A program made the position numbers and the translations under genes. The notes under the pieces were generated by a model, which saw only the letters and a list, made by a program, of their open reading frames with translations, was not told the DNA's origin and did no database searches. Source: an uncultured Victivallaceae bacterium (GTDB lineage: Bacteria > Verrucomicrobiota > Lentisphaeria > Victivallales > Victivallaceae). From it: a stretch of DNA of 64,000 nt. Positions 1 through 64,000 of the stretch are shown here, piece by piece; the first letter of the stretch is position 1, and the number at the start of each line of letters is the position of its first letter. Where the stretch lies: positions 1-64,000 of the forward strand of contig CALXXL010000010.1 of the NCBI GenBank assembly GCA_944392655.1. The letters run 5' to 3'.

Positions 1-110
1 AGATCGCCGCTGTATGGCAACCATCCTTTTTCTGTGTACCACTTATCGCCGCCGAGAGCGGGGCCGATATATTCAACTATATTATCATCTATCTTCTTTA
101 TATAACGCAT
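1..110 (-). CDS. Partial phage tail-region protein
   Basis: An ATG at 110-108, preceded by AGGAG six bases upstream, opens a frame that runs off the left edge. The visible N-terminus (36 codons) begins MRYIKKIDDNIVEYIGPALG. It is the next gene downstream of the 436-residue tail protein and starts 2 bases after that gene's stop, so it belongs to the same tail operon. Nothing in this short stretch identifies a family; a small tail-fibre or assembly protein is only a guess from position. Confidence 0.6.
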   Translation of the reverse strand, partial: MRYIKKIDDNIVEYIGPALGGDKWYTEKGWLPYSGD

Positions 111-112
111 TT

Positions 113-1423
113 TTACTCCTCCACATAGTTGTATTGAATGTCACGGATAATAACGGAAACGGTTGCGCTGCCGTCTTTCAAAGTGTCGTCTGAACTTGCT
201 GTATCACGCTCAATTTTAATTACTCCGGACGCCGGAGCGTCCAGCGTAACAACCGCAGCAGTATCTTCCGTGCCGATCGGAATAACCGCGCTTTTGACGG
301 CTTCGCCTACGGTTATTTTGACTGCCGCATTACCGGAGATTTCCGGATTGGCTGATCTGACTTTCAGTATTACGGCGGTAAGGTTTTCCGCACGGTAACA
401 TGGTTCAATCAGATAGTTATCATCCAGCAGGTGATAATAGCTGAGAGTATCGGAATAGAGCAGTGGTTTAGCGGCGATCTGTTTAGCGGTTCTTGCAGTG
501 GAAGATATATTCATTGCGCCGGAAACGGTTGCCGCGGTGATCAGGATTGATACGGGCGAACCATCCGTATCGCTCAGCCCTTTGACCAGCTCGACAGTCA
601 GAACTCCGTCGACCGCCTGATTTAATACCATTTCCACCCACTGTGCTTCACCATCGATAAAGAAGGAAAAGTTCTGGTGATTGATTTTTACGGTTATATT
701 GCCGGAGACGGCGGGATTGGCGCTGAAAATTCTCACTCCGGCCATGCCGCAGTCAAATACGTTGTAAACGCTTTTAACCGTGTCGCCCGGATTGAGAAGT
801 TCGGCATAATATCCGGTTGTACCGGTATATTTCAGTGGTTCAACCGGAACCGGCCACTTGTCCGGCAGCTGAGCGGAGGCGACAATCGCGCGTGTCTGCG
901 CCGCTGTCAGATATTCATCTTCGACGTTTGTCGGAGTCCCTGACGCAGTGATCCTGTTGCGCACGGTAAAATTTTTTACCTGCACGCAAAAGACAACCGC
1001 ACCGTTAGCGTCATATCCAGTCAGCTCTCCGGTAAGCGTTACCTGCTCCTGGGCAGCCAGATATTCTGCAAGCTCAATCGTGTTCATATTTGGCATCGGG
1101 ATAGCCACCTCGGTATAGCTCCGACTGGAGCCTCCGGCTTCATCGGTTACTGTGGTAACGGTAATATTGGCATTATCGGCTTCGAGTTTCACCGGCGTAG
1201 CAGAGTCAAAGTCAGAGTCCATGACAAAACGCCACCCTGACAGCTGGTTCAGCTCATCAACAGGATAAGCCCTGTCACCTTCGCTTTCCGCAAAGAGGCG
1301 CATTTTTAGCAAGGCCTCTACGCCTATCATAAATGCAGGCGGAGTTGCCGGTTGCGCTCCGGCAAAATCTTTTACCTCACCAACCATTTCGGCAGCAGAA
1401 ACGTACATGATTATATTTTGCAT
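113..1423 (-). CDS. Phage tail/baseplate-type structural protein with internal duplication
   Basis: 436 residues with a good SD (GGAGAG) before the ATG. The N-terminal third reads like a structural adaptor. The C-terminal half is beta-rich and holds two related segments: one at about residues 230-300 (containing RIFSANPAVSGNITVKI) and one at about 350-430 (containing LKVRSANPEISGNAAVKI). Both are followed by a similar GVLTVEL/GVIKIER strand and an SVSILI/SVSVII end, so the domain appears duplicated. It sits at the distal end of the tail module, after tape measure and two other tail-tip candidates. That favours a fibre or baseplate attachment protein. I do not recognise a named family. Confidence 0.7.
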   Translation of the reverse strand: MQNIIMYVSAAEMVGEVKDFAGAQPATPPAFMIGVEALLKMRLFAESEGDRAYPVDELNQLSGWRFVMDSDFDSATPVKLEADNANITVTTVTDEAGGSSRSYTEVAIPMPNMNTIELAEYLAAQEQVTLTGELTGYDANGAVVFCVQVKNFTVRNRITASGTPTNVEDEYLTAAQTRAIVASAQLPDKWPVPVEPLKYTGTTGYYAELLNPGDTVKSVYNVFDCGMAGVRIFSANPAVSGNITVKINHQNFSFFIDGEAQWVEMVLNQAVDGVLTVELVKGLSDTDGSPVSILITAATVSGAMNISSTARTAKQIAAKPLLYSDTLSYYHLLDDNYLIEPCYRAENLTAVILKVRSANPEISGNAAVKITVGEAVKSAVIPIGTEDTAAVVTLDAPASGVIKIERDTASSDDTLKDGSATVSVIIRDIQYNYVEE

Positions 1424-1469
1424 AGTTTACTCTCCTTCAACATTTCACGCATTGTCAACAGGAGGCAAA

Positions 1470-2450
1470 CTACTCCTGTGCTTTAAATTCAAAATCCGGA
1501 TAGTATAGAATATGACTGTCTTTTATTTGACACTGCCTTAGTATATTATCAGCGGGTGGTTGTTGCGGGACCTGTCCAAAAAAATGATAATTCCACAGAG
1601 TTACGCCGTTTTCATTTTCTATATGATAAGGCGATTCTATATTTTTGCGGTTTATGCCTTCTTTATATTGCTGTGAAGCGAACTTGTTTCCGCTCGCGCA
1701 ATAAGCATAAAACCACATCTCGCACGATTGAGAGCCGATAGGCTGGATATTAAAGGGGGCACGGTCGGAGTTATAGACTGCCTCGTAATAACTTGTTCTG
1801 GTCAATCTCGCACCATACGCGCCATCATCTGTCATTATTATTCCGCTCTCATATCGCATACTTTTTGCTCTAAAATCTTCTATTGCCGCATTCCACGCGG
1901 CCTCGGCGTTTTCATATCTAATTGGGGTGGAACCGTCTCCACACTCCTCTGTTATATAAAATCGCGGATCATAATCAGGTTCAACAGCAATACGATTCAA
2001 TAGATTAATTATACGATATCTCTGTTGAAAATACGGAACAACCTGTGAATGATTTTTAACTGAATCTAGAGTTATAATATCTTCTCCTAACAATTCAGGA
2101 AGACCTTCCCATATTATAATAGCATCGGAATTTAACGACATTCCATCGCCTTCATCTATAAAAAGATTATCCTGCCATGATTTAATAAATTTTACTCCTA
2201 CATTTTCTGAGGTGAGTAGTTTTTGTATTTGATTTTCTAACCTTTCAATCTCATAAAAAAACCAACTCCCCAATCTAATATCTTGATTAATGTCTAAATC
2301 GCCAGTATATAAAGGACTGAATCTTTCAGGTAGCCACCAGTCAATTTTAAATCCATAATAACGCTCATTTATAGCCATATATATGCCAGCCAGACATTTC
2401 CAAAAACTATTCCTGTCTATCTCCGGATAACCATAATCACTCCATCCCAT
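1470..2450 (-). CDS. Phage protein, tail-tip region, unknown function
   Basis: 326 residues from the ATG at 2450 (MGWSDYGYPEIDRNSFWKCL), chosen because GAGG lies five bases before it. The longer frame to 2477 would overlap the upstream gene and has no SD. The protein is rich in Tyr, Trp, Asn and acidic residues, with no signal peptide or membrane segment. The DNA is visibly more AT-rich than the capsid genes, as is its upstream neighbour. Position between two presumed tail proteins suggests a virion or host-contact protein. No family recognised. Confidence 0.65.
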   Translation of the reverse strand: MGWSDYGYPEIDRNSFWKCLAGIYMAINERYYGFKIDWWLPERFSPLYTGDLDINQDIRLGSWFFYEIERLENQIQKLLTSENVGVKFIKSWQDNLFIDEGDGMSLNSDAIIIWEGLPELLGEDIITLDSVKNHSQVVPYFQQRYRIINLLNRIAVEPDYDPRFYITEECGDGSTPIRYENAEAAWNAAIEDFRAKSMRYESGIIMTDDGAYGARLTRTSYYEAVYNSDRAPFNIQPIGSQSCEMWFYAYCASGNKFASQQYKEGINRKNIESPYHIENENGVTLWNYHFFGQVPQQPPADNILRQCQIKDSHILYYPDFEFKAQE

Positions 2451-2457
2451 GTGTACC

Positions 2458-3621
2458 TCACAATAAATAATAAGCAAAAAAATTAAAAGAAGTCTTCGCC
2501 GTCATTTTATCATCGTTGTAATTATATAATACAGGAATATACATTTCAGTATTTGTCATTGTGGTTATATCTGACCATTGCCATGCCGCAGAATAAGTTG
2601 AATCCGCATCGTTGTAGCTTAATACACAATACAAGATATAGTTATCAACATAATCAAATATTGCTTGCGGGACATCACCATGAATATTGGGTGTGATAGC
2701 ATACGTTTCGGGACAAACAATTTTTATCTCTCCATTATTATAATATGACCAACATGATGGAACACCGCTAAATCCATCAATATCAAAAACGCCGTTATTG
2801 TATGGAATTGCACTAACTTTAGCACCGGCCGTGCTGGACATTGTAATTGTTGCAAATTTCGCCCATGGCTGTAATGGCCTGCTACCCTGTGAACCGTTTA
2901 TCACATATTGACATACAGGATTTCCCACTGTAATATCTTCATTATCATTTCCCACTATCTTTACGCCAATTTCGACGCTACCCTGAGCTAATGCTTCTGT
3001 TATATCAATAACCGTTGGAATCAAAGGAGATGCCTTTGTATAACCAAATACTTTTATCCACTCCGGCACCCTGTAAATATTGGCGTAAGTATGCGTTTTG
3101 CCATCTGCGTCGACACCCAGAATCACGTTTACACCAAATAAATATCGCGGCGTAGATTGCTGTCCAAGCATGGCAATAGATCTGCCGTTTATCTGGCCGA
3201 TTATAAGACATCCCTCGTCCGAATAACTATAGCCGCCATAACCGCTGGGTACAACATAACGTCCCACATTAATAAGGCTTGACAAATAGACAATTCCGCC
3301 AAACAATACAGAACCAATACTGCCTGGCGTTATTGCTGCTTCTGCCACGCCCCACACGGTTGCGTCTGTAGAAGCAAATTTTATAGCAGGAATTCCATTG
3401 GTCAACCATGCTGTTTCCTCCACTATCTCGACAGATGCTCCTGCCGGAATAACGTAATCGTTGTTGTTCCAGCACTGTAAGCGGTATGAGTTGGCAGCTC
3501 CGCGGCTTACCGGCAATTCACCGGTGGCGTTGAACTGGTTGACAACATCACGGATATTGTTTTCCAGCAGTGTGCTGGGCTTTACAGGATCGCCAGGATT
3601 TACGTGCGGAAAAAACGCCAT
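2458..3621 (-). CDS. Phage structural protein, putative tail fibre/adaptor
   Basis: 387 residues, starting MAFFPHVNPGDPVKPSTLLE, with SD GGAGAGG upstream. The first 40 residues resemble the N-terminal anchoring segments of phage structural proteins (PGDPVKPSTLLENNIRDVVNQF). The rest is glycine- and beta-rich with many short hydrophobic strands, typical of receptor-binding or decoration proteins. It lies 12 bases after the preceding tail gene, in the same operon. Assignment as a fibre rests on position and composition, not on a recognised domain. Confidence 0.6.
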   Translation of the reverse strand: MAFFPHVNPGDPVKPSTLLENNIRDVVNQFNATGELPVSRGAANSYRLQCWNNNDYVIPAGASVEIVEETAWLTNGIPAIKFASTDATVWGVAEAAITPGSIGSVLFGGIVYLSSLINVGRYVVPSGYGGYSYSDEGCLIIGQINGRSIAMLGQQSTPRYLFGVNVILGVDADGKTHTYANIYRVPEWIKVFGYTKASPLIPTVIDITEALAQGSVEIGVKIVGNDNEDITVGNPVCQYVINGSQGSRPLQPWAKFATITMSSTAGAKVSAIPYNNGVFDIDGFSGVPSCWSYYNNGEIKIVCPETYAITPNIHGDVPQAIFDYVDNYILYCVLSYNDADSTYSAAWQWSDITTMTNTEMYIPVLYNYNDDKMTAKTSFNFFAYYLL

Positions 3622-3633
3622 TTACGCCTCTCC

Positions 3634-4449
3634 TTATAATCCCAATACCGAAAAATCGGCGTATTCTGCTACCTGCGAAATATGGATCGCGCTGATTGCA
3701 GATCCAGGTACGCCATTTTCATCCACCACGCTCTTGTCAATTGAGCTGATGACTTCCCATCCCTCTTTTCCGCCTTTACACGATATACCGTTTACAACTA
3801 TTTTGTCTTCATTCGGACGGATAGCAAAATTAAACGATACCCAGACCTTGTCCGAGCTGTTCTCCGGTGCGGTATAGCTTGCACCCAGAAACATCACTTC
3901 GCCCTTGTCTCGGCCTTTGAATTTGCTTTTGTTGACTTTTCCTACACAGCTGCTGATTTTATCTTCGTATGCGGTAGTGAGGCGGTTTGCCCGTATCAAC
4001 TTTCGATACGTTTTTCTCATGTTGGCGGTCGGCACCTCAACACCTTTTATCTCAGAATCAGCTCCTGATTTTCCATTCCATCCTACCGCACCTCCGGCAT
4101 CAACATCGCCGTAGGCACAACGCTGACTGATAGCGTGTACAACGCGCACGGATCCACCGGAACAGTCAAAGTTGGCGGTTACTGCGCCTTCCTCTTTGTC
4201 GGTGTTGCTTGAGGTGTTATTCTGCCCATAAATCACGCTAAACTGCGCGTTTTTATCCCCGACAAACTGATCAAACCGCACCTCTTTAAAAGGCAGTCCT
4301 TTGTACTGCTGCGGCATCTCTGAAAACACCAAGTCAAAGGCAGCGTCTTTGTCGGTAACATCAGTTACAAGGTATACGATTTCCGCCTGTGTACATATCT
4401 GCGAGGCGTTGCGGGATTCGCCTCCGTCCTGTGTTCTGTATATTTTCAT
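3634..4449 (-). CDS. Phage tail-tip protein, unknown family
   Basis: 271 residues, the first gene after tape measure, where distal-tail or tail-tip proteins usually lie. The sequence is mixed alpha/beta with no membrane segment and one short Cys-containing stretch (CSGGSVRVVHAISQRCAYG). It begins MKIYRTQDGG six bases after the tape-measure stop. I recognise no named domain. The role as tail-tip component is inferred from gene order only. Confidence 0.55.
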   Translation of the reverse strand: MKIYRTQDGGESRNASQICTQAEIVYLVTDVTDKDAAFDLVFSEMPQQYKGLPFKEVRFDQFVGDKNAQFSVIYGQNNTSSNTDKEEGAVTANFDCSGGSVRVVHAISQRCAYGDVDAGGAVGWNGKSGADSEIKGVEVPTANMRKTYRKLIRANRLTTAYEDKISSCVGKVNKSKFKGRDKGEVMFLGASYTAPENSSDKVWVSFNFAIRPNEDKIVVNGISCKGGKEGWEVISSIDKSVVDENGVPGSAISAIHISQVAEYADFSVLGL

Positions 4450-4455
4450 AACGCT

Positions 4456-7119
4456 TCATTCTCCATATTTTAAGCCTGATCCGGAATTTTTATTTTCCAT
4501 GCGTTGCAGGATTGAGCGCATTTGTTTGGTGTTCTCCGCTGTCTCTTCCTGTGGCGTCGTAGCACCGAGCATAGCAGACAAGATTTCGCTGGAAAAGGCT
4601 ACTGTAGCGTTGGCCGCCTCCATTGTCGGCTCTGCTGACTGCCGCATGGCTCTATCGGCGTACCTGTCCGCCAAGGATTGAGTTTCTTCAATTTTACGCC
4701 TCGCGTCAGCAATTGCTTTTCGCTCAGAGTCACTCATAACTCCGTCCTGCTTGGCACTGTCAATAGTCCTGCGATAATCCTCTTTAAGCACACCAAGCTC
4801 ATTATTGTATTTATCCACAAGACCGCTAAGCATAGTCTGGTATTGTTCCTGTGCGCCTGTTCTTTCCAGTTCATCAAGCTTCCTGTCTACTCCGGCCAGA
4901 TAACGCTCCTTTTCACGTTTAGCAAGGTAGTCCCCATAGGACCTTTCCTCCTCTGAAAAAGATTTATCTATTTCGGCTTTGTTTTTTTCTACTCCGTCTG
5001 CTTCCGGAGGATTGGAACTTTTGATTATGGCATATCCGCGATCGCGCACTTTAATAAGCTCTTCAGTGTCTTTGATCAGGTCTTTCATTTTCGAGGCGAG
5101 CTCTTCATCGTTGGACTCCAGAGCTTCATTGTGTAACTCCTGATATGTGGCCAGCCGGTCTTCCAGCGGTGCCTCCTGTGCCATTTCTAGCCTGAGCATC
5201 TGATTATTGCGTTTGTAAAAATCATCACCAGCAAGCCTACGCTGACCTAGCATCAAAGATATCCCGTTGGCTTTTGAGTTGATTTGTTTTTCCAGTGCCT
5301 CCGCCTCTTGTGTAGCATCAAATAATGCCTGCTCCCGCTGTTTTTCAGTAAGTCTGTCCCACGCCTCGGCTTGTACATTCAGCTTTCCGGTGGTTTCGTC
5401 AAGTTCAATGCCAAGGTCCTTATAGCGTTCTTTAAGTATGGCGATACGCTTCTGCGCCTCTTCCTGTTCTGAGGCGTTGAGCTTTTCATACTTTGACAGC
5501 TCCTGCAAACGCTCCATGTGTTTGAGATCTTCCTGCCTCTTTTCGGCGTTGGCTTTGGCTTGAGCTTTAGCCGCGTCCGCCTGCTTCTGGGCAATGTTTA
5601 TCTGCCCTTGAGCTTCGTTTCTGGCTTTGCGTTCCTGGGCACTTATTATAGACAATAATGCCCCAATGGACAACATAGCCACACCGATTGGACCTAGTGA
5701 GGCTAAGAGCGATTTAATAGACGCACCAAGAGCCTTGGCTGCCCCTGATGCCGCTATTTTGGCCCGGCCCATCACGGTTGTTGCCTGTGCTGATTTTTTT
5801 GCTGCGGCCTCGTCATCATTTGTGGCGACAGTAAGAGCAGAATTTGCCGCTGTAAGCGTTTGAGTGGCGGCAGTGGTTGCCGCACTTGCACTGGCAACCT
5901 TAGCCTCTGCCTGAGCAACCGCATTATTGGCTTTGGCGAGATTCTCTTTTCCCGCAATCGGCAATTTGCCAGAGGCCACAACGTTATTGTAATTGGATTG
6001 TGCTATCTCTCTTGCCTTTCTTGCATTGGTAAGTTCGGTCTTAGCCAGAGATTCCTCGTACAGTCTATTTTTAAGCTCAAGCACTGCGGCGGTTTTGGCG
6101 GCTTCGGCCTGTAACTTGCGCTCCGAGGCAATCGCAGCTTCGGCATCAGCTTTTTGTTTTTTGCCAGCTCCACCGGAAAACAGACCGGACAAAAAATTGT
6201 TTCCGGATTTGAGTATGCCTATTTTCGCTAACGCAGCAACGCTGGCAGTAAGTGCTCCTAATCGGATAGACAATCCCAGCGTCTCAGGACTCAGGCTGTT
6301 CAACGTTCGCAAAAAGGCATTAAACACCGCCATTGATTCGGCAACATCATCTCTCAAGCCTGCGCCGATGTTCTGTTTAAGCGTCAGCATGTTGTTTGAG
6401 GTTATGCGTGCCTGGTTCGCTATGCTGTCCTGAGTTCGGACAAAATCTCCTATGGCATTAGGCGACTGCTGATAAGCCATTGCCAACGCCGCAACCGCCT
6501 TGGCTTGCCGCTCGTTGCTTGCAACAAACACCTTATCGGTATTACCTATCGCAACACCAGCTCCCTGAGCTTGGGCAATGAGCTTTTTGTACTCTTCATC
6601 TTCCTGGAGGATTACAATGCTCAACGCTTTAGCCGCCTCTGTTTCTCCCAGCATAGCCTTGGTAAGTGCTGATGTGGCCCCTTCTGCTCCGCCTGCATAA
6701 TTGGCGAAACTGGCAAGGTCTGCGCCGAGCTGAGCAGCCAGGTATGACATATCCAGAGCCATTTCACGGTCAAACCCAAAGCCGGTAAGGATGTCACCGG
6801 TGTCTCCTAGCATTTTCATCGCGGAATAGTTGCTCGCGCCAGCCTGCTCTTTAAGGAGATTTACATATTCTCTCTGTTTTTCCACCAATCCCGAAAAGAC
6901 AACCTCGAATTTGCTGGCTGCTTCTTCAAGGTCTGAATAAGCCTTGACAGAGTTGGCCAGATAGAGCGACATCTGCCGCAAGGACAAATAAGCGGCGGCA
7001 TAGCTGGCAATCTTCTTAAAGGTATTTTCTGCTTTGTCTGGCAGGCGGTTCAGATTATCCTCAAAGCTTTTTGAGTTGAGGACAACCGATGCCTCCATAA
7101 CACCTAAATTATAAGCCAC
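4456..7119 (-). CDS. Tail tape measure protein
   Basis: 887 residues, the longest phage gene here, directly downstream of the two tail-chaperone frames. It starts at a GTG (7119) with GGAG seven bases upstream and overlaps the chaperone frame by 11 bases. Residues 20-80 carry the amphipathic start typical of tape-measure proteins. A long Ala/Lys/Glu-rich coiled-coil region spans about 320-470. A hydrophobic segment at about 470-492 (GPIGVAMLSIGALLSIISA) could act as a membrane-inserting piece. Another charged coiled coil fills 500-860. Tape measures set tail length and are ejected at DNA entry. Confidence 0.9.
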   Translation of the reverse strand: MAYNLGVMEASVVLNSKSFEDNLNRLPDKAENTFKKIASYAAAYLSLRQMSLYLANSVKAYSDLEEAASKFEVVFSGLVEKQREYVNLLKEQAGASNYSAMKMLGDTGDILTGFGFDREMALDMSYLAAQLGADLASFANYAGGAEGATSALTKAMLGETEAAKALSIVILQEDEEYKKLIAQAQGAGVAIGNTDKVFVASNERQAKAVAALAMAYQQSPNAIGDFVRTQDSIANQARITSNNMLTLKQNIGAGLRDDVAESMAVFNAFLRTLNSLSPETLGLSIRLGALTASVAALAKIGILKSGNNFLSGLFSGGAGKKQKADAEAAIASERKLQAEAAKTAAVLELKNRLYEESLAKTELTNARKAREIAQSNYNNVVASGKLPIAGKENLAKANNAVAQAEAKVASASAATTAATQTLTAANSALTVATNDDEAAAKKSAQATTVMGRAKIAASGAAKALGASIKSLLASLGPIGVAMLSIGALLSIISAQERKARNEAQGQINIAQKQADAAKAQAKANAEKRQEDLKHMERLQELSKYEKLNASEQEEAQKRIAILKERYKDLGIELDETTGKLNVQAEAWDRLTEKQREQALFDATQEAEALEKQINSKANGISLMLGQRRLAGDDFYKRNNQMLRLEMAQEAPLEDRLATYQELHNEALESNDEELASKMKDLIKDTEELIKVRDRGYAIIKSSNPPEADGVEKNKAEIDKSFSEEERSYGDYLAKREKERYLAGVDRKLDELERTGAQEQYQTMLSGLVDKYNNELGVLKEDYRRTIDSAKQDGVMSDSERKAIADARRKIEETQSLADRYADRAMRQSAEPTMEAANATVAFSSEILSAMLGATTPQEETAENTKQMRSILQRMENKNSGSGLKYGE

Positions 7120-7411
7120 CCCCGCACTCCTTCCTTTTTTGAATTATAGCATCCATTCTCGCCTGCGCCGCAAGCATATCATCATCTGTATAAGCGGACG
7201 GGGTGTCGGTCTTTTTATCAACAAACACCCCGCCGCACTCCTTGAAAAGCGCATCAGCGCATTTTTTGCCGTACTTGGCAGCCGCATACGGGATGTACAT
7301 GCAATCCACCGCTGCATCAAGTCTCGCTGTATGAGTTAATTCATACAGACCTATAAACACCGGAAACGTGAGTCCAAGCACATAGTCTATGCTCCAACCA
7401 AAGGCATACAT
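7109..7411 (-). CDS. Tail assembly chaperone, T-type extension frame (GT)
   Basis: The 100-residue ATG-initiated frame has no SD before its ATG (7411). The same frame stays open upstream to position 7465, inside the upstream chaperone gene, and is the -1 frame relative to it. A -1 slip on the A9 run at 7465-7473 would fuse about 102 residues of the upstream protein to TGQSAEREVDYDFIAVRIMY and onward. This is the layout of lambda gpG/gpGT and its equivalents in many siphophages, always just before the tape measure. I therefore read it mainly as the T part of a frameshift product. Independent translation is less likely. Confidence 0.75.
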   Translation of the reverse strand: MYAFGWSIDYVLGLTFPVFIGLYELTHTARLDAAVDCMYIPYAAAKYGKKCADALFKECGGVFVDKKTDTPSAYTDDDMLAAQARMDAIIQKRKECGGGL

Positions 7412-7437
7412 AATACGGACTGCGATAAAGTCATAAT

Positions 7438-7770
7438 CTACTTCCCGTTCGGCGGATTGTCCGGTTTTTTTTTAGCCTCATCGTCATCATCTCCGTACAA
7501 CAGGTATGCTATCAGCTCCGCCAGCTTTACAAGGTCAAAGCGCAAAAGATTACTCCAAGTCTCTTTTGGCATGACCTTTTTTGCAAGCTCCACCATCTTT
7601 TTACGGAGTCTCTCGCAATCTTCAGGCGTTTGCGCTTTGACAAGTCCGTCCCTTATTCGCTCGAAATCGCCGATATATTTAACCGGCAGCATAGGCACCA
7701 TGATGCTATCGCCGCCGGCGGTATCAATACGCACCTCTGTCTGGGTGAGTTTTGGAAAATACTTTGCCAT
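7438..7770 (-). CDS. Tail assembly chaperone, G-type
   Basis: 110 residues (MAKYFPKLTQTEVRIDTAGG), starting at TAATG, where its ATG overlaps the stop of the tail-tube gene. It is a small, charged, mostly helical protein ending in an acidic then lysine-rich tail (DDDDEAKKKPDNPPNGK). Location between tail tube and tape measure, size, and the A9 slippery run close to its stop fit the family of tail chaperones that coat the tape-measure protein during tail assembly. Confidence 0.8.
   Translation of the reverse strand: MAKYFPKLTQTEVRIDTAGGDSIMVPMLPVKYIGDFERIRDGLVKAQTPEDCERLRKKMVELAKKVMPKETWSNLLRFDLVKLAELIAYLLYGDDDDEAKKKPDNPPNGK
7465..7473 (-). other. Putative programmed -1 ribosomal frameshift site (A9)
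   Basis: Nine consecutive A residues on the coding strand, read as AAA AAA AAA in the G frame twelve codons before the stop, counting the stop. They contain the heptamer A AAA AAA, a classical -1 slip site. The -1 frame has a stop (TAA) immediately upstream of the run and is then open through the whole T frame to 7109, exactly as expected for a slip-dependent fusion. Confidence 0.7.
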
Positions 7771-8258
7771 TACTCGCCGGCTCCATAGGTGAATGTTTTG
7801 CCGGTTGTCGCGTCAGGACGGCAGATAAACGTCAAGGTGACGCTGTTGGGATCGTCTCCATCTTCAAGGGTGTGAGCCAGCCCGGGCTGAAGATAGGCGT
7901 TCGACAAGGTAATCGTCTTAGCTTCCGCATCACTCGTGATCGGAACCAGGGTAATTTCCTTCTTCTTGGCGCTGTCAAACACATTGTCGCCCTTTTTGAA
8001 GGCTTCCAGCATGGCTACGGCGGCATCAACGTCTCCAACTTCCAGAGTCAGTTTTACGTTATTCTTAACCAGGATGCTCGCCTGCGGATCACTGCCGGTT
8101 TCATAGAGTGTAATGTCTTTGAGTTCCGTATCAGCTTCGATCTTCGGCGCACTCTTAAGCGGTCCAAGCTGAGTACCGCCTACCGAGCACAGATATTTAT
8201 ATAGTTGAAGCTTCCCGATAAATTCGTCGATTTCTGCCTGTGTTAAAACTTTAGCCAT
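7770..8258 (-). CDS. Major tail (tube) protein
   Basis: 162 residues, starting MAKVLTQAEIDEFIGKLQLY with AAGGAGA upstream. The body is beta-rich with an acidic, repetitive central part (VGDVDAAVAMLEAFKKGD) and a C-terminal strand pair (VTLTFICRPDATTGKTFTY), which resembles siphophage tail-tube proteins. It sits directly between the tail terminator candidate and the tail chaperones, the standard place for the tube protein. Family membership is inferred from context and fold-like pattern rather than a diagnostic motif. Confidence 0.75.
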   Translation of the reverse strand: MAKVLTQAEIDEFIGKLQLYKYLCSVGGTQLGPLKSAPKIEADTELKDITLYETGSDPQASILVKNNVKLTLEVGDVDAAVAMLEAFKKGDNVFDSAKKKEITLVPITSDAEAKTITLSNAYLQPGLAHTLEDGDDPNSVTLTFICRPDATTGKTFTYGAGE

Positions 8259-8282
8259 TTTACCAAATCTCCTTTGTGGTTA

Positions 8283-8702
8283 TTATTGTTTGTTTACCTG
8301 TACTCCGGTTGTCAATACCGAAAGGATAACGTTAAAACTCACGCATGTTTTTACTCTGCCGCCCTCCTCTACTGTGTACGGTTCGGAACTGCCCTGCGGC
8401 TCAATGTAGCGGAAGTTGGTATCGCCAAAAATAAAGTCCGCCTGCGGAAACAACCCGTTGAGGCAGGACAGCAGTACCATTGCCGCGTCCCGATTATCGA
8501 ACTTCGCCAGAATCTGCGCATTCCAGCTGCGGGGGCGGAAGCCGTAGAATCCGCGCGTAGGAATCTCCGATCCGAACAATACTCCCACGCCTGAAGCAAT
8601 GCCGGCAGGAATTCCGCCGCGATAAATGCCTTTATCGACTTCCAGTTTCAGCTTTTCCGCCACCCATGCGGTGAAATCCCGCTCAATTGTAATGACATCC
8701 AT
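8283..8702 (-). CDS. Tail terminator/minor capsid-type protein
   Basis: 139 residues. The start (MDVITIERDFTAWVAEKLKL) and the pattern of one N-terminal helix, then strands, resemble the small tail-completion proteins and the 'minor capsid protein 3' group found before tail-tube genes. It follows the HK97-gp10-like gene with a gap of three bases and precedes the tube gene. The likely role is capping the tail tube before joining to the head. Moderately sure, based on order and size. Confidence 0.65.
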   Translation of the reverse strand: MDVITIERDFTAWVAEKLKLEVDKGIYRGGIPAGIASGVGVLFGSEIPTRGFYGFRPRSWNAQILAKFDNRDAAMVLLSCLNGLFPQADFIFGDTNFRYIEPQGSSEPYTVEEGGRVKTCVSFNVILSVLTTGVQVNKQ

Positions 8703-8705
8703 AAG

Positions 8706-9119
8706 TTATTTCTCCCTGAAGTAATACTCGATAATCCGCCGGATCCGGCCGACTTTATTTTCCATGGCGCGGGTGATAAACTTCCGCCCAACCTGCTTTC
8801 CCACACGCTGCTGTTTAGCCAGTGATCCCTGGCCGAGATTGTAGGTCTCCTCGTGCATTTTGATTGCGTAAGACGCGGCCTGGTGATTAGTGGGGATGTA
8901 GATTACAGCGGCAGACTTGCCAGCATCATCCTGTGCAACTTCTCCGCGTATGCTCTCCGTCAGATGTCCCTCCTTAAACGGCGCAAGATCCTGTGCCTCT
9001 CCCGCCACCTCGTTGGCGATTTCGTTCAGTGCGGCAGAAGTGCGCCGTGGTATATCCGCCAGCGTTGCGTTTACGCCTCGCCGTAATTTGCTCAGGTCAA
9101 TCTGCATGGTTATTTTCAT
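8706..9119 (-). CDS. HK97 gp10-like / minor capsid 2-type head-tail protein
   Basis: 137 residues from ATG 9119 (MKITMQIDLSKLRRGVNATL), placed three bases after the upstream stop, with GGTGG before it. A frame extending to 9143 would run into the upstream gene without an SD. Features fitting the family: an N-terminal helix, the 'VAGEAQDLAPFKEGHLTESI' segment typical of gp10-like proteins (maturation to hydrophobic plug then strand), and a C-terminal helix with basic residues. Proteins of this group act at the head-tail interface. Neighbours on both sides are joining proteins. Confidence 0.75.
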   Translation of the reverse strand: MKITMQIDLSKLRRGVNATLADIPRRTSAALNEIANEVAGEAQDLAPFKEGHLTESIRGEVAQDDAGKSAAVIYIPTNHQAASYAIKMHEETYNLGQGSLAKQQRVGKQVGRKFITRAMENKVGRIRRIIEYYFREK

Positions 9120-9121
9120 AA

Positions 9122-9406
9122 CTACACCACCGCGCAACGGCATCCGCGCAACTTGCCGGAGAGGTCGCGGCAGATTTTTACGGATTTAAGGTCATAGGTA
9201 ATGCCGTCCGCGACAATCCGTCCGGGCAGCCGCGGAATATCCGGCGGGGCGACGAGGACAATTTTCCCGTCCTGAATCGTGCCGAAGTAATCAATATCGC
9301 GCTGAGAGAAATCGATAACCCTTCCGCGAGCCGGAATGCGGGTGTACTGCTGTTTGCCGTCGACAATCGAGTCCGGCTGTTCAATAATGATGTCAGTGTA
9401 AAACAT
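9122..9406 (-). CDS. Head closure / minor capsid 1-type protein
   Basis: 94 residues from ATG 9406 (MFYTDIIIEQPDSIVDGKQQ). A TTG at 9445 would add 13 residues but lies inside the hairpin arm and is less likely. The small all-beta sequence (GRVIDFSQRDIDYFGTIQDGKIVLV) resembles head-closure proteins that sit between connector and tail terminator. It is followed closely by the gp10-like gene. The ATG comes directly after a hairpin and four U residues, with GGAG ten bases upstream in the hairpin loop, so folding could hide the SD. Confidence 0.65.
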   Translation of the reverse strand: MFYTDIIIEQPDSIVDGKQQYTRIPARGRVIDFSQRDIDYFGTIQDGKIVLVAPPDIPRLPGRIVADGITYDLKSVKICRDLSGKLRGCRCAVV

Positions 9407-9440
9407 AAAACGGCGTCTCCATTTTACCGGAAACGCCGTT
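9407..9440 (-). terminator. Hairpin plus short U-run directly before a start codon
   Basis: An 8-bp perfect inverted repeat (AACGGCGT/ACGCCGTT, arms 9409-9416 and 9433-9440) followed on the minus strand by UUUU and then the AUG of the next gene. The loop contains the GGAG that would serve as SD. It can be a weak terminator or a translational control hairpin. Confidence 0.45.
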
Positions 9441-9456
9441 GTCAATACTACTTATT

Positions 9457-9618
9457 TTATTTCTCTCCTTTTATCATCACAAGAATGCCGCTGGCACGCA
9501 TTATGCCGCCAATGGGCTTGTCGTAAGGATTGAATTTCTTGAAGTCCACTTTTACGATCGCGCCTTTATACATAAAAATCACCTGTTCATCGATAATTGT
9601 AAAATCAATCCGTTCCAT
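9457..9618 (-). CDS. Small phage protein, 53 residues
   Basis: Begins MERIDFTIIDEQVIFMYKGA three bases after the stop of the Rha-like gene and ends at 9457, well packed in the operon. Mixed strand/helix sequence with no membrane segment. Too short to assign. Coupled translation with the upstream gene is likely because TGA and ATG are separated by three bases. Confidence 0.6.
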   Translation of the reverse strand: MERIDFTIIDEQVIFMYKGAIVKVDFKKFNPYDKPIGGIMRASGILVMIKGEK

Positions 9619-9621
9619 AAC

Positions 9622-10674
9622 TCACCCCGCAACAGTCCCGTCCGCATGAAACGATACATTCGCCATTTCAGCTTTTTCTATCCTCATCCGTGCCGACGTT
9701 GCGGCCAGAAGAGAGCTGTTTTCCAGCACATCTCCGGTAATTGTGTACAAAATATCGAGTATTTTGCCACCCATGGCGGCCGCGGTGTGAGCGGCGTAGA
9801 ACTCGCTTAAAAGTCCGGAGGGGTCATACCCCATATTCAGCAGTTCCCGGCAGAATCTGACGATGGCGGTATCGCCGAACGTGGTTTTACTGTCGTGGTC
9901 GAACCATCCGGCACGGAAAGTGAAATTGTCCGGCGACACATCAGGTGCGAGTCTTGGCAGCGGCAGCTCTTTTTCCGTTGCGGCCGCCATTGCCCGGGTA
10001 AAATCCGCCTGGACAAGGTCCGGTTTGAACCGTGCCGCGGCCTTTACGAATCCGGATCTGGTGTACAGCGTTACGCTGATGATGTTCGGGCTTACGGTAA
10101 ACCCGCACTTCAGCATGGCGAACGCCAGTTTGTCGGTAACGCCGTTGATATGGAATACGTCCACTCCCTCAATCATTGGATTATACCTGTGCAGCCAAAA
10201 GCCGAGCTGTCCCTCGGTTATGCCGAGCCTCATGCGCAGTTCGCCGCCGGGGATTACCTCGATTCCCTTATACTTCAATGGTGAAAACGGCTCCGCCGGA
10301 GCGTTCAGCGGCAGTTCCGGCTGCACCGGCGCGGCCTGTAATTCGCGCAATTTAGCCTCCATGCGGTTGAACTCTTCAAGATACGCGATTTTGAACTGCA
10401 TCGCCTTTGCTCCGGTGAAGCCCATGACAAGAAGCGTGAAGCCGTCACGGGTGATGATATACATCGGATATTTTATCGTTTTTCCAATGCCATTTTGGGA
10501 GGAATATTCAGAGAGCGCAAAATTGCGTTTTCTGAAGCCATCAGGAACTTGCAATGATTCGATGGCTCGAAGCACGTCACAATGTTTCTTGCCGAACACC
10601 TCGGAAATTTTAAGACTGGAGGTAGTGACTTGACCGTTGGAAACGGTCACGGCGTTGGAGATATTGCTGATCAT
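9622..10674 (-). CDS. Rha family phage regulatory protein with C-terminal extension
   Basis: 350 residues from ATG 10674 (MISNISNAVTVSNGQVTTSS), chosen because AAAGGA lies just upstream; a longer frame to 10749 would run through a structured RNA. Residues about 10-105 match the Rha domain (SLKISEVFGKKHCDVLRAIE, then YIITRDGFTLLVMGFTGAKA). A proline-rich linker at about 115-135 (QPELPLNAPAEPF) leads to a 215-residue C-terminal part of unknown type. Rha proteins are temperate-phage regulators often paired with antirepressor functions. The location in the middle of the head-tail genes and the RNA element ahead of it are unusual. The C-terminal domain may give DNA or repressor binding. Confidence 0.82.
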   Translation of the reverse strand: MISNISNAVTVSNGQVTTSSLKISEVFGKKHCDVLRAIESLQVPDGFRKRNFALSEYSSQNGIGKTIKYPMYIITRDGFTLLVMGFTGAKAMQFKIAYLEEFNRMEAKLRELQAAPVQPELPLNAPAEPFSPLKYKGIEVIPGGELRMRLGITEGQLGFWLHRYNPMIEGVDVFHINGVTDKLAFAMLKCGFTVSPNIISVTLYTRSGFVKAAARFKPDLVQADFTRAMAAATEKELPLPRLAPDVSPDNFTFRAGWFDHDSKTTFGDTAIVRFCRELLNMGYDPSGLLSEFYAAHTAAAMGGKILDILYTITGDVLENSSLLAATSARMRIEKAEMANVSFHADGTVAG

Positions 10675-10696
10675 TTCTGATCCTTTCCCGCCCTGA

Positions 10697-10776
10697 AAGA
10701 AAAAGAGCGTCCGCGGTCGGTGCGCCAACACCTTGCAGGTCGGCACCACCCGTTACCCGCTTCACGCGAAACGCTC
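10697..10776 (-). ncRNA. Structured leader RNA, candidate C4-type antisense RNA
   Basis: On the minus strand a stem GAGCGT/ACGCTC (10771-10776 with 10705-10710), continued by CGCG/CGCG, encloses an inner stem GGTGC/GCACC capped by ACCT-GCA-AGGT, and ends in UUUUUCUUUC. Its length, about 80 nt, and its place upstream of an antirepressor-like gene match the C4 antisense RNAs of P1-like and other temperate phages (about 77 nt). I cannot verify the family without a covariance search. It could also be an ordinary attenuator in the transcript from the promoter at 10875-10902. Confidence 0.5.
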
Positions 10777-10848
10777 AAATCATCAAGGCAAAAAAAATGT
10801 TTTCGTTTTACACCGTCCGGAGTTGGTGACTCCTGAAAACTGTCGGTG

Positions 10849-10868
10849 ATCGCGATTGGCGTCGCGAT
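10849..10868 (-). promoter_or_regulatory. Palindrome at the transcription start of the Rha promoter
   Basis: ATCGCGA-TTGGCG-TCGCGAT, a 7-bp perfect inverted repeat right at the predicted start of the transcript from the promoter at 10875-10902. It may be an operator or a 5' stabilising stem. A second short hairpin (GGAGT/ACTCC) follows at 10819-10833. Confidence 0.4.
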
Positions 10869-10874
10869 AATTTT

Positions 10875-10902
10875 ATTATAACACGTTTCTAAAAAATGTC
10901 AA
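10875..10902 (-). promoter_or_regulatory. Near-consensus sigma-70 promoter driving Rha
   Basis: TTGACA (10897-10902) and TATAAT (10875-10880) on the minus strand, separated by 16 bases. Both hexamers are perfect. Transcription would start near 10867 and run through two small hairpins and the structured RNA into the Rha gene. This is the strongest promoter match in the prophage. Confidence 0.8.
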
Positions 10903-10983
10903 ATACAGTATACGTCTGGTACACGTTTAAGGGCACCTTCATTATTGTGCTTTATTGTGCCTGGCATTTCCAGACCACTTTTT

Positions 10984-11142
10984 TTATATTTCTGGTTTGG
11001 GTTTATTCTTACTTCCTTTGGGGCGGCCTCCTTTTGATTTTCTTGCTGCCAAAGCCGCAAGACTCGCTTTTTTCCTTTTTTCAGACGTGGTATAGCTGCG
11101 GATTTTCTGTCCGCACATCGGGCATATATCCCCCGGCTTCAA
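10984..11142 (-). CDS. Small zinc-knuckle/AT-hook-like phage protein
   Basis: An open frame encodes KPGDICPMCGQKIRSYTTSE, then a lysine/alanine-rich stretch and GGRPKGSKNKPKPEI. The CPMC pair suggests half a zinc site and GRPKGSKNK is an AT-hook-like motif, so DNA or RNA binding is plausible. No ATG lies in a suitable place: the frame extends upstream in a sense direction to an AGGAGG at about 11175-11180, and a TTG (11142) or the internal ATG (11118) are the only usual starts. Coding is supported by composition, but the start is uncertain. Confidence 0.45.
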   Translation of the reverse strand: MKPGDICPMCGQKIRSYTTSEKRKKASLAALAARKSKGGRPKGSKNKPKPEI

Positions 11143-11192
11143 TTCATTTTTCTTTGTTTCCGTTTGATTTTCCTCCTTTCTGCGTTATATTA

Positions 11193-11219
11193 GAGCCGCC
11201 CCCTTCCTCAAGGGGGGCG
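11193..11219. repeat. GC-rich inverted repeat
   Basis: CCGCCCCC and GGGGGCGG around an AT-containing loop, followed on the plus strand by GTTTTCTT. It may terminate plus-strand transcripts or simply separate two minus-strand small genes. No plus-strand gene ends here, so the role is unclear. Confidence 0.35.
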
Positions 11220-11249
11220 GGTTTTCTTATTTAGCGTGAGACTTTGGGG

Positions 11250-11360
11250 TTAGCGGTCAAACTTTATTCCCATTGCCTCGCGCTCTTTTTTTGTCGTGGT
11301 TTCGGTAAGACATCCTTTGGGATCGATCAGAAACCACATCCACCGGAGCACATTTCTCAC
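11250..11360 (-). CDS. Micro-protein, 36 residues, strong SD
   Basis: GTG start at 11360 preceded by AAAGGAGGTGA, an almost perfect Shine-Dalgarno. The peptide starts MRNVLRWMWFLIDPKGCLTE and ends in a charged half (TKKEREAMGIKFDR). The aromatic N-terminus could associate with membrane but is too short for a clear transmembrane helix. It lies between the TerL-linked small gene and the Rha region, with a promoter-like site, palindrome and hairpin directly upstream. Function unknown. Confidence 0.6.
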   Translation of the reverse strand: MRNVLRWMWFLIDPKGCLTETTTKKEREAMGIKFDR

Positions 11361-11401
11361 TGGCTCACCTCCTTTCCGCCCTGTCGGGCTTGTCAAAAAA
11401 C

Positions 11402-11452
11402 CTGACCGCTTTCCCGGTCAACAATTATAATATACTCTTAATTTTAGAGTAT
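11402..11452 (-). promoter_or_regulatory. Promoter-like site with palindrome and attenuator hairpin
   Basis: Reading the minus strand: a 7-bp inverted repeat ATACTCT/AGAGTAT (11432-11452), then TATAAT at 11424-11429, then hairpin TGACCG-GGAAAG-CGGTCA (11403-11420) followed by GG and TTTTTT. The palindrome covers the place where a -35 box would be, as an operator does. The hairpin with U-run lies just inside the transcript, as an attenuator or as terminator of the upstream gene. It serves the 36-residue gene at 11250-11360. Confidence 0.5.
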
Positions 11453-11542
11453 TCAAGTGATAATTTAAAAAAAGTATGAAAAAATGATAAAAAAATCCCG
11501 TCCGAAAACTTGTCAGACGGGGGTGTGATTTATCTGGAAAAA

Positions 11543-11815
11543 TCAATCGGTCATCAGCTTTTCGGGAGCGGAAGTAATTGCCGTTTTCCGAACGATTGCC
11601 CGCTTGGGAATCGTCATCACCCCGCAGCACTGAAAAAATGCAGTGGGGTGATTTTTTTCTGAAACATGTGGTGCCAAAGTGATACTGTCTTTGGATTCCG
11701 CCACTTTCCACCCTACAGAAAAACAACGCATAGAACGAGTATGACAAAAATTTTCTGTTGGTTCCCACCCACGTCCCTGACAAGAGTCTTCCCATTCAAT
11801 AAACAATAGCTTCAT
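11543..11815 (-). CDS. Small conserved phage protein, unknown
   Basis: 90 residues (MKLLFIEWEDSCQGRGWEPT), with AGGAGA eight bases before the ATG. Starts with a hydrophobic strand then a WED/GW pattern that I have seen in small phage proteins of unknown function. It contains scattered Cys residues (CHTRSMRC, CCGV) without a clear metal motif. It lies 20 bases downstream of TerL and is probably co-transcribed with it. Confidence 0.6.
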   Translation of the reverse strand: MKLLFIEWEDSCQGRGWEPTENFCHTRSMRCFSVGWKVAESKDSITLAPHVSEKNHPTAFFQCCGVMTIPKRAIVRKTAITSAPEKLMTD

Positions 11816-11835
11816 ATCATTTCTCCTGTTATTTT

Positions 11836-13080
11836 TTATGCCAGAATAAACCGCTGTCCACCTTTAGCGAGTTCGGTCAACGCCCAGACAAGAGCGTCCA
11901 TCCGGTCGGGGCTTTTTGTCGCCGTCAACGGGGCGAAGCCGGTCATCTCCTCCTCCAGATCGGGAAAACTTCCGACGTGGTGGACGCGCCCCTTTTCGTA
12001 AAGCGCCGCCGCCGGTTCAGCGCGAATGATCTTTCCGCGGGAAGCGCGTACCGCCCGGAAAGGAATATCCGGATCAATTTGGCGCAACAGCCCTTCTATC
12101 AGGTCGCCGCCGTTATTAACTTCGCCAATCACCCGGTCCGCATCAAATTCGCGGCAGAGCTTCACCACCTCCCGACACCAGGAGAGCGGATCGGTCCGGC
12201 AGCTCCGGTCAGCCAATACATAATAATCGCCGTCCACGCCGATTCCCGCGGCAACGATGCCGGTATAATCGCTCTCTTCGCCTCCGGTTACAGCCGGGTC
12301 AACTCCTACCACCACCCGCACCAAATCGGGCGCATTGACCACTCTGGCGGCATCGATCATTGACTGTTTCCACAACGCCCCCTCGGTATCATCCAGCCAT
12401 TCGCCGAGCAAAAACCGCTGGCGCTGACGGAGCGAAAGAGCGCCGAGCGTCTCCTCGATGTAGCCCGCCGGCAGGTTTTCGCGGTTGTCCTCCGGATTGA
12501 TCCGCATCGCCGCATAGTCGTCCGGATTACTCAAAGCAGTTCGATCGATCGGCTGAAGATGTTGCACAAAAAGCCGGTACGCCCAGTGCGATTTCGAGGG
12601 CGGGTTGCAGTCATAAAAAGCCTTGTTACGGATCTTCGGGCAATTTTGCGCGAGACGGGTCAAAGCGGTCTGTATGCTCGCATAGTCGAGCTCGGAACAC
12701 TCATTGAAATATACCGTGGCAAACTCTTTGCCGAGAATCTTATCGGCTCTTTGCGCATCATCCAGGCCGATCAGCCAGATCTCCGAGCCGTTCGCCAATC
12801 TTAACACGCTGTCGCTTTGATTGTAACTGACTTTCCAGCCGGAAAACCGCAGACGCAACGCCTTGGGCAGCGTGTCCATCCCGATGGAGGTTTTGACGCC
12901 GTTGTAATGCCGCCGGATGATCGCGTGACGACTGCCGGGAGCCTTCCCCGCCCGTGCGAGGATCGCGCAGCAAAGGACAAAGGTTTTCCCCGACCGTGAA
13001 CCGCCGAACAGCATCGTATGCCGCGCCGCTCCGGAGAGCAGACGCAATGCCTGTTTTTGAGCCGCCGTATAGTGGAACAT
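11836..13080 (-). CDS. terL: Terminase large subunit
   Basis: 414 residues. The ATPase half has Walker A FGGSRSGKT at 25-33 and Walker B VYFNE at 123-127. The nuclease half has the RNase H-like acidic residues in VGVDPAVTGG (D261), VIGEVNNGG (E320) and SPDRMDALVWAL (D392/D395). This is the phage packaging motor, which translocates DNA into the prohead and cuts concatemers. It starts at TGATG overlapping the upstream HTH gene. It is not next to portal: portal and the TerS-like gene lie about 6-7 kb upstream, past the MuF cassette. That is a displaced position for TerL. Confidence 0.95.
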   Translation of the reverse strand: MFHYTAAQKQALRLLSGAARHTMLFGGSRSGKTFVLCCAILARAGKAPGSRHAIIRRHYNGVKTSIGMDTLPKALRLRFSGWKVSYNQSDSVLRLANGSEIWLIGLDDAQRADKILGKEFATVYFNECSELDYASIQTALTRLAQNCPKIRNKAFYDCNPPSKSHWAYRLFVQHLQPIDRTALSNPDDYAAMRINPEDNRENLPAGYIEETLGALSLRQRQRFLLGEWLDDTEGALWKQSMIDAARVVNAPDLVRVVVGVDPAVTGGEESDYTGIVAAGIGVDGDYYVLADRSCRTDPLSWCREVVKLCREFDADRVIGEVNNGGDLIEGLLRQIDPDIPFRAVRASRGKIIRAEPAAALYEKGRVHHVGSFPDLEEEMTGFAPLTATKSPDRMDALVWALTELAKGGQRFILA

Positions 13081-13610
13081 CAGAAATGGAACTCCATCTG
13101 ACCGGAACTGCTTATTTTGCGGCGTGGTGCGGTGAACTCCCGTCTTGCCCGGCGGATTTTTTTGACGGTCATGGCCAGCAGTGCAGCGAGTTCGGGCGAT
13201 TTTCGGGCAACGTCGAGCATTTTCCGGTGCATCCCCTGCCGGGAAATACCGTGTATTCTGGCGATTTCGGCCACGGAATAACGTTTAGCCTCGCGGGATG
13301 GGGCGATGATTTCGGCGAGTATGCCCAGAGTGTAATCATCGAGATGCAGAATAAAATTGAGGAATCCGGCCAGATCGGCGGAGGTCTGAGTTGCGGAAGT
13401 CGGCTCTTCTTCCTCCTCCGGTGCATCGCCCGGAATGTGGCTGTAATCGGCGAGATCGGGCGCCCATCCGGCAACGCTGTCATAGTCCTGACCATAGAGC
13501 GGGCGGTTCATGGCCGGTTCGGTTTCGGTGCAGAGCCGGCACGCCTCCGCATATTCGCAGGGCTGACCACACTTATCGAATTTTCCCCAGCATTCCGGTG
13601 CGGCGTGCAT
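13080..13610 (-). CDS. HTH protein coupled to TerL, Cys-rich N-terminus
   Basis: 176 residues from ATG 13610 (MHAAPECWGKFDKCGQPCEY) with AAAGGAG upstream. The N-terminus has clustered Cys (ECWGKFDKCGQPC, then EACRLC), consistent with a zinc or Fe-S site. The acidic linker EEEEEP is followed by a helix-turn-helix at about 128-150 (YSVAEIARIHGISRQGMHRK) and a basic tail. Stop and TerL start overlap (TGATG). It may be a second, TerL-linked small terminase or a phage regulator; the better TerS candidate by sequence is at 20228-20686. Confidence 0.65.
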   Translation of the reverse strand: MHAAPECWGKFDKCGQPCEYAEACRLCTETEPAMNRPLYGQDYDSVAGWAPDLADYSHIPGDAPEEEEEPTSATQTSADLAGFLNFILHLDDYTLGILAEIIAPSREAKRYSVAEIARIHGISRQGMHRKMLDVARKSPELAALLAMTVKKIRRARREFTAPRRKISSSGQMEFHF

Positions 13611-13760
13611 TTGTTTCTCCTTTCCGGATATTAATTTACGACAAATTTTCCGGAATAGCAATACACAAAAGTTACAATTTTGTAACTTTTTTTAATCCCC
13701 GGAGAGCAAAAGTAAGCTTATGAAAAACACGCTCCTTTCCCTTTCCGGTTTTCAGGGCGT

Positions 13761-13794
13761 AAAAAAAGCCCCGTGCAATCAAGCATGGAGCTTT
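13761..13794 (-). terminator. Rho-independent terminator after the MuF cassette
   Basis: AAAGCTCCATGC-TTGATT-GCACGGGGCTTT (one mismatch and one wobble) followed by seven U on the minus strand. It ends the capsid/MuF transcript before the HTH-TerL unit begins. Confidence 0.8.
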
Positions 13795-13869
13795 GGGATA
13801 GACATTCAATCGCCGTTACCGCCCGTTTATGACGGTAAAAGGCCGGGCTTTAAAACTGATAGCTCCGGG

Positions 13870-13932
13870 TTATTCCTGCGGAACCTCTACCTGTCTGGCG
13901 TTCTCCCACGCATCAAGCTGTTCATCTGTCAT
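13870..13932 (-). CDS. Micro-ORF, 20 residues, coupled to the preceding small gene
   Basis: MTDEQLDAWENARQVEVPQE, starting in an ATGA overlap with the stop of the 65-residue gene and ending about 75 bases before the terminator. The overlap is the same kind used by the genes around it. The acidic composition fits an accessory to the cassette, but a 20-residue frame can arise by chance. Confidence 0.35.
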   Translation of the reverse strand: MTDEQLDAWENARQVEVPQE

Positions 13933-14126
13933 GAATTCAGGCTCTGCCCGAAAAGCACGACCGTTTTTTTATCTACAGCAATGTCTGCCGGACGACCTAT
14001 CACGACCCCATCCATATCCAATAAAAAAATCCATAAGTCATCAGTTTCATCCGCAATTCGGCTTAATGGTATACCGCTACCGTTAAAATCCTGTGCGATT
14101 TTAAATGCTTCTTTCAGGGTAATCAT
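13929..14126 (-). CDS. Small acidic protein, putative immunity factor
   Basis: 65 residues from ATG 14126 (MITLKEAFKIAQDFNGSGIP), with AGGAGA six bases upstream. Sequence has an N-terminal helix, then ADETDDLWIFLLDMDGVVIG and further strands, resembling small YrhB/SMI1-like immunity proteins in shape, although I cannot claim membership. It is the second small gene behind the MuF-zincin gene, in the same transcript, before the terminator. By location it is a candidate antidote to that protein. Confidence 0.55.
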   Translation of the reverse strand: MITLKEAFKIAQDFNGSGIPLSRIADETDDLWIFLLDMDGVVIGRPADIAVDKKTVVLFGQSLNS

Positions 14127-14169
14127 CTTCAATCTCCTGTGCAACACTCTTTTACAGTATCGCTGGCTG

Positions 14170-14403
14170 TCAATCTAAAATCGCATATCCACACTCAAAC
14201 ATGAGGAATCCTGGGTTTAGGGCTTCATGTAATTTCTTTTTCAGATCCTTCACCTCTGTTGCTTCCCGGATAACCGTGGCAACCACAGTTGAGTACTTAT
14301 CCCATCCATCAGGAGGGAAATGCTCTTTTCTATCAAGAAAATCATCATACTTAATGTGTGGAAATTTTTCCACAAGTATTTTTTCTAAATCATTTTCCGT
14401 CAT
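14170..14403 (-). CDS. Small protein overlapping the MuF-toxin gene, putative immunity factor
   Basis: 77 residues (MTENDLEKILVEKFPHIKYD). Its ATG overlaps the MuF stop (ATGA), so translation is probably coupled, the usual arrangement for toxin-immunity pairs. Mostly helical and charged, without membrane segment or known domain. As the first gene after a capsid protein with a zincin C-terminus, it is the leading candidate for neutralising that domain in the lysogen. Function is inferred from position. Confidence 0.6.
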   Translation of the reverse strand: MTENDLEKILVEKFPHIKYDDFLDRKEHFPPDGWDKYSTVVATVIREATEVKDLKKKLHEALNPGFLMFECGYAILD

Positions 14404-16313
14404 TTTGCATCCCTCATTTGCCTGTCAATATAATTCCAGATGTCAGGAAAATCAACTTGGAATACTATATCTTTTCGCAGCCATGCAGCTACGGCGTTGG
14501 CGTATGCCTCTCCATTTCCAAACGATCTTTCATACTCCTTTCTGCTGTGTCCTGCCCCATATCTTGCTTTTGTGATAGAGCCGACAGTGTCTTTGTACAT
14601 GGCCAGAATATACCGTTTTTCAGTATCAAGGTTATAATACTGCTCACCAAACAATCGTATGGAAAGTTCCTGAAAATAGTCGCCTGTATTCCATTCAGGA
14701 TGTTCTCCGTTCAGTGAGATGACGCCATCAAAAGCCTTGAGTTTGCTTTTATATTTTGTTCTGGCACGTTCTTTGAGACCGTTCCAATCGTTTTCACATG
14801 CTTTATTAAATTCTTCTGCCGCAATGTCGACGTCTCCCCAAGTGGATTTCCCCGGTTTAATCCGGCGGAATCTGGAATGACGATCCTGCCAATGTCCAAA
14901 TTCATGTTGTGCAGTTGAAACGGCGTGCCCGTTATTCATATCGACTTTTATATATTCCTTCTTTGAATCTGTTTCCCAGAAATAGCCGCCTCTTCCATTT
15001 GTGGAAACAATTTTCGGCGGTTTGCCGAGTTTGGCCATTGCGGGGGTGTAGGCATCGGCAAACGCTCCGGCTACTTCTTTTGAACCGCCGTCTTTGATGA
15101 TCTGCTGATACCAGGCGTCGCGCCGTTTATCGTAAGCGGCTTCCCACTGCGCCTGCCGTTTGGCACGGTGTTCCTCCGGAGTTTCCTTTTTCGCGGGCTG
15201 AACGGGCTGATTTGCCGGAGCCGCCGGTTGAGCCGGTCCATTCAGCGGCAGGTTTGGCTGAACCATTGCGGAAGTACCGTTTGCAGGCTTAGCCGTGGCT
15301 TGTGATAGCTTTTTCGGTGTTGCCGGGGTAGTTGACGCAGGTTGCTGTTTTTGCGCAGCGGAGGGGCTTTTCTTAGCTTTTTCGGGTTTCAGGCTTTTGC
15401 GGTACTTTTTCCACGCCTCCGGATTGTCCTTTTCCTCCCTGCCGGGAGAGTTGACGCCCTCTTTCGGGCGGCCGTCGGCAGAGAAATCCTCCTGGCGCGC
15501 GAATTCCCCGACTGCTACAAACGAGTGCGTGCAGTTCGGGTGGCACAACCCGGCGGCAGTCGCCTGCTCAACGGTCGGCAATCCCTCAGTCGCGCCGGAA
15601 ATCGACAGCAACCGATTCTCCCACACCGCACAGGCCGGACACGGGTTGCCGGAAACCGTCACCCGCACCACATCGTTGCCGTTGGCGGCGCAGGCGTCAA
15701 AATAGCTCTGCCGTCCGGCGTTGAGCAACACGGTACGGGAGAGCATCTTGCAGTATGATTCGTTGTCCCATACATGCCCGCCGGCATCGACAAACTGGAA
15801 CTTTTCCGGACGTGTAAGGATTTTCCCGAGCAGCATCTCTTTGGTCTGCTCCGCCGTCATGCCGTTGACTCCGGCCAGCCGGAATACATCGGCGGAGGCC
15901 TGCCGGATGAACGCCACGTCGGACTTGATCATATTCTGAGTCATTCCCGCGATGTGATTGAACGCATCCTTCTGTAAAAGTTCTATTTTGCTTTTGTCGA
16001 TTTTTCCCAGCACTGAATTACCGAGGTCATGGAGTGCGTCGAAGTAGTATCCTTCCGCCACATAAGGGATCGCCCGCTTCATCTCCGCAACGAATGATTC
16101 CTCAAGTTTCCCGTAGTTGCGTTCAAGCTCATTGATAAGCTCCACCAGGTACTTGCCTTCGGACGGATTACCTTTCGACAAAACAAATTTGCGCAGCTGA
16201 TTATTCAGCCACTCGCGCGCCTGACGATAGATTGCCGCCATATTTGCGGTAGTGGCGGTGATTTCCTTATTGGCTTTTTTGTGCTGATCTAAAGTTTTTA
16301 CTACGGGATTCAT
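14400..16313 (-). CDS. MuF-type minor capsid protein with C-terminal zincin (HEFGH) effector domain
   Basis: 637 residues. Residues 1-270 match phage minor capsid 2/MuF proteins, including NPCPACAVWENRLLSISG (C225, C228) and GLCHPNCTHSF (258-263). A Pro/Gln/Ala-rich linker spans about 312-378. The C-terminal domain (about 380-637) contains STAQHEFGHWQD with the zinc-protease motif HExxH at 470-474; E602 in NGEAYANAVAAW is a possible third ligand. Capsid-borne MuF proteins with exchangeable toxin tails are known in temperate phages, and this looks like a metallopeptidase version, which could be delivered with the DNA. No SD is evident at the ATG, which lies just after a terminator. Confidence 0.85.
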   Translation of the reverse strand: MNPVVKTLDQHKKANKEITATTANMAAIYRQAREWLNNQLRKFVLSKGNPSEGKYLVELINELERNYGKLEESFVAEMKRAIPYVAEGYYFDALHDLGNSVLGKIDKSKIELLQKDAFNHIAGMTQNMIKSDVAFIRQASADVFRLAGVNGMTAEQTKEMLLGKILTRPEKFQFVDAGGHVWDNESYCKMLSRTVLLNAGRQSYFDACAANGNDVVRVTVSGNPCPACAVWENRLLSISGATEGLPTVEQATAAGLCHPNCTHSFVAVGEFARQEDFSADGRPKEGVNSPGREEKDNPEAWKKYRKSLKPEKAKKSPSAAQKQQPASTTPATPKKLSQATAKPANGTSAMVQPNLPLNGPAQPAAPANQPVQPAKKETPEEHRAKRQAQWEAAYDKRRDAWYQQIIKDGGSKEVAGAFADAYTPAMAKLGKPPKIVSTNGRGGYFWETDSKKEYIKVDMNNGHAVSTAQHEFGHWQDRHSRFRRIKPGKSTWGDVDIAAEEFNKACENDWNGLKERARTKYKSKLKAFDGVISLNGEHPEWNTGDYFQELSIRLFGEQYYNLDTEKRYILAMYKDTVGSITKARYGAGHSRKEYERSFGNGEAYANAVAAWLRKDIVFQVDFPDIWNYIDRQMRDAK

Positions 16314-16320
16314 AATTGTT

Positions 16321-16345
16321 AAAAAAGCCGGACTCCATGTCCGGC
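16321..16345 (-). terminator. Rho-independent terminator just before the MuF gene
   Basis: GCCGGAC-ATGGA-GTCCGGC plus six U on the minus strand. The stem is perfect. The MuF ATG lies 7 bases after the U-run, so MuF must be expressed by read-through or antitermination, or the site reduces expression relative to the capsid genes. Confidence 0.8.
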
Positions 16346-16353
16346 CACTCTTG

Positions 16354-16731
16354 TTAACCTCTGCTTATTCTTACTGCTCCGGGGCGTCCCCGAAGATGTT
16401 CCAGGAAACGCTCCGCACGGGTTGAAATTGCCGGATTGCTCCGGCTGCGATAGGTGCGCGAACCGATACCGTCGACACTCTCGCTCTGCAACAGCGCCGA
16501 AACAGGATTAATCCCATCTCCCTGACTGGTCAACAGAAACACCGCCTGCTCGCATACCGCTCCGACGGCAAAAATATCGGCATAGTCCAGCTCCGTTCCG
16601 CCGAGTTCAAGGCTGATGTCCTGCTCCGCCATATTGAGAGCGGCTTTGCGGGAATCTTCCGGTGCGCCCATCCACTCGTCACGCAGCAGATGCAGCTGGA
16701 AATATTCGTCAGCTTTTTCGAGACTTAACAT
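16354..16731 (-). CDS. Putative head-completion/connector adaptor protein
   Basis: 125 residues from ATG 16731 (MLSLEKADEYFQLHLLRDEW), with GGAG ten bases before it; the longer frame overlaps the upstream gene out of frame. Helical, with ALNMAEQDISLELGGTELDYADIFAVGAVCEQAVFLL, as in the small alpha-helical adaptors (gp6/gp15-like) found downstream of capsid protein. It lies between MCP and MuF, and its stop is just before the terminator. Confidence 0.65.
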   Translation of the reverse strand: MLSLEKADEYFQLHLLRDEWMGAPEDSRKAALNMAEQDISLELGGTELDYADIFAVGAVCEQAVFLLTSQGDGINPVSALLQSESVDGIGSRTYRSRSNPAISTRAERFLEHLRGRPGAVRISRG

Positions 16732-16900
16732 TTCTGCGCTTCTCCGTTGTCTTCCTGCCGCCGTCCCGCTCCGCCACGATCTTCCGCACCTCCCCGTCGG
16801 ACAACCGCGCGTCGAAGCGCAACGCAGTGGCTGTTCCATTCCGGACAAACTGCACAACGCCGCGCCCGGCTATGCGCTGAATTGAGATGATTTTCACCAT
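16709..16900 (-). CDS. Small basic phage protein, 63 residues
   Basis: MVKIISIQRIAGRGVVQFVR, with AGGAG nine bases before the ATG at 16900. Strand-rich, then a basic C-terminus (GGRKTTEKRRNVKSRKS). The last 23 bases overlap the next gene. Position right after major capsid protein is common for a small head protein or joining factor; no family recognised. Confidence 0.6.
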   Translation of the reverse strand: MVKIISIQRIAGRGVVQFVRNGTATALRFDARLSDGEVRKIVAERDGGRKTTEKRRNVKSRKS

Positions 16901-16916
16901 TTTGCAATTCTCCTGT

Positions 16917-16961
16917 CTGATTCAGGCGGCTTTGACGTCATCTCCGCCGCCTGTGAATCAG
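16917..16961 (-). other. Long stem-loop between MCP and the next gene
   Basis: Arms CTGATTCaCAGGCGGC-type (16946-16961) and GCCGCCTGAATCAG (16917-16930), nearly perfect over 14 bp, with a 15-base loop. It is not followed by a U-run. It sits immediately 3' of the MCP stop, where it could protect MCP mRNA from 3' decay or act as a processing site. Confidence 0.5.
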
Positions 16962-16964
16962 GAG

Positions 16965-18173
16965 TTACTCGGTTACCGCCTTGGTGGGGATCGGGTTGTC
17001 TTCGGTGTTGGCGACAGTTACCGCGCCAAGATTAGCCTTAATCCCGGCGAGCGCGGTGGCGGACGGCATCACTCCTTTGATCCGGCAGAGCCGCTGTTTG
17101 GCGTTTTTGAACTCAAAGGTAAGTTCGCCGAGGGCCATGCGCTTTACACCGTCAAAACCTTTTGGCGTAGCGTCTTCGTCGCTGATGGCGCGTCCTTTGA
17201 GATTTGAGAGGCCGAAACCGGCGGGATCGATCACCCAGACGTCGGTATCCGGCACATCCGGGTCGGCCATGATGGTCATGCCGCGGCCGTTTACCTCATT
17301 GACGATAACCGCCACATACGCGCCGCGCTGGTTGTCGGACCGGAGGATCTGAAGCCGGTCTTTAAACTCGCAGGAGAGGACGCGGGCCTGTCCCGGCGAA
17401 CAGAGAATCTGGGTCGGATTTCCGCCCTCGCCCAGGATTGCCTGCGCGGCGTCGTTGACGATATAACTGTCGAGCCGGGCGCCGGCGGCATCAATCGCCA
17501 GTCCGCCAGCCTGAGTACCGAAAAAGTAGAGTCCGCCAGCTTCGCCGCGGGTAGTTCCGTTGGCCTCGACCCGGCGGCCGAAGAGCACAACCCGGTTCAG
17601 GTCGCGGGTAAGCTCCTGCATGGCGAAGGCGGTCTGCCGGTTAAGCTGATTGTCCACCGCACCATAGACGTCAATGGCCAGTGCCGAACCGGAGAGGATG
17701 ATCTCTTTGCGGAAGATCTGGGTGCAGTTGTATTCAGTTACGGACTGATGATAATTCTCTTCGCCGTCGCCGTTGCTGGTGGCTTCCGCCATCGGCGTTG
17801 AAACGATATTGAGGACATCGCCGCTTTCCGGAGCGGACTTGCTCGAACCGTTGGCGGCGGCCAGTTCAACCGTCACGGTAGTACCGGAAACGGAGGCGAC
17901 GCGGAAAAGCGCGGAATCATCCTTGACGGTCAGCAGAGTACCTACTTTGACTTTGGCGGCGTCGGCGGCGCTGACAGTGCAGGCCATGCCGGAAACGCTG
18001 GTCGCGGTGATGCTTCGGCCGGCAATCTGATCTTCCAGCCACTCGTGCTTCTGCTGGTGTGCCACGGCCACGGTGCCGAAATTACTGATAAAACGCGGTT
18101 CATCCTTAATAACTTCCGAAAGAATGTTTGAAAGATCCCGTTTTTTGTTGTTAAAACTATAAGTGTAAAGCAT
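16965..18173 (-). CDS. Major capsid protein, DUF5309/SU10-like
   Basis: 402 residues, start MLYTYSFNNKKRDLSNILSE with AAGGAGA upstream. The N-terminal arm is followed by an inserted small beta domain at about 55-125 (TATSVSGMACTVSAADAAKV), then the HK97-type core with GEENYHQSVTEYNCTQIFRK and NDAAQAILGEGGNPTQILCS, features of the SU10/DUF5309 capsid family. The C-terminus ends with TVANTEDNPIPTKAVTE. The gene follows scaffold and precedes small head proteins, the usual order. Confidence 0.88.
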   Translation of the reverse strand: MLYTYSFNNKKRDLSNILSEVIKDEPRFISNFGTVAVAHQQKHEWLEDQIAGRSITATSVSGMACTVSAADAAKVKVGTLLTVKDDSALFRVASVSGTTVTVELAAANGSSKSAPESGDVLNIVSTPMAEATSNGDGEENYHQSVTEYNCTQIFRKEIILSGSALAIDVYGAVDNQLNRQTAFAMQELTRDLNRVVLFGRRVEANGTTRGEAGGLYFFGTQAGGLAIDAAGARLDSYIVNDAAQAILGEGGNPTQILCSPGQARVLSCEFKDRLQILRSDNQRGAYVAVIVNEVNGRGMTIMADPDVPDTDVWVIDPAGFGLSNLKGRAISDEDATPKGFDGVKRMALGELTFEFKNAKQRLCRIKGVMPSATALAGIKANLGAVTVANTEDNPIPTKAVTE

Positions 18174-18196
18174 TTTTATCTCCTTTTTGGGTTGGG

Positions 18197-18781
18197 TTAT
18201 TTAATTTCAGGTGCATTGTTGAGTTGTTCAATTATCGAGCCGATCCGGTCGCCGGGTTCCGGTTTCGGCTCCGGCTGACCTTTGGGCGGATCGGCGGGAC
18301 CGGCTCCCGGCTTAATGTCGGCGGCAAAATATTTCGGCTGTTCCTTTTTGAGCTTTTCGACAAACTCGCTTGTTTTCGCCTCATCCGAGAGGTCAACGCC
18401 GTTCTTTTCGGCGAGGTAGTCGAGATAGTCCGCATCCTCGCACTTGTGTTTCGCGGCCAATTCGCTGATGCGGTTGCGGCGGATCAACGCGGCGAGTTCT
18501 TTTTTCGCGTTATCGCGCTCAGTTTCGGCGGTCCGACGGGCCTCTTCGGAGGTCTTGAGCTTCGCTTCGGCGGCTTCCGCGCGCTTCTTGTAGCGTTCGG
18601 CTTCGGTCAACTTCTCCTGTTCGGCGGCGTCGAGCTTCTCCTGCGCCTCCTTGAGCTTCGCTTCGGCATTGTCGGCTCTGGTGGAAAGAGCGTCCGGATC
18701 GAACCGTTCAAGTTCGGCCTTTTCCAGTGCGTTGAGCTCCTCGCCCCTGGCGGCCTTTTTGATGATTTCACTGATTGTCAT
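18197..18781 (-). CDS. Capsid scaffolding protein
   Basis: 194 residues from ATG 18781 (MTISEIIKKAARGEELNALE), SD AAGGAG. Nearly all coiled coil at 35-105 (Glu/Ala/Lys heptads), then an acidic-hydrophobic helix and a proline-rich C-terminal tail (PADPPKGQPEPKPEPGD). This is the typical composition of phage scaffolds that assemble the procapsid and leave. Its start overlaps the portal C-terminus by 14 bases. A longer frame reaching 19036 is out-of-frame shadow of portal. Confidence 0.85.
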   Translation of the reverse strand: MTISEIIKKAARGEELNALEKAELERFDPDALSTRADNAEAKLKEAQEKLDAAEQEKLTEAERYKKRAEAAEAKLKTSEEARRTAETERDNAKKELAALIRRNRISELAAKHKCEDADYLDYLAEKNGVDLSDEAKTSEFVEKLKKEQPKYFAADIKPGAGPADPPKGQPEPKPEPGDRIGSIIEQLNNAPEIK

Positions 18782-20231
18782 TCTGAATATCTCCTTCGTT
18801 GTTGTCATCTGGATTACCATTGTCAATATTAAAGCCGAACTCCGGCACTGGAGCGGGTTGCAGATCTTCGATTTCCGCAAGCAAAGCAGTTTTGCGATCG
18901 TCCGGAATACTGCCGATAGCATCGAGCAGTTCAACTGCCACACCGAGCGCGGCCTTACGGAACTCGATCCCGGCGTCGGGGATGTTCGAGAGCTGCAAAA
19001 GTCCGGCGATATTTTTCTCGAGATCGCGGACGGCAAATTTGCGATTGTAGGTCACCTCCGGCACTGGTACGGCAGAATCCCATAATTTCATGATCTCCCA
19101 AGCCCGCAGTTCCGCCTGTTCGAGCAGGTCGGCACGATTGGCGAGAAACTGGGTCACATTCTGGAAGTCCCACGCTTTACTTTCCGCCGTCTGCGCCTCT
19201 CTGCTCTGGCTCTGAATCGCCAGACCGACAACATCATACAATTCCTGTTTAAGCCGGGTGTTTTCGGCGCGGATGGTGGAGGTTTCAACGCCGGACGGCG
19301 AGATGTAACGGCTGATTCCCTTTTCCTCCACACTTTCAATCAATGCGGCGGAACGGGCGACTACCGCGGCAAAACTGCCGGATTCCTCCTCATTTTTACG
19401 GGGCTGGATTTTCTCAGCGCCACGGGCGAAACTCTCGGAGACGACCAGCATCCCGAACATCTGCTTGACCACGTTCATCTGCGCCTCGGATTCGTTGTTC
19501 AATATCGCGTCGGAAATCCGGACAACATCCTCAAACCAGTGGTTCGCCTCAATGCCGTAGCCGTCCGGCTCGATGAGTTCCACCAGCGGGATTACTCCGG
19601 TGGGGTTGTCGCCCTCAGTGATTGCTCCGGTCAGCGGATCAAACAGCCGCCACTTTTCACGAGTCCAGAGCCGGATGCGCGACACGGTACGCCGGCCTAT
19701 GTCCGGATCCTGGTCATAAGTGTGTTTCTCTTCCACTTTAGCCCAGATGAGCCGGCGGTCGGGTCCATACGCCCAGTCCAGCACGGACAATGGAGACAAC
19801 GCCACACAATAGGGGCGCAGCCGCTCCCGTTCGGCGCGCTCGCGGTCAACCGGCCCGTCGAACGTTGGTGATCCGACAAACAGCCATGCGCGTCCGTAGA
19901 TATTGAGCAGGGTGGAAACCTGCCGCATCACCTCGTTGACGCGCAAGCCGGAGCGGCTCCAATCCTCTACCAAATCCGGATCTGCGCCGGAGCGGACGGG
20001 ATCAACCGCCAAAGCATACTGAGTGATACGCTGAGCGATATTGCGCGGATAGTTGAAGTAGTAGGCGCGGCGGAGGCGCTCCTCAAATTCAAGCGGGATT
20101 TCGGAGACGTGGCGAATCAATGCCCGGTGGATGTAATCGGTTCCGCCGGAATAGGCGTCACGGGCGCGTTTCCAGGCAAATTCGTGATCGCTGTATTCAG
20201 GGTGGCGGGTATTAAAGGTAAAAACAGTCAC
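18768..20231 (-). CDS. Portal protein
   Basis: 487 residues. The N-terminus (MTVFTFNTRHPEYSDHEFAW), the central helix and wing strands (RIRLWTREKWRLFDPLTGAI), and the long C-terminal helix region with QSQSREAQTAESKAWDFQNV fit the SPP1/gp6-type portal superfamily. The C-terminus is acidic and Asn-rich (FNIDNGNPDDNNEGD). It forms the dodecameric DNA gate at one capsid vertex. It overlaps the TerS-like gene at its start by 4 bases and the scaffold at its end by 14. Confidence 0.88.
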   Translation of the reverse strand: MTVFTFNTRHPEYSDHEFAWKRARDAYSGGTDYIHRALIRHVSEIPLEFEERLRRAYYFNYPRNIAQRITQYALAVDPVRSGADPDLVEDWSRSGLRVNEVMRQVSTLLNIYGRAWLFVGSPTFDGPVDRERAERERLRPYCVALSPLSVLDWAYGPDRRLIWAKVEEKHTYDQDPDIGRRTVSRIRLWTREKWRLFDPLTGAITEGDNPTGVIPLVELIEPDGYGIEANHWFEDVVRISDAILNNESEAQMNVVKQMFGMLVVSESFARGAEKIQPRKNEEESGSFAAVVARSAALIESVEEKGISRYISPSGVETSTIRAENTRLKQELYDVVGLAIQSQSREAQTAESKAWDFQNVTQFLANRADLLEQAELRAWEIMKLWDSAVPVPEVTYNRKFAVRDLEKNIAGLLQLSNIPDAGIEFRKAALGVAVELLDAIGSIPDDRKTALLAEIEDLQPAPVPEFGFNIDNGNPDDNNEGDIQNDNQ

Positions 20232-20686
20232 AATCCTTTTTCCTCCTCAATAAGTTTTATGGGTACACTGCCGCCCTCAATGCCGAGTTCGTGACGGTCG
20301 CGCCAGCGTTCGGGGCGGCGGTTTTTAAGCCAGAATATGGCGGCGGTGGTATCGGGCGGCACTTCGCGGGTGACGACGGTGCGGAACTGCCGCTGATTAT
20401 CATTGCTGTCGGCGTAAGAGTTGGTTTTTACCTCCTCATAGGAGTAGCCGGTAGCCCGGCGGAAGAGGGCGGCTTCGACGGCGTCGTCGGCATCGACCTT
20501 GCCCCGTTTTAAGGCTTCCATCAATTCCGGATAGAGGTTTTTGTATACGTTGAAACTGGATACGGCAACTCCGAGTTTGCGGCATATCTCCTCTTCGGTC
20601 GCCCCCATGCGGCAAAGATGCTCAATCCGCGCGAGGTGCGGCTTTACAAACGCCTCATATTTAGATTTTCTTCCGATTCCCGGCAT
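20228..20686 (-). CDS. Terminase small subunit-like protein
   Basis: 152 residues. Residues 30-55 form an HTH (GATEEEICRKLGVAVSSFNV). The C-terminal half contains the pattern PPDTTAAIFWLKNRRPERWR, typical of phage small terminases of this type. Stop and portal start overlap (ATGA). The SD (GGAG) is in the 3' arm of a terminator-like hairpin directly before the ATG. TerL is about 7 kb further on, so packaging subunits are separated here. Confidence 0.78.
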   Translation of the reverse strand: MPGIGRKSKYEAFVKPHLARIEHLCRMGATEEEICRKLGVAVSSFNVYKNLYPELMEALKRGKVDADDAVEAALFRRATGYSYEEVKTNSYADSNDNQRQFRTVVTREVPPDTTAAIFWLKNRRPERWRDRHELGIEGGSVPIKLIEEEKGL

Positions 20687-20718
20687 AAAAAAAGCTCCGA
20701 TGTTTTACACACCGGAGC
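20687..20718 (-). terminator. Terminator hairpin carrying the SD of the TerS-like gene
   Basis: GCTCCGGTG-TGTAAAA-CATCGGAGC, a 9-bp stem with one G-U pair on the minus strand, followed by seven U and immediately the AUG. It would end the RloB-gene transcript while exposing the capsid operon to read-through control. A TTGACA begins just before it. Confidence 0.75.
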
Positions 20719-20751
20719 CGGATTGTCAACAGAAAAAAAATACTGGCAAAA

Positions 20752-21318
20752 TTATGATCGAAAGAAAGATTCTATAATTTCAAAAACATTTCCCACAGAT
20801 TTCGGCGTTGAATAAAGCTTTTTTGCTCTTCGGGTTGCCTTAAGCACCCGCTCCTTGGTCACAAAACCGTCAGGAATATGCTTCTTCTTTCCACTCAACA
20901 GATTGCTATATTGTTCTTGGGCGGCGTTGTCACCTTCAACATGCAGCTTAAGCCAATCTTCAAACCGCCGCTCACTAATTGCTAAATGATACTTTCCTTC
21001 CTTGTTTTCTTGCATCCATTTTCTGATGTTTTCAATTTTTTCTTCCTTCCAATCGTCACGATCTATGACGATCCACGCCTCATCGTTTTCACTAAATGGA
21101 GCGTCTTTTAAGTAATCTTTCATGCGAGTCAATACTGCTAGGGGAGAACTTCCGTCTCCAGGATTTTCAACGATGTGGAAACGTGTGGTTTTGCTCATGC
21201 TAGTCAATCTAGTGAAATATTCCGGTTCGGTAGATTCCCCCTCGGCGGAAATTACGATAACCCGCTGGGATTGGCAAGTGGACCGTTTATTAAGTTCATC
21301 CCATCTGCTCATATTCAA
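20752..21318 (-). CDS. RloB/AbiLii-like Toprim defence protein
   Basis: 188 residues. The start is TTG 21318 (GAGG seven bases upstream, overlapping the ATPase stop) or ATG 21312. Residues 20-35 hold IVISAEGESTEPEYF and 81-90 AWIVIDRDDW: the Glu and DxD elements of a Toprim-like nuclease as in RloB. The rest is helical. RloB proteins pair with AAA ATPases in abortive-infection systems such as AbiL, and here the two genes are fused by a short overlap. The likely role is nuclease effector against competing phages. AT-rich compared with phage genes around it. Confidence 0.83.
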   Translation of the reverse strand: MNMSRWDELNKRSTCQSQRVIVISAEGESTEPEYFTRLTSMSKTTRFHIVENPGDGSSPLAVLTRMKDYLKDAPFSENDEAWIVIDRDDWKEEKIENIRKWMQENKEGKYHLAISERRFEDWLKLHVEGDNAAQEQYSNLLSGKKKHIPDGFVTKERVLKATRRAKKLYSTPKSVGNVFEIIESFFRS

Positions 21319-22634
21319 TCTCTTTCCTCGGGCTCTAGGAGAGAACCGAACCTGGTAAACAATGGAAGGCCACCCAACACCCCGTGCAAATACAATTTGC
21401 GAATATCTTTATCGTAACGGACATCATTGCACGACGGAGAACACAAAACTGAAACGCCACATTCATTACGTTCTACGATCCACATTTCATCACGCCGGAA
21501 TAAACTTTGATCCATCAACATGAGATCATGAGTGGAGAATATCAATTGAGAGCGCGATGCTTTGGAACAATGCGATAAATAGATTCCAAGCAGATGATAA
21601 GATAACAAATAATGCCAACTGCGATCTAATTCATCTATGATATATACTTTACGGGAATCACCGTGTTCCAGATCAATAAAAGCCGGAAGGATATCTATTA
21701 GGCGAAGTGATCCATCAGACTCTTGCGTTAGGTCAAATTTTACCAAATTACCATTGCTGTCCTCATGATAGGAAACCATCTTTTTAACAGTAAGTTTATC
21801 ATCTTGCTTACTGATCAGAAAACGTAATCCATTAAAATTAAGCTCCATGGATTGCCCATTATTCAACTTCTCTTTTATTTCAGATTCCGACTCTAGGAAT
21901 GGAGGCAACGAAGCAAAAGAAATTTCCTCCATATCCAGCTTGCAAATTCCGGTATCAAGTTGTTTAAGCAATGTAGCAAGATGTTCTGTGTCAGTCGGCT
22001 TGGAAGAAAACATGTATCCAAAACCACTAAACAAAGTATCAGGACCTATCAATATCAACTGATTACGGAACCAATTGTATGGATCTCTCAGTTGCGGCAC
22101 ACGCAGCCCGGCAACTCCGAGGAAAAACTGATTTTTTCCGATGATACGTGCAAATGCTTTGGCATCTCCGTCTTTTTCAATGGAATCCAAATGAACGTTA
22201 TCATTGCGATAATATAATTGGGTCTCTCCGCTAATTTTAACCACGCTCAACGATTCTTCGAGCACTGCATTTTTGGACAAAATGACATGAAAGGTATAAA
22301 TCTTATTATCGGCAGCCAAAAATGTAAGAGTAACTTCAAGCGGGTTTGCGGAAGTTTTCTGGGACAATGCAAATCCTTCAAATGGAAACTCTTTCTCTTC
22401 ATCACGAAGAGGACTGACTACCATTCGCTTTAAGAACGTCAACAACTTAAACAAATTCGTTTTCCCAGAGGCATTTCCTCCATACAGTACAGCAACTGGA
22501 GAGACGTTGAGCACAGGAGATTTCCGAATTTGCGGCACACGTTTTTTTAATTGTCGTTCGCTTGTGGCAACAAGAGAAAAATCTGTCTCTTCTTTGAAAG
22601 ACATCCAATTTTTAAACTTTAAATCGATAATCAT
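21315..22634 (-). CDS. RloA/AbiLi-like AAA ATPase (AAA_15/21 type)
   Basis: 439 residues. Walker A YGGNASGKTN at 51-60, ABC-like signature region SDGSLRLIDILPAFIDLEHG, Walker B KVYIIDELDRS and a switch histidine in LIFSTHDLMLMD near the C-terminus, as in OLD/RloA-type SMC-like ATPases. With the RloB gene it forms a two-gene defence unit, probably sensing infection and activating the nuclease. It has its own promoter (22664-22692) and SD (AAGGATAT), and terminators on both sides, hence a moron rather than part of the capsid operon. Confidence 0.85.
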   Translation of the reverse strand: MIIDLKFKNWMSFKEETDFSLVATSERQLKKRVPQIRKSPVLNVSPVAVLYGGNASGKTNLFKLLTFLKRMVVSPLRDEEKEFPFEGFALSQKTSANPLEVTLTFLAADNKIYTFHVILSKNAVLEESLSVVKISGETQLYYRNDNVHLDSIEKDGDAKAFARIIGKNQFFLGVAGLRVPQLRDPYNWFRNQLILIGPDTLFSGFGYMFSSKPTDTEHLATLLKQLDTGICKLDMEEISFASLPPFLESESEIKEKLNNGQSMELNFNGLRFLISKQDDKLTVKKMVSYHEDSNGNLVKFDLTQESDGSLRLIDILPAFIDLEHGDSRKVYIIDELDRSWHYLLSYHLLGIYLSHCSKASRSQLIFSTHDLMLMDQSLFRRDEMWIVERNECGVSVLCSPSCNDVRYDKDIRKLYLHGVLGGLPLFTRFGSLLEPEERD

Positions 22635-22663
22635 AATAAATATATCCTTTCTTAATTGTTATT

Positions 22664-22692
22664 ATAATAACATACAAAGACTAAAAAATCAA
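22664..22692 (-). promoter_or_regulatory. Promoter of the RloA/RloB pair
   Basis: TTGATT (22687-22692) and TATTAT (22664-22669) on the minus strand, spacing 17, about 30 bases before the ATPase start. The -10 lies within a run TATTATAAT. This would give the defence genes constitutive expression in the lysogen. Confidence 0.6.
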
Positions 22693-22693
22693 C

Positions 22694-22780
22694 ATGAAAG
22701 AGAAAAAATCTCTTTAAACTGCAATTCTGTCAACCATTATTGCAAAAAAACAAATATCTCAACGATTTTTTCTCTTTCAT
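22694..22780. repeat. 17-bp perfect inverted repeat upstream of the defence genes
   Basis: ATGAAAGAGAAAAAATC at 22694-22710 and its reverse complement at 22764-22780, separated by 53 bases. The left arm also folds on itself (AAAGAG/CTCTTT). The arms bracket a short AT-rich segment just upstream of the promoter. Nothing coding is visible inside. Confidence 0.7.
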
Positions 22781-22828
22781 CACGACAGCACATCACAAAT
22801 CAGCCAAAATGGATCATCATCTCCAGCA

Positions 22829-22843
22829 CTTGTATAATACAAG
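22829..22843. promoter_or_regulatory. Palindrome CTTGTAT-A-ATACAAG
   Basis: A 15-bp palindrome between the terminator at 22857-22885 and the inverted repeat of the defence module. It contains TATAAT/TATTAT on both strands, so it can be a promoter element or an operator. Confidence 0.35.
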
Positions 22844-22856
22844 CTTTAAATAACAA

Positions 22857-22885
22857 GAAATCCGGCCAGAAAAAGACCGGATTTC
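22857..22885 (-). terminator. Terminator after the 58-residue phage gene
   Basis: GAAATCCGG/CCGGATTTC, 9-bp perfect stem with an 11-base loop, followed on the minus strand by TTGTTATTT. It separates the early replication-type genes from the defence module. Confidence 0.75.
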
Positions 22886-22913
22886 TCTTTTCTTTAAAAA
22901 TCGTCTTTGAGCT

Positions 22914-23090
22914 TTAAAGCTCCGGAAATTCGCAGAACAGATCATGAGTTTCGTCCGCGGCGGAAAGCAAATAATCGTCAACTGCCTTTTCCGCCTGTTT
23001 GCTTGCCTGCAAATACTTTTTATCCCGTGTCCGGAAATAGTTCTTCTGGGCGGTTCGCATTTCCAGCACCAGCTGTTCAAATTCATTCAT
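22914..23090 (-). CDS. Small helical phage protein, 58 residues
   Basis: ATG 23090 (MNEFEQLVLEMRTAQKNYFR), nine bases after AGGAG; a GTG two codons earlier is too close to the SD. Helical and charged with an EKAVDDYL segment; this pattern (MRTAQKNYFRTRDKKYL) is common in small phage proteins of unknown function. Overlaps the upstream gene by 8 bases. Confidence 0.65.
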   Translation of the reverse strand: MNEFEQLVLEMRTAQKNYFRTRDKKYLQASKQAEKAVDDYLLSAADETHDLFCEFPEL

Positions 23091-23463
23091 TTTCACTTGC
23101 TCCTTTTAACGCTTTTTTTGCCCGATCCAACCAACCGCCCGGATCCCCAGGAACATTCCACGGACCGCCCGGCTTACCGTAGTGTTCCACCGCTTCGCTC
23201 AATGCCTCGCGCAACTGACAGCATTGGGCTTCAAGTTCCGTAATGTGTTCCGGCTTCTTTGCATCAAGAATTTTACTTTTGATTATTATCTGCGCCATCT
23301 GGCATAATTCAATCGCAGTGCACTGCGCGGCATAAAGATCGTTCAGCGCTTTTTTGGCATTACTTTGTGCGGCATAGAGCTGATTCAGTTTATCATCCAG
23401 CTGATTTAAATCTCCAACATCATCAGGTTTAATCGCTCTTGTGGAATCTGAATTATAAATCAT
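23083..23463 (-). CDS. Phage protein, helical, unknown
   Basis: 126 residues with SD GGAGG. N-terminal two-thirds are coiled-coil-like with a near-repeat LYAAQSNAKKALNDLYAAQC; the C-terminus is rich in Gly, Pro and Trp (YGKPGGPWNVPGDPGGW) and then basic. Grouped with small early phage genes. No family recognised. Confidence 0.6.
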   Translation of the reverse strand: MIYNSDSTRAIKPDDVGDLNQLDDKLNQLYAAQSNAKKALNDLYAAQCTAIELCQMAQIIIKSKILDAKKPEHITELEAQCCQLREALSEAVEHYGKPGGPWNVPGDPGGWLDRAKKALKGASENE

Positions 23464-23483
23464 GGTCTTTCCTCCGTTTAAAA

Positions 23484-23615
23484 TTAAAAGATTATCCCGA
23501 TCACCAGTAAAGCAGTCACCAGCGCAACGCCGGAAACAAGACCATAAAGAAAAAAAGTGATCTTGGCATCTAAAAGTTCGCGCCGGTAACAGCGCATTAT
23601 TATGTTATTAAGCAT
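23484..23615 (-). CDS. Small single-pass membrane protein
   Basis: 43 residues (MLNNIIMRCYRRELLDAKIT), AAGGA before the ATG. Residues 20-43 form one hydrophobic helix (FFLYGLVSGVALVTALLVIG) with a positive N-terminal part, so the N-terminus faces the cytoplasm. It lies in the early region, not next to a lysin, so a holin role is not supported. Confidence 0.6.
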   Translation of the reverse strand: MLNNIIMRCYRRELLDAKITFFLYGLVSGVALVTALLVIGIIF

Positions 23616-23626
23616 TGTTCATCCTT

Positions 23627-24397
23627 TCAAAAATTAAAAAGCAGTTGTCCGGCACTGTCTTCAACAGGGATCGAGGTATTAGCCGCCGGCTGTGCTACCT
23701 TTTGCCCCTCGCCCATTATCGTTTTTACGGAATTAAGCGCTCTGCGCCAGTGAAACCGCTCCGGCCATGCTCCGAGATAATATCCGGCGGTCAGCCACTC
23801 TTCGCGGCACTCGAGGAGTAACGTGTTCCCCCAGATTACCGCCGCCGGAATCGCCAAAAGCGAGAGTTGAATATATGCCATATTGCAACATTTCCTGTCG
23901 ACATCCTGAGCAACGGCAAAAAAGACGTTTACCGGGTTGAATCCGGCCTGTTTAATCTCTTCGGCCGCGGCAATCACCATGCCGCCAGCTCCGCAGGTCG
24001 GCTCGTTAAGTTCGATGAATCCGTGTTCCCTGATTTGATCCTCAACCCCGGTGAGCGACATTTTCGCCATCATCCGCGAAACGCTGAACGGAGTAAAGAA
24101 TTGCCCCTTGTACTGGTTGTGCAGTTCGAGCTCATGAAAACATTCTCCCAGGAAATCACGAGGTTCATCGGTCAACGCGCTTACGGTAATGGCAAGCAGT
24201 TCGGCGAATTGCGACTGTTCGGCCGGTTCATACCGGTTAATGAGGGTCAAATACTTTTCCTCATTTTCCGTTTTTCGTTCGAACGCCTGCCTGAGCGACA
24301 GAGCCGCGATCTCGCAGAAGTCGGAAAACACCTCGTGCCGGTTGTATTTCCATGCGAGCTTTCCGATGATACTGCAGAACTCCCCCTTGTGATCCAT
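23627..24397 (-). CDS. N-6 adenine methylase-like protein lacking motif IV
   Basis: 256 residues with SD GGGAGG. Helical N-terminus resembling HsdM-type methylases, YKGQFFTPFSVSRMM at about 96-110, then AdoMet motif I ELNEPTCGAGGM at 129-140 and an acidic motif II region (VAQDVDRKC). The catalytic (N/D)PP(Y/F) expected about 50 residues later is absent; the corresponding place reads IPAAVIWGNTLLLE. Such short HsdM-like proteins occur in prophages. It may bind AdoMet or DNA without methylating, or pair with another subunit. Confidence 0.8.
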   Translation of the reverse strand: MDHKGEFCSIIGKLAWKYNRHEVFSDFCEIAALSLRQAFERKTENEEKYLTLINRYEPAEQSQFAELLAITVSALTDEPRDFLGECFHELELHNQYKGQFFTPFSVSRMMAKMSLTGVEDQIREHGFIELNEPTCGAGGMVIAAAEEIKQAGFNPVNVFFAVAQDVDRKCCNMAYIQLSLLAIPAAVIWGNTLLLECREEWLTAGYYLGAWPERFHWRRALNSVKTIMGEGQKVAQPAANTSIPVEDSAGQLLFNF

Positions 24398-24410
24398 GAG
24401 CTTGCCCTCC

Positions 24411-25911
24411 CTACTTTCCCGCCTCCGCCGCCTTGCGGGCCGCGAGGAGCGATTTCGGTTCGGGGATCGCCTCGACAGCTTTGTTCAGATACAAGGCGTC
24501 CCAGTCGATTCCGATCAGCTTGCAAAAGGTTTCCGCGCGTTCGGAGGATACCGTGTTCAGTGTCCCGCCGACGTCTTCCCGGAGCTTTTCGCAGATCTTC
24601 GACTGGATATTCTTCCAGAAGAGTTGTATCAGGGCTTCGTTTGTCTTGTATTCCCGTTTGAGTTGCTGCACCGAATCCGCCAGCTTCCGGCTGGACCAGG
24701 AAATCCCGCTGTTGTAACCATAAATCACCAGCAACCGCAGAATGGTCTCGGTTGCCGGCGGGGGGAACCCGGTTTCATTTCCCCGCTGCATATCGTTGCG
24801 CAGGTTTTCCACCGCCAGCCGCCGGCGCTTTGCGATGAGTTCCGCCTCGCGTTCGGCAAGCGTTTTGACCTTTTTCCCGGAGACGTTGACGGCCGGAGTT
24901 CCATCCTCGTTTTTCGGGTTGATCGGCCGTGCCTGATTGCTGTACGCTTTCATCCGGCAGAATTTGCCGGCATCGGTTCCCCAGACGCAGAAGGCGTTGG
25001 TTTTTCCTTTGCTCTTCCTGAGCCGCCAGATCTGTTCCACTCCAGGAATGCGGTCAAACAGCTCCCGGGCTTCCGTTCCATATCTCGGCAGGTCGTCGCA
25101 GTAGAGGTAGAACGGCTCCGCGTCTGGATCAGCGGCGAGATTTGCACGGATCTCTTCGATTTTTTTTCAGGATGTGACGGATCATCTTCAGCTCGAAACA
25201 GGATCGGTCGAGACAATTGTCGCCTTTTTCTTCCAGCTCCGGGAACAGGAGTTCCGCCGCGCCGGAGCGTTTGGGGCAGTTCAGGCAATCCGCGGTGTCG
25301 AACAGAGCGGATTTCAGCGCGGTATAATCATATTCGAGCCGTCTTCTGATTTCACCGACAGAGTAGCTTCCGATCGTAGAGTCAATCCAGTTTTCGACCT
25401 CCTCCTGAATCTCCCGTGGCTGCTTGGCGATGAATTCGAGCTTGGCCGGCGTCCACTGCGAATATTTTTCCGGATTTTCCAGCACCGTTTTCCAGGCCGG
25501 GGAGAGGTTGGTCAGATTGAGGCGCAATGCGACGTATTGCGGCGTTTTTCCGAGCATCGCGGCGAGTTCCTGAATCGTGTGCCCGCTCTTAAGCTGGTTG
25601 AACTGCTCGACCTCCTCCGCCAGCGCCAGGTTGGCACGGTGGAAGTTTTCGCAGAATGCCGCCAATTCCGGATCGGCATCGCAAATAACATACTGTGATC
25701 CTTGCAGTTTTTCCCACCCCAGGCGTTGCAATGCCCGGAAGCGTCTGCGTCCGGCAACCACCCGGTAACGGCCGTTTCCCTCGTCTTTCAGCGCAAGCGG
25801 TTGGATCAATCCCACCGCCGCGATATTCGCCGCCAGCTCTTCGATGCCCGACATCTTTCTATTGTCGGTACATTCAATATCGATAATCTTCAGCTCATTC
25901 ATTTTGTGCAT
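24411..25911 (-). pseudogene. ParB/Spo0J-like phage protein split by a frameshift
   Basis: The first frame (ATG 25911) encodes ParB N-terminal (about 5-95: SGIEELAANIAAVGLIQPLA, VVAGRRRFRALQRLGW), an HTH at about 110-135, and a CLNCPKRSG...CLDRSCF zinc-like site, then stops at 25129. At A8 (25160-25167) a shift of +1, or loss of one A, joins it in frame to IEEIRANLAADPDAEPFYLY and on to the 209-residue frame ending at 24411, giving about 500 residues. The bridging codons have no stop, so the gene was once, or still is, one unit. Cause may be real mutation, slippage, or a homopolymer error. Confidence 0.8.
25160..25167 (-). other. A8 homopolymer at the ParB-like frame break
   Basis: Eight A residues in the coding strand (CTG AAA AAA AAT). 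Seven would restore one continuous frame. The site is prone to polymerase slippage and to sequencing error. Confidence 0.75.
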
Positions 25912-26202
25912 TCATCCTTTCCGGTTGTTTTTTTCGTTCAGTAGCTTTTCGAGTTCTGCCTGAATTTTCGCGCATCGTGTAAAGCGGTCTGGCGATAAAT
26001 CGTCGAGAAAGAACTCCGCTTTAAAATCCGGCTTGTAGGGCATGCTCCAGCCGTCATAGTACACATCCACCAAGAACAAGTTGACGTGACCGGAAAAATT
26101 GACAAACACGTCGTGTTCGGTCTCGCGGTTGACCTGCAAAGCCAGACGCATAATCCTGACAATGCAGTCATCTATTTTTTTGGGTGATTCTGATTTTTTC
26201 AT
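25912..26202 (-). CDS. Small phage protein, unknown
   Basis: 96 residues from ATG 26202, which overlaps the upstream stop (ATGA). Sequence MKKSESPKKIDDCIVRIMRL then VNRETEHDVFVNFSGHVNLF and a Trp/Tyr-rich middle. The pattern of strand and helix recurs in small proteins next to ParB-like phage genes; no function known. The longer frame to 26277 has no SD. Confidence 0.6.
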   Translation of the reverse strand: MKKSESPKKIDDCIVRIMRLALQVNRETEHDVFVNFSGHVNLFLVDVYYDGWSMPYKPDFKAEFFLDDLSPDRFTRCAKIQAELEKLLNEKNNRKG

Positions 26203-26666
26203 GATAAAATTTTTCCTTTTTTGCGTTGATATATTGCTACCGTCGTCCCCTGCCCCTTGAACTGCCGGTACTCCCATTGTAACCCGCTCTTTTCCGCATC
26301 CGACGCGGTTCGGAGGATTTTTTCCGCAATGGCGTCCCGGAGAAACTTGAAGGAGGCAACCAGATTGTCCATATCAAGCGGAAGCCTGGAATATCCGCGG
26401 CAAAGAACGATGATAAACTCCGCATCATCTCGCGGCACAAAGTCTTGTCCTTCAGGTTTGCCGTCCAGTGCCGAGAGAGGATCCGGTTCAAACTTGGGCT
26501 TCTGTATTCCGGCAGGCTGATTCTGCCCAACAACCTGAAGTTTTTCATCACGGCTTTTTCCGCATTTCCGGCAGCGACCGGAGGCGGTGTACCACACCCC
26601 GTCGCAGCACTCCCAGAGTCCGAGCGCGACCGGATCGATTCTGTTTTTTCTCTTTTTTTCATTCAA
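26199..26666 (-). CDS. RusA-like/early phage protein with N-terminal zinc knuckle
   Basis: 155 residues. TTG start at 26666 with AGGAGG seven bases upstream; the overlapping ATG frame gives an unconvincing basic peptide. N-terminal CC...CRKC (about 20-36) suggests a zinc site. The second half, SRLPLDMDNLVASFKFLRDA followed by LQWEYRQFKGQGTTVAIYQR, resembles RusA-type Holliday-junction resolvase patterns (DxDN then a helix). Start lies right after the primase stop, in the replication module. Confidence 0.6.
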   Translation of the reverse strand: MNEKKRKNRIDPVALGLWECCDGVWYTASGRCRKCGKSRDEKLQVVGQNQPAGIQKPKFEPDPLSALDGKPEGQDFVPRDDAEFIIVLCRGYSRLPLDMDNLVASFKFLRDAIAEKILRTASDAEKSGLQWEYRQFKGQGTTVAIYQRKKGKILS

Positions 26667-26668
26667 TT

Positions 26669-28360
26669 TTATTCCTCCTTGTCGGGTTCAGGATAAGCCG
26701 GTACAATAGAAAACCTTCCGGTTTTCCGGTCCCACTCAAATTCCTGGTGCGTATTTGCCCGACCAATGTGTTTATTTTTGATCTTCAAAATGTGGACCTG
26801 AACAATGTTGCTCTTTGCGGTGGTATCTCGCCAAAGGCTGAGGCCATTGTCAGTTTTATTGGCAAAGTTCGCTGATCCGGCGATATCGTAAAGCGAGGCA
26901 ACCGGGTACTTTTTTGACCGCTCATCCTTTTTGAGTTTAGTCGGGTGCGCCACCAGAAATACCAACACCCCATTCTGCCGAGCGAATTTCCTCAACCGCG
27001 CCATGAAATAGCTGATGTATTCGGTCTCAGTCATCCACTGGGTACGGGTATGCTCAATCTCATTATATGGATCGAGCACAAACATTTTCACCCCATACCG
27101 GGCCACGCATACCTGCGCCGCAGAGAGCAGTTCGTCAAGCGTCGGAGTTTTATCCGCATCCGGCAGGATAACCTTGATATACTCATCGACTCTGGCGAGC
27201 ATTGTCTCCATCTCCTGCCAGCTCATCCGCTCTTCGGCTGTCCCGAAAAACGGGCGTCCGCTCAATTTTTCGGCGAAATTCGCAAAAAGGTTTTCAACCG
27301 GCAGCATCTCCGGACTGAATACCGCCGCTTTCCAGTTATGCAGCTGAATCGCATTTACCACCAGTTGGTGAACGAACTCTGATTTGCCGGACTGCGGAAT
27401 ACCGGTAACGATATTAACTGATCCCGGCTGAAAAGTGAAGCAGCGGTCAAATGCCGGATAGCCGGTAGTTAAGCCCCGCGGTTTGCCCTTGCGGTAATAG
27501 TTCTCGATGTTCGCCCGGAATTCCGCCATGCCACGCAGTCCGGGAATCGGCGCAGGTGTGGCCATGGTTACGGCTTTTACCACAGCACTGGAGCCGCATT
27601 TGGTCAATACCTCATTGATGTCTTTACAACCGTCGGGATAGGCAATGAGTTTGCATTTGGCCGGACCGATCCGGTCGAGCAACTCTTTTTCGAGCCGCAA
27701 TCCCGGCTCATCCTTATCGGTCACCAGCACCACCGATTCCGCGTTTTCCAATATCTCAAGGCAATTGGCCACACACTCAAGTTTTTTGGTTGCGTCAGAA
27801 TCATTCGGCTGCGGCGCACCCTTATCCACTGAAACGGCGGTAGGGAAGCCGCACTCGATCAACGTCAGCGCATCGATCTCGCCCTCAGTGATATAAACCG
27901 TGTCAGCCTTTTTACAGGCATCAATATTCCACAAGCACGGCTCCGGATCCTTTTCCTGCGCCATATTTTTACGGGCGTCGCGATACTTCACATTAAGCAG
28001 TTCGCCATCCCGGTAATATGGAAAGGCGATGCAGAGCGTCTCTTCGCCGGTGCCGGGCAGGTAATGCCACGCAGAACAGACTTTGGCCTTGATCAGCGTA
28101 GCCGGCGATATTCCGCGAGTGGCGAAATAGTCGACAATCCGCTTATCAATATCTTTGCCAACCCGTTCCGGAGCCGGACGCCGGTAACTCTTCCGCGGAG
28201 CAACCACCGGAGTATCGTCGGAGAGTTTGCCAGACCAGCCGCAATTGTGGCAGTGCCACATACCGGTTTCGCCGTTGACAGACAAACAGGGATCTTTAGG
28301 CTTTTTCCGGGTAGCGCTGCACTTCGGGCAGAACAGATTGAACAAGAAGCGCTTAATCAA
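26669..28360 (-). CDS. Primase-helicase (T7 gp4-like), probably N-terminally truncated
   Basis: 563 residues. Zinc ribbon C11-xx-C14 and C37-xx-C40 (MWHCHNCGWSG). Toprim core VYITEGEIDAL (155-165) and LVTDKDEPG (212-220). Helicase Walker A TGIPQSGKS (319-327) and a DnaB-like core with VLDPYNE and LVAHPTKLKKDE. It synthesises primers and unwinds DNA at the phage fork. Only ten residues precede the first zinc cysteine and the start is a TTG without SD, whereas relatives carry 20-40 more. The start region coincides with the recombinase remnant, so the 5' end is probably lost. Confidence 0.88.
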   Translation of the reverse strand: MIKRFLFNLFCPKCSATRKKPKDPCLSVNGETGMWHCHNCGWSGKLSDDTPVVAPRKSYRRPAPERVGKDIDKRIVDYFATRGISPATLIKAKVCSAWHYLPGTGEETLCIAFPYYRDGELLNVKYRDARKNMAQEKDPEPCLWNIDACKKADTVYITEGEIDALTLIECGFPTAVSVDKGAPQPNDSDATKKLECVANCLEILENAESVVLVTDKDEPGLRLEKELLDRIGPAKCKLIAYPDGCKDINEVLTKCGSSAVVKAVTMATPAPIPGLRGMAEFRANIENYYRKGKPRGLTTGYPAFDRCFTFQPGSVNIVTGIPQSGKSEFVHQLVVNAIQLHNWKAAVFSPEMLPVENLFANFAEKLSGRPFFGTAEERMSWQEMETMLARVDEYIKVILPDADKTPTLDELLSAAQVCVARYGVKMFVLDPYNEIEHTRTQWMTETEYISYFMARLRKFARQNGVLVFLVAHPTKLKKDERSKKYPVASLYDIAGSANFANKTDNGLSLWRDTTAKSNIVQVHILKIKNKHIGRANTHQEFEWDRKTGRFSIVPAYPEPDKEE

Positions 28361-28873
28361 CTACGTAGTTTGAAGCAAAAAATTGATTACCGGATAATAA
28401 AAGCAAGCATTGCCGAGGCGGAACAGCGTCGTCTGGAATACATAAACACACTGCGTCCGGACTTAAACAATTGCCGAGAGGCGCTACGGCAGGCAAAATC
28501 CGAACGAGAAAAGATAATACACCTGCTTCTCGGAGACCATCTTTCAGAGGCGAATGTGCCGATTTTCAACGCCAGACTTGAAGCAGTCAGTAAAGAAATT
28601 GACCGGCTGAAAACTCGAATTGATCAACTGGATGCAGAGTGTAACACAATTGGTTATTCTCCGGACCAAGCAGTTTCTTTCATCCGTGAGCTTGAAACAC
28701 TTGCGGATATTATGAAATATATTCCTGAAGATTTCGAAAAACAACGTCGGATATTGGTAACTCATATTCAAAAAATAGAAGAACAAGCGGACGGCTCATT
28801 TCGCTTCTATTTCAATTACAGTTCGCCTAACTGTAAAGATTGGCAACCCCGCCAGGATTCGAACCTAGACTAA
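28322..28873 (+). pseudogene. C-terminal remnant of a large serine recombinase (integrase)
   Basis: A plus-strand frame of about 183 residues starting near AEQIEQEALNQLRSLKQ, with a long coiled coil (EYINTLRPDLNNCREALRQA; RLEAVSKEIDRLKTRIDQLD) and the ending FIRELETLADIMKYIPEDFE, as in the C-terminal domain of large serine recombinases after the zinc ribbon. The catalytic Ser domain is missing; the frame continues leftward only as antisense of primase. It terminates inside tRNA-Gln (WQPRQDSNLD), as integrases do at their att site. This supports this end as the prophage attachment side. Confidence 0.75.
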
Positions 28874-28914
28874 ATGAACCAAAATCACTTGTGCTACCAT
28901 TACACCACGGGGTT
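28841..28914 (-). tRNA. tRNA-Gln (anticodon TTG)
   Basis: Cloverleaf on the minus strand: acceptor AACCCCG/CGGGGTT, D-arm GTGT-AATGGTA-GCAC, anticodon stem AGTGA/TCATT with loop TTTTGGT (anticodon TTG), T-arm CTAGG-TTCGAAT-CCTGG, discriminator G and encoded CCA. Length 74 with CCA. It is the likely integration target of the prophage, because the recombinase frame ends inside it. Confidence 0.95.
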
Positions 28915-29070
28915 GCGCATGCGGTAAATTTAAACCTTTTTCCAAAAAATGCCAATTTTTAATCAAAAAAACCGCGAAAAAAGTGTTATTACAATTATAT
29001 TATAAAAATATGTTTTTTGTAAACCGGATATAATAAAATATAAAAAAGCGAAAAGGGAGCAGAATTAACA

Positions 29071-30090
29071 ATGAGTGAATCAGCAAAAAGGTCTTTAAAA
29101 AGATACACCAGGATTGTCGGAGCCGGATTTGCCATGGGCGTAGCCAATGTAATTCCGGGGGTTTCAGGTGGAACGATGGCGTTTATTTTGGGAATTTTTG
29201 AAGAGTTGATTCAATCGATACAGGCTTTTGCCTGTGCGGAGACATTTAAAAAGCTGTTAAAATTCCAGTTTAAGGAGCTGTACCGTACGCTGCCGTGGAA
29301 GTTTCTGCTGGCGTTGTTTATCGGGGTGGGGATTGCCTTTGCGACCGCCTCCTCGCTGTTTGTCTATCTGCTTGAGCATCATCAATCCATCACATATGCC
29401 TTTTTCTTCGGGCTGATTTTAGCCTCGATCTTTGCTATGTTCAAAGAGGTATCAAAGTGGACAGTGGGGGTATGGATTGGCATAGTAATCGGCACTGCGC
29501 TGTCGGCCTATCTGGTTTCGCTGGTTCCGGCAACCACGCCGAACAACTGGTATTTATCGCTTGGCAGTGGAATTGTAGCTATCTGCGCCATGATTCTTCC
29601 GGGGATATCCGGGTCGTTTCTGCTGCTGCTTTTCGGGCAGTATAACTATGTATGGGGAGCGGTATCGCGGTTGACCACGCTGCAGGCCAGCTGGAATGAT
29701 ATTTCAACACTGTTCTGGACGGCGCTTGGCGCAGTTATCGGGCTGGGGGCATTTGTTCATCTGTTGAACTATATGCTGGCCAAATTCCGCAATGCCACCA
29801 TGGCAACGCTTATTGGATTTATGATCGGGTCATTATGGCGTCTGTGGCCGTGGCAGGAGACCACAATCTGGGCATATAAAACAGAATCCGGCAAAGTATA
29901 TGTTGAAAGTGAAGCCGTAATGCAGGGCTTGCGTGCGGCCGGGCACGAACTGGAGCAGGTAAAAGTTACCAATGTTCTTCCACAGGAATTTAACGGAGAA
30001 TTTTTTGCGACGGCAGGGATACTGCTTTTCGGCATTGTGCTTGTACTGGTTATAGAGTATATTGCAAAGAAACACTCCTCGGAAGCATAA
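29071..30090 (+). CDS. popT: Undecaprenyl-phosphate flippase (DUF368/PopT family)
   Basis: 339 residues, SD GGGAG. N-terminal signature GVANVIPGVSGGTMAFILGI (about 18-40) and its second copy ICAMILPGISGSFLLLLFGQ (about 170-190) are the paired motifs of DUF368. Multiple hydrophobic helices throughout. DUF368 proteins have been shown to recycle undecaprenyl phosphate to the inner leaflet, serving peptidoglycan and polysaccharide synthesis. The gene is followed 17 bases later by lgt, in an envelope-related operon. Confidence 0.9.
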   Translation: MSESAKRSLKRYTRIVGAGFAMGVANVIPGVSGGTMAFILGIFEELIQSIQAFACAETFKKLLKFQFKELYRTLPWKFLLALFIGVGIAFATASSLFVYLLEHHQSITYAFFFGLILASIFAMFKEVSKWTVGVWIGIVIGTALSAYLVSLVPATTPNNWYLSLGSGIVAICAMILPGISGSFLLLLFGQYNYVWGAVSRLTTLQASWNDISTLFWTALGAVIGLGAFVHLLNYMLAKFRNATMATLIGFMIGSLWRLWPWQETTIWAYKTESGKVYVESEAVMQGLRAAGHELEQVKVTNVLPQEFNGEFFATAGILLFGIVLVLVIEYIAKKHSSEA

Positions 30091-30106
30091 ATGGGATTGA
30101 GAGACG

Positions 30107-30955
30107 ATGCATCCGATATTCCTTGATCTGGGCTTTTTAAAGATCCACTGGTACGGAGTTATGGCCGCGCTGGCGGCGATGACGGCGTTTTATGTTCTTG
30201 TTCTGAATCGCAAATATGCCAAAATGAGCAAAGATCAGGCGGCGGATATTATTTTTTACTGTGTTCTGGTTGGTGGAGTAATCGGGGCCAGAATATTTTA
30301 TGTAGTGCTGAACTGGCCGTCATTTGCGGCAGATCCCTGGCCGGCGGTAATCCGCATTGATCAGGGAGGATTGGTCTATTACGGCGGATTTTTTCTTGCG
30401 GTACTTCTGATTATACTCTACTGCCGCCGCCATAAGCTCTCAATAATTGCGGTGTTTGACGTCATGGCTCCGGCGCTGGCGATAGGTCACGGTATATCGC
30501 GTATCGGCTGTTTTCTTCAGGGGTGCTGTTACGGGAGGCCAACTGATTTATGGCTTGGGGTGGAATATCCTGTATCGGCCAATATCTATCCCGGCTGTGC
30601 GGTGCATCCGGTACAGCTCTATGAATGTTTTGGCAACATTATACTCGGGCTGTTTTTCATCTATCTGCTGCGCCGTGGAGTAAAACGCGGCATAACGGTA
30701 TCATGTTACTTCATCGGTTACGGACTTTTGCGTTTTCTCGATGAATTTCTGCGTGGTGACCATCCGGCATCGGAATATGTATTCAATCTTTCACCGGCCC
30801 AGGTAATAGGAGTGGGAATAATTCCGGTGGGAGTGATATTGCTCTGTTTTTTCATCCGCGGAAAAAATCCGCTTGGTTTTCTTGAACCGGCAGTTGCGGC
30901 GGAGCCGCCGGAACCGGCTGAGCGGGCAGATAAACGCCGGAAGCGGACAAAATAA
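30107..30955 (+). CDS. lgt: Phosphatidylglycerol-prolipoprotein diacylglyceryl transferase
   Basis: 282 residues, integral membrane. Contains the Lgt signature HGISRIGCFLQGCCYGRPTD at about 127-145 and the catalytic region YYGGFF, ending in a charged cytoplasmic tail (EPAERADKRRKRTK). It transfers diacylglycerol to the lipobox Cys of prolipoproteins, the first step of lipoprotein maturation. Stop overlaps the next start (TAATG). Confidence 0.93.
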   Translation: MHPIFLDLGFLKIHWYGVMAALAAMTAFYVLVLNRKYAKMSKDQAADIIFYCVLVGGVIGARIFYVVLNWPSFAADPWPAVIRIDQGGLVYYGGFFLAVLLIILYCRRHKLSIIAVFDVMAPALAIGHGISRIGCFLQGCCYGRPTDLWLGVEYPVSANIYPGCAVHPVQLYECFGNIILGLFFIYLLRRGVKRGITVSCYFIGYGLLRFLDEFLRGDHPASEYVFNLSPAQVIGVGIIPVGVILLCFFIRGKNPLGFLEPAVAAEPPEPAERADKRRKRTK

Positions 30956-31935
30956 TGCCGACTAAAGTTATAGAATTAACGGTACCTCAGGATATCGTCA
31001 ACACGAGGCTGGATGTCTGGCTTGCGCAGACTCTGCGCGACGCCTCCCGCTCTTATCTGCAAAAATTAATAAAAAACGGCAAAGTTCGCTGTAGTGGTCA
31101 ACCCGTCACCATCCCACGTACCGAGGTTCATAGGGGGATGAGTGTGACGGTGGAATTGCCGGAAGCCCCGACGGAACACACTCCGCTTCCGGAGGACAAT
31201 TTTGATTATGAGATAATCTACGAAGATCCTCACATGCTGGTGATCAACAAGCCTCCCGGTCTGGTGGTGCATCCTGCGGCTGGCAATTATACCGGCACGG
31301 TAGTCAATGCGCTGCTCGGCCGTTATCCGGAGATGCTGGATGAGTTTGAAGATTCAGGTGGCCGTCCCGGAATTGTTCACCGGTTGGATAAAGACACCTC
31401 CGGCTGTCTGGTAATCGCCAAAACTCCGCAGGCACAATTTGCCTTATCCGGAGCATTTGCCGACCGCAGGGTGAGCAAATGTTATCTGGCGCTGACAGCG
31501 GGAATTCCGGCGAAAAGCAGTGGCCGGATAGAGACGCTTATCGGGCGTCATCCGGTCAACCGTCAGAAAATGGCGGTGGTAGAGCGCAACGGCAAAGAGG
31601 CGATCACGCTGTATGAGGTGCTGAACCGTGGCCGTTACAACAATAGAGCCGTAGCGTTATTGAAGGTGAATATTCTGACCGGGCGAACACATCAAATCCG
31701 GGTGCATCTGTCGCATCTTGGCAATCCGGTTCTGGGCGATGCGGTATACGGAGGCAGCCGTGGAACGGGTGCCGGCCGTCAGATGCTGCATGCGTGGAAA
31801 CTGAGGATTCCTCACCCGGTGAGTGGTAAATTGATGGAATTTACCGCTGAATTGGCCGAAGATATGCAGAGAGTTCTTGCAGAGACTGAACCTGCAATTA
31901 CGCTTCCTGAACAACCGAAAGTAGTGGAGGTATAA
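30955..31935 (+). CDS. rluD: RluD-type 23S rRNA pseudouridine synthase
   Basis: 326 residues. S4 RNA-binding domain at about 15-65, catalytic motif VHRLDKDTSG at 141-150 with D145 as nucleophile, and GRTHQIRVHL in the core. It makes pseudouridines in ribosomal RNA; the exact sites cannot be told apart from RluA/RluC relatives by eye. Translation is coupled to lgt by a TAATG overlap. Confidence 0.9.
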   Translation: MPTKVIELTVPQDIVNTRLDVWLAQTLRDASRSYLQKLIKNGKVRCSGQPVTIPRTEVHRGMSVTVELPEAPTEHTPLPEDNFDYEIIYEDPHMLVINKPPGLVVHPAAGNYTGTVVNALLGRYPEMLDEFEDSGGRPGIVHRLDKDTSGCLVIAKTPQAQFALSGAFADRRVSKCYLALTAGIPAKSSGRIETLIGRHPVNRQKMAVVERNGKEAITLYEVLNRGRYNNRAVALLKVNILTGRTHQIRVHLSHLGNPVLGDAVYGGSRGTGAGRQMLHAWKLRIPHPVSGKLMEFTAELAEDMQRVLAETEPAITLPEQPKVVEV

Positions 31936-31938
31936 CTT

Positions 31939-32832
31939 ATGGATTGGGGATCGATAAGACACATTGCGGTCATTGCGCCGAGCGGCCCTCCTGAACGCGA
32001 CTTACTGGAAGCGGGGGTGGCGGCGGCGGAGGCGGACGGAGTAAAGGTCTCGTTAATGCCGAATATCTTCAAAGGCGGTTCCATGAAATACCTCTCTTCC
32101 GATGTTGCCTGGCGGCTTGACGATCTGCACCGTGCATTGAATGATGCTTCGGTTGACCTGATCATGTGTGCGCGTGGTGGTTACGGGGCGGTGCATCTGC
32201 TGGATAAAATAGATTATGATCTGTTAAGGGAGCGCGATCTTCCGGTAGTTGGTTTGAGTGACATTACCGCCCTGCATTTAGCGATGCTGTCGAGGAATGC
32301 CGGGCGTCCCTGGGCAGGTTCAATGGCGGTGCGGCTGAAGCGTCTGTTATCGGATCCGGTGGCGTTGGATTATTTTTCGACGCTGTTAAGGCCCGATGAA
32401 GAGCTTGAGCTTGCGCGGATAACCCGGCTGAAGAAGGTTGACCACCCGGTTACGGCGTTGCCAATTGTTGCCAACATGGCGGTACTTGCGGCGCAGTGCG
32501 GCAGTGAATTTCTGCCGGACTTCACGGACAAGATACTGATACTTGAAGACATTGGAGAATCGCTGTACCGGCTTGACCGTTACCTGAGTCAGCTGCGGCT
32601 GAATGGAATATTTGACCGTGTAAAAGCGGTGCTGTTCGGGCAATTCACCGATTGTGCGCCGCAGGCGGACATTTTGAAGCTGATCGATCAGTTCACAGAT
32701 GTTCTGCCACCCTTGGTTGGTTTTGGTTTTCCATTTGGCCATGACTGGCCGACAACGGCGGTCGACCAGACCAGACTGATGACGATAGATGCGGACTGTG
32801 TCCGCATCCTGCCGAAACCAGCGGTTATTTAA
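31939..32832 (+). CDS. ldcA: LD-carboxypeptidase (peptidase S66)
   Basis: 297 residues, SD GGAGGTATAA. The S66 catalytic triad is visible: S107 in VVGLSDIT, E203 in ILEDIGESLY, and H268 in FPFGHDWPTT. It removes the terminal D-Ala from tetrapeptides during murein recycling, in the cytoplasm (no signal peptide). Last gene of the popT-lgt-rluD unit; its end overlaps the stop of the convergent glycosidase-like gene by 8 bases. Confidence 0.9.
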   Translation: MDWGSIRHIAVIAPSGPPERDLLEAGVAAAEADGVKVSLMPNIFKGGSMKYLSSDVAWRLDDLHRALNDASVDLIMCARGGYGAVHLLDKIDYDLLRERDLPVVGLSDITALHLAMLSRNAGRPWAGSMAVRLKRLLSDPVALDYFSTLLRPDEELELARITRLKKVDHPVTALPIVANMAVLAAQCGSEFLPDFTDKILILEDIGESLYRLDRYLSQLRLNGIFDRVKAVLFGQFTDCAPQADILKLIDQFTDVLPPLVGFGFPFGHDWPTTAVDQTRLMTIDADCVRILPKPAVI

Positions 32833-34900
32833 TTTCGATAAGCATAAACTCGTGCAGTTTACTCATCGGCACTTCGAGTTCGAGATATCTGCCGCAATCC
32901 CTCATATCTACTGTAATGGGCTGATTGCCTAGTTGTTCGGTATAAGCGGAAGCGTCAGAAAATCTGGATTCGTAATATTTTTCCGGCTTCAAAACTCTCA
33001 AAGTCATATTATTTTCGAATTCCGGGAACGGGATTGGGTCAAGTGCGCCGAACCCCGGTTCTTCCGGCTGCGACTGGGTAAGAACGGCGTTGCATATCTT
33101 AACAGCCATAGCGTTGCCGTTTTCCAGATAGGCGGTTGAAATGAGTAGATCGGTCACATCCATCTCACATTCCACTCCGGCTCCGTCCGGCAGAAGAGAG
33201 GCGATAAAGTCGACCAGTTCCCGGCATTTCACCAGTTCCTCCTGAGTAAGCAGCCGCCACCTGGTCGGTTCAGCGCAGTCAAACGCATCGCGGTCATTAT
33301 TATCCTTCACGGAGCAACGTTTCAGATAATGCAGCGGATAATCCTCCTGTCTGACAAATATGATTCTGCCGTTTCCGGTTTTCACTTCGCCTTTATCCGG
33401 AATTTCCGGAACATCAAGCAATCTGGCAAGTTCACTATCATTTCTGGTGGTAATGCTGTCGATATTCCACGAACCGGCGCCTTTCAGCCAAACCAATATT
33501 CCGCCTCTGGCGGCGAATGCGGCCAGATCAGCAATCTCCTTATCGTGCATAAATGTGGTGCCGGGTACGATAATCAGCTTAAAGTCATCGTATTCCTCTG
33601 TTTTAGCGGCGCTGGTCATTGTCCATGGCAGATTAAACCTGGTCATAGCCTGTCCCCATCCGCAGAGTACGCCGCGTGATCTGGTATTGTATTCCGGATC
33701 GAGTTCCCGTCCGCGCGGACTGTCCCATACAGCGGTACGGACATTGGGCTTCATTTTAAACAGTGCTTCAAAGTGTGCCTCTTCAAAACGGTGGAACATC
33801 GCCTGATCCTCATAAAGCTCCAAATTTTCAGGATCGCCGAAATACCGGTGATTGGCGTAGAGAGAGAGAGTCCAGCACAATCTCTGTGTATCTCTGGTTT
33901 TCGGGTAATACAGTGACATGGCGGGAATATTGCGCTGTCTGGCCATCATATTGCAGTGGATGCTTTCGACGATATATTCCGGCCATGAATATCTGATCAC
34001 GCCGCAGCAGTGTTCAATAAATGCCCAATCCAGAGCCGGAAGTTCGTCAAAAATCCCTCCCCATGGGCTGCGCCATGAGACGCATGTTGCGGCGAAGTTC
34101 GGCCGCATCATCTTATATCCGAGTTCTTCGTAATGTTTTTTAATCTCCTGATGAAATGCCACAATGGACTCATAGCGGAATTTTTTCCATTTTATAAACA
34201 ATTCATCTTTTTCATTGGCGATAAATCGCTCCCATGCTTCGCCGGATTCCGGCAGTTCGCATCCGGTTGCGGCGTAGAATTTGCTGCGGCAGTGCGGGCA
34301 CGCGCACGAAGCGAATCCTTCGGCCAGGAATTGAACGTCGTCGGTCATAATCCCGTCGATTCCGGTCTCATACAAAGACGCCAGATACTCCTTATATATC
34401 CGCATATAGTCCGGGTTATTGTGACACATAATGTGTGCATGATAAAAGGTCTCGTGCGGCCGTCCTATTCTGCCGTCCACCTGAAACATGGATCCCAATC
34501 TCACTCCGTGGCACACTGCGTCCGGATCTACCTCCTGTTTCAGGGTTTTCCAGTAGCTGATGCTTGGGGATTTCCATCCCACCGATTTATTTTCCGCACC
34601 GATCACCTCCGGCACATATATAAGGTTGGCGGAGTGATGTTCCACCACATACAATCCGTACTTGTGGCATGCGGCTACCAGTTTACGCAAAACCCCGGTA
34701 AGCATTGGCCAGTGAGCGTAAAAGCTCCACCGGAAATGGGTATTGCTGAAGGTCATAACATGAGTAAAACCGGCCTCGGCAATCTCCTTTGCGGTTTTAT
34801 CCCAGAACGCCTCATCAGCCTCGAATATCTCATAATCATCATATCGGATAAACCGCCATGAAGCTTTGAAGGCATCCGTTTCAAATCCGTTCTTACGCAT
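32825..34900 (-). CDS. Putative glycoside hydrolase (alpha-amylase/beta-galactosidase-like barrel)
   Basis: 691 residues from ATG 34900 (MRKNGFETDAFKASWRFIRY) after GGGGGA. A TIM-barrel-like N-terminal half shows FTHVMTFSNTHFRWS, KLVAACHKYGLYVVEHHSAN and GIDGIMTDDVQFLAE, where the Asp-Asp pair may be catalytic. A middle Rossmann-like trimerisation-like domain (LIIVPGTTFMHDKEIADLAA) follows, and a beta-rich C-terminus. CPHC is inserted after the presumed active site. Related architectures occur in PVC-group gut bacteria, but I cannot give a substrate or family. No signal peptide, so cytoplasmic. Confidence 0.7.
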   Translation of the reverse strand: MRKNGFETDAFKASWRFIRYDDYEIFEADEAFWDKTAKEIAEAGFTHVMTFSNTHFRWSFYAHWPMLTGVLRKLVAACHKYGLYVVEHHSANLIYVPEVIGAENKSVGWKSPSISYWKTLKQEVDPDAVCHGVRLGSMFQVDGRIGRPHETFYHAHIMCHNNPDYMRIYKEYLASLYETGIDGIMTDDVQFLAEGFASCACPHCRSKFYAATGCELPESGEAWERFIANEKDELFIKWKKFRYESIVAFHQEIKKHYEELGYKMMRPNFAATCVSWRSPWGGIFDELPALDWAFIEHCCGVIRYSWPEYIVESIHCNMMARQRNIPAMSLYYPKTRDTQRLCWTLSLYANHRYFGDPENLELYEDQAMFHRFEEAHFEALFKMKPNVRTAVWDSPRGRELDPEYNTRSRGVLCGWGQAMTRFNLPWTMTSAAKTEEYDDFKLIIVPGTTFMHDKEIADLAAFAARGGILVWLKGAGSWNIDSITTRNDSELARLLDVPEIPDKGEVKTGNGRIIFVRQEDYPLHYLKRCSVKDNNDRDAFDCAEPTRWRLLTQEELVKCRELVDFIASLLPDGAGVECEMDVTDLLISTAYLENGNAMAVKICNAVLTQSQPEEPGFGALDPIPFPEFENNMTLRVLKPEKYYESRFSDASAYTEQLGNQPITVDMRDCGRYLELEVPMSKLHEFMLIEIK

Positions 34901-34981
34901 AAAAAAATCCCCCGTTGCGATTAAATCTCTCAAACAATATGGGGTAATTTAGGTGTATAACCTCTTTTTACAATATTGATT

Positions 34982-35009
34982 TTGATTTTTTACGCGTTAA
35001 AGTTATATT
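34982..35009 (+). promoter_or_regulatory. Promoter of glycerate kinase
   Basis: TTGATT at 34982-34987 and TATATT at 35004-35009 with 16-base spacing, 27 bases before the ATG. Confidence 0.55.
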
Positions 35010-35035
35010 CTCTCTCAAGAAAGATACGGTTGTTT

Positions 35036-36136
35036 ATGAAAATAGTTATTGCATTAGACTCATATAAAGGTTCGATCTCCTCGACGGCGGCGGCAGATGC
35101 ATTGGCCTCCGGCCTGCATAGTGTTGCCCCGAATGCGGAGATAGCTGAATTGACACTGGCTGATGGTGGCGAAGGCTCGCTGGAAGCGTTTGCTGCGGCG
35201 TGGAATGCGGAAATATTCTCAGTCCCGGCGCATGATGCGCTGATGAACCCGGTGGAAGGTAAATTTGCTGTATCCGGCACTACCGCCATTGTTGAGCTGG
35301 CTCAGATATGCGGACTGGCTCAACTGGGAGACGGCAAATCTCCGCTGAAAGCCACCTCATTCGGCTTTGGCGAGGTAATTTTCCATGCGGTAAAGCGCGG
35401 GGCGAAGCGAATCATCTGCTGTATTGGCGGCAGTGCCTCGACAGATGGCGGCATGGGTATGTTTCAGGCGCTTGGCGGAGTTATCCGCCATAAAAACGGA
35501 ACCCGGTTTGCCGACGGGATCGGCGGCGGCGGCCTTGCGGATATAGCCGGTATTGATTCAACCATACTGAAGCGCAATCTTGCCGGGATAGAAGTGATTA
35601 CAGCGAGCGATGTAATATCGCCGCTTTATGGAAAAAGCGGAGCCGCCTGGGTATTTGCGCCGCAAAAGGGGGCGGATGAGTCGATGGTCACGGCGCTGGA
35701 TGGTGGATTGCGCCATCTGAGTACCATTGCCGGAGATACGGCGCAGACGCCGGGTGACGGAGCGGCTGGCGGGGTCGGTTTTGCCCTGCGCTGCTTTGCC
35801 GGGGCGCGGACGGTGTCCGGAGCGGAACTTCTGCTTGACGCGCTGGATTTTGACCGCCGGCTTAACGGCGCCGACTTTGTCATGACCGGCGAAGGCCGTT
35901 CCGACAGTCAGACATTGCAGGGAAAATTACCTTTTAAGGTATTGGAGGCGGCGAAGCGGCAGAATATTCCGGTGATACTGGTCTCCGGTGCGATAGTTGA
36001 CCGGGATCTGCTGGAGCGTCATTTTGCCGGAGTCTATGCCGTAACTCCGGAAGGCATGCCGTTGGCAGAGGCATTGCGCCGCAGTGCGGAAAATCTGTTT
36101 AACTTCGGGCGTGACTGGATGAAACAGCGCCGTTAA
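35036..36136 (+). CDS. glxK: Glycerate kinase
   Basis: 366 residues, starting MKIVIALDSYKGSISSTAAA, the standard N-terminus of the GlxK/GarK family. Further family segments: LTLADGGEGSLEAF, CIGGSASTDGGMGMFQALGG, and TGEGRSDSQTLQGKLP near the C-terminus. It phosphorylates glycerate with ATP, feeding glycolysis. The longer frame to 34976 is rejected because the promoter and family N-terminus fit 35036. Ends 4 bases inside the convergent ABC gene. Confidence 0.92.
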   Translation: MKIVIALDSYKGSISSTAAADALASGLHSVAPNAEIAELTLADGGEGSLEAFAAAWNAEIFSVPAHDALMNPVEGKFAVSGTTAIVELAQICGLAQLGDGKSPLKATSFGFGEVIFHAVKRGAKRIICCIGGSASTDGGMGMFQALGGVIRHKNGTRFADGIGGGGLADIAGIDSTILKRNLAGIEVITASDVISPLYGKSGAAWVFAPQKGADESMVTALDGGLRHLSTIAGDTAQTPGDGAAGGVGFALRCFAGARTVSGAELLLDALDFDRRLNGADFVMTGEGRSDSQTLQGKLPFKVLEAAKRQNIPVILVSGAIVDRDLLERHFAGVYAVTPEGMPLAEALRRSAENLFNFGRDWMKQRR

Positions 36137-37944
36137 GAGCCGGTATTTGAGCAAACATTGCCGAATCTGGCGATCAGTTCATCATATCCGCCCTCCCCGG
36201 CTATGGTATGATTCTGCACGAGTAGTACCCGGTCGGCGATTCTGGCCAGATGTTCGCGGTGGGTAATAATTATCACGCTTCTGCCGGCGGCGCGTTCCCG
36301 GATAACTTTTGCGGCCATTTCCTCATGCCGCCGGTCGAGGGCGGCTGTCGGCTCATCCAGCACTACAATATCGCCGCGCCGGAGCAGTTCTCTGGCCAGT
36401 GCGACTCTGAGCTGCTGTCCGGCGGAGAGATTTCTCGCCTCCTCCTCCACCATCATATCCAGACCTTTAGCGGTCAGCTCCTGCAATCCCAAATCGTTCA
36501 GGATCTCCGTCATCTCCTCGCATGTAACGTCGGAATTGCCGTAACTCACATTGGCGGCCAGGGAAGCGTTAAATAGCTTCATATCGGTACCGAGATATGA
36601 GAACCGTTTACGGTAATATGGCAGATTATAACAGTTTATATCCCGGTTATCCACCATAACAGCTCCGTCGGCGATCTGATACAGATGCATCAGCAGTGCG
36701 GCGATAGTACTTTTTCCGGCGCCGCTGGGGCCGACAATCGCCACCATTTCGCCGGGGTTGACTTTAAAAGAGACATGCTCCAGCACCTTATGCCCGGGGA
36801 CATATTCAAATGAGACGTCTCTGAATTCGATTTTCCCCTTCATTTTCTCCACCTTCACCCCGGTCTCAAGATTATCCTCCGGCACCAGCTGCAACAGTGA
36901 ACTCAATCTGGCCAGAGACGCCTGAGCGGTAGTCATCTGAACGAGGGTTGTCGCCAGCAATCTGGTTGGAGTCAACACTTTGACCACCAGGCTGTTCACT
37001 GCGATAAGCGACCCCACCTGCCAGTCGCCGTAAATAACCTGATAGCATGAAAATATCAGGACAAAGAACCGGCACAAATTGGGCAGAAATTGCATCACTC
37101 TCTGGAATATGGTTCCGAGAGCGGTAATCTCCATATTAAGGTTGTAAATATCGGAGTAGCGCTGAGAGAGTTTATCATATACCTCCTCTTCTCCGCTGGC
37201 AGATTTAACCAGTTTAATATTGGTCAGTGTCTGCTGTAAAGATCCGTATGCAGCGGAGACCTCCTCGGAGTAGTTGGCGGCCAGCGTATACTGTTTCCGG
37301 CCGAATATTTTAGTAGTGAAGAAAAATACCGGCATAACCAGAGCGATTCCCAACCCCAGTCTCCAGTCAAAGCAGAAGAGCACGACCAGAGCTCCGATCA
37401 CCATCATCAGTGAAGAGATGAAGTTCTGCATTGGCGCGCCGAAAAATACGGTCATTGACCGCACATCTTCAAATACTCTGCTGGCCAGATAACCGCTTGA
37501 AACGTGGTCAAAGAAGCAGCTTGGCAGCTTAAGCAGATGCTGGGTAAGCTGAGCTTTAAGTCCCAGATTTATCCGGTGCTGCAATCTGCCGGAGACGAAC
37601 GACTGCAAACTGCCGCATCCGCTGCTTACCGCGCTGATCAGAGCGAGCATTATCAATGTTGGAATCAGCAGTTCAAAATTCTTCGGCAGCAGCACGCTGT
37701 CGACCAGGAACTTCATTGCAATCGGCAGAGCCAGTTCTGCGGCAGAGACAATAACGAGTCCGGCGAGGACCAGCGCCACCATCCGCCAGTGCTGTTTCAG
37801 CTGTCCGGCCAACAATGCTCTGACATGTTCTTTTCCGGCGTTATGCGCCCCTCCGGCCCGGCTTTCCGGCATCTGGCGGCGCAAAGAGCTGCGCAAATAG
37901 TGCCACTCCTCGCGGAACAGAGCCCAAATCGGCTTAAAAGCCAT
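36133..37944 (-). CDS. ABC exporter, fused permease-ATPase
   Basis: 603 residues. An N-terminal cytoplasmic stretch of about 60 residues, then six membrane helices (first VALVLAGLVIVSAAELALPI), and an ATPase domain with Walker A IVGPSGAGKST near residue 400, signature NLSAGQQLRVALAREL, Walker B IVVLDEPTA and switch His in IIITHREHL. Type I exporter (MsbA/LmrA/peptide-export class). No C39 peptidase domain. Upstream by 60 bases is a PqqD-like gene, so a modified-peptide substrate is possible; lipid or drug export is the alternative. Confidence 0.88.
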   Translation of the reverse strand: MAFKPIWALFREEWHYLRSSLRRQMPESRAGGAHNAGKEHVRALLAGQLKQHWRMVALVLAGLVIVSAAELALPIAMKFLVDSVLLPKNFELLIPTLIMLALISAVSSGCGSLQSFVSGRLQHRINLGLKAQLTQHLLKLPSCFFDHVSSGYLASRVFEDVRSMTVFFGAPMQNFISSLMMVIGALVVLFCFDWRLGLGIALVMPVFFFTTKIFGRKQYTLAANYSEEVSAAYGSLQQTLTNIKLVKSASGEEEVYDKLSQRYSDIYNLNMEITALGTIFQRVMQFLPNLCRFFVLIFSCYQVIYGDWQVGSLIAVNSLVVKVLTPTRLLATTLVQMTTAQASLARLSSLLQLVPEDNLETGVKVEKMKGKIEFRDVSFEYVPGHKVLEHVSFKVNPGEMVAIVGPSGAGKSTIAALLMHLYQIADGAVMVDNRDINCYNLPYYRKRFSYLGTDMKLFNASLAANVSYGNSDVTCEEMTEILNDLGLQELTAKGLDMMVEEEARNLSAGQQLRVALARELLRRGDIVVLDEPTAALDRRHEEMAAKVIRERAAGRSVIIITHREHLARIADRVLLVQNHTIAGEGGYDELIARFGNVCSNTGS

Positions 37945-38003
37945 CGCTGCCCCCTGTAAAAATTCTCTCCGGGACTGGAGTTATCCCGGCAATTCACTGA
38001 TTA

Positions 38004-38267
38004 CTATTCTGCGGAAACGTATCCTTTTTCCGTCAGCTGAGCGATAAATGCGTCGAAGTCGTCTGCCGCCTGGGCTGGGAGTCCCCCCTCGCACTGTTCG
38101 CCGATATCCTTTAAAATATCCTCTTTACTTTTGCCAGCCTCAAGGCCTTTCCATATAAGCACGCCGACGGCGTTCAGTCCGAAGGAGTCTCCGGTATCTG
38201 GGTCGAATATAACTCCCCACCCTTCCAGCTCTTCACGGACTACGATCGACGGATTTACTTTTATCAT
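38004..38267 (-). CDS. PqqD-like protein (RiPP recognition element)
   Basis: 87 residues from ATG 38267 (MIKVNPSIVVREELEGWGVI), with AGGAG seven bases before it; a GTG two codons earlier is too close to the SD. It carries the PqqD pattern of wing strands, FDPDTGDSFGLNAVGVLIWK and a helix DDFDAFIAQLTEKGYV. Such proteins bind leader peptides in RiPP maturation. It is the first gene of a two-gene unit with an ABC exporter; no radical SAM enzyme or precursor gene is next to it. Confidence 0.85.
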   Translation of the reverse strand: MIKVNPSIVVREELEGWGVIFDPDTGDSFGLNAVGVLIWKGLEAGKSKEDILKDIGEQCEGGLPAQAADDFDAFIAQLTEKGYVSAE

Positions 38268-38460
38268 TCTCACACTCCTGATTTTTCGGTTTCCAATTAA
38301 CGCAATATAACCTGTTTCCCGTCAAAACAAAAATTTTTTCGTTAAAATTTAGCATTTTTCCTGCGGCGGTGATATATTTACATAAAATTGTATAGAATAG
38401 ATAAAAAAACAGATAAAAGCGCGTTTTTTTTCAGCCGCGTCCCATCCCGGATATTATTTT

Positions 38461-39546
38461 ATGAAGCCAGAGATTTCCCTGCCGCAACTTGATATGTTTC
38501 CCCGTTATGCGGAGCTTGGCGCCTCCAGCCGTCTGCGTTTTTACCAATATGCGGCGAAATGGGCGGCGGAAGGGGGAACCGTGGCGGTTCATCCGTTTTT
38601 CGGGTCTGACTATCTATCTGCGCTCTACCGCACCGGCAGAAAATCGCCGTCGGCATTGACCGGCGGCTGGTTCAGGCGGCTGGGAGAGCTGAAACGAGCG
38701 GGGCGTAATCTTCTGATAGAGTACGAGCTGTTTCCTTTTCTGCCGTTTATTTTTGAATACAGTTTTCTTAAAAGGCGCAGTTTTATTCTGAATTTTGACG
38801 ATGCGGTATATCTAAAATACTCAGGCATTCCGTTTCTGCGCAACAAGTACGACCGTCTTATAAAGAACGCCTCCGGAGTAATCTGCGCCAATGATCTTTT
38901 GCTGGAGTGGGCGCGCCGCCTCAATAACAATGTAATAAAGCTGCCTACGGTGGTGAATCTTGCATCTTACCGTAAAGTGGTACCGGAAAAGTTCTCCCGT
39001 CTCACGGTGGTATGGATTGGTTCTCCGGCGACTTACAACTATCTGCTGAATGCGCACGAACACCTGCTTGCCATGCGTGCGGTTGCCGACTTTGAGCTGC
39101 TGGTTATTGGTGGTGAACCGTTGCCGGAGCATCCGCTTAGCGGAATTGATGTGCGGTATGAAAAGTGGAGTGAATCGACGGAGATAGAGCTTTTAAAAAG
39201 TTCGCACATTGGCATTATGCCGTTGCCGGAGCATGACAGATTTGCGCGGGGAAAATCGGCATTTAAGCTGATTCAGTACTGTGCGGCGGAAATTCCGGCG
39301 ATTGCCTCGGATGTGGGGGAAAACCGCAATGTTTTAGCGGATGGGATTACAGGTTTTCTGGCAAACACTCCGGCAGATTGGGCGGCGGCGTTCAGAGAGC
39401 TGACGTCATTGCATTTGAGGAAAGAGTTCTCGCACAACTGCCGCGACCGGGCGGAAGAGTTTTCGCTTGAACATTATTATCCTCAGTTCCGGGAATTTAT
39501 CCTCCGAACGTTCGCGTCATCCGATTGCAAAGGGATCAATTTGTGA
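38461..39546 (+). CDS. Glycosyltransferase, GT4-like
   Basis: 361 residues. Two Rossmann-like halves: N-terminal MFPRYAELGASSRLRFYQYA, C-terminal nucleotide-sugar half with VVWIGSPATYNYLL and GIMPLPEHDRFARGKSAFKLIQYCAAEIPAIASDVG, the GT4/GT-B pattern of Lys and Glu around the sugar-nucleotide. Cytoplasmic, likely working on a membrane glycolipid or polysaccharide. Substrate unknown. The start at 38461 is weakly supported; residue 12 (ATG) is possible. Confidence 0.8.
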   Translation: MKPEISLPQLDMFPRYAELGASSRLRFYQYAAKWAAEGGTVAVHPFFGSDYLSALYRTGRKSPSALTGGWFRRLGELKRAGRNLLIEYELFPFLPFIFEYSFLKRRSFILNFDDAVYLKYSGIPFLRNKYDRLIKNASGVICANDLLLEWARRLNNNVIKLPTVVNLASYRKVVPEKFSRLTVVWIGSPATYNYLLNAHEHLLAMRAVADFELLVIGGEPLPEHPLSGIDVRYEKWSESTEIELLKSSHIGIMPLPEHDRFARGKSAFKLIQYCAAEIPAIASDVGENRNVLADGITGFLANTPADWAAAFRELTSLHLRKEFSHNCRDRAEEFSLEHYYPQFREFILRTFASSDCKGINL

Positions 39547-39601
39547 TATATTAACATCGCTTATAATAATTAATTATACTAACTGAAATAACAGGTGTAA
39601 A

Positions 39602-40888
39602 ATGAATGTCATACCCTCTCATTTAGAGTGCGTACGCTGCGGCAAGCAGTATGATCTGTCCAAAGTCCGTTACAACTGCGATTGCGGTGGAATTCTCGAT
39701 CTGGTCCGTGACTTCTCCAAAGTTGACGGGCAGGAACTGAAAGCGCTGTGGGAATCCCGTTGGGGAACAAAGCGTGGGCTCTACTCCTCCGGTGTCTGGC
39801 GCTACAAGGAATTGATTCTTGACATAGATGAAAAATACATTGTAAGCCGTCAGGAAGGCAACACGCGTCTTTATCCTGCCGGCAAAGCCGGGGAATATGC
39901 CGGGCTGAAGAATTTCTTTCTGAAGCACGAGGGTGAAAATCCGACCGGCAGCTTCAAGGACCGCGGCATGACCTGTGGTGTTTCGGCGGCCAAATATTAC
40001 GGAGCGCAGCAGGTTGCCTGTGCGAGTACGGGGAACACGTCTGCGAGCATGGCGTCGTATGCGGACATTGGTGGAATGCGTTCCATTATCTTCATACCGG
40101 AGGGCAAGATTGCCTATGGCAAACTGTCTCAGGCGCTGGCGTTTGGCGGCAGAACCTTGCAAATCAAGGGCAACTTTGACGATGCGATGGAGCTGGTGCA
40201 GAATGTCTGCCACGAGTTGAACATCTATTTGCTGAACTCGATCAATCCATTCCGAATAGAGGGACAGAAAGCGATTGGCTTTGAAGTGCTGCAACAGCTG
40301 GACTGGGAAGTACCGGACTGGTTCATCATTCCGGGCGGCAATCTGGGCAACAACAGTGCGCTGACCAAGGGCTTGGAAGAGCTTTACAAACTTGGTATAA
40401 TCAACAAGATTCCGCGTGTTGCGGTAATTCAGGCAGCTGGAGCAGCGCCTTTGGCGAAGATGTGGAAGAACCACACGCCGTACGAGCGGGTGATGAATCC
40501 GGAAACCATTGCCACAGCGATCAAGATTGGCAATCCGATTTCGTGGGAAAAATCGCTACGCGGCTTAAAGTGGTGCAATGGGGTGGTGGAAGATGTCACC
40601 GAGCAGGAGATCATGGATGCCAAGGCCTGGGTTGATGCGGCAGGGATTGGAGCGGAACCTGCCTCCTGCTGTTCGGTTGCGGGAGCGAAGAAGCTGGTTG
40701 ACGCCGGTGTGATCGATCCTGAAGCGAAGGTAGTCGGCATACTTACGGGCAACATGCTGAAGGATCCGGATGCGATCATCGGCTACCACAAGGATGAGCT
40801 TGGTGCGCTGGGCATTCGCGGAACCTATGCCAATGCGCCGGTAGTGATAGAGCCGACGCTGGAAGCGGTAAAGGCGGCGATAAAGTAA
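39602..40888 (+). CDS. thrC: Threonine synthase
   Basis: 428 residues. N-terminal zinc ribbon with C10, C13, C26 and C28 (CVRCGKQYD; YNCDCGG). PLP lysine K119 in NPTGSFKDRGM, followed by the serine/threonine dehydratase fold motifs CASTGNTSASMASYA and PGGNLGNNSALTKG. Converts O-phosphohomoserine to threonine. Its stop overlaps the hisA start (TAATG). Confidence 0.93.
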   Translation: MNVIPSHLECVRCGKQYDLSKVRYNCDCGGILDLVRDFSKVDGQELKALWESRWGTKRGLYSSGVWRYKELILDIDEKYIVSRQEGNTRLYPAGKAGEYAGLKNFFLKHEGENPTGSFKDRGMTCGVSAAKYYGAQQVACASTGNTSASMASYADIGGMRSIIFIPEGKIAYGKLSQALAFGGRTLQIKGNFDDAMELVQNVCHELNIYLLNSINPFRIEGQKAIGFEVLQQLDWEVPDWFIIPGGNLGNNSALTKGLEELYKLGIINKIPRVAVIQAAGAAPLAKMWKNHTPYERVMNPETIATAIKIGNPISWEKSLRGLKWCNGVVEDVTEQEIMDAKAWVDAAGIGAEPASCCSVAGAKKLVDAGVIDPEAKVVGILTGNMLKDPDAIIGYHKDELGALGIRGTYANAPVVIEPTLEAVKAAIK

Positions 40889-41664
40889 TGAGTTTATTCC
40901 GTCCGTGTATAGATCTTCATGACGGCAAAGTAAAGCAGATTGTCGGCGGCACATTGTCGGACAGCGGCTCCGGGCTGAAGACCAACTTTGAGTCGGAGCG
41001 TGGGGCGGATTACTTTGCCGGATTATACCGCCGGGACGGGCTTTCTGGCGGCCATGTAATCATGCTTGGGCGGGGCAATGATGATGCGGCGTTAAGTGCA
41101 TTGCGTGCCTACCCGGATGGGTTGCAGGTTGGCGGAGGGATAAATGCCGGCAATGCGGCGAAGTTCCTGGATGCGGGTGCGTCGAAGGTGATAGTAACTT
41201 CGGCGGTATTCCGGAATGGGGAGATTGATTTTGCCGCATTGAAGGAGTTGACCGGACTTATCGGTAAAGATCGTCTGGTGCTGGACTTAAGCTGCCGCCG
41301 GCGAGAAGATAAATATTGGATTGTGACCGACCGCTGGCAGAAGTTCACGGGCAAGGAGGTCAACTCCGCCACATTGAAAGAGCTGTCCGGCTACTGTGCG
41401 GAGTATTTAGTTCACGCGGTGGATGTAGAGGGTAAGCAGAGCGGGATTGATCTTGCGCTGTTGCGGATACTGGCGGACGGTGCGCCGATACCGGTAACTT
41501 ATGCCGGAGGGATAAGTTCATTTGCCGACATTGACCTGATTGACGAATACGGGCGTGGGGTAATTGATTACACGATCGGTTCGGCGCTGGACATCTTCGG
41601 CGGTGCTCTGAGTTACGATGCGGTAGTGGAGCGGAACAAACGATGCAAGAGTGCGAACTGCTGA
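40888..41664 (+). CDS. hisA: HisA isomerase, eukaryotic (HIS6) type
   Basis: 258 residues. N-terminus RPCIDLHDGKVKQIVGGTLS and LGRGNDDAALSALRAYPDGL match the HIS6-type ProFAR isomerases of fungi and plants and a minority of bacteria, not the usual bacterial HisA (which starts PAIDLxxGKxVRL). Further (beta/alpha)8 phosphate sites: LQVGGGIN and TYAGGIS. Converts ProFAR to PRFAR in histidine synthesis. It stands alone here, without other his genes, between thrC and thiL. Confidence 0.9.
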   Translation: MSLFRPCIDLHDGKVKQIVGGTLSDSGSGLKTNFESERGADYFAGLYRRDGLSGGHVIMLGRGNDDAALSALRAYPDGLQVGGGINAGNAAKFLDAGASKVIVTSAVFRNGEIDFAALKELTGLIGKDRLVLDLSCRRREDKYWIVTDRWQKFTGKEVNSATLKELSGYCAEYLVHAVDVEGKQSGIDLALLRILADGAPIPVTYAGGISSFADIDLIDEYGRGVIDYTIGSALDIFGGALSYDAVVERNKRCKSANC

Positions 41665-42539
41665 AGCGGCTGCGGCCGCTCTTCCCTGGAAATGGAGGCG
41701 ACATAGTTGCCGGAATCGGGGATGATGCGGCGATAGTAAAATTCGGTAACCGGCTGTTGCTGGCGGCGGTGGATCAGCTTATAGGCGGCATACACTATCT
41801 GCAACTGGCAACTCCGGCGGCGGTCGCGGGGGCGAAACTTTTAAAGCGCAATTTGTCGGACATTGCGGCGATGGGTGGCAAGCCTGACTGGGCGTTGCTG
41901 ACCATTGCGGCAAACGCGGTTACAGAGGAGTGGATTTTCGAGTTCCACCGCGGGGTGGCTGAGTGTGCGGAAGAGTGGGGAGTAGGAGTAATCGGTGGCG
42001 ATACCGGTTCACTGCCCGCTCCCGGAATGGTGGCCACGCTGACGATTCTGGGCGAGGTTGAACCGGATAAGATTGCGCTGCGTAAAAATGCACATCCGGG
42101 GGAAAAGGTGTTTGTCACGGGTGAACTTGGCCGATCTTTTCCGACGGAGCATCACTTAAATTTTACACCGAGATTGAGAGAGGCGGATTTTCTGGCCGGG
42201 CGTTACACCGGCTGTATGATGGATATCTCTGACGGGTTGGCGCTGGATGCCGTCCGGTTGGCGGAGGCGAGCGGGGTGCAGATTGCATTGGATTTGCAGA
42301 GTCTGCCGCCGCGGGATGGCGCGACAATTGCGGAGATGATGAATGACGGCGAAGATTACGAGCTTCTGTTCACCGTTCCGGCGGATAAAGCGGAACGGCT
42401 GAAGGAAGAGTGGCCGTTTGAGATAAAATTAAGTGAAATAGGTGAAATACGTCCGGCGTCGGGTGAACTTCTGGTAGATATTGCCGGAAAACGATTGGGA
42501 GGAGAATATAATGGATATCAACACACTGCTGCCCTTTAA
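41643..42539 (+). CDS. thiL: Thiamine-monophosphate kinase
   Basis: 298 residues. IGDDAAIV (near 25) and the AIR-synthase-like core: AVDQLIGGIHY, LSDIAAMGGKP, GVIGGDTGS, MDISDGLALD. Phosphorylates TMP to TPP. Overlaps hisA by 22 bases and is overlapped by tsaE at its end. Confidence 0.9.
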   Translation: MQECELLKRLRPLFPGNGGDIVAGIGDDAAIVKFGNRLLLAAVDQLIGGIHYLQLATPAAVAGAKLLKRNLSDIAAMGGKPDWALLTIAANAVTEEWIFEFHRGVAECAEEWGVGVIGGDTGSLPAPGMVATLTILGEVEPDKIALRKNAHPGEKVFVTGELGRSFPTEHHLNFTPRLREADFLAGRYTGCMMDISDGLALDAVRLAEASGVQIALDLQSLPPRDGATIAEMMNDGEDYELLFTVPADKAERLKEEWPFEIKLSEIGEIRPASGELLVDIAGKRLGGEYNGYQHTAAL

Positions 42540-42945
42540 ATCCGGTTCGGCGGAGGCGACAGAATCATTTGCGGCGCAGCTGGCGCAAGCGCTTCCGCGG
42601 GGCACGGTAATTGCGCTGGACGGCAATCTCGGAGCGGGGAAAACGGTATTTGCGCGCGGCTTTGCGCGTGGTTTGGGAATAACCGAGTCGGTATCAAGTC
42701 CAACTTATACGATTATTCAGGAGTACCCGCTGAATGATGGGGGGTATCTCTACCACATGGATCTCTACCGGATCAGCGATTCGGTGAGTGCACTGGGCTT
42801 CGGGATTGATGAATATTTAAATGCGGATGATTCCTACTCGCTGGTTGAGTGGCCGGAGAGGATATCGGACATTCTGCCTCCCGGCACCATTTTTCTCAAG
42901 ATCACCAGATTGTCCGATACGGAAAGAATATTTGAATTAGCGTAA
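42511..42945 (+). CDS. tsaE: tRNA t6A biosynthesis ATPase TsaE
   Basis: 144 residues from ATG 42511, with GGAGGAG six bases before it; the longer frame at 42481 lacks SD. Walker A GNLGAGKT (38-45), SSPTYTIIQEYP and HMDLYRI are typical. Works with TsaB and TsaD in making t6A37. Overlaps thiL by 29 bases. Confidence 0.92.
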   Translation: MDINTLLPFKSGSAEATESFAAQLAQALPRGTVIALDGNLGAGKTVFARGFARGLGITESVSSPTYTIIQEYPLNDGGYLYHMDLYRISDSVSALGFGIDEYLNADDSYSLVEWPERISDILPPGTIFLKITRLSDTERIFELA

Positions 42946-42949
42946 AAGT

Positions 42950-43747
42950 ATGATCATCAGTGCCAGCCGCCGTACGGACATTCCGGCATTTTTTGCCGGC
43001 TGGTTTATGGAAAAGATCCGGTCCGGCGCGGTGCAGGTGAGCAATCCATTCAATCCGCGGCAGATCAGAACGGTCTCTCTGCGTCCGGAGGATGTGGACG
43101 GGATTGTCTTCTGGAGCAAAAATCCGGCGCCATTGATGCCCCATCTGCGGGAACTCAATTCCGGCTATACATTTTACTTTCAGTTTACCATAACCATTTA
43201 CGGCAGGGAGTTTGAGCCCGGATTGCCGGCAAAGGAAGAGGTGATTGCCACTTTCAAGCGGTTATCGGAACAGCTGGGCAGAGAGCGGGTGATCTGGCGG
43301 TGCGACCCGTTTATATTCCGGCGTGGCGAATCTCCGGAAGCGATGCTTGAAAAATGGCATCAACTGGCGGAGGAGCTCGCCCCGTATACAGAAAAATGCA
43401 TATTCAGTTTTGTCGATTTCTATGCCAAATGCCGCAAACCGCTTACAGCGGTTGACGCATTTGAGCCCCAATTGTCTGCCAAAATTGACTTTGCCCGTCG
43501 TATTGCGTCAGGCTGCCGGGAGTTGAATATAACTCCGCACACCTGTGCTGAAGCTCTGCCGCTGGCAGAACTTGACATAACTCCGGCCGCCTGTATAGAT
43601 AAGGTTCTGTTATCGCGTCTTTCCGGCAAACCGCTTGCAGTTCCCCGGGCGGCGCACCAGCGCAAAGAGTGCGGCTGCGCCGCGAGTATCGATATCGGCA
43701 CATACGGCAGTTGCTCCCACAAATGTATCTACTGCTACGCAAAATAA
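42950..43747 (+). CDS. DUF1848 protein with C-terminal CxxxCxxC cluster motif
   Basis: 265 residues. N-terminus MIISASRRTDIPAFFAGWFM and FWSKNPAPL are DUF1848 hallmarks. The C-terminus ends in YGSCSHKCIYCYAK, a Cx3Cx2C motif (C255, C259, C262) as in radical-SAM iron-sulfur binding, preceded by CGCAASIDIG. With the motif only at the very end, the domain order is unlike ordinary radical SAM enzymes. Function unknown. It follows tsaE by four bases and may be co-transcribed with it. Confidence 0.8.
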   Translation: MIISASRRTDIPAFFAGWFMEKIRSGAVQVSNPFNPRQIRTVSLRPEDVDGIVFWSKNPAPLMPHLRELNSGYTFYFQFTITIYGREFEPGLPAKEEVIATFKRLSEQLGRERVIWRCDPFIFRRGESPEAMLEKWHQLAEELAPYTEKCIFSFVDFYAKCRKPLTAVDAFEPQLSAKIDFARRIASGCRELNITPHTCAEALPLAELDITPAACIDKVLLSRLSGKPLAVPRAAHQRKECGCAASIDIGTYGSCSHKCIYCYAK

Positions 43748-43764
43748 AATTTTTTCAAAAAAAC

Positions 43765-43778
43765 TTAGACATATCTAA
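43765..43778. promoter_or_regulatory. Palindrome TTAGACATATCTAA, candidate metalloregulator operator
   Basis: Inverted repeat TTAGA/TCTAA around 4 bases, ten bases upstream of the -35 of the DUF3793 promoter. A second site with identical arms and spacing lies at 43898-43911. The half-site resembles DtxR/MntR-family operators (TTAGG type) but is not identical. Confidence 0.55.
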
Positions 43779-43787
43779 TTATTTTAT

Positions 43788-43815
43788 TTGATTTAAATTT
43801 TATCTGTGATATTGT
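43788..43815 (+). promoter_or_regulatory. Promoter of the DUF3793-flavodoxin unit
   Basis: TTGATT (43788-43793), 16 bases, TATTGT (43810-43815). The predicted start near 43822 leaves a leader of about 92 bases that can fold into a three-way junction. Confidence 0.5.
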
Positions 43816-43841
43816 TATTTACAATAAATAGATAACCCTGC

Positions 43842-43888
43842 GCTGCAAACCGTAATCATAGGATGATCCCGACCGGGGATTTTGCGGC
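43842..43888 (+). ncRNA. Structured 5' leader, three-way-junction candidate
   Basis: P1: GCTGCAAA (43842-43849) with TTTGCGGC (43881-43888), one wobble. P2: ATCAT-AGG-ATGAT. P3: ATCCC/GGGAT closing GACCG. P2 and P3 share two bases, so they compete, as in a switch. It ends about 25 bases before the start codon. No known riboswitch class is matched in full. Confidence 0.4.
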
Positions 43889-43897
43889 CAACAATAA

Positions 43898-43911
43898 TTA
43901 GAATCATCTAA
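43898..43911. promoter_or_regulatory. Second palindrome TTAGAATCATCTAA next to the start codon
   Basis: Same TTAGA/TCTAA arms and 4-base centre as the site at 43765-43778, ending two bases before the ATG of the DUF3793 gene. It covers the place where an SD would lie. Suggests a double operator or roadblock arrangement. Confidence 0.5.
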
Positions 43912-43913
43912 CT

Positions 43914-44531
43914 ATGGATTATAAGACCTGTCCAGAATTCAATCAGTTTCTGCGTTATTTATTAATTAAGAGTGCGCCGGTGCTGTTGAGCAACAAGCCC
44001 GGAGTGCTGTTGCGCCTGACCAATTGCGGAATGGTTGCCGGAGGGAGGAAATACGATCTATTCTGCCGGCACCGGCGTAAGATTCCGGGTCTGCTGGGGT
44101 TGGAATGCGCGGTGCTCCGCAATAATGGCAGGGAGTCGCTCTGCCTGTTTTTTGACCGCCGGAAGGTGGTTGACCGCCTGGAACAGCACGAGACTGGGAA
44201 CTTTTTCCGTGCACTTGGTTACTGCCCATCGACCGCCGGAACAATCTTCCGGGAGCTTCTGCGGCGCTGTCGCATGCAGGATAGTTTCCCGCATGAAATA
44301 GGAATACTTCTGGGGTATCCGTTAAAAGATGTAGCCGGCTTCATGCGTGACGCCTCCTCATGTTCTGTGGTACCGTGCGGGTTATGGCGGATCTGCGGAG
44401 ACGTGGCGGAATCCCGGGCGGAAATGGACAAATTCCGTATGGCAGAAGAGCTTATGCACCATACGCTTAAGCCGCATCAGGCGCTGGATGCGGTGCTGAC
44501 GGCAGTGGAACGACTCAAACGCGCTGTATAG
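43914..44531 (+). CDS. DUF3793 family protein
   Basis: 205 residues. Contains the family motifs HEIGILLGYPLKDVAGF (about 125-142) and CGLWRICGD. Six or more Cys are scattered. DUF3793 genes commonly stand beside flavodoxin or ferrous-iron transport genes in anaerobes, as here, 35 bases before flavodoxin; the usual inference is a role in iron or redox response. No SD is visible before the ATG; an operator-like palindrome lies there. Confidence 0.85.
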   Translation: MDYKTCPEFNQFLRYLLIKSAPVLLSNKPGVLLRLTNCGMVAGGRKYDLFCRHRRKIPGLLGLECAVLRNNGRESLCLFFDRRKVVDRLEQHETGNFFRALGYCPSTAGTIFRELLRRCRMQDSFPHEIGILLGYPLKDVAGFMRDASSCSVVPCGLWRICGDVAESRAEMDKFRMAEELMHHTLKPHQALDAVLTAVERLKRAV

Positions 44532-44566
44532 ATAGCGGTGAACATAAAAAAAGAAAGGATTTTTCC

Positions 44567-45064
44567 ATGAGTAAAGTAAAGGTAATTTTCGGTTCTACCA
44601 CCGGCAATACTGAACGGGCAGCCGGTCTGATTGCTGCGGCGCTGGGAGGGGATGCGGTAAATGTATCCTCTGCATCGCGGGATGATTTTGATGCCGATCT
44701 GCTGATCCTCGGCACCTCCACCTGGGGGTGCGGTGATCTGCAGGATGAGTGGCTGAGTTCGTCCGGAATTATAGACACGCTGGATTTAACCGGCAGAAAA
44801 GTTGCGCTGTTCGGTCTTGGCGATGCGATGGGGTTTGGCGACACCTTTATCAACGGGGTGGGAACGCTTTACCGTCAGCTTATATCCCGCGGGGCGGAGA
44901 TAATCGGCAAATGTCCGGTCAGTGGCTACGAATTCTCCGACTCGAGTGCAGTAGTAGACGGTGAATTTGTCGGTCTGCCATTGGACGACGATAACGAGCC
45001 GGAAAAAAGTGAAGCCCGTATCAGCGCCTGGTGCGGACAATTGAAGGCGGAAGCCGGTCTGTAA
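44567..45064 (+). CDS. fldA: Flavodoxin
   Basis: 165 residues, SD AAAGGA. FMN phosphate loop GSTTGNTE (9-16), isoalloxazine loops STWGCGD and GLGDAMGFGDTF, and the C-terminal SGYEFSDSSA of long-chain flavodoxins. Small soluble electron carrier that substitutes for ferredoxin under iron limitation, fitting with the upstream operator pair. Confidence 0.93.
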   Translation: MSKVKVIFGSTTGNTERAAGLIAAALGGDAVNVSSASRDDFDADLLILGTSTWGCGDLQDEWLSSSGIIDTLDLTGRKVALFGLGDAMGFGDTFINGVGTLYRQLISRGAEIIGKCPVSGYEFSDSSAVVDGEFVGLPLDDDNEPEKSEARISAWCGQLKAEAGL

Positions 45065-45077
45065 TATCATCATTTCC

Positions 45078-45108
45078 GGAGTTCATCTGAATTAGCCGGA
45101 TGAACTCC
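45078..45108. terminator. Hairpin between convergent genes
   Basis: GGAGTTCATC/GATGAACTCC, a perfect 10-bp stem with an 11-base loop between flavodoxin and the convergent glycosyltransferase. No U-run follows on either strand, so termination may be weak or Rho-aided. Confidence 0.55.
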
Positions 45109-45112
45109 ACTG

Positions 45113-46378
45113 TCACTCCGCTTCCGAATCGCACAAATTATTATAAATAGTCATCATGCGCTCCGCGCCGGCCTGAAAAGTGAGTTCGTTGGCGCGGATC
45201 AATGCGCCGCGGGACAATTTTTCAATCATATCGCCATTATCCATAATTGTCATAAGGGCGCGGGAAAAGTTTCTGATGCTGTATTCCGGATTTATGAGCC
45301 GCACTTTAATTCCGCAGCTGTCATTAACCGCCTCGCCCATACCGCCGCAGTCGTGGCAGAGTACGGGCAGCCCCATTGCCAGAGCTTCAACTATGGCGGT
45401 ACTGGTAGCTTCGCGCCATCCGGTGAACCAGAATAGATCGCACATTGCCATAATATCCAGGGTCTCTTCGTGTCCCATTCTTCCGTACCACACGCAGTTT
45501 TCGGCCACGTCCAGACTTTCGGCCAATGCCATCCACTGGCGGTAATACTCTCCGTCGCCCACGATATGCAGTTCGATCAGATCGGCGCGTTTAGCTTTTT
45601 TGATTTCCGCGAGAGCTTTTAAAGCCAGATCCAGAGCTTTGCGTCCATCCATCACGCCGCACCATGCGACGCGCAATATTCCCTCGTCAACGGAGTGGAT
45701 TCTGCCGCCGTAACCGGTAACCGCGCCGGTTTCCGGTATAACGCATGCCTCTTTATGGTAATGTTTTTCGATAAAATCGGCGTCCTCTGCTGTGGCGGCG
45801 ATCACGCGGTCAGCGTTGGCGACGGTTCTCTTAATTCTCCGCATATGTTTTATTTGCCATGAGTTGATGCGGTTTTTCATACGGTACTCCCGTACTGCCT
45901 TGGGTCCGAGATCGGCGAAGAATGGTTCCGGGAAAGCGGCGAATCCGGAGATTGGTCCCCAGATAAATTTATGTTTTCCCTTAAGTTCGCATAAATATCC
46001 CGGTTCCCGGTAGTCCACCAGGTTCAAGTTATGAATTATATCGTAACTGTTATCGCGGCAGAGTTGTGAAGCCAGAAGGAATACTTTCTTCTGCCATTTG
46101 CGGTAAAACCAGTAGAACCACCAGTTGCCGTGCTGTTTAGCCAGTCTCCGGCCATGTTCGCCGATATCGACGTAATAGAATTCCGGCATAATTCTTCCGG
46201 CGAAGAGTCTGTTTTTCTCCTGTTCAATCTGTTCGCGGCATCCAGTTTCCGTAATTACAGTAATTCTGCATCTGCGTGAGAGTGCCCTCACCCAATTCAA
46301 ACCGATAATGCCCTCCACGCCGCTGCCGGAGTTGCCGCATGCGTAAACGGACAATAAAACATTAAGCATTCTACTCAT
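45113..46378 (-). CDS. Glycosyltransferase family 4 protein
   Basis: 421 residues. GT-B fold: N-terminal GSGVEGIIGLNWVRALSR, middle FIWGPISGFAAFPEP, C-terminal VAWCGVMDGRKALDLALKAL, ELHIVGDGEYYRQW and EATSTAIVEALAMGLPVLCH (the EX7E-like end). Works from the cytoplasm. The start overlaps the upstream glycosyltransferase stop (ATGA), so they form a pair, probably in surface-glycan assembly. Confidence 0.87.
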   Translation of the reverse strand: MSRMLNVLLSVYACGNSGSGVEGIIGLNWVRALSRRCRITVITETGCREQIEQEKNRLFAGRIMPEFYYVDIGEHGRRLAKQHGNWWFYWFYRKWQKKVFLLASQLCRDNSYDIIHNLNLVDYREPGYLCELKGKHKFIWGPISGFAAFPEPFFADLGPKAVREYRMKNRINSWQIKHMRRIKRTVANADRVIAATAEDADFIEKHYHKEACVIPETGAVTGYGGRIHSVDEGILRVAWCGVMDGRKALDLALKALAEIKKAKRADLIELHIVGDGEYYRQWMALAESLDVAENCVWYGRMGHEETLDIMAMCDLFWFTGWREATSTAIVEALAMGLPVLCHDCGGMGEAVNDSCGIKVRLINPEYSIRNFSRALMTIMDNGDMIEKLSRGALIRANELTFQAGAERMMTIYNNLCDSEAE

Positions 46379-47499
46379 TTATCATTAACTTTCTGCGATA
46401 GAACCCGGATAAACTCATCGACATACCGGGGTAAAAGATCTGGAATAAGCGCCGGGCGGAGGCGGCTTTTATCGCCACGTTCTATACCGGCGGCCATGGT
46501 TGCGATCTTCTGACTGATATCTGCGACATTTTCCGGTTGAACCAGACAACCGTTATGCTGATTGATCAACTCCTTAGCTCCGGTATTTTCGGACAGGACA
46601 ACTGGAACCCCAAGCGCCAGCGCCTCATTGACCACCGCGCCGAAGGTCTCTCTTTTGCTGACCAGCAAAAACAGATCCGCGGCCAGATAAAACCGCAACA
46701 ATTCCATTCCGGTCTTTTTACCGGCGAAGACGATGCGTTTTTCCACGCCGCAGTCATATGCAGTCCGGATCAGTTTTTCTTTTTCGTGGCCTTCCCCGAC
46801 AATCACAAGCACGCTGTCCGGCACCTCAGCCAGAGCAAAAGCTCTAATCATACCGGGGAGATTTTTCTCAGCGGCCAACCGTCCGACATAGAGGAAGATT
46901 TTCTTCTCTGCCAATTGCTCAAGTTCTTCCGGGTACGGCAAATTCCTGAGAGCGGCGTCGGCCTCCTCTCTCAATCTGCTTGTCGACTGCAAATTCGGGC
47001 AGATCAAAATTTTATCTTTTGTAAACGGCAATATTTTCTGATACTCATCTTTTACAGACCCGGAGTAAAGCAGCAATTCGTCACATCTTCCGGCGAAGAA
47101 GTCCCTGGCGCGCCGGCGCAAGCCTGAACATGCAACGGCCATCATAGCGTTGTCGCTGCTCCATATTCCCCACCGCCATTTTTTATAAAACAGCTTCTGC
47201 AACAACCAAACCTGCAGGGAAATTGTATTATATTCGTGAGTAATAACCCAGTCGGGATTAAAACTTTCGATTTCCTTCTTCAACTGGAACCGGATAGCGT
47301 AATATCCTTTTATGGTCAAGCCTCCGGTCAGCCGTTTCACCTGACATGCGCCGAGTTTCTGCTGCAGAGTCTCTTCACTCTCGTCCACGCCGGGAGTCGG
47401 CCAAAGATAGAGCACCTTCAAATCGATTTTCCCGGCTAGCATACGGAAAAAGTCATATCTGTATGGAGCCACATATGGCTGAATAATAATACATCTCAT
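46375..47499 (-). CDS. Glycosyltransferase family 4 protein
   Basis: 374 residues from ATG 47499 (MRCIIIQPYVAPYRYDFFRM), the usual N-terminus for this group; a frame to 47529 adds ten residues but begins in a U-run after a hairpin. C-terminal half: FLYVGRLAAEKNLPGMIRAF, SVLVIVGEGHEKEKLI and KRETFGAVVNEALALGVPVV, the GT4 motif with two Glu. Coupled by overlap to the downstream glycosyltransferase. Confidence 0.87.
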   Translation of the reverse strand: MRCIIIQPYVAPYRYDFFRMLAGKIDLKVLYLWPTPGVDESEETLQQKLGACQVKRLTGGLTIKGYYAIRFQLKKEIESFNPDWVITHEYNTISLQVWLLQKLFYKKWRWGIWSSDNAMMAVACSGLRRRARDFFAGRCDELLLYSGSVKDEYQKILPFTKDKILICPNLQSTSRLREEADAALRNLPYPEELEQLAEKKIFLYVGRLAAEKNLPGMIRAFALAEVPDSVLVIVGEGHEKEKLIRTAYDCGVEKRIVFAGKKTGMELLRFYLAADLFLLVSKRETFGAVVNEALALGVPVVLSENTGAKELINQHNGCLVQPENVADISQKIATMAAGIERGDKSRLRPALIPDLLPRYVDEFIRVLSQKVNDK

Positions 47500-47529
47500 T
47501 TTCCGTAGTTCCGCTGTAAAATTTCCCAT

Positions 47530-47562
47530 AAAAAATGACTGACCCCGTTCAGGTTTCAGTCA
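47530..47562 (-). terminator. Hairpin with U-run in the leader of the glycosyltransferase pair
   Basis: TGACTGA/TCAGTCA (7 bp, 13-base loop) followed on the minus strand by TTTTTT and then an ATG. It lies in the leader of the two minus-strand glycosyltransferases, with no other minus-strand gene upstream in the intergenic region, so it could be an attenuator. Confidence 0.5.
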
Positions 47563-47923
47563 GTACAAGTCTCTGTGACTCGCAGTGCAGTTACATTCAC
47601 TCCGGTATTGCCCGATTATTTTCTGAAAGGCATAATACCGTATTCTGTTTTTACCGGCACCGTCTTCACAAGCCATAAAAAAATTCTGATTTACTGCTGT
47701 TTTTTTCATCACAGCACTTCGCCATATCCGGCGGTTCTGTTGTTGTGTTGTTCAGAAAAAAATAACCTGTTTTCATTTTAATACAAGACAAAATTCAACT
47801 TTTTTTCAATTTAAAACGTAACAAAAATTTTGCGTTGGTTTAAAAGAGTTGATTTTTAGCGATTGTGAATTACCTTATTGTGCTGTTACAACTTAATCAT
47901 TAATAAAAAAGGAAAAAATTCTG
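47563..47923. other. AT-rich intergenic region between divergent genes
   Basis: About 360 bases between the minus-strand glycosyltransferases and the plus-strand toroid-glycosidase gene. It is AT-rich at the right end, with several T- and A-tracts, and must hold both promoters. No clear -35/-10 pair, coding frame or repeat is convincing to me. Confidence 0.5.
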
Positions 47924-49927
47924 ATGTTATATTTAGTTGGTGCATCGTCTGAAAACGATCTCTCAATCCTGTTGCGGGAACACGGGATTAATTACACACC
48001 TGCTGATACTCTATCCATGCTGCTGGACACGCTGACTGCGGGGGATGCGGTAATTTGTCCTGCGGACAACTATCCCTCCGGCAATGCCACAATCATAACG
48101 CAGTCTGAGCTTGATTTTCTTATGGCCAAAGGCGTTCGTCTCTTCTGGGAGTTTCCGGTATCCGTACCCGGGCTTGAGTGGAGTGCTGAACTTTATGAAA
48201 CCCAGTATGAGCGCAGTGTAGTAGCGAAAGACATTATACTTCCGGATGGCGCCATGCTCAACTCGCTTACGATCCTCTGTCACAACGGCTGTTTTTTCCA
48301 CAAGTTGAAATACCAGCAGGAGGCGATATTGACTGCGGCGCGGGTTGCCGGTTACCGCAAAGCGATCTACGGATTGCCGGAGCATCATCATCCGCTGCTG
48401 TTTGTGCATCCATTATATAAGAATGTACTTATTGGCAATGCGAACTTCTCCAGTTTCCGCAAAGCCAGATTTGCGCCGATGGAAGACTGGGCAACGCTGC
48501 TGCGGTGGATACTTCACTTTCTAATGCCTGATGCGGCGATTCCCGAGCTCCGCTGGGAGATGACCGTCCATCCGAGTTACAGTGAAACGGCGGAACTTCC
48601 GTCAGGCATTGAGATGCAGGCATTCAACCGCAATTGTGCTTTTATCTCGCATAATCTGCTTTCGTGGTATCAGAATGAGGGCATGATGCTGGTCGCGGAG
48701 GGTTACAGTTCCGGAATCTGCTATGATGGCACGCAGTACCGCCGTCAGAACACCCGTGGTGACGTAGCTGGGGAGGTGCCGATGGTATTTGCGCTGGATT
48801 ATGCATTAAACGGCAATTTTTTCAGTAAAATAACGGCAGAGCGGATCTTGAATTATCTTTTCACGTCTCCCTCGATGTGCTGTCTGGAAGATGGTTCGCC
48901 GGTATTTGGGCAGTTGAAATTTTTTGAAAACATCCCCGCCTATTATGGTGACGACAACTTCCGTGCGGCGATGGGGGCGGTATTCACCTCCAGTCTTCTG
49001 AACACTGATTGCTGGGACAAATCCATTCTGCGCACCATGCTTTCCGTGCTGAACACCACCGGCAAACTTGGTTTCCGCCGTGACCGGCTGGACTACCCGC
49101 TCAGTTTTACCGGCAAAGACGGCCATCCTCTGGAATTTTATCAGAATGAAGAACTTGAAAACCTCGATCCGCACCAGCAGGCCTATGTCATGGCCGGCTT
49201 TATCATGGCGTACAAGCTCACCGGACTCCGCCGTTTTCTGGATTATGCCAAGAAAGGCATTTACCGGCTGATGGAGGCCTATCCGGATGTAAACTGGATG
49301 AATGGCTGGTCGCAGGAGATGGCGCGTATGCTGCTGCCTCTGGCGTGGCTGATCCGCGAGGAGGACACCCCGTTCCACCGGCAGTTGCTTGAGCGGGTTA
49401 TGGCCGACTTAAAGCGTCTTACAGAGCCCTGCGGAGCGATCCGTGAAATCATGGGCAATCTGAAGTTCGGTAAATTTCCCTCTCCCCAGAGCAACGATGC
49501 TTACGGCACGACGGAAGCGTCGCTGATCCAGCAGAACGGCGATCCGGCCTGTGACTTGCTGTATACGACCAATTACGCCTTTATCGGCCTGCACGAAGCG
49601 GTTGCGGCCACTGGTAATCCGGAATACCTGGCAATGGAGGACAAGCTGGCGGATTTCCTCTGCCGGATACAGGTATCGTCAAAGTCGCACAGCTATCTTG
49701 ATGGAGCGTGGATGCGTGGCTTTGACTGGACGTTGTGGGATTACTACGCCAGTTCGGCCGACTCCGGCTGGGGGGCGTGGTCGATTGAGAGCGGCTGGAC
49801 GAACAACTGGATAAGCTCGGTTCTGGCGATGCGCCATGCCAAGCTGAACTTCTGGGATATGATTGAACGCGGCCGTATGTCCGGCATACTTGAAGCCGGG
49901 ATGAAAGAGTTCGGGATGACCGAATAA
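47924..49927 (+). CDS. Putative six-hairpin glycosidase-like protein
   Basis: 667 residues. The N-terminal 200 residues form an alpha/beta domain (VGASSENDLSILLREHGINY, ending ILHFLMPDAAIPELRW). The C-terminal 450 residues are helix-rich with recurring pairs (YVMAGFIMAYKLTGLRRFLDYA; FIGLHEAVAATGNPEYLAME), as in (alpha/alpha)6-toroid glycosidases. No signal peptide. I cannot name a glycoside hydrolase family. Monocistronic, in a neighbourhood of glycosyltransferases. Confidence 0.65.
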   Translation: MLYLVGASSENDLSILLREHGINYTPADTLSMLLDTLTAGDAVICPADNYPSGNATIITQSELDFLMAKGVRLFWEFPVSVPGLEWSAELYETQYERSVVAKDIILPDGAMLNSLTILCHNGCFFHKLKYQQEAILTAARVAGYRKAIYGLPEHHHPLLFVHPLYKNVLIGNANFSSFRKARFAPMEDWATLLRWILHFLMPDAAIPELRWEMTVHPSYSETAELPSGIEMQAFNRNCAFISHNLLSWYQNEGMMLVAEGYSSGICYDGTQYRRQNTRGDVAGEVPMVFALDYALNGNFFSKITAERILNYLFTSPSMCCLEDGSPVFGQLKFFENIPAYYGDDNFRAAMGAVFTSSLLNTDCWDKSILRTMLSVLNTTGKLGFRRDRLDYPLSFTGKDGHPLEFYQNEELENLDPHQQAYVMAGFIMAYKLTGLRRFLDYAKKGIYRLMEAYPDVNWMNGWSQEMARMLLPLAWLIREEDTPFHRQLLERVMADLKRLTEPCGAIREIMGNLKFGKFPSPQSNDAYGTTEASLIQQNGDPACDLLYTTNYAFIGLHEAVAATGNPEYLAMEDKLADFLCRIQVSSKSHSYLDGAWMRGFDWTLWDYYASSADSGWGAWSIESGWTNNWISSVLAMRHAKLNFWDMIERGRMSGILEAGMKEFGMTE

Positions 49928-49955
49928 ATAGAGACGCTCTGAGGCGGCGGTATTT

Positions 49956-50690
49956 TCACAGCAAAGCGGCAAGTACCAGCAGAGCCGCCGCCTCGCTTAA
50001 CTCTTCGCAGCAACCGATGGTATCGCCGGTAGCTCCGCCGATAACCCGGTATGTGATCATGCTCCACAAAAGTGGCAGAAACACGGCAACGCCAGTGAGC
50101 CACACGGCGATACCCGCGCCATATACCATCCATCCGGCAGACGCGGCGATGATGATGCTCAAACAGATTCCCGGCCACGGTATCCGGCCGAAATATATTG
50201 CGGCGGAACCATGTTCCGCGGCATACTTGCTGGAGGCGATATGAAAGGTCAGGGCACATCTGCCGGTCAACGCCATAGATGCGGCGGCGGCCGGAATATC
50301 ACTCATAGTCGCCAGACAGGCAAATTTAATCAGGAACAGGGCCGAAATTGCCGCCACCCCCATCGTACCGGTATGGCTGTCGCGCATGATTTCAAGTTTG
50401 CGTTCTCTGGAGCGTGAACTAAGGAATCCGTCGGCGGTATCGGCCAGCCCGTCCAGATGTAGCCCCTTGGTAAAGAATTCCGGGATAACAGTCATCACCG
50501 CCGCCAGAACAACCGGGGGCAGAGAGTACGCCAGTGCCGTCCCTGCTCCCCATATAATCACCGCCAGAAGTAATCCGACAACGGCAAACATATCGACTGA
50601 GCGGTGCAGATCCTTTTCGTTCGGGAAAAATCTTCCTACGGGAAGAATTGTCATAATGGCAGTTGCGGTAATAAACGCCCTTAACATCAT
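49956..50690 (-). CDS. cobS: Adenosylcobinamide-GDP ribazoletransferase
   Basis: 244 residues, membrane protein with several hydrophobic helices. LHLDGLADTADGFLS (about 75-90) with its Asp-rich motif, RDSHTGTMGVAAI and GGATGDTIG are the CobS signature sites. Joins adenosylcobinamide-GDP to alpha-ribazole phosphate. Last gene of the operon; start overlaps cobT by ATGA. Confidence 0.93.
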   Translation of the reverse strand: MMLRAFITATAIMTILPVGRFFPNEKDLHRSVDMFAVVGLLLAVIIWGAGTALAYSLPPVVLAAVMTVIPEFFTKGLHLDGLADTADGFLSSRSRERKLEIMRDSHTGTMGVAAISALFLIKFACLATMSDIPAAAASMALTGRCALTFHIASSKYAAEHGSAAIYFGRIPWPGICLSIIIAASAGWMVYGAGIAVWLTGVAVFLPLLWSMITYRVIGGATGDTIGCCEELSEAAALLVLAALL

Positions 50691-51748
50691 CTTACCCCCT
50701 CATCAGTAACCTTTGCCTGTTCAAAAGTTGCCATATTGTTGATAATGGCGGCGGCTGAGTCAAGAATCGGCATAGCCACAGCGGCGCCGGAGCCCTCCCC
50801 CAGTCGCATATCCAGATCCAGCAGCGGCTTTTTGACGAGGAAATCGAGCATAGCCGAATGCCCCGGTTCGGCGCTGGCGTGCGCCATAATCATATAATCG
50901 ACCGATTCCGGAGCCAGTTTTGCGGCGATCAATGCGGCGGCGGTCGAGATAAATCCGTCAATCACCACCGGTTTACGGCATGCGGCGGCGCCCAGAATAA
51001 CTCCGGCGATTCCGCCGAGCTCAAACCCTCCTACTTTGGCAAGCACCTCAATGGGGTTATCCTTATCGGGTTTATGCTTATCAATCGCTCTGGCAATCAC
51101 CTGAGCCTTATGGCCGAGGAGTCCGGGATTCAGCCCCGCACCGCGGCCGACCGCCAACTGCGGTTCGATACCGGCGATTACGGCCAGCACTGCGCTGCTG
51201 CATGTGGTATTGCCGATCCCCATCTCGCCTACGGCGAACAGATCGGTTGATTCATCATTGGCATAGACAATCTCAATCCCGGTTTCGACAGCTCTGCGTG
51301 CCTCCTCCTCCGTCATGGCCGGCATTTGCGCCATATTCCTGGTGCCGTAAGCGATTTTACGGTTTATAACTGCGGGATAGAGGTGGGAGATATCCGCCGC
51401 CACGCCGATATCCGCCACCAGCAGTTCAGCTCCTGCTGCTCCGGCCAGAGCGTTAATAGCGGCTCCGCCGTGAACAAAGTTCTCCACCATCTGCGCAGTT
51501 ACCGACTGCGGCTGACACGCCACCCCTTCCGCAACCACGCCATGATCTCCGGCCATAAGAATTATCTTTTTTCTGGCGGTGGAAAAATGTACCTTCCGGT
51601 ATATACCGGCCAGCTCCACGGCCAGATCCAGCACCCTGCCCAGCGCCCATTGCGGCATAGTAAGGCGGTTGATATAGTTCACCGCCTCATTCCGGATTAT
51701 GGAATCGGCGGGGACGATTTTTTTCAAAGTATCATCAAGAAGAGTCAT
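50687..51748 (-). CDS. cobT: Nicotinate-nucleotide--DMB phosphoribosyltransferase
   Basis: 353 residues from ATG 51748, overlapping the cobU stop (ATGA); the longer frame to 51838 lies inside cobU. Motifs: ILMAGDHGVVAEGVACQPQS, GEMGIGNTTCSSAVLAV, and KVGGFELGGIAGVILGAA. Attaches ribose phosphate to the lower-ligand base. Confidence 0.94.
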   Translation of the reverse strand: MTLLDDTLKKIVPADSIIRNEAVNYINRLTMPQWALGRVLDLAVELAGIYRKVHFSTARKKIILMAGDHGVVAEGVACQPQSVTAQMVENFVHGGAAINALAGAAGAELLVADIGVAADISHLYPAVINRKIAYGTRNMAQMPAMTEEEARRAVETGIEIVYANDESTDLFAVGEMGIGNTTCSSAVLAVIAGIEPQLAVGRGAGLNPGLLGHKAQVIARAIDKHKPDKDNPIEVLAKVGGFELGGIAGVILGAAACRKPVVIDGFISTAAALIAAKLAPESVDYMIMAHASAEPGHSAMLDFLVKKPLLDLDMRLGEGSGAAVAMPILDSAAAIINNMATFEQAKVTDEGVR

Positions 51749-52275
51749 TTCAACCTCATTGGAATTCCGCATGTCACCAGATAAACGCGGTCGGCATAAC
51801 TGGCGGCGAACTGCCCGCATTTTCCGGAGATGTCGCAAAACCTTCTAGCCATACGGTTGACCGGAACGATGCCGTCGCCGACCTGATTAAGCACCATCAC
51901 CACAGTACCGGGGAATTTTCCGGCTGCGTCCATCAGCTTGTCAAACTCCTTTTCCGCAGTTTTGTCATCCAGATCGCCGCCATTTTCCATAAACAGATTG
52001 TTAAGCCACATGGTCAGACAATCAATCAAAACGCCGCCATCTTCAATGGCGGCAACCTGCTTCAAAGCTCCGGCCAGATCGGTTGCCGTCTCAACCGTCT
52101 GCCACCCGTCGCCGCGGCGCGCTCTATGCGCCGCCACCCGTGCCCGCATTTCGTCGTCCAGGACTTCAGCGGTAGCGATATAAACCTTTCTCTCCCGGTC
52201 TGCCAGCAGCTGTTCCGCGAAACGGCTTTTACCGGATCTCATACCGCCGGTCACCAGTATTATCTCATTGGACAT
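51745..52275 (-). CDS. cobU: Adenosylcobinamide kinase/guanylyltransferase
   Basis: 176 residues. Walker A TGGMRSGKSR at 9-18, the AHRARRGDGWQTVE segment with the guanylylated His, and LTMWLNNLF. Phosphorylates cobinamide and adds GMP. Overlaps cobC at its start by 11 bases. Confidence 0.94.
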   Translation of the reverse strand: MSNEIILVTGGMRSGKSRFAEQLLADRERKVYIATAEVLDDEMRARVAAHRARRGDGWQTVETATDLAGALKQVAAIEDGGVLIDCLTMWLNNLFMENGGDLDDKTAEKEFDKLMDAAGKFPGTVVMVLNQVGDGIVPVNRMARRFCDISGKCGQFAASYADRVYLVTCGIPMRLK

Positions 52276-52849
52276 CTGTCAATTCTCCATTTACCAAAGT
52301 TAATATACGCATTTCTCCTCTTGGCGGCAACCATTTTATGCTTTCCGCATGCGGTATTTGGAGAAATTTTTCCATTGCCCGCATAATAACCCCTCCGTGG
52401 GTAACAACGCATGGATTGCCCGCCATATATCCGTGGAGCAGAATCCAGTTAAAGAAATCGTCCACTCTCAGAGCGAATTGCGGATAACTCTCTCCGCCGG
52501 GAAAGACCATCTCATCCGGAGCGTCGCACCACCTCTGAATAACCTTGCAACCGGCGGTCTGCCGGATCTCTTCAAAAGTAAGATTTTCCCATTCGCCGAA
52601 ATCGATTTCGCGCAGACGCTGGTCATAGACTATTTTCATATCCGGGAATACGTTTTCCGCCGTTGCGGCGGCGCGTTTCAAGGGGCTGCAAAAGCAGCTC
52701 CGGCATATTCCGTTTAGATTCCGCCGCAGGTTGAGAAGCGCATTTTGCGCCGCGTCGATATCGAGCGGTGCATCGGTTGAACCGATATATCTGCCGCGGT
52801 ATTCTGCTGAAACTTCGCCATGCCGGACTAAAAAAATCTTTCCATCCAT
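52265..52849 (-). CDS. cobC: Alpha-ribazole phosphatase
   Basis: 194 residues, histidine phosphatase fold with FLVRHGEVSA (R9, H10, G11) and the second His in CVVTHGGVIMRA. GEWENLTFEEI is typical. Removes phosphate from the lower-ligand nucleotide or cobalamin phosphate. Inside the operon; overlaps cbiB by 22 bases. Confidence 0.88.
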   Translation of the reverse strand: MDGKIFLVRHGEVSAEYRGRYIGSTDAPLDIDAAQNALLNLRRNLNGICRSCFCSPLKRAAATAENVFPDMKIVYDQRLREIDFGEWENLTFEEIRQTAGCKVIQRWCDAPDEMVFPGGESYPQFALRVDDFFNWILLHGYMAGNPCVVTHGGVIMRAMEKFLQIPHAESIKWLPPRGEMRILTLVNGELTDVQ

Positions 52850-53808
52850 ATATCAACTCCAATGCATACCGCGGCAAAAATCAATCCTGAAACGCGGGTA
52901 AGTATCCTTGCTTTCCGCAGCAGCTCCGCGTTCAGATCCGCCGTACCGTCGCCCCATACGGGATAGTGTTCAATTCCGGTCGGATACATGGTATCGCCGC
53001 CGAGTCTGACATTTAACGCGCCGGCGAATCCTGCCATACTCCAGCATGAGTTGGGGCTTGGGTGGTCATGCCGGTGCCGGAATCCGGTGATAACGGTTTT
53101 AACCGGATTTCCGCCTACGGTGATGGCGGCGATGGCAATTATGATGAGGGTCATTCTGGCGGGGATAAAGTTGCATAGGTCGTCCATTTTAGCAGCGAAC
53201 CGACCGAAGAGGATATAACGTTCATTTTTATATCCCCAGCATGCGTCGAGGGTATTAACGGCGCGGAAAAATACGGCAAAAGCGGCCGCGCCTGGAATTC
53301 CGGCCGCCATAAATCCGACTGCAGTCCAGAAGAGCGGGCTGGTTACGGCGTCGGTAAGGTTTTCGCCGAGACTTTCAACCGCGCCGCGGACAATCTCATT
53401 TTCCGGAATATTTTCACATTTTCTTGAAACGATCATCGCCAGCCCTTTTCTGGCGGCCCTCATGTCGTGTTTGCGCAAAGCCTTTTCAATAATCATGGCA
53501 TGGTCGTTGAGACTGCGCAGAGCGATCGCAAAATAGACTACAGCTCCGGCTACCACTGCCGCCGCCGATTCGCCGCCCCAGCACATTACAGACCAGACCG
53601 CCATTCCGGTAATTACGGTTACCGGAATTACCGCGCATCCCCACGCCGCAACGCCCTGCCGGATGCCATTGCCATATCTGCGCCATTTCTTTTCGACCGC
53701 CATGGCAAACCGTCCGAATACGGCAACCGGATGCATGGAAGTGTGCGGATCGCCGAACAGCCAGTCTAAAATCATAGCAGTTAAGATTATTATTAACAAA
53801 AAGTTCAT
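52828..53808 (-). CDS. cbiB: Adenosylcobinamide-phosphate synthase
   Basis: 326 residues, integral membrane. LDWLFGDPHTSMHPVAVFGR near the start, SPLFWTAVGFMAAGIPGAAAF with FRAVNTLDACWGYKN in the middle, and PNSCWSMAGFAGALNVRLGG are the CbiB/CobD family blocks. Attaches aminopropanol (phosphate) to adenosylcobyric acid. Start overlaps the cbiA stop. Confidence 0.93.
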   Translation of the reverse strand: MNFLLIIILTAMILDWLFGDPHTSMHPVAVFGRFAMAVEKKWRRYGNGIRQGVAAWGCAVIPVTVITGMAVWSVMCWGGESAAAVVAGAVVYFAIALRSLNDHAMIIEKALRKHDMRAARKGLAMIVSRKCENIPENEIVRGAVESLGENLTDAVTSPLFWTAVGFMAAGIPGAAAFAVFFRAVNTLDACWGYKNERYILFGRFAAKMDDLCNFIPARMTLIIIAIAAITVGGNPVKTVITGFRHRHDHPSPNSCWSMAGFAGALNVRLGGDTMYPTGIEHYPVWGDGTADLNAELLRKARILTRVSGLIFAAVCIGVDIWMERFF

Positions 53809-55163
53809 TTTGGGCTCAAAAAGGTACTTTGTGGTGTCAGCAAGCCGGGGGCATCGGGGAAGAAGATGTGCAGATAACTGCCGAAAACGTTACCGTTGCG
53901 GCTTCCACACAACTCTTTTCTGCCGTTAAGGGAAACGCTTTCAAAGAGTGGATTATCCGTGTCGTTGCCGAAAACCACGCTGTAATGAAACTCATGTCCT
54001 TTAAGGGAACTATTCTTTTTTCCGAGGGGGCAATCCTGTAAAATTTTTATATTTCTATATCCTAATGCGGCCAGTTTATTTTTCAGGAACGCTCTGCCCG
54101 GCAACAAATTACAAAACTCATACGTCGTCCCGTCGGATGAGACGAACGCCTGAGTCAAATAAACATATCCGCCGCATTCGCCATAAATAACTTTATTGTC
54201 TGCGGCAAAATCTCTTATATCCTGAATCATGGTTAAGTTGGCTGCCAGTTCTACGGCATACAATTCCGGATATCCCCCGCCGAAATACAATCCATCGAGA
54301 TTTTCCGGCAGCTTCCGGTCATGGATTGGTGAAAATGTAACTATTTCAATTCCAGAACGATGCAACTTTTCAAAATTCTCCGGATAGTAGAAAGAAAACG
54401 CCTCATCCACCGCCACCCCCAGCCGGTATTCCGGGGTGGGATAATCAGATTTAACCTCAGTAAATCCATCTGGTATAACAACTTGAGTAAATTTTTCCAA
54501 CTTCTCCCAATCGAGTTTCAAATTATCAGCCAGAAGATCAAAAAAGTCCTCATCGTAGTCATCCAGCGATAATCCCAGATGACGTTCTTTCAATTTCAGT
54601 TTATCATTCCTGATCATATAGCCGATCAACGGCGGCAAACCGTTGTTACTCAAGGACTGGCGTAAAATCTCCACATGATTTTCCGACCCGGCCATAGCGG
54701 CAAACACCCCCGCAATCCGCACATTTTTATTCCAGTTGACAAATCCGCTGACCAGCGGTGCAACAGATTGTCCAATCCCGTGCACATTCACTACCAGAAT
54801 CACCGGTAAATCCAGCGCCTGAGCAATTCCTGCCGGAGCGAGAGCGCCGCCAAAATTCATATCGCCGTCAAACAATCCCATCGCCCCCTCGACCACCGCG
54901 GCGTCTGCTCCGGTACAGTGGGTAAAGAATGTTTTCCGCAAAGCGGCTTTGTCCATAAAGAAGCCGTCCAGATTTATCGACACCTCTTTGCACGCCATTC
55001 TATGTAGTTGTGGATCAATATAATCCGGACCGCACTTAAACGGAGCCGGTACTATACCTTTACGCTCCATCGCCCGCAATATTGCCAGCGTTACAGTGGT
55101 TTTTCCGCAACCGGAATTGGTTCCGGCCAGCATAAATGCCGGAATTTTTTTATTTACTGTCAC
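53805..55163 (-). CDS. cbiA: Cobyrinate a,c-diamide synthase
   Basis: 452 residues from GTG 55163, with AGAGG eight bases before it; an ATG at 55196 would overlap cbiH by 47 bases. N-terminal ATPase part: FMLAGTNSGCGKTTVTLAIL, VEGAMGLFDG. C-terminal glutaminase part: GGGYPELYAVEL, GECGGYVYL with the nucleophile Cys, and the His in KGHEFHYSVV. Amidates the a and c side chains. Confidence 0.93.
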   Translation of the reverse strand: MTVNKKIPAFMLAGTNSGCGKTTVTLAILRAMERKGIVPAPFKCGPDYIDPQLHRMACKEVSINLDGFFMDKAALRKTFFTHCTGADAAVVEGAMGLFDGDMNFGGALAPAGIAQALDLPVILVVNVHGIGQSVAPLVSGFVNWNKNVRIAGVFAAMAGSENHVEILRQSLSNNGLPPLIGYMIRNDKLKLKERHLGLSLDDYDEDFFDLLADNLKLDWEKLEKFTQVVIPDGFTEVKSDYPTPEYRLGVAVDEAFSFYYPENFEKLHRSGIEIVTFSPIHDRKLPENLDGLYFGGGYPELYAVELAANLTMIQDIRDFAADNKVIYGECGGYVYLTQAFVSSDGTTYEFCNLLPGRAFLKNKLAALGYRNIKILQDCPLGKKNSSLKGHEFHYSVVFGNDTDNPLFESVSLNGRKELCGSRNGNVFGSYLHIFFPDAPGLLTPQSTFLSPK

Positions 55164-55893
55164 TTCTGTATCCTCTCCGGCAGTAAAATCTGCCATTATG
55201 CACCACCGTATCGGAATTACCGATTATCACTAAAGTAGTCATACCGACCTTCTCCTGCGGGAAATCGTCTATTGAACCTATATAGAGCTCCTCACCTTCG
55301 CGCCCGATATTATTAACTGCCGCCACCGGGAGATTGCCGTCATTATACTTCCTGAATATCTCCAATGCCAACGGGAACAACTCTTTACGCTTGCGGCTTA
55401 CCGGATTGTAAAGAGCCGTTACCATACTGCATGAAGCGGCGGCTTCAAGCCGTTTTATAATCAATTCCCTTGGCGTCATCAAATCGGACAAACTTATCAC
55501 CGCAAAGTCATTCATCAATGGCGCCCCCATCACCGCCGCAGCAGCAACCGAAGCGGTAATACCGGGAATAACCGCCACATCAATCTCATTATACTGCGGC
55601 AGTTCGCACAGTTCAAGCAGGAGTCCGGCCATTCCATAGATTCCAGCATCACCTGATGATATTATTGCGGCAGTTTCGCCATTCAATGCCGCATCCAGTA
55701 CGGCACGGCACCGTTCAATCTCCTGTCCCATAACCCCGGCAACCACTTTTTTCCCGGTCAGAAGCTCCTTTATCCCATCCAGATATAATTTATATCCGGC
55801 AACAAATGTACATTTTTCCAGTGCCTCCAAGGCGGCCATAGTCAGCCAATCTTTTCTTCCCGGTCCCACCCCGATTGCAAATACTGTCTTCAC
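55150..55893 (-). CDS. cbiH: Precorrin-3B / cobalt-factor III C17-methyltransferase
   Basis: 247 residues, GTG start with GGAGGAG. SAM-dependent tetrapyrrole methylase fold: FAIGVGPGRKDWLTMAALEA, AAIISSGDAGIYGMAGLLLE, VIPGITASVAAAAVMGAPLM and YNPVSRKRKE. Methylates C17 with ring contraction. No extra Fe-S domain like CobZ. Confidence 0.92.
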   Translation of the reverse strand: MKTVFAIGVGPGRKDWLTMAALEALEKCTFVAGYKLYLDGIKELLTGKKVVAGVMGQEIERCRAVLDAALNGETAAIISSGDAGIYGMAGLLLELCELPQYNEIDVAVIPGITASVAAAAVMGAPLMNDFAVISLSDLMTPRELIIKRLEAAASCSMVTALYNPVSRKRKELFPLALEIFRKYNDGNLPVAAVNNIGREGEELYIGSIDDFPQEKVGMTTLVIIGNSDTVVHNGRFYCRRGYRSDSK

Positions 55894-55894
55894 T

Positions 55895-57676
55895 TTACTC
55901 CTCCACTATCTCCACCAGCGCCGCGGTAACGTTGCCCGATGCAGTTTTGCCGAAAATCAGGTTAGCTCCTTTTCCGGCAGCGAGCAATGCCGCCGCTTCA
56001 GATACTGAATTGATTCCAAGATGTTCCTGTGCGGCATGTGAAACTCCGTTTACCTGAATACTATTAAGTTCTTCTCCGGAGAAAAATTTCACTGGAATCC
56101 CCAAATCTTCAACCAGGGCAAGCAATCCCGGCTCATCCTTTTTAAGTTCTGCCGAAGCTATTAGATTTATATCGTTCCAGCTGTAGCCGTGTGATTGCAG
56201 AATATTCCCCACTTCAGCCTTCAAATCCGCCCCCGCAATTCCGCGACGGCAACCGATCCCCAGCGCGAAACGGCGTTTAACCATCTTCAGCAATACGCCT
56301 GAAGCATTGATTTTTACTTCAATAACATCTTTGGAATCACCAAGATACTCTACATTGTCCATGCCATTGTAATAACGGTTAAACAACTCTTCCGGCATTT
56401 TCAAAGAAACCAGCTTATTCTCCAGGATTGCCTGAGCAATCTCAGTCAATTTATCCGGGTTGACTATCCTGTAATGATATTTTGCCGCCAGCTCATCAAG
56501 CGCCATTATTCCGCGGCAGTCGCTGGCAGTGGTTATGACCGGCTTACCGCCGGTTATTGCCGCAACAGCCCGGGCTAAACGGTTGGCTCCGCCGATATGA
56601 CCGCTTAAGAGACTGATTGCGTAATCGCCGTTTTCATCGCAGACTACAACTGCCGGGTCCACCTTTTTTGAGTTGACAAGTCCGGCCGCATGGCGCACTA
56701 CAATGCCGGAGGCGGTAACAGCAATAATTGCGTCAAACTCTTTCCATGCCCGGGCAAAGGCGGCGGAAAATCCGCCATCCGGATAGACCATTCGCCTAAG
56801 CTCCGGAACTAAACTGGTAAACTTTTCCGGAGTGAAAATGACCGATCCGGCTAAACCTGAAGCGATCTGGGTAGCTTTTCCAATACCTTTGGGCGTTAAA
56901 GCAAATATGGCGCACTTACCGTAAAACCGGTCATTCCGGTAGCCGTGAACAAACTCCGCATCATAGAGCTTTGATTTGGTTTTACCCGGATCCAACACAT
57001 CGCCTATAACCACCATTGCCTGCCGCTTCACTCCATGCACTGCGGCTTTCTGAGCAATATTTTCCAGCGTGCCATATACAATTTCCTCATCCGGCCAGCT
57101 TGCCCGGTAAACTACTGCAACCGGAGTTGATGCTCTGCGGCCCGCCCGGATCAGATCAGCAGACAGCTTATCAAGTGCAGATACACTCAAAAACATACAC
57201 AATGTACCTGATGTCAAATCTTCGATTCTTTCACCATCCGGCAGCGGAGTACGCCCGGCAACACGGGTGAAGATCACCCGCTGGGAGATTTCCGGCTCGG
57301 TAAACTCTATCTTCAGCGCGGCGGCCGCCGCCAAAGCACTGCTGACTCCAGGCACAACTTCAAATGGAATATTCAGCTTCTCCAATTCCCGGAACTGTTC
57401 GCCAACCGCACCGTAAATAGAAGGATCGCCGGTGTGCAGACGAACCACATTTTTCCCGGTTTCCCATGCTTTACTCATCAGCTCAATTATCTCGTTAAGA
57501 TTCATATCGCCGCTGGAAACACACTCCGCATTTCCGGCATAAGAGAGAATAGCCTCATTTACCAGCGACCCGGCATAAATCACCAGATCCGCTTCCGCCA
57601 GAATCTTTGCCCCGCGGACAGTTATAAGATCTGCCGCGCCGGGACCGGCACCGACAAAAGTAATTTTTCCACTCAT
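55895..57676 (-). CDS. cbiF-cbiG: CbiF-CbiG fusion: precorrin-4 C11-methyltransferase and cobalt-precorrin-5A hydrolase
   Basis: 593 residues from ATG 57676 (ATGA overlap). Residues 1-250 are CbiF: FVGAGPGAADLITVRG, HTGDPSIYGAVGEQ, VVPGVSSALAAAAAL. From about 260 on CbiG: IFALTPKGIGKATQIA, FDAIIAVTASGIVVRH, LLSGHIGGANRLARAVAAIT and a C-terminal domain FALGIGCRRGI. One protein carries both C11 methylation and the opening of the delta-lactone releasing acetaldehyde. Both parts are complete. Confidence 0.93.
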   Translation of the reverse strand: MSGKITFVGAGPGAADLITVRGAKILAEADLVIYAGSLVNEAILSYAGNAECVSSGDMNLNEIIELMSKAWETGKNVVRLHTGDPSIYGAVGEQFRELEKLNIPFEVVPGVSSALAAAAALKIEFTEPEISQRVIFTRVAGRTPLPDGERIEDLTSGTLCMFLSVSALDKLSADLIRAGRRASTPVAVVYRASWPDEEIVYGTLENIAQKAAVHGVKRQAMVVIGDVLDPGKTKSKLYDAEFVHGYRNDRFYGKCAIFALTPKGIGKATQIASGLAGSVIFTPEKFTSLVPELRRMVYPDGGFSAAFARAWKEFDAIIAVTASGIVVRHAAGLVNSKKVDPAVVVCDENGDYAISLLSGHIGGANRLARAVAAITGGKPVITTASDCRGIMALDELAAKYHYRIVNPDKLTEIAQAILENKLVSLKMPEELFNRYYNGMDNVEYLGDSKDVIEVKINASGVLLKMVKRRFALGIGCRRGIAGADLKAEVGNILQSHGYSWNDINLIASAELKKDEPGLLALVEDLGIPVKFFSGEELNSIQVNGVSHAAQEHLGINSVSEAAALLAAGKGANLIFGKTASGNVTAALVEIVEE

Positions 57677-58872
57677 ATTCCGCAATTTCCCTTACTGAAT
57701 ACTGCAATTGTAATCGGGTTCGCACCACGCCAGAATTCATTGCCGGCAAGCTCGGAAGCGTGATATACGCTTAAAGTGAAAAGCTCTCTCCTGAACTCTC
57801 TTAAATGCGTTGCAACCACCGCCGCGCTCTCCACCCGTACCGCAACCACCACCATAATTCCGCCAGGCTTAAGCCGTTCAAATGCCGCCGACATAATTTC
57901 ACCGCACTGAGCTCCACCGCCGCCAACAAATATACGGTCAGGGGCAGGCAGCTCCACCATTTTTTCCATAATATCCCCACAAACAGGTATAACATTATCA
58001 ACCCCGCTGTGTTTCATATTAAATTCAATATCGCCGATTCTGCCGTAATCTTTCTCCACCGCATACACCCGCAGTTCCCGGCACAATCCGGCAGCTTCAA
58101 TGCCGACTGACCCACTGCCTGCCCCCAGATCCCACATAACTCCGGGCGCTATTCTCAATTTGGCCAGTACCACCGCCCGCACCTCCGGATGAGTTATCAT
58201 ATCTTTGTGCCTGCGGTAATTTTCATCCGGCAATCCCAGAGGCAAAACCGGAGGTTGCACCCCACGCTGAACGGCCAGAATATTTAATGATCTTTCCGGC
58301 AGAACGACTTCCGACATCTCACCAAGTTTACCTTTAAAAACCATCTCATCCGTCAAACCGAGATTCACCCCGATCACCGCCTGCCATTCTGCGCACAATG
58401 GATAAAGCTCCACCAATCTCCGGGCAACTTCAGCCGCATCGCGTTCCGGATCGGTATAGATAATTGCGGTTTTAGCCCGCAATATCCTTTTAAACGGAAT
58501 ATTGCCGGATACCGCATGCAAAGAAAACAGCTCCGCCTCCGACCAGTCTATTCCGGATTTGGCCGCCAGCAGCTGAAACGCCGCCGGCTGCGGAGTAAAC
58601 GAAAATTCACATTCAGTAAACTCCCGCAGCAATGCGCCGCCGATACCGTGAAACAGCGGGTCGCCCGAACCCAATACCACTATTCTGTCGTTTGCTCCGG
58701 TTGTCTCCAACAATTCGCGCATAACATTTTTCCAGTCGCCCTTGAGCTCAACTTTGCGACAATAGCCGGGAACATCTTTCAATAATCTTTTCCCGGCAAA
58801 AACAATGTTTCCGGAATGCAAATCCGGTATATTCTCTCCGGCTGAAACGCCAAAAACCTCTATCTTTCTCAT
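57673..58872 (-). CDS. cbiET: CbiE-CbiT fusion (CobL-like): precorrin-6Y C5,15-methyltransferase and decarboxylase
   Basis: 399 residues. The first half is CbiE (VVLGSGDPLFHGIGGALLRE, ELFSLHAVSGNIPFKRI). The second half is CbiT with SAM motif WDLGAGSGSVGIEAA and RIFVGGGGAQ. Methylates C5 and C15 and removes the C12 acetate carboxyl. Overlaps with neighbours at both ends. Confidence 0.93.
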   Translation of the reverse strand: MRKIEVFGVSAGENIPDLHSGNIVFAGKRLLKDVPGYCRKVELKGDWKNVMRELLETTGANDRIVVLGSGDPLFHGIGGALLREFTECEFSFTPQPAAFQLLAAKSGIDWSEAELFSLHAVSGNIPFKRILRAKTAIIYTDPERDAAEVARRLVELYPLCAEWQAVIGVNLGLTDEMVFKGKLGEMSEVVLPERSLNILAVQRGVQPPVLPLGLPDENYRRHKDMITHPEVRAVVLAKLRIAPGVMWDLGAGSGSVGIEAAGLCRELRVYAVEKDYGRIGDIEFNMKHSGVDNVIPVCGDIMEKMVELPAPDRIFVGGGGAQCGEIMSAAFERLKPGGIMVVVAVRVESAAVVATHLREFRRELFTLSVYHASELAGNEFWRGANPITIAVFSKGNCGI

Positions 58873-59924
58873 AACGGCAACCGCTCCCCGATTTCATTAT
58901 ATACCGCAACAACCACGTTCATCTTTCCGCCCCATTCATTCAAGACCGTATCTGCCTTGCGGCAAATAATACTAAGCATACTCTGATAGAGTTCTTCCGG
59001 CATAAGTGCTGCCGCCTCTCCCAAAGTGGTGATATTACCGGGCAAATCACAGCCGGCCTGACGGGCAAATACACGCAATTGCTCCATATCGGCCGGATTG
59101 ATGTGAGCGTGGGTATTCTTCAAACCGCAAGCGTATTTAAACAGCTTGCCCGGCATACAGCCGACAATAATCTCCTGCGCCCCCGCTTCCACGGCAGCCG
59201 CTACCGCTTCCCCGATAAAATCACCGGAAACAATCGGCTCCACCATCGGAAAATCCCGTTTCAGCGCATCCCCGGATCGTCTGCCGGAAGCAAAGCCGGG
59301 GATTTTTCCCGCCGCCAATGCCGCACGGCACTGTAACTTTATTGTATCGACATAAGCCGCATGGGAATAAGGCTTTACTATGCCGCTGTTACCCAGAATG
59401 GATATTCCTCCGACAATCCCCAATGCCGGATTCAGAGTTTTCCGTGCCAGCTCTTCACCGTTTTCAACCGCAATTTCCAGCGTCAAAACCTCATCCATCT
59501 CACCGAAGCCCATGCGCATAAGATTATCTTTTATTATCCTGCGCGGCCCGGGATTAATTGCCGGATATCCCGGCGCAACTGCCAACCCCGGACGGGTTAC
59601 CCGCCCGACTCCGCTTCCACCGTGAATAATCAATTTTCCACGCCCGCAATCTTCCACAAGATCGCCAGCTCCGGCAGCGCCGCCACGAACAACCTTTACC
59701 TTGACTATACATTTGTCAGTAACATCCGGATCGTCCCCCGCATCTTTTTGCACGGCAAACCAACCATCCGGCAGAGTCTTAACCGGAATATTCAATACAA
59801 CGCCGCCAGGCAGAATCAACTCTTCCTGTGGCAGAATCTCTCCGCCGGTTAAATATCGATATCCGGCTAAAATCGCGGCCGCCGCCGCGCTGCCGGTGGT
59901 AAAGCCGTCACGCAACTCTTTCAC
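58869..59924 (-). CDS. cbiD: Cobalt-precorrin-5B C1-methyltransferase
   Basis: 351 residues. N-terminal LRDGFTTGSAAAAAILAGYR is the CbiD signature; DAGDDPDVTDKCIVKVKV and GGSGVGRVTRPGLAVAPGYP, ILGNSGIVKPYSHAAY follow. Presence of cbiD with cbiG marks the anaerobic, early-cobalt pathway. Confidence 0.95.
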   Translation of the reverse strand: MKELRDGFTTGSAAAAAILAGYRYLTGGEILPQEELILPGGVVLNIPVKTLPDGWFAVQKDAGDDPDVTDKCIVKVKVVRGGAAGAGDLVEDCGRGKLIIHGGSGVGRVTRPGLAVAPGYPAINPGPRRIIKDNLMRMGFGEMDEVLTLEIAVENGEELARKTLNPALGIVGGISILGNSGIVKPYSHAAYVDTIKLQCRAALAAGKIPGFASGRRSGDALKRDFPMVEPIVSGDFIGEAVAAAVEAGAQEIIVGCMPGKLFKYACGLKNTHAHINPADMEQLRVFARQAGCDLPGNITTLGEAAALMPEELYQSMLSIICRKADTVLNEWGGKMNVVVAVYNEIGERLPL

Positions 59925-60601
59925 TGCAACTCCACTCCACTCTCCATAATTCCATGCAATGCGGCAACCGCCAGCGGACTGCCGCCACGCCGACCATTCA
60001 AAATAATCATCGGCACATCATTTAACTGCAACGCAAGCTCCTTGGACTCTACAACGTTGACAAACCCCACCGGCATGGCGATAATCAAACGCGGCTTAAT
60101 CCGGCCGGCCAACACCGCCTCCGCCACACCGGCCAATGCCAATGGCGCATTGCCGCACAAAAATATCCCGTTATCAATTTTATCCAGGTAGAGTTCCACC
60201 CCGGCCAACGCCCGGGTGATATGCCTTTGCCGCGCCAATTCCCCCACTGGAGCGTTAAGAGATGGGCAGATAATAGAATCCCGGCTGTAATTGGAGTTGA
60301 AACTGGATAATTTACTTACAGACAACCCGGCCTTGATCATATTGGAATCAGAATAAATCCCCGCCCCGTTCCGCAATGCCGACAGTCCGGCGGAAACCGG
60401 ATCATTTTTAAATCCAACCACATCCGCTATAGCAAAATCCGCTGTGGTATGGATAAGACGGCGTACAACCCGCCATTCGCCGGGAGAAAAACGGCACCGG
60501 ACTTCCGGAGCAATTTCCGCCTCTATACGGCGGAAACTCTCCGCTTCAATCTCCGCCCCCGAGGCGTTCCAGCTGATCGATTTACACTTATAGTCGTTCA
60601 T
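59921..60601 (-). CDS. cbiC: Precorrin-8X methylmutase
   Basis: 226 residues. RRLIHTTADFAIADVV with the catalytic His near residue 51, SDSNMIKAG, and MPVGFVNVVESKELALQ are family motifs. Moves the methyl group from C11 to C12. Start overlaps the cobO stop (TAATG). Confidence 0.94.
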   Translation of the reverse strand: MNDYKCKSISWNASGAEIEAESFRRIEAEIAPEVRCRFSPGEWRVVRRLIHTTADFAIADVVGFKNDPVSAGLSALRNGAGIYSDSNMIKAGLSVSKLSSFNSNYSRDSIICPSLNAPVGELARQRHITRALAGVELYLDKIDNGIFLCGNAPLALAGVAEAVLAGRIKPRLIIAMPVGFVNVVESKELALQLNDVPMIILNGRRGGSPLAVAALHGIMESGVELQ

Positions 60602-61131
60602 TAAAAGTCTATCCCTTTCAATGCCGGAATACCATTCCTGAACTGGTGCTTTATCTCATTTATTTCCGACACCATGTCGGCAACTGCAATCAGCTCATCC
60701 GCGGCATAACGTCCGGTGATAATCACATGCAGTCCTTTGCGCTTTGTCTTCAGCGCCTCAATTACATTCTCAATTTCAAGCAATCCGGAGTTGATGGCAA
60801 TATTGAGTTCATCCAGCACCAGAAGCCCGCCATCAAAATTACGCAGCAGATTCTCCGCCTTACGCCACCCTTCAAGCGCATATTCGCGGTGATTACCCGG
60901 TTTTGAGGTGAAACCGCAACCGGCAACTTCAAACAACATATCCGGAAAATAACGGTGGAAAAATTGATATTCCCCCGTCTCACAACTGCCTTTGACAAAC
61001 TGCACAACCGCCACTTTCCACCCCCACCCCAATGCACGGATGACACTGCCGAGCGCAGCAGAGGTCTTGCCTTTGCCATTGCCGGTATAGACCATTATAA
61101 GCCCATTTTCAACTCTGCCGGAATCCATCAT
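60601..61131 (-). CDS. cobO: Corrinoid adenosyltransferase, CobA/CobO/BtuR type
   Basis: 176 residues. P-loop YTGNGKGKTSAALGSVIRA (15-33) and LVLDELNIAI with the BtuR-type fold, VVQFVKGS. Adds the adenosyl group to cobalt. The ATG (61131) overlaps the CobD-CobQ stop by ATGA. Confidence 0.94.
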   Translation of the reverse strand: MMDSGRVENGLIMVYTGNGKGKTSAALGSVIRALGWGWKVAVVQFVKGSCETGEYQFFHRYFPDMLFEVAGCGFTSKPGNHREYALEGWRKAENLLRNFDGGLLVLDELNIAINSGLLEIENVIEALKTKRKGLHVIITGRYAADELIAVADMVSEINEIKHQFRNGIPALKGIDF

Positions 61132-63677
61132 TTCAACCCCATCAGTTTATAAATACGGTTCACATCAACCCGTTCACGGATATGCGCGGCAAGCAGGTTC
61201 AGAGAGTCCTCAATCCCGTAATGCGTCAGCTTCGGTAAAGGCGCCATACCGGAAACGACTCTTACACTGTTAATATAGTCGCGGCGGAATGTGTCGTCAT
61301 CAAATACCCCGTGCAGATAGGTGCAGAACAGCCGCTCTTTCTTTACCGCAACAAGATCACCAAGTTTATTGCAGCAGATTAATGCATCCGGATCAAGGCA
61401 TGAACTGACACCATTGTGAATTTCATAGCCCGCCATCTTACCGGCAAAGAAGCCGCGAAGCCCCCTCTCCTGACGCAATATCTTCTTCTTCCCCATCACC
61501 GTTTCAATATCGATCAATCCCAGCATCGGCGATTCGGTAATATCAGATTCAACCGCATCCGGATCAAGCAAACGCATCCCCGCCAGCTGCAATCCGCCGC
61601 AAATCCCGATGTAAAATGCTCCACGCTTAACTGCCGCACAGATTTTCTCCTTCAAGCCGGAATTTAACAGCTGCTGATAATCTGCCGCTACTGATTTACT
61701 GCCCGGTACCACCACTATGTCAGGATTGCCGAAATCGTCCGGAGAAGCTACTTTACGCACCGTTACGTCCGGCTCCCCTTCAAACGGAGTGAAATCGGTG
61801 AAATTGGCAATCCTGCCCAACTGAACAATCACCATATCCAACGTCCGGTCAAACTTTTCAACCTTGCGGACAAATGAGAAGTTGACAGAGTCCTCCTCCG
61901 GCAGCTCCAGATCCGGCAGATAATCAACCACTCCCAATACCGGTTTTCCGGTCAGCTCCTCAATATAACGATGTGCCGGTTCCAGCAGCGAGGCGTCACC
62001 ACGGAATTTATTGACGATAAAACCACGCAAAAGCCGCCTTTCCCAATCCTCCAGCGTGGCGTAGATTCCGGCAAAAGCGGCGTAGACTCCGCCACGATCT
62101 ATATCACCTGCCAGCATGACCCGGGCATCCGCATATTCCGCCATGCGCATATTTACTATATCGTTCTTTTTGAGATTGACTTCACCCGGACTCCCGGCAC
62201 CCTCTATAATCATTGCATCGCGGCCTTCCGCCAGCGTATCGTAACTCTCTTTTATAACGTCAAACAACCGGTGTTTCATGGTAAAATACTCTTTCGCCCG
62301 CATTTTGCCAATTGCATGTCCCAGAATAATTATCTGGCTTGCGTGGTCGCTCTCCGGTTTTAAAAGCACCGGATTCATACGGACATCCGGATCTATCCGG
62401 CACGCATCGGCCTGAACCGCCTGGGCCCGCCCGATTTCACCACCATCGGCGGTAACAAAGGAGTTCAGCGCCATATTCTGCGCCTTGAATGGCGCCACGC
62501 TGTAACCATCCTCCAGCATCACCCGGCAGAATCCGGCCGTGAGAATGCTCTTGCCCGCATTGGAACATGTCCCCTGAAACATCAACGCCGGAATTTTACG
62601 CTTCCTTATAACAGACGGCGCAAATACCACCCCGGGAGCAACAATCCGGCGCAACGCAGCTATAAGTTTTGCGTTGCTTGCCGCATCCTTCACCGCAATC
62701 CGGTAAAAGCTCTCTCCAAGCCCGACATAATCAGAACAGCACCGCACAGCTATATGGTACTCTTTCAAAAGCCGTTCAAAAAGCTCAGGAACACCGCACT
62801 CAAACAAGATAAAATCCGCACGCCCCGGATAGACCTTTATTCCGTCAATATCTGCCAAAGCCCCCGCCAGCTCACTCCGCAAACGCTCCGTCTTCGCAAT
62901 CGACTTTACGGCAAAATCCTTTTGCTCCAACAGCATCGGCATAAGCCGGCACTCCGCCGCTCCGCACAGCCAGGGCGGCATGATTTCCCGTAAACGGGCA
63001 ATCCACTTCTCTCCGGCAACAACATAACCCATCCGCAAACCGGGCAATGCGTAGAATTTGGTCAGAGAACGCACCACCGCAAGGTTATCTCTGGTTTTGC
63101 CAACTAACGAGATTTCCGGAACAAAATCGGCAAACGCTTCGTCAATAATAAAATTGACCTCCGGCTCAGAGTCGATCAACTGCAAAAGCGCATCCGGAGC
63201 AGTCGTCATCCCGGTGGGGTTGGCCGGATTGCCGATTATAACCAGATCGCCGGGCTGAAGAAAACCGCGCAGCCTGTCCGGCATGAAAATAAAGTCTTCA
63301 TTTTTATCCAGAATAAAATATTCCACCGGAATGCCTGCTGCCCGGCAGACCCGCTCATATTCATTAAAGCATGGCGCCACCAGCACCGCCCGGTGCGCAT
63401 TTAAACACATCGGCAGAAGAAACAGCAGCCCCCCTGCCCCATTGCCTGCCTGAACCGTGGACTCGAATATTCCCCAATGTTCCGCTAAAAACCGGTTCAC
63501 CCCGGCCGCATCCGGTTCCGGATAACGGTGCAGATCGTCAAACGCGGAAAAATACTCCTTGAACCCCCCATCCGGTATGCCGCAGGGATTCAGGTTGACG
63601 CTGAAATCTGTTATCTCCTCTGGAAGACAACCGCCTATCGCGGCAAAACGGGCAATATCTCCGCCATGCGTACTCAT
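61128..63677 (-). CDS. cobD-cobQ: CobD-CobQ fusion: threonine-phosphate decarboxylase and cobyric acid synthase
   Basis: 849 residues. Residues 1-340 are a PLP class I aminotransferase-like CobD (STHGGDIARFAAIGGCLPEE; VIIGNPANPTGM; PLP Lys in SLTKFYALPGLRMGY). From about 350, CobQ/CbiP: MFQGTCSNAGKSILTAGFCR, APFKAQNMALNSF, IEGAGSPGEVNL, glutaminase Cys in GICGGLQLAG and His in TYLHGVFDD. One chain thus makes the aminopropanol-phosphate linker and the four amidations of cobyric acid. No stop or frame break between. Confidence 0.93.
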   Translation of the reverse strand: MSTHGGDIARFAAIGGCLPEEITDFSVNLNPCGIPDGGFKEYFSAFDDLHRYPEPDAAGVNRFLAEHWGIFESTVQAGNGAGGLLFLLPMCLNAHRAVLVAPCFNEYERVCRAAGIPVEYFILDKNEDFIFMPDRLRGFLQPGDLVIIGNPANPTGMTTAPDALLQLIDSEPEVNFIIDEAFADFVPEISLVGKTRDNLAVVRSLTKFYALPGLRMGYVVAGEKWIARLREIMPPWLCGAAECRLMPMLLEQKDFAVKSIAKTERLRSELAGALADIDGIKVYPGRADFILFECGVPELFERLLKEYHIAVRCCSDYVGLGESFYRIAVKDAASNAKLIAALRRIVAPGVVFAPSVIRKRKIPALMFQGTCSNAGKSILTAGFCRVMLEDGYSVAPFKAQNMALNSFVTADGGEIGRAQAVQADACRIDPDVRMNPVLLKPESDHASQIIILGHAIGKMRAKEYFTMKHRLFDVIKESYDTLAEGRDAMIIEGAGSPGEVNLKKNDIVNMRMAEYADARVMLAGDIDRGGVYAAFAGIYATLEDWERRLLRGFIVNKFRGDASLLEPAHRYIEELTGKPVLGVVDYLPDLELPEEDSVNFSFVRKVEKFDRTLDMVIVQLGRIANFTDFTPFEGEPDVTVRKVASPDDFGNPDIVVVPGSKSVAADYQQLLNSGLKEKICAAVKRGAFYIGICGGLQLAGMRLLDPDAVESDITESPMLGLIDIETVMGKKKILRQERGLRGFFAGKMAGYEIHNGVSSCLDPDALICCNKLGDLVAVKKERLFCTYLHGVFDDDTFRRDYINSVRVVSGMAPLPKLTHYGIEDSLNLLAAHIRERVDVNRIYKLMGLK

Positions 63678-64000
63678 TTTTTCACCTCCGGAGATTTATC
63701 GCGGTGAGAGCGTACGGGAATGCAATACGGCTTACCATCCGAACTATGGCATATCTCGGCATCAATATTGAAGACATCCAACAACACATCTGCTTTTATA
63801 ATATCTTCCGGCCGGCCGAAATATTTTATCCTGCCGCTCTTCACCGCAGCGATAAAGTCAGAATAACGCGCCGCCATGTTGAGATCATGCAAAGCCATTA
63901 TCACACCAATCCCCAGCTCCAAATTCAGTTTTCTTATAAGCTCCATTATCTCGTATTGAGTGCATATATCCAGAAATGTGGTCGGCTCATCCAACAACAG
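63674..64000 (-). CDS. ABC transporter ATPase, partial (corrinoid/iron type)
   Basis: The frame enters from the right edge with LLLDEPTTFLDICTQYEIME (Walker B and D-loop), the switch His in MALHDLNMAARYSDF, and a C-terminal region GRPEDIIKADVLLDVFNIDA common in FepC/BtuD-type importers. Only about the last 108 residues are visible. Its stop overlaps the cobD-cobQ start, so the importer and the biosynthetic genes share a transcript. Cobalamin, cobalt or siderophore substrate cannot be told from this part. Confidence 0.85.
   Translation of the reverse strand: MLLDEPTTFLDICTQYEIMELIRKLNLELGIGVIMALHDLNMAARYSDFIAAVKSGRIKYFGRPEDIIKADVLLDVFNIDAEICHSSDGKPYCIPVRSHRDKSPEVKK

What the first reader, a model, noticed from the sequence alone, without database searches (positions are those of the whole stretch)
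14170..16313. Capsid MuF protein with a zinc-protease-like tail and coupled small genes: candidate phage-borne toxin-immunity cassette
Seen: minor capsid 2/MuF domain (NPCPACAVWE; GLCHPNC), proline-rich linker, then a domain with HEFGH at 470-474 and a possible third zinc ligand E602; the next gene overlaps it by ATGA, a second small gene follows with its own SD, and a terminator closes the unit. Known: temperate phages carry MuF proteins with exchangeable toxin C-termini. Inference: this is a metallopeptidase effector carried in the virion and neutralised by one or both small proteins in the lysogen.
Basis: partly seen in the sequence, partly recalled or inferred. Interest (0 to 1): 0.78.

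Follow-up and report, generated by a model that had tools for sequence, protein, structure and literature searches.

The report
Phage capsid protein with swappable toxin
A dormant phage in a Lentisphaeria bacterium carries a capsid protein whose tail is a probable zinc-protease toxin, with a probable protective protein coded right behind it; close relatives of this phage carry quite different toxin tails in the same place, so this looks like a known kind of phage-delivered toxin system with a new toxin type in a little-studied group of bacteria.

Summary
The 637-aa gene (14400-16313, minus) has a Phage_min_cap2 (MuF2) domain, a proline-rich linker and a tail with HEFGH at 470-474. The 77-aa gene starts inside the MuF stop (ATGA). 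A viral contig (L018) has the same gene order and MuF half, but an ADP-ribosyltransferase tail and another small gene. An apparent remnant (L067) has a DUF3626 tail. In both, similarity to the window ends at the same place in the linker, and the tails score no better than shuffles. The same tail is also fused to a Mu-F-type (PF04233) protein (L006). Of 13 MuF2 places in 197 genomes of the class, 10 have a complete long tail, of several types, each followed by a 56-110-aa ORF; one is short and is followed by a head-closure-like gene; two are cut by contig ends. One correction: the 65-aa gene is a frame-broken orphan of a family that sits behind papain-fold MuF toxins, so it is probably not the cognate antidote. 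Zincin fold, toxicity, neutralisation and virion delivery are untested. It is a new member of a known kind (MuF polymorphic toxins).

The parts
14400..16313 (-). MuF2 minor capsid protein with C-terminal effector domain, 637 aa
15513..15794 (-). Phage_min_cap2 (PF06152) domain, residues 174-267
   Evidence: E 2.9e-15
15090..15512 (-). region between the domains with the Pro/Ala/Lys-rich linker; similarity to L018 and L067 ends inside it at 15238/15239, the upstream border of the exchanged cassette
14403..15089 (-). zincin-like effector tail, residues 409-637
   Evidence: found in 8 of 197 genomes of the class, this one included; conserved HExxH and E602
14892..14906 (-). HEFGH motif, residues 470-474 (predicted zinc ligands H470, H474 and catalytic E471)
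14508..14510 (-). E602, predicted third zinc ligand
   Evidence: invariant in 7 of 7 aligned sequences
14170..14403 (-). 77-aa gene overlapping the MuF stop by ATGA: proposed cognate immunity protein
   Evidence: position conserved in relatives
13929..14126 (-). 65-aa gene: C-terminally frame-broken orphan of an immunity-type family found behind papain-fold MuF toxins
13762..13848 (-). terminator-like 3' element, shared with three other places behind small genes
13080..13661 (-). presumed terminase small subunit gene (by position; weak HTH match); similarity to L018 resumes at 13610, the downstream border of the cassette
16317..16346 (-). terminator-like hairpin and T run just upstream of the MuF start codon

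Best explanation
This is a MuF-type polymorphic toxin and immunity cassette of a tailed prophage. The conserved N-terminal half is a minor head protein. The exchangeable C-terminal domain is a zincin-like metallopeptidase effector with H470, H474 and E602 as zinc ligands and E471 as catalytic base. The coupled 77-aa protein is the cognate antidote in the lysogen. The effector is presumably carried in the head, enters the next cell with the DNA and cleaves a host protein there; a cell already holding the prophage is protected. The cassette, from the linker to just before the presumed terminase small subunit gene, is swapped as a block between related phages. The 65-aa gene is a leftover antidote from another toxin. 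Shown: domain, motif, conservation, exchange, gene coupling. Inferred: zincin fold, peptidase activity, neutralisation, virion delivery, target.
For: L018, a viral contig with 71-77% DNA identity over MuF, portal-to-capsid region, presumed TerS and TerL, has an ADP-ribosyltransferase tail (PF03496, E 2.1e-23) and a different overlapping 69-aa gene. L067 has 80% identity to window 15239-15785 and a DUF3626 tail (PF12294). Similarity to both stops at 15238/15239; tail alignment scores 28 and 30 against shuffled means 32.5 and 34.1. MuF2 in 13 places in 11 of 197 genomes: 10 with complete long tail, all 10 with an ORF of 56-110 aa starting -25 to +25 nt of the stop (window searched: -25 to +80); 1 short, followed by a head-closure-like gene; 2 cut. 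Tails include ART, DUF3626, papain-fold PF15644 and several HExxH types. The same tail sits on a PF04233 protein with an ATGA-coupled gene (L006). Catalytic residues are invariant in 7 of 7.
Against: No library gives the tail a match over its cut-off (Pfam, NCBIfam) and PHROGs and PADLOC match nothing there. Both structure models are poor (mean pLDDT 36.7 and 50.5) and no fold match is significant (best E 0.38 in PDB, 0.011 in BFVD; Z at most 5.3). The small genes behind the same tail type are not detectably related, apart from the pair L012/L016, and the distant relative L015 keeps HExxH and the Glu but has no small gene behind it. The 77-aa protein matches a PHROG terminase family weakly (E 0.0015, 18.9 bits), probably chance. 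No integrase or repressor was identified, so 'temperate' rests on a Rha-type regulator, residence in a bacterial assembly and a tRNA-Gln at 28841-28914.
Confidence: 0.8

Rival explanations
1. The tail is a structural or maturation peptidase of the phage head, acting on phage proteins, and the small genes are ordinary head genes.
For: The domain is on a head protein and carries HExxH; 15 of the 40 phage rows listed for this MuF protein bear the label 'capsid maturation protease'.
Against: A phage with the same portal-to-capsid and terminase genes has an ADP-ribosyltransferase tail instead. A congener's MuF has no tail at all (L058). A maturation enzyme should not be replaceable by unrelated enzymes.
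Confidence: 0.07
2. The tail is an early-acting effector that helps the phage (against host defence, or steering lysogeny) with little toxicity, as proposed for low-toxicity MuF enzymes in PMC5576092.
For: That paper suggests this for peptidases and ADP-ribosyltransferases (parts 1-3 read). In PDB the poor model ranks ArdC, an antirestriction protein, first, not significantly.
Against: A closely coupled small gene in all 10 complete long-tail MuF2 loci points to a need for neutralisation. Not excluded: it can coexist with the best explanation.
Confidence: 0.2
3. Both small proteins are antidotes, with distinct modes, as in Apk2 (IapK and Aph1) and Bxa (Bsi and BAH).
For: Two immunity genes behind a prophage toxin are documented (PMC12226406 passages; PMC11699363 abstract). 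In G019 a member of the 65-aa family lies behind a truncated-looking HExxH tail of another type.
Against: The 65-aa copy is frame-broken relative to the 84-aa copies at C23:4848 and C31 and the 81-aa one of G019. Its DNA similarity to three other copies in this genome begins at the stop of the 77-aa gene, and family members directly follow papain-fold toxins in L064 and L077.
Confidence: 0.12

Closest known systems
MuF toxins (Jamet et al. 2017, PMC5576092; parts 1-3 of 6 read)
   Same: MuF1/MuF2 N-terminus, exchangeable toxin tail, small ORF downstream (89.4% of 191 there, 25.5% of 952 short MuF), packaging-module context; 20% of their MuF toxins had a metallopeptidase domain.
   Different: There MuF toxins are mainly in Firmicutes and MuF2 almost only in Firmicutes and Actinobacteria. 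Here Lentisphaeria, MuF after the presumed connector gene rather than immediately after the portal, and a tail below every library cut-off tried.
Apk2 with IapK and Aph1, MuF toxin of pneumococcal and Pasteurellaceae prophages (PMC12226406, passages)
   Same: MuF toxin followed by two immunity-type genes.
   Different: Alarmone synthetase, tested at the bench; both immunity proteins work there, whereas here the second gene looks like a broken orphan.
Tox-MPTase1-5 and other peptidase toxins (Zhang et al. 2012, PMC3482391, passages)
   Same: HExxH peptidase toxin at the C-terminus.
   Different: In the table passages seen these are listed with other delivery systems, not MuF; no sequence match to them was shown here.
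MPTase-PolyVal zincins (PF18818; polyvalent proteins, PMC5512222, passages)
   Same: Weak match around HEFGH (17.7 bits).
   Different: Below the 27.5-bit cut-off; not a member by that test.

Membership tests
MuF polymorphic toxins | N-terminal MuF domain | tested here: met
   PF06152 E 2.9e-15
MuF polymorphic toxins | C-terminal domain exchanged between related phages | tested here: met
   L018 ART, L067 DUF3626 with the same linker breakpoint
MuF polymorphic toxins | small ORF directly downstream of long-tailed MuF genes | tested here: met
   10 of 10 complete long-tail MuF2 loci; the 1 short MuF is followed by a 192-aa ORF ending in a head-closure-like sequence
MuF polymorphic toxins | portal/terminase gene neighbourhood | tested here: met
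   portal 18768-20231, TerL 11836-13080
MuF polymorphic toxins | temperate phage | tested here: inconclusive
   lies in a bacterial assembly with a Rha-type regulator and a nearby tRNA-Gln; no integrase or repressor identified
MuF polymorphic toxins | toxicity and neutralisation | not testable with these tools
   needs the bench
zincin superfamily | HExxH plus conserved third ligand | tested here: met
   H470, E471, H474, E602 invariant in 7 of 7 aligned sequences
zincin superfamily | zincin fold | tested here: inconclusive
   model of the L017 relative, pLDDT 50.5, strands then an HExxH helix; most listed structure rows are zincin-type by title but Z at most 5.3 and no significant E
MPTase-PolyVal (PF18818) | score above curated cut-off | tested here: not met
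   17.7 against 27.5 bits
65-aa gene in the immunity-type family behind papain-fold MuF toxins | homology to a gene directly coupled to such a toxin | tested here: met
   family members follow PF15644 toxins in L064 and L077; pairwise 34% and 32% identity between family members; 30% between the window copy and that of L064 in the alignment
65-aa gene in the immunity-type family behind papain-fold MuF toxins | intact full-length protein | tested here: not met
   frame broken after about residue 54 relative to the 81-84-aa relatives

The most novel reading that the evidence does not exclude
Lentisphaeria phages and their hosts may run a toxin and antidote arms race through virions. Phages exchange effector tails on a constant capsid protein as blocks bounded by the linker and a shared terminator-like 3' element. 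Hosts and mobile elements collect the lone antidotes as defence against toxin-carrying virions. In this genome contig C23 holds two copies of the 65-aa family, a second small-gene family that follows it in another genome, and an ADP-ribosylglycohydrolase, on the same contig as type III restriction genes and a phage-type integrase. These would answer the papain-fold and ADP-ribosyltransferase tails seen in related MuF proteins.
Probability: 0.17. Interest if true: 0.75.

Novelty: new member of a known kind. Interest (0 to 1): 0.5.

Why it matters
It extends MuF toxins to Lentisphaeria, with about as clear a case of tail exchange as sequence can give: same phage type, same place in the linker, unrelated enzymes. 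It offers a compact, testable pair (tail and 77-aa protein) and a candidate peptidase toxin family that no library used here recognises above its cut-off. If lone antidote genes in a defence island protect against virion-borne toxins, that would be a defence route worth testing.

Tried and rejected
No relatives of the tail were found in viral contigs or in named phages. The genome-contig scan gave one locus, L017, the same contig as L002. PDB sequence searches gave no significant match. Two structure jobs with two-row alignments were too poor to use. Fold searches gave no significant match; the second look listed mostly zincin-type entries, with four rows of a mycobacterial regulator among them (three at ranks 2-4), below the level the tool trusts. 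Profile comparison of this tail (A5) with the second HExxH tail type (A6) aligned only the stretch around HExxH, probability 25%. An integron was considered for the repeated 3' element: the integron-integrase model has no match over its cut-off in this genome, and no attC core was seen by eye; dropped. The 65-aa protein was not found in phages or plasmids, nor the 77-aa protein in phages. A terminator-like hairpin before MuF was found in 4 of 12 loci scanned (window, L018, L060, L007), but the start codons of some loci (L007, L056, L059, L064) are uncertain; left as an observation.

Full report
Setting. The window is part of contig C10 of a 2.34-Mb assembly. A genome of the same family (G006) has a 29,281-base contig whose stretch matches that of Lentisphaeria bacterium UBA5247, phylum Lentisphaerota, so the host is a Lentisphaeria bacterium (inference). 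On the minus strand the region reads: presumed terminase-type gene, portal, scaffold (below cut-off), major capsid, presumed connector, MuF, 77-aa gene, 65-aa gene, presumed small terminase gene (weak HTH), large terminase, Rha-type regulator, presumed head closure, tail completion protein, weak tape-measure match. The 'presumed' names rest on position and recall, not on a family match.

The gene. MuF2 domain PF06152 at residues 174-267 (E 2.9e-15), Pro/Ala-rich linker, tail 409-637. In the tail alone, Pfam gives only a sub-threshold MPTase-PolyVal match (17.7 bits, cut-off 27.5); NCBIfam gives nothing. Seven aligned sequences, window included, keep H470, E471, H474, E602 and N606. Fragments L003, L014 and L016 were not in that alignment.

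Relatives of the tail. Found in 4 of 100 genomes with the single sequence, 5 of 387 genomes of the phylum with three rows and 8 of 197 genomes of the class with five rows, this genome included each time. Fused to PF06152: window, L017, L007 and L014 (cut by the contig end); fused to PF04233: L006. In L012 the PF04233 match is on an upstream ORF separated from the tail ORF by two in-frame TAG codons. L004 is a 266-aa ORF with no MuF part seen, L003 a decayed remnant, L016 a fragment, and L015 a distant relative with no MuF part seen. Of the nine that could be read past the stop, seven have a small gene starting within 25 nt: window 77 aa, L017 64, L007 80, L006 58, L012 111, L016 175, L004 127. 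L015 is followed by a 224-aa ORF that by eye looks like an exonuclease, and L003 by a 173-aa ORF. The small proteins compared are not detectably related except L012 with L016.

Exchange. L018, a viral contig, matches window 16848-20733 (74%), 15392-16313 (72%), 13078-13610 (71%) and 11840-13081 (77%) at DNA level; a 62-bp match ends at 15238, and no similarity was found from there to 13610. Its tail is PF03496 (E 2.1e-23) and its 69-aa gene overlaps the MuF stop. L067, an apparent remnant lacking about the first 160 MuF residues, matches 15239-15785 at 80%, has a PF12294 tail, an 83-aa gene and a version of the 3' element. Halves scored apart: N parts 1307 and 804; tails 28 and 30 against shuffled means 32.5 (sd 5.3) and 34.1 (sd 5.6).

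Class survey. PF06152 occurs in 13 places in 11 of 197 genomes. Ten have a complete long tail: window, L017 and L007 (this tail); L056 (PF03496); L057 (PF12294; the same place as L067); L059 and L061 (a second HExxH type); L060 and L063 (other sequences with HExxH); L064 (PF15644 papain fold). L059, L060 and L061 have only sub-threshold Pfam matches and L063 none. All ten have an ORF of 56-110 aa starting between -25 and +25 nt of the MuF stop, in a search from -25 to +80. L058, of the same genus as the host, has 40 residues after the motif; its next ORF is 192 aa and ends in a relative of the window's 9122-9445 gene (45% over 88). L055 and L062 are cut by contig ends. Compact phage genomes often have overlapping genes, so one case proves little; the contrast agrees with the 89.4% against 25.5% in PMC5576092 (parts 1-3 read). 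With one short MuF the control here is small.

The 65-aa gene. Three more copies exist in this genome: C23:29090 (98%), C31:516 and C23:4848 (64%). DNA similarity of all begins right at the stop of the 77-aa gene. The window copy and C23:29090 share a frame break after about residue 54; the C23:4848 and C31 copies are intact at 91 aa by their first start codon, 84 aa as aligned. Family members directly follow PF15644 toxins in L064 (MuF2) and L077 (MuF1) (pairwise matches). The best reading is an orphan antidote. The 3' element recurs behind a different small gene at C23:2704-2790 and in L067. C23 also holds PF03747, HicB-like, phage-integrase-family and type III restriction-modification genes.

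Fold. Model of the window tail: pLDDT 36.7. Model of the L017 tail: 50.5, best in residues 31-60, with strands before the HExxH helix. By title and recall, 12 of the top 13 Foldseek rows in PDB are zincin-type, none significant (best E 0.38). In BFVD the best is an IrrE-like protein, E 0.011. VIA-align lists mostly zincin-type entries, with a mycobacterial regulator at ranks 2-4, Z at most 5.3, over about residues 1-92. Consistent with a zincin, not proof.

Literature. MuF toxins with metallopeptidase tails are known (PMC5576092). The MuF row of the table in PMC3482391 lists phyla that do not include Lentisphaerae or Verrucomicrobia (passage). Searches for Lentisphaer* with prophage and toxin (10 of 12 listed), MuF with metallopeptidase and prophage and MuF with toxin, prophage and Verrucomicrobi* listed no paper whose title or abstract start describes this case. 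Only open-licence PMC papers were searched.

Verdict. Observation confirmed; interpretation right in kind, with the 65-aa gene corrected. A new member of a known kind, with a tail type not recognised above cut-off by the libraries used.

Noticed in passing
window 20752-22634 (-): AbiLi/AbiLii-like (RloB plus AAA_21) gene pair upstream of the prophage head genes, a likely phage-borne defence cassette.
   Followed up: partly
G000:C23 (L027, L078, L025): Contig with lone copies of the 65-aa family, a second small orphan family, HicB-like antitoxin, ADP-ribosylglycohydrolase, phage-family integrase, Schlafen-AlbA gene and type III restriction-modification genes: looks like a defence and orphan-immunity island.
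   Followed up: partly
window 13762-13848; G000:C23:2704-2790 and about 28926-29007; L067 9093-9179: A hairpin-rich 3' element of about 85 bp follows three different small genes in two genomes; not an integron attC as far as seen.
   Followed up: partly
window 16317-16346; L018 7952-7980: A terminator-like hairpin and T run lies just upstream of the MuF start in both related phages, which could keep MuF expression low.
   Followed up: partly
window 28064-28914: tRNA-Gln at the right edge of the prophage region beside an ORF that by eye resembles the C-terminal part of a large serine recombinase (no family match over cut-off); possible attachment site.
   Followed up: no
L012 694-696 and 913-915: Two in-frame TAG codons between the PF04233 part, the linker and the tail of one relative: decay or recoding.
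   Followed up: no
window 9446-13661: Terminase and Rha-type regulator genes lie between MuF and the presumed head-closure gene, whereas in L058 the head-closure-like gene comes right after MuF and in L017 other short head or tail genes do; L018 shares the terminase placement.
   Followed up: no

Follow-up and report, generated by a model that had tools for sequence, protein, structure and literature searches.

Grounding of prophages through loss of the recombinase is already known, and DLP12, Rac, Qin, e14 and CPZ-55 of E. coli are examples of such grounded or cryptic elements (PMC6379469). The window analyzed here, a stretch of 64,000 nucleotides from an uncultured Victivallaceae bacterium, carries a prophage apparently of the same kind: as in the E. 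coli elements, which lost an att site or the recombinase for excision, an integrated phage genome has been kept (PMC6379469). Unlike in those elements, the recombinase belongs to the large serine recombinase (LSR) type, the host is of Lentisphaeria type, and the lesion apparently consists of one microhomology deletion that also took the repressor and early genes. The integrase gene of DLP12 reportedly overlaps the tRNA gene argU, and the LSR gene of the window likewise overlaps a tRNA gene. A related idea is the "deletion shielding" of integrase genes at prophage borders, a hypothesis discussed in PMC7744054, by which deletions harming the adjoining bacterial gene are selected against and recombinase sequence at the border is kept. 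Our case resembles this; however, PMC7744054 deals with integrase genes that are retained, whereas the window keeps only the border-proximal C-terminal third, and its shielding gene would be a tRNA. The process, prophage decay, is ordinary and known, but it is cleanly documented here and provides, for a group that has received little study, an example of grounding resolved to the base that can be compared to an intact relative.

The prophage spans window positions 1-28850 and continues on contig C9 (positions 1-3619); the window is the start of contig C10, which begins inside the prophage. The part remaining on C10 up to the lesion (1..28324, minus strand) was delimited with PHROGs, Pfam, PADLOC and by collinearity with the relative. 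It comprises, among others, genes for tail, tape measure, a Rha-type regulator, the large and small terminase subunits, major head protein, portal, an AbiL pair, an N6 methylase, a ParB-like protein and a primase. Long open frames are present for the terminases, portal, major head protein and tape measure. The prophage ends on the other side at the start of C9, where it carries a holin-like gene, a ParB-like gene and a third gene that has 86% identity to its counterpart in the relative. By comparison with the relative, the gap between C10:1 and C9:1 takes in part of the tail/lysis region.

The element is bounded by a 15-bp exact repeat, AAGATTGGCAACCCC, located on the recombinase side at 28836..28850 (plus strand) and as reverse complement at C9:3605-3619. 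Both att cores survive, and an element that has kept them together with structural genes collinear with a phage, having lost all of its excision recombinase except LSR residues ~308-493, is probably a "grounded" prophage. The phage arm adjoining the C9 core, GATAGACATAAACGAAC, matches GATAGACCTAAACGAAC of the relative, and the arm GATAGAC[AC]TAAACGAAC adjoining the att core is common to both elements. The repeat sits at the 3' end of tRNA-Gln(TTG), the integration target, which ARAGORN found intact at 28841..28914 (minus strand). A DNA search revealed no second tRNA-Gln(TTG) in the assembly; besides it, only a tRNA-Gln(CTG) on C4 was present. The DNA downstream of the tRNA is ordinary host DNA and conserved in further genomes of the family, including one from the same genus; homology to these genomes begins at the tRNA 3' end, at about 28835-28844. 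None of the relatives tried showed an empty attB extending into the C9 flank, host homology beginning at the tRNA end.

At 28322..28873 (plus strand), the window carries a recombinase stub whose homology to a 498-aa LSR, with 64-66% identity over ~185 aa, is confined to residues 308-493. The Resolvase (4-152), Recombinase (179-252) and Zn-ribbon (271-322) domains of the intact protein are missing from it, and what remains is the coiled-coil C-terminus, recognizable by homology as the remnant of an LSR, and the tail. Its last codons read into tRNA-Gln(TTG). The N-terminal resolvase domain with the catalytic serine is absent from the window and from the whole genome: a Pfam domain search of the genome gave no match for PF00239 or PF07508, and the intact LSR used as query matched only the stub. 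Viral contigs searched with the stub returned no match, and with the intact LSR of the relative they returned only its own record. Annotators should regard the 269-aa plus-strand ORF at 28064-28873 as a remnant read into a tRNA gene, and likewise similar "hypothetical proteins" ending in ...RQDSN.

On the minus strand, a TOPRIM/DnaB-like primase-helicase (26669..28360; Pfam DnaB_C and Toprim) meets the stub head to head. The 582-aa primase of the relative was matched with 86% identity from its residue 21 (window 28336) onward; ahead of the common stretch it has 20 N-terminal residues, MSHFSDFGIDLPDHFSGDRK..., which the window lacks. Antisense LSR DNA supplies the first residues of the window primase, MIKRFLFN. 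The TTG start of the primase also lies there, and CAAACTACGTAG upstream of it contains no Shine-Dalgarno sequence. None of the relatives found has the same short primase start, and a scan of the genome collection with the primase gave no match.

The primase query recovered the collinear phage IMG/VR UViG 2786546706_000002 (G078), which matches the window on both sides of the seam, the LSR C-termini being 66% identical. It differs from the window in having a complete early and lysogeny module: upstream of its primase lie ~6 kb of early genes encoding SSB, a Rad52-like protein, a PD-(D/E)XK nuclease, an HTH protein and an S24-type repressor, followed by the full 498-aa LSR. The latter carries Resolvase, Recombinase and Zn_ribbon_recom domains, which does not agree with a tRNA-inserted prophage of the tyrosine recombinase type. 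The LSR of G078 reads into the 3' part of a tRNA-Asn, as recognized by eye, instead of tRNA-Gln. In another member of the family, too, an S24-type repressor gene is located a short distance upstream of the LSR on the tRNA side. A search with a full-LSR alignment gave five relatives, all of them Victivallaceae/Lentisphaeria MAGs, which suggests the same group for the host.

Comparison by blastn located the junction precisely. Window 26557-28330 aligned with G078 35905-37696 (L026 15905-17696) and window 28325-28865 with G078 44239-44791 (L024 2240-2792). Primase homology stops at 28330 and LSR homology begins at 28325; the two blocks overlap by the 6 nt CGGGCA (28325..28330), which is found in both parental sequences of the relative. 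As compared to G078, ~6.55 kb (~6548 bp, G078 37697-44244) are missing, although the parental sequences were taken from a relative 86% and 66% identical, respectively, and both the microhomology and the deletion length are therefore approximate for the lineage of the window. For random breakpoints within the same two genes, the probability of an overlap of at least 6 nt is 0.0016, which points to microhomology-mediated illegitimate recombination. The seam has the features of such a deletion: it shows a few common nucleotides and no long repeat, and the two parental sequences stand in order in the intact relative. A preliminary description had reported, at 28315-28345, a plus-strand recombinase reduced to its C-terminal coiled coil and a minus-strand primase truncated at its 5' end with a TTG start lacking a Shine-Dalgarno sequence; it had both 5' ends meeting at one point, with neither a repressor nor a catalytic recombinase domain nor a control region between them, and it proposed a deletion. 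All of this agrees with the present data: the exact seam falls within that interval, no sequence lies between the two fragments, and the intact relative holds the full missing module exactly at this position.

We consider it very probable that a single ~6.5 kb deletion in an integrated temperate phage left this junction as its scar, and that it was caused by illegitimate recombination between two short direct repeats. The primase gene would have contained one copy of CGGGCA, close to codon 21, and the LSR gene a second one, immediately past the zinc ribbon. Recombination between them would have removed the primase start, the early replication and recombination genes, the catalytic part of the LSR, and the repressor with its control region. 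Self-excision would thereby be lost and the prophage grounded; as judged from the sequence, the deletion presumably locks it in place. The simultaneous loss of repressor, early control region and recombinase may have made the deletion tolerable to the cell. The deletion would have stopped short of tRNA-Gln(TTG), which overlaps the LSR gene at its own 3' end, and the stub probably remains because deletions reaching into the tRNA were purged. Losing this tRNA would presumably do harm, as the DNA search gave no other tRNA-Gln(TTG). This suggests the rule that prophage deletions beside tRNA targets should end in the recombinase gene and spare the tRNA.

The same seam could also have arisen from several successive deletions. 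A chimeric assembly, which the preliminary description had named as an alternative, would mean that two parts of the same phage were misjoined and that the real chromosome keeps the intact module. The source is indeed a MAG-type assembly (2.34 Mb, 37 contigs, 95% complete; C10 has 90,678 bp), and the break of the prophage between C10:1 and C9:1 indicates that the element was not assembled perfectly. However, the joined ends have only ~6 nt in common. De Bruijn assemblers need a k-mer overlap far longer than this, which speaks against a join through a repeat, and a chimera formed via a long repeat was ruled out. Furthermore, the two sides come from one phage and have the correct order and orientation, and the missing early module was found in the assembly neither by DNA search nor by Pfam domains nor in a survey of contig ends, which turned up the other end of the prophage on C9. 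In the assembly, the early region of G078 matched with its primase end only, plus short partial stretches, the best being 53 bp from the start of its SSB gene, which matched on C3. Since the assembly is of MAG type, binning could have dropped a copy of the module; taken together, we regard a chimera as improbable.

It is very improbable that the recombinase C-terminus acts as an independent small functional protein, e.g., an LSR decoy or regulator. The stub is open over 183 codons and resembles C-terminal-only open frames of 148-168 aa in the family genome G062, but a recent deletion would leave an open frame of such length equally. Its frame has no start codon at the seam and extends upstream through antisense primase DNA. 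Stubs do occur elsewhere in the host family; however, most of them are broken remnants next to tRNAs, very short copies or copies at the end of a contig, and LSR C-terminal stubs were therefore set aside as a conserved stand-alone protein. The deletion remains the preferred reading of the junction.

A model of the LSR C-terminus gave 22 matches in 15 of 78 host-family genomes. Long frames (499-556 aa) contain seven of the matches, one of them with an internal TGA, and all but one of the seven are located at a tRNA or tmRNA. The rest are either truncated or broken or lie at a contig end, most of them likewise ending in a tRNA. Intact copies of this LSR family and truncated or broken ones are about equally frequent in the host family. 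Based on this pattern, tRNA-targeting LSR prophages of the host family might regularly be grounded by deletions that stop in the LSR owing to shielding by the tRNA end, leaving a trail of decapitated recombinases that records past integrations, and the deletion in the window might have been favored by the AbiL defence pair; we put this forward as a tentative and rather doubtful extension. Nine such loci with truncated or broken LSR C-termini, most beside tRNA genes and spread over several genomes of the host family, were noted individually. The stub on G062:C10 comes after genes that are phage-like by position; PHROGs recognized neither of the two tested, so that this parallel is unproven. At six loci, genes of the LSR family end at or in tRNA-Asn, tRNA-Ala, tRNA-Arg or tmRNA; these are related recombinases with many RNA-gene targets.

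Several additional features of the prophage were observed. The ParB-like gene at 24411..25911 (minus strand), which encodes 504 aa in G078, is frameshifted and split at an A8 tract (25160-25167), which could reflect a genuine lesion, slippage or an error in the sequence. Pfam and PADLOC revealed an AbiLi/AbiLii-like pair, consisting of an AAA_21 ATPase and RloB (20752-22634, minus strand), beside the terminase small subunit gene, and this pair is predicted to be a defence cargo of the prophage. At the same place, G078 has different genes, one for a protein of 321 aa and an HNH-like ORF of 113 aa, as judged by eye. The Rha-type phage regulatory protein (Phage_pRha) is encoded at 9622-10749 (minus strand) in the late region near the gene of the terminase large subunit. 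The record of the relative starts at its other end with an ORF resembling a tyrosine recombinase by eye (L025:1-1368, minus strand), possibly a neighboring element or a second integrase. The host DNA near the other end of the prophage contains, at C9:6314-17749, a repetitive ORF of 3811 aa that appeared adhesin- or autotransporter-like by eye.
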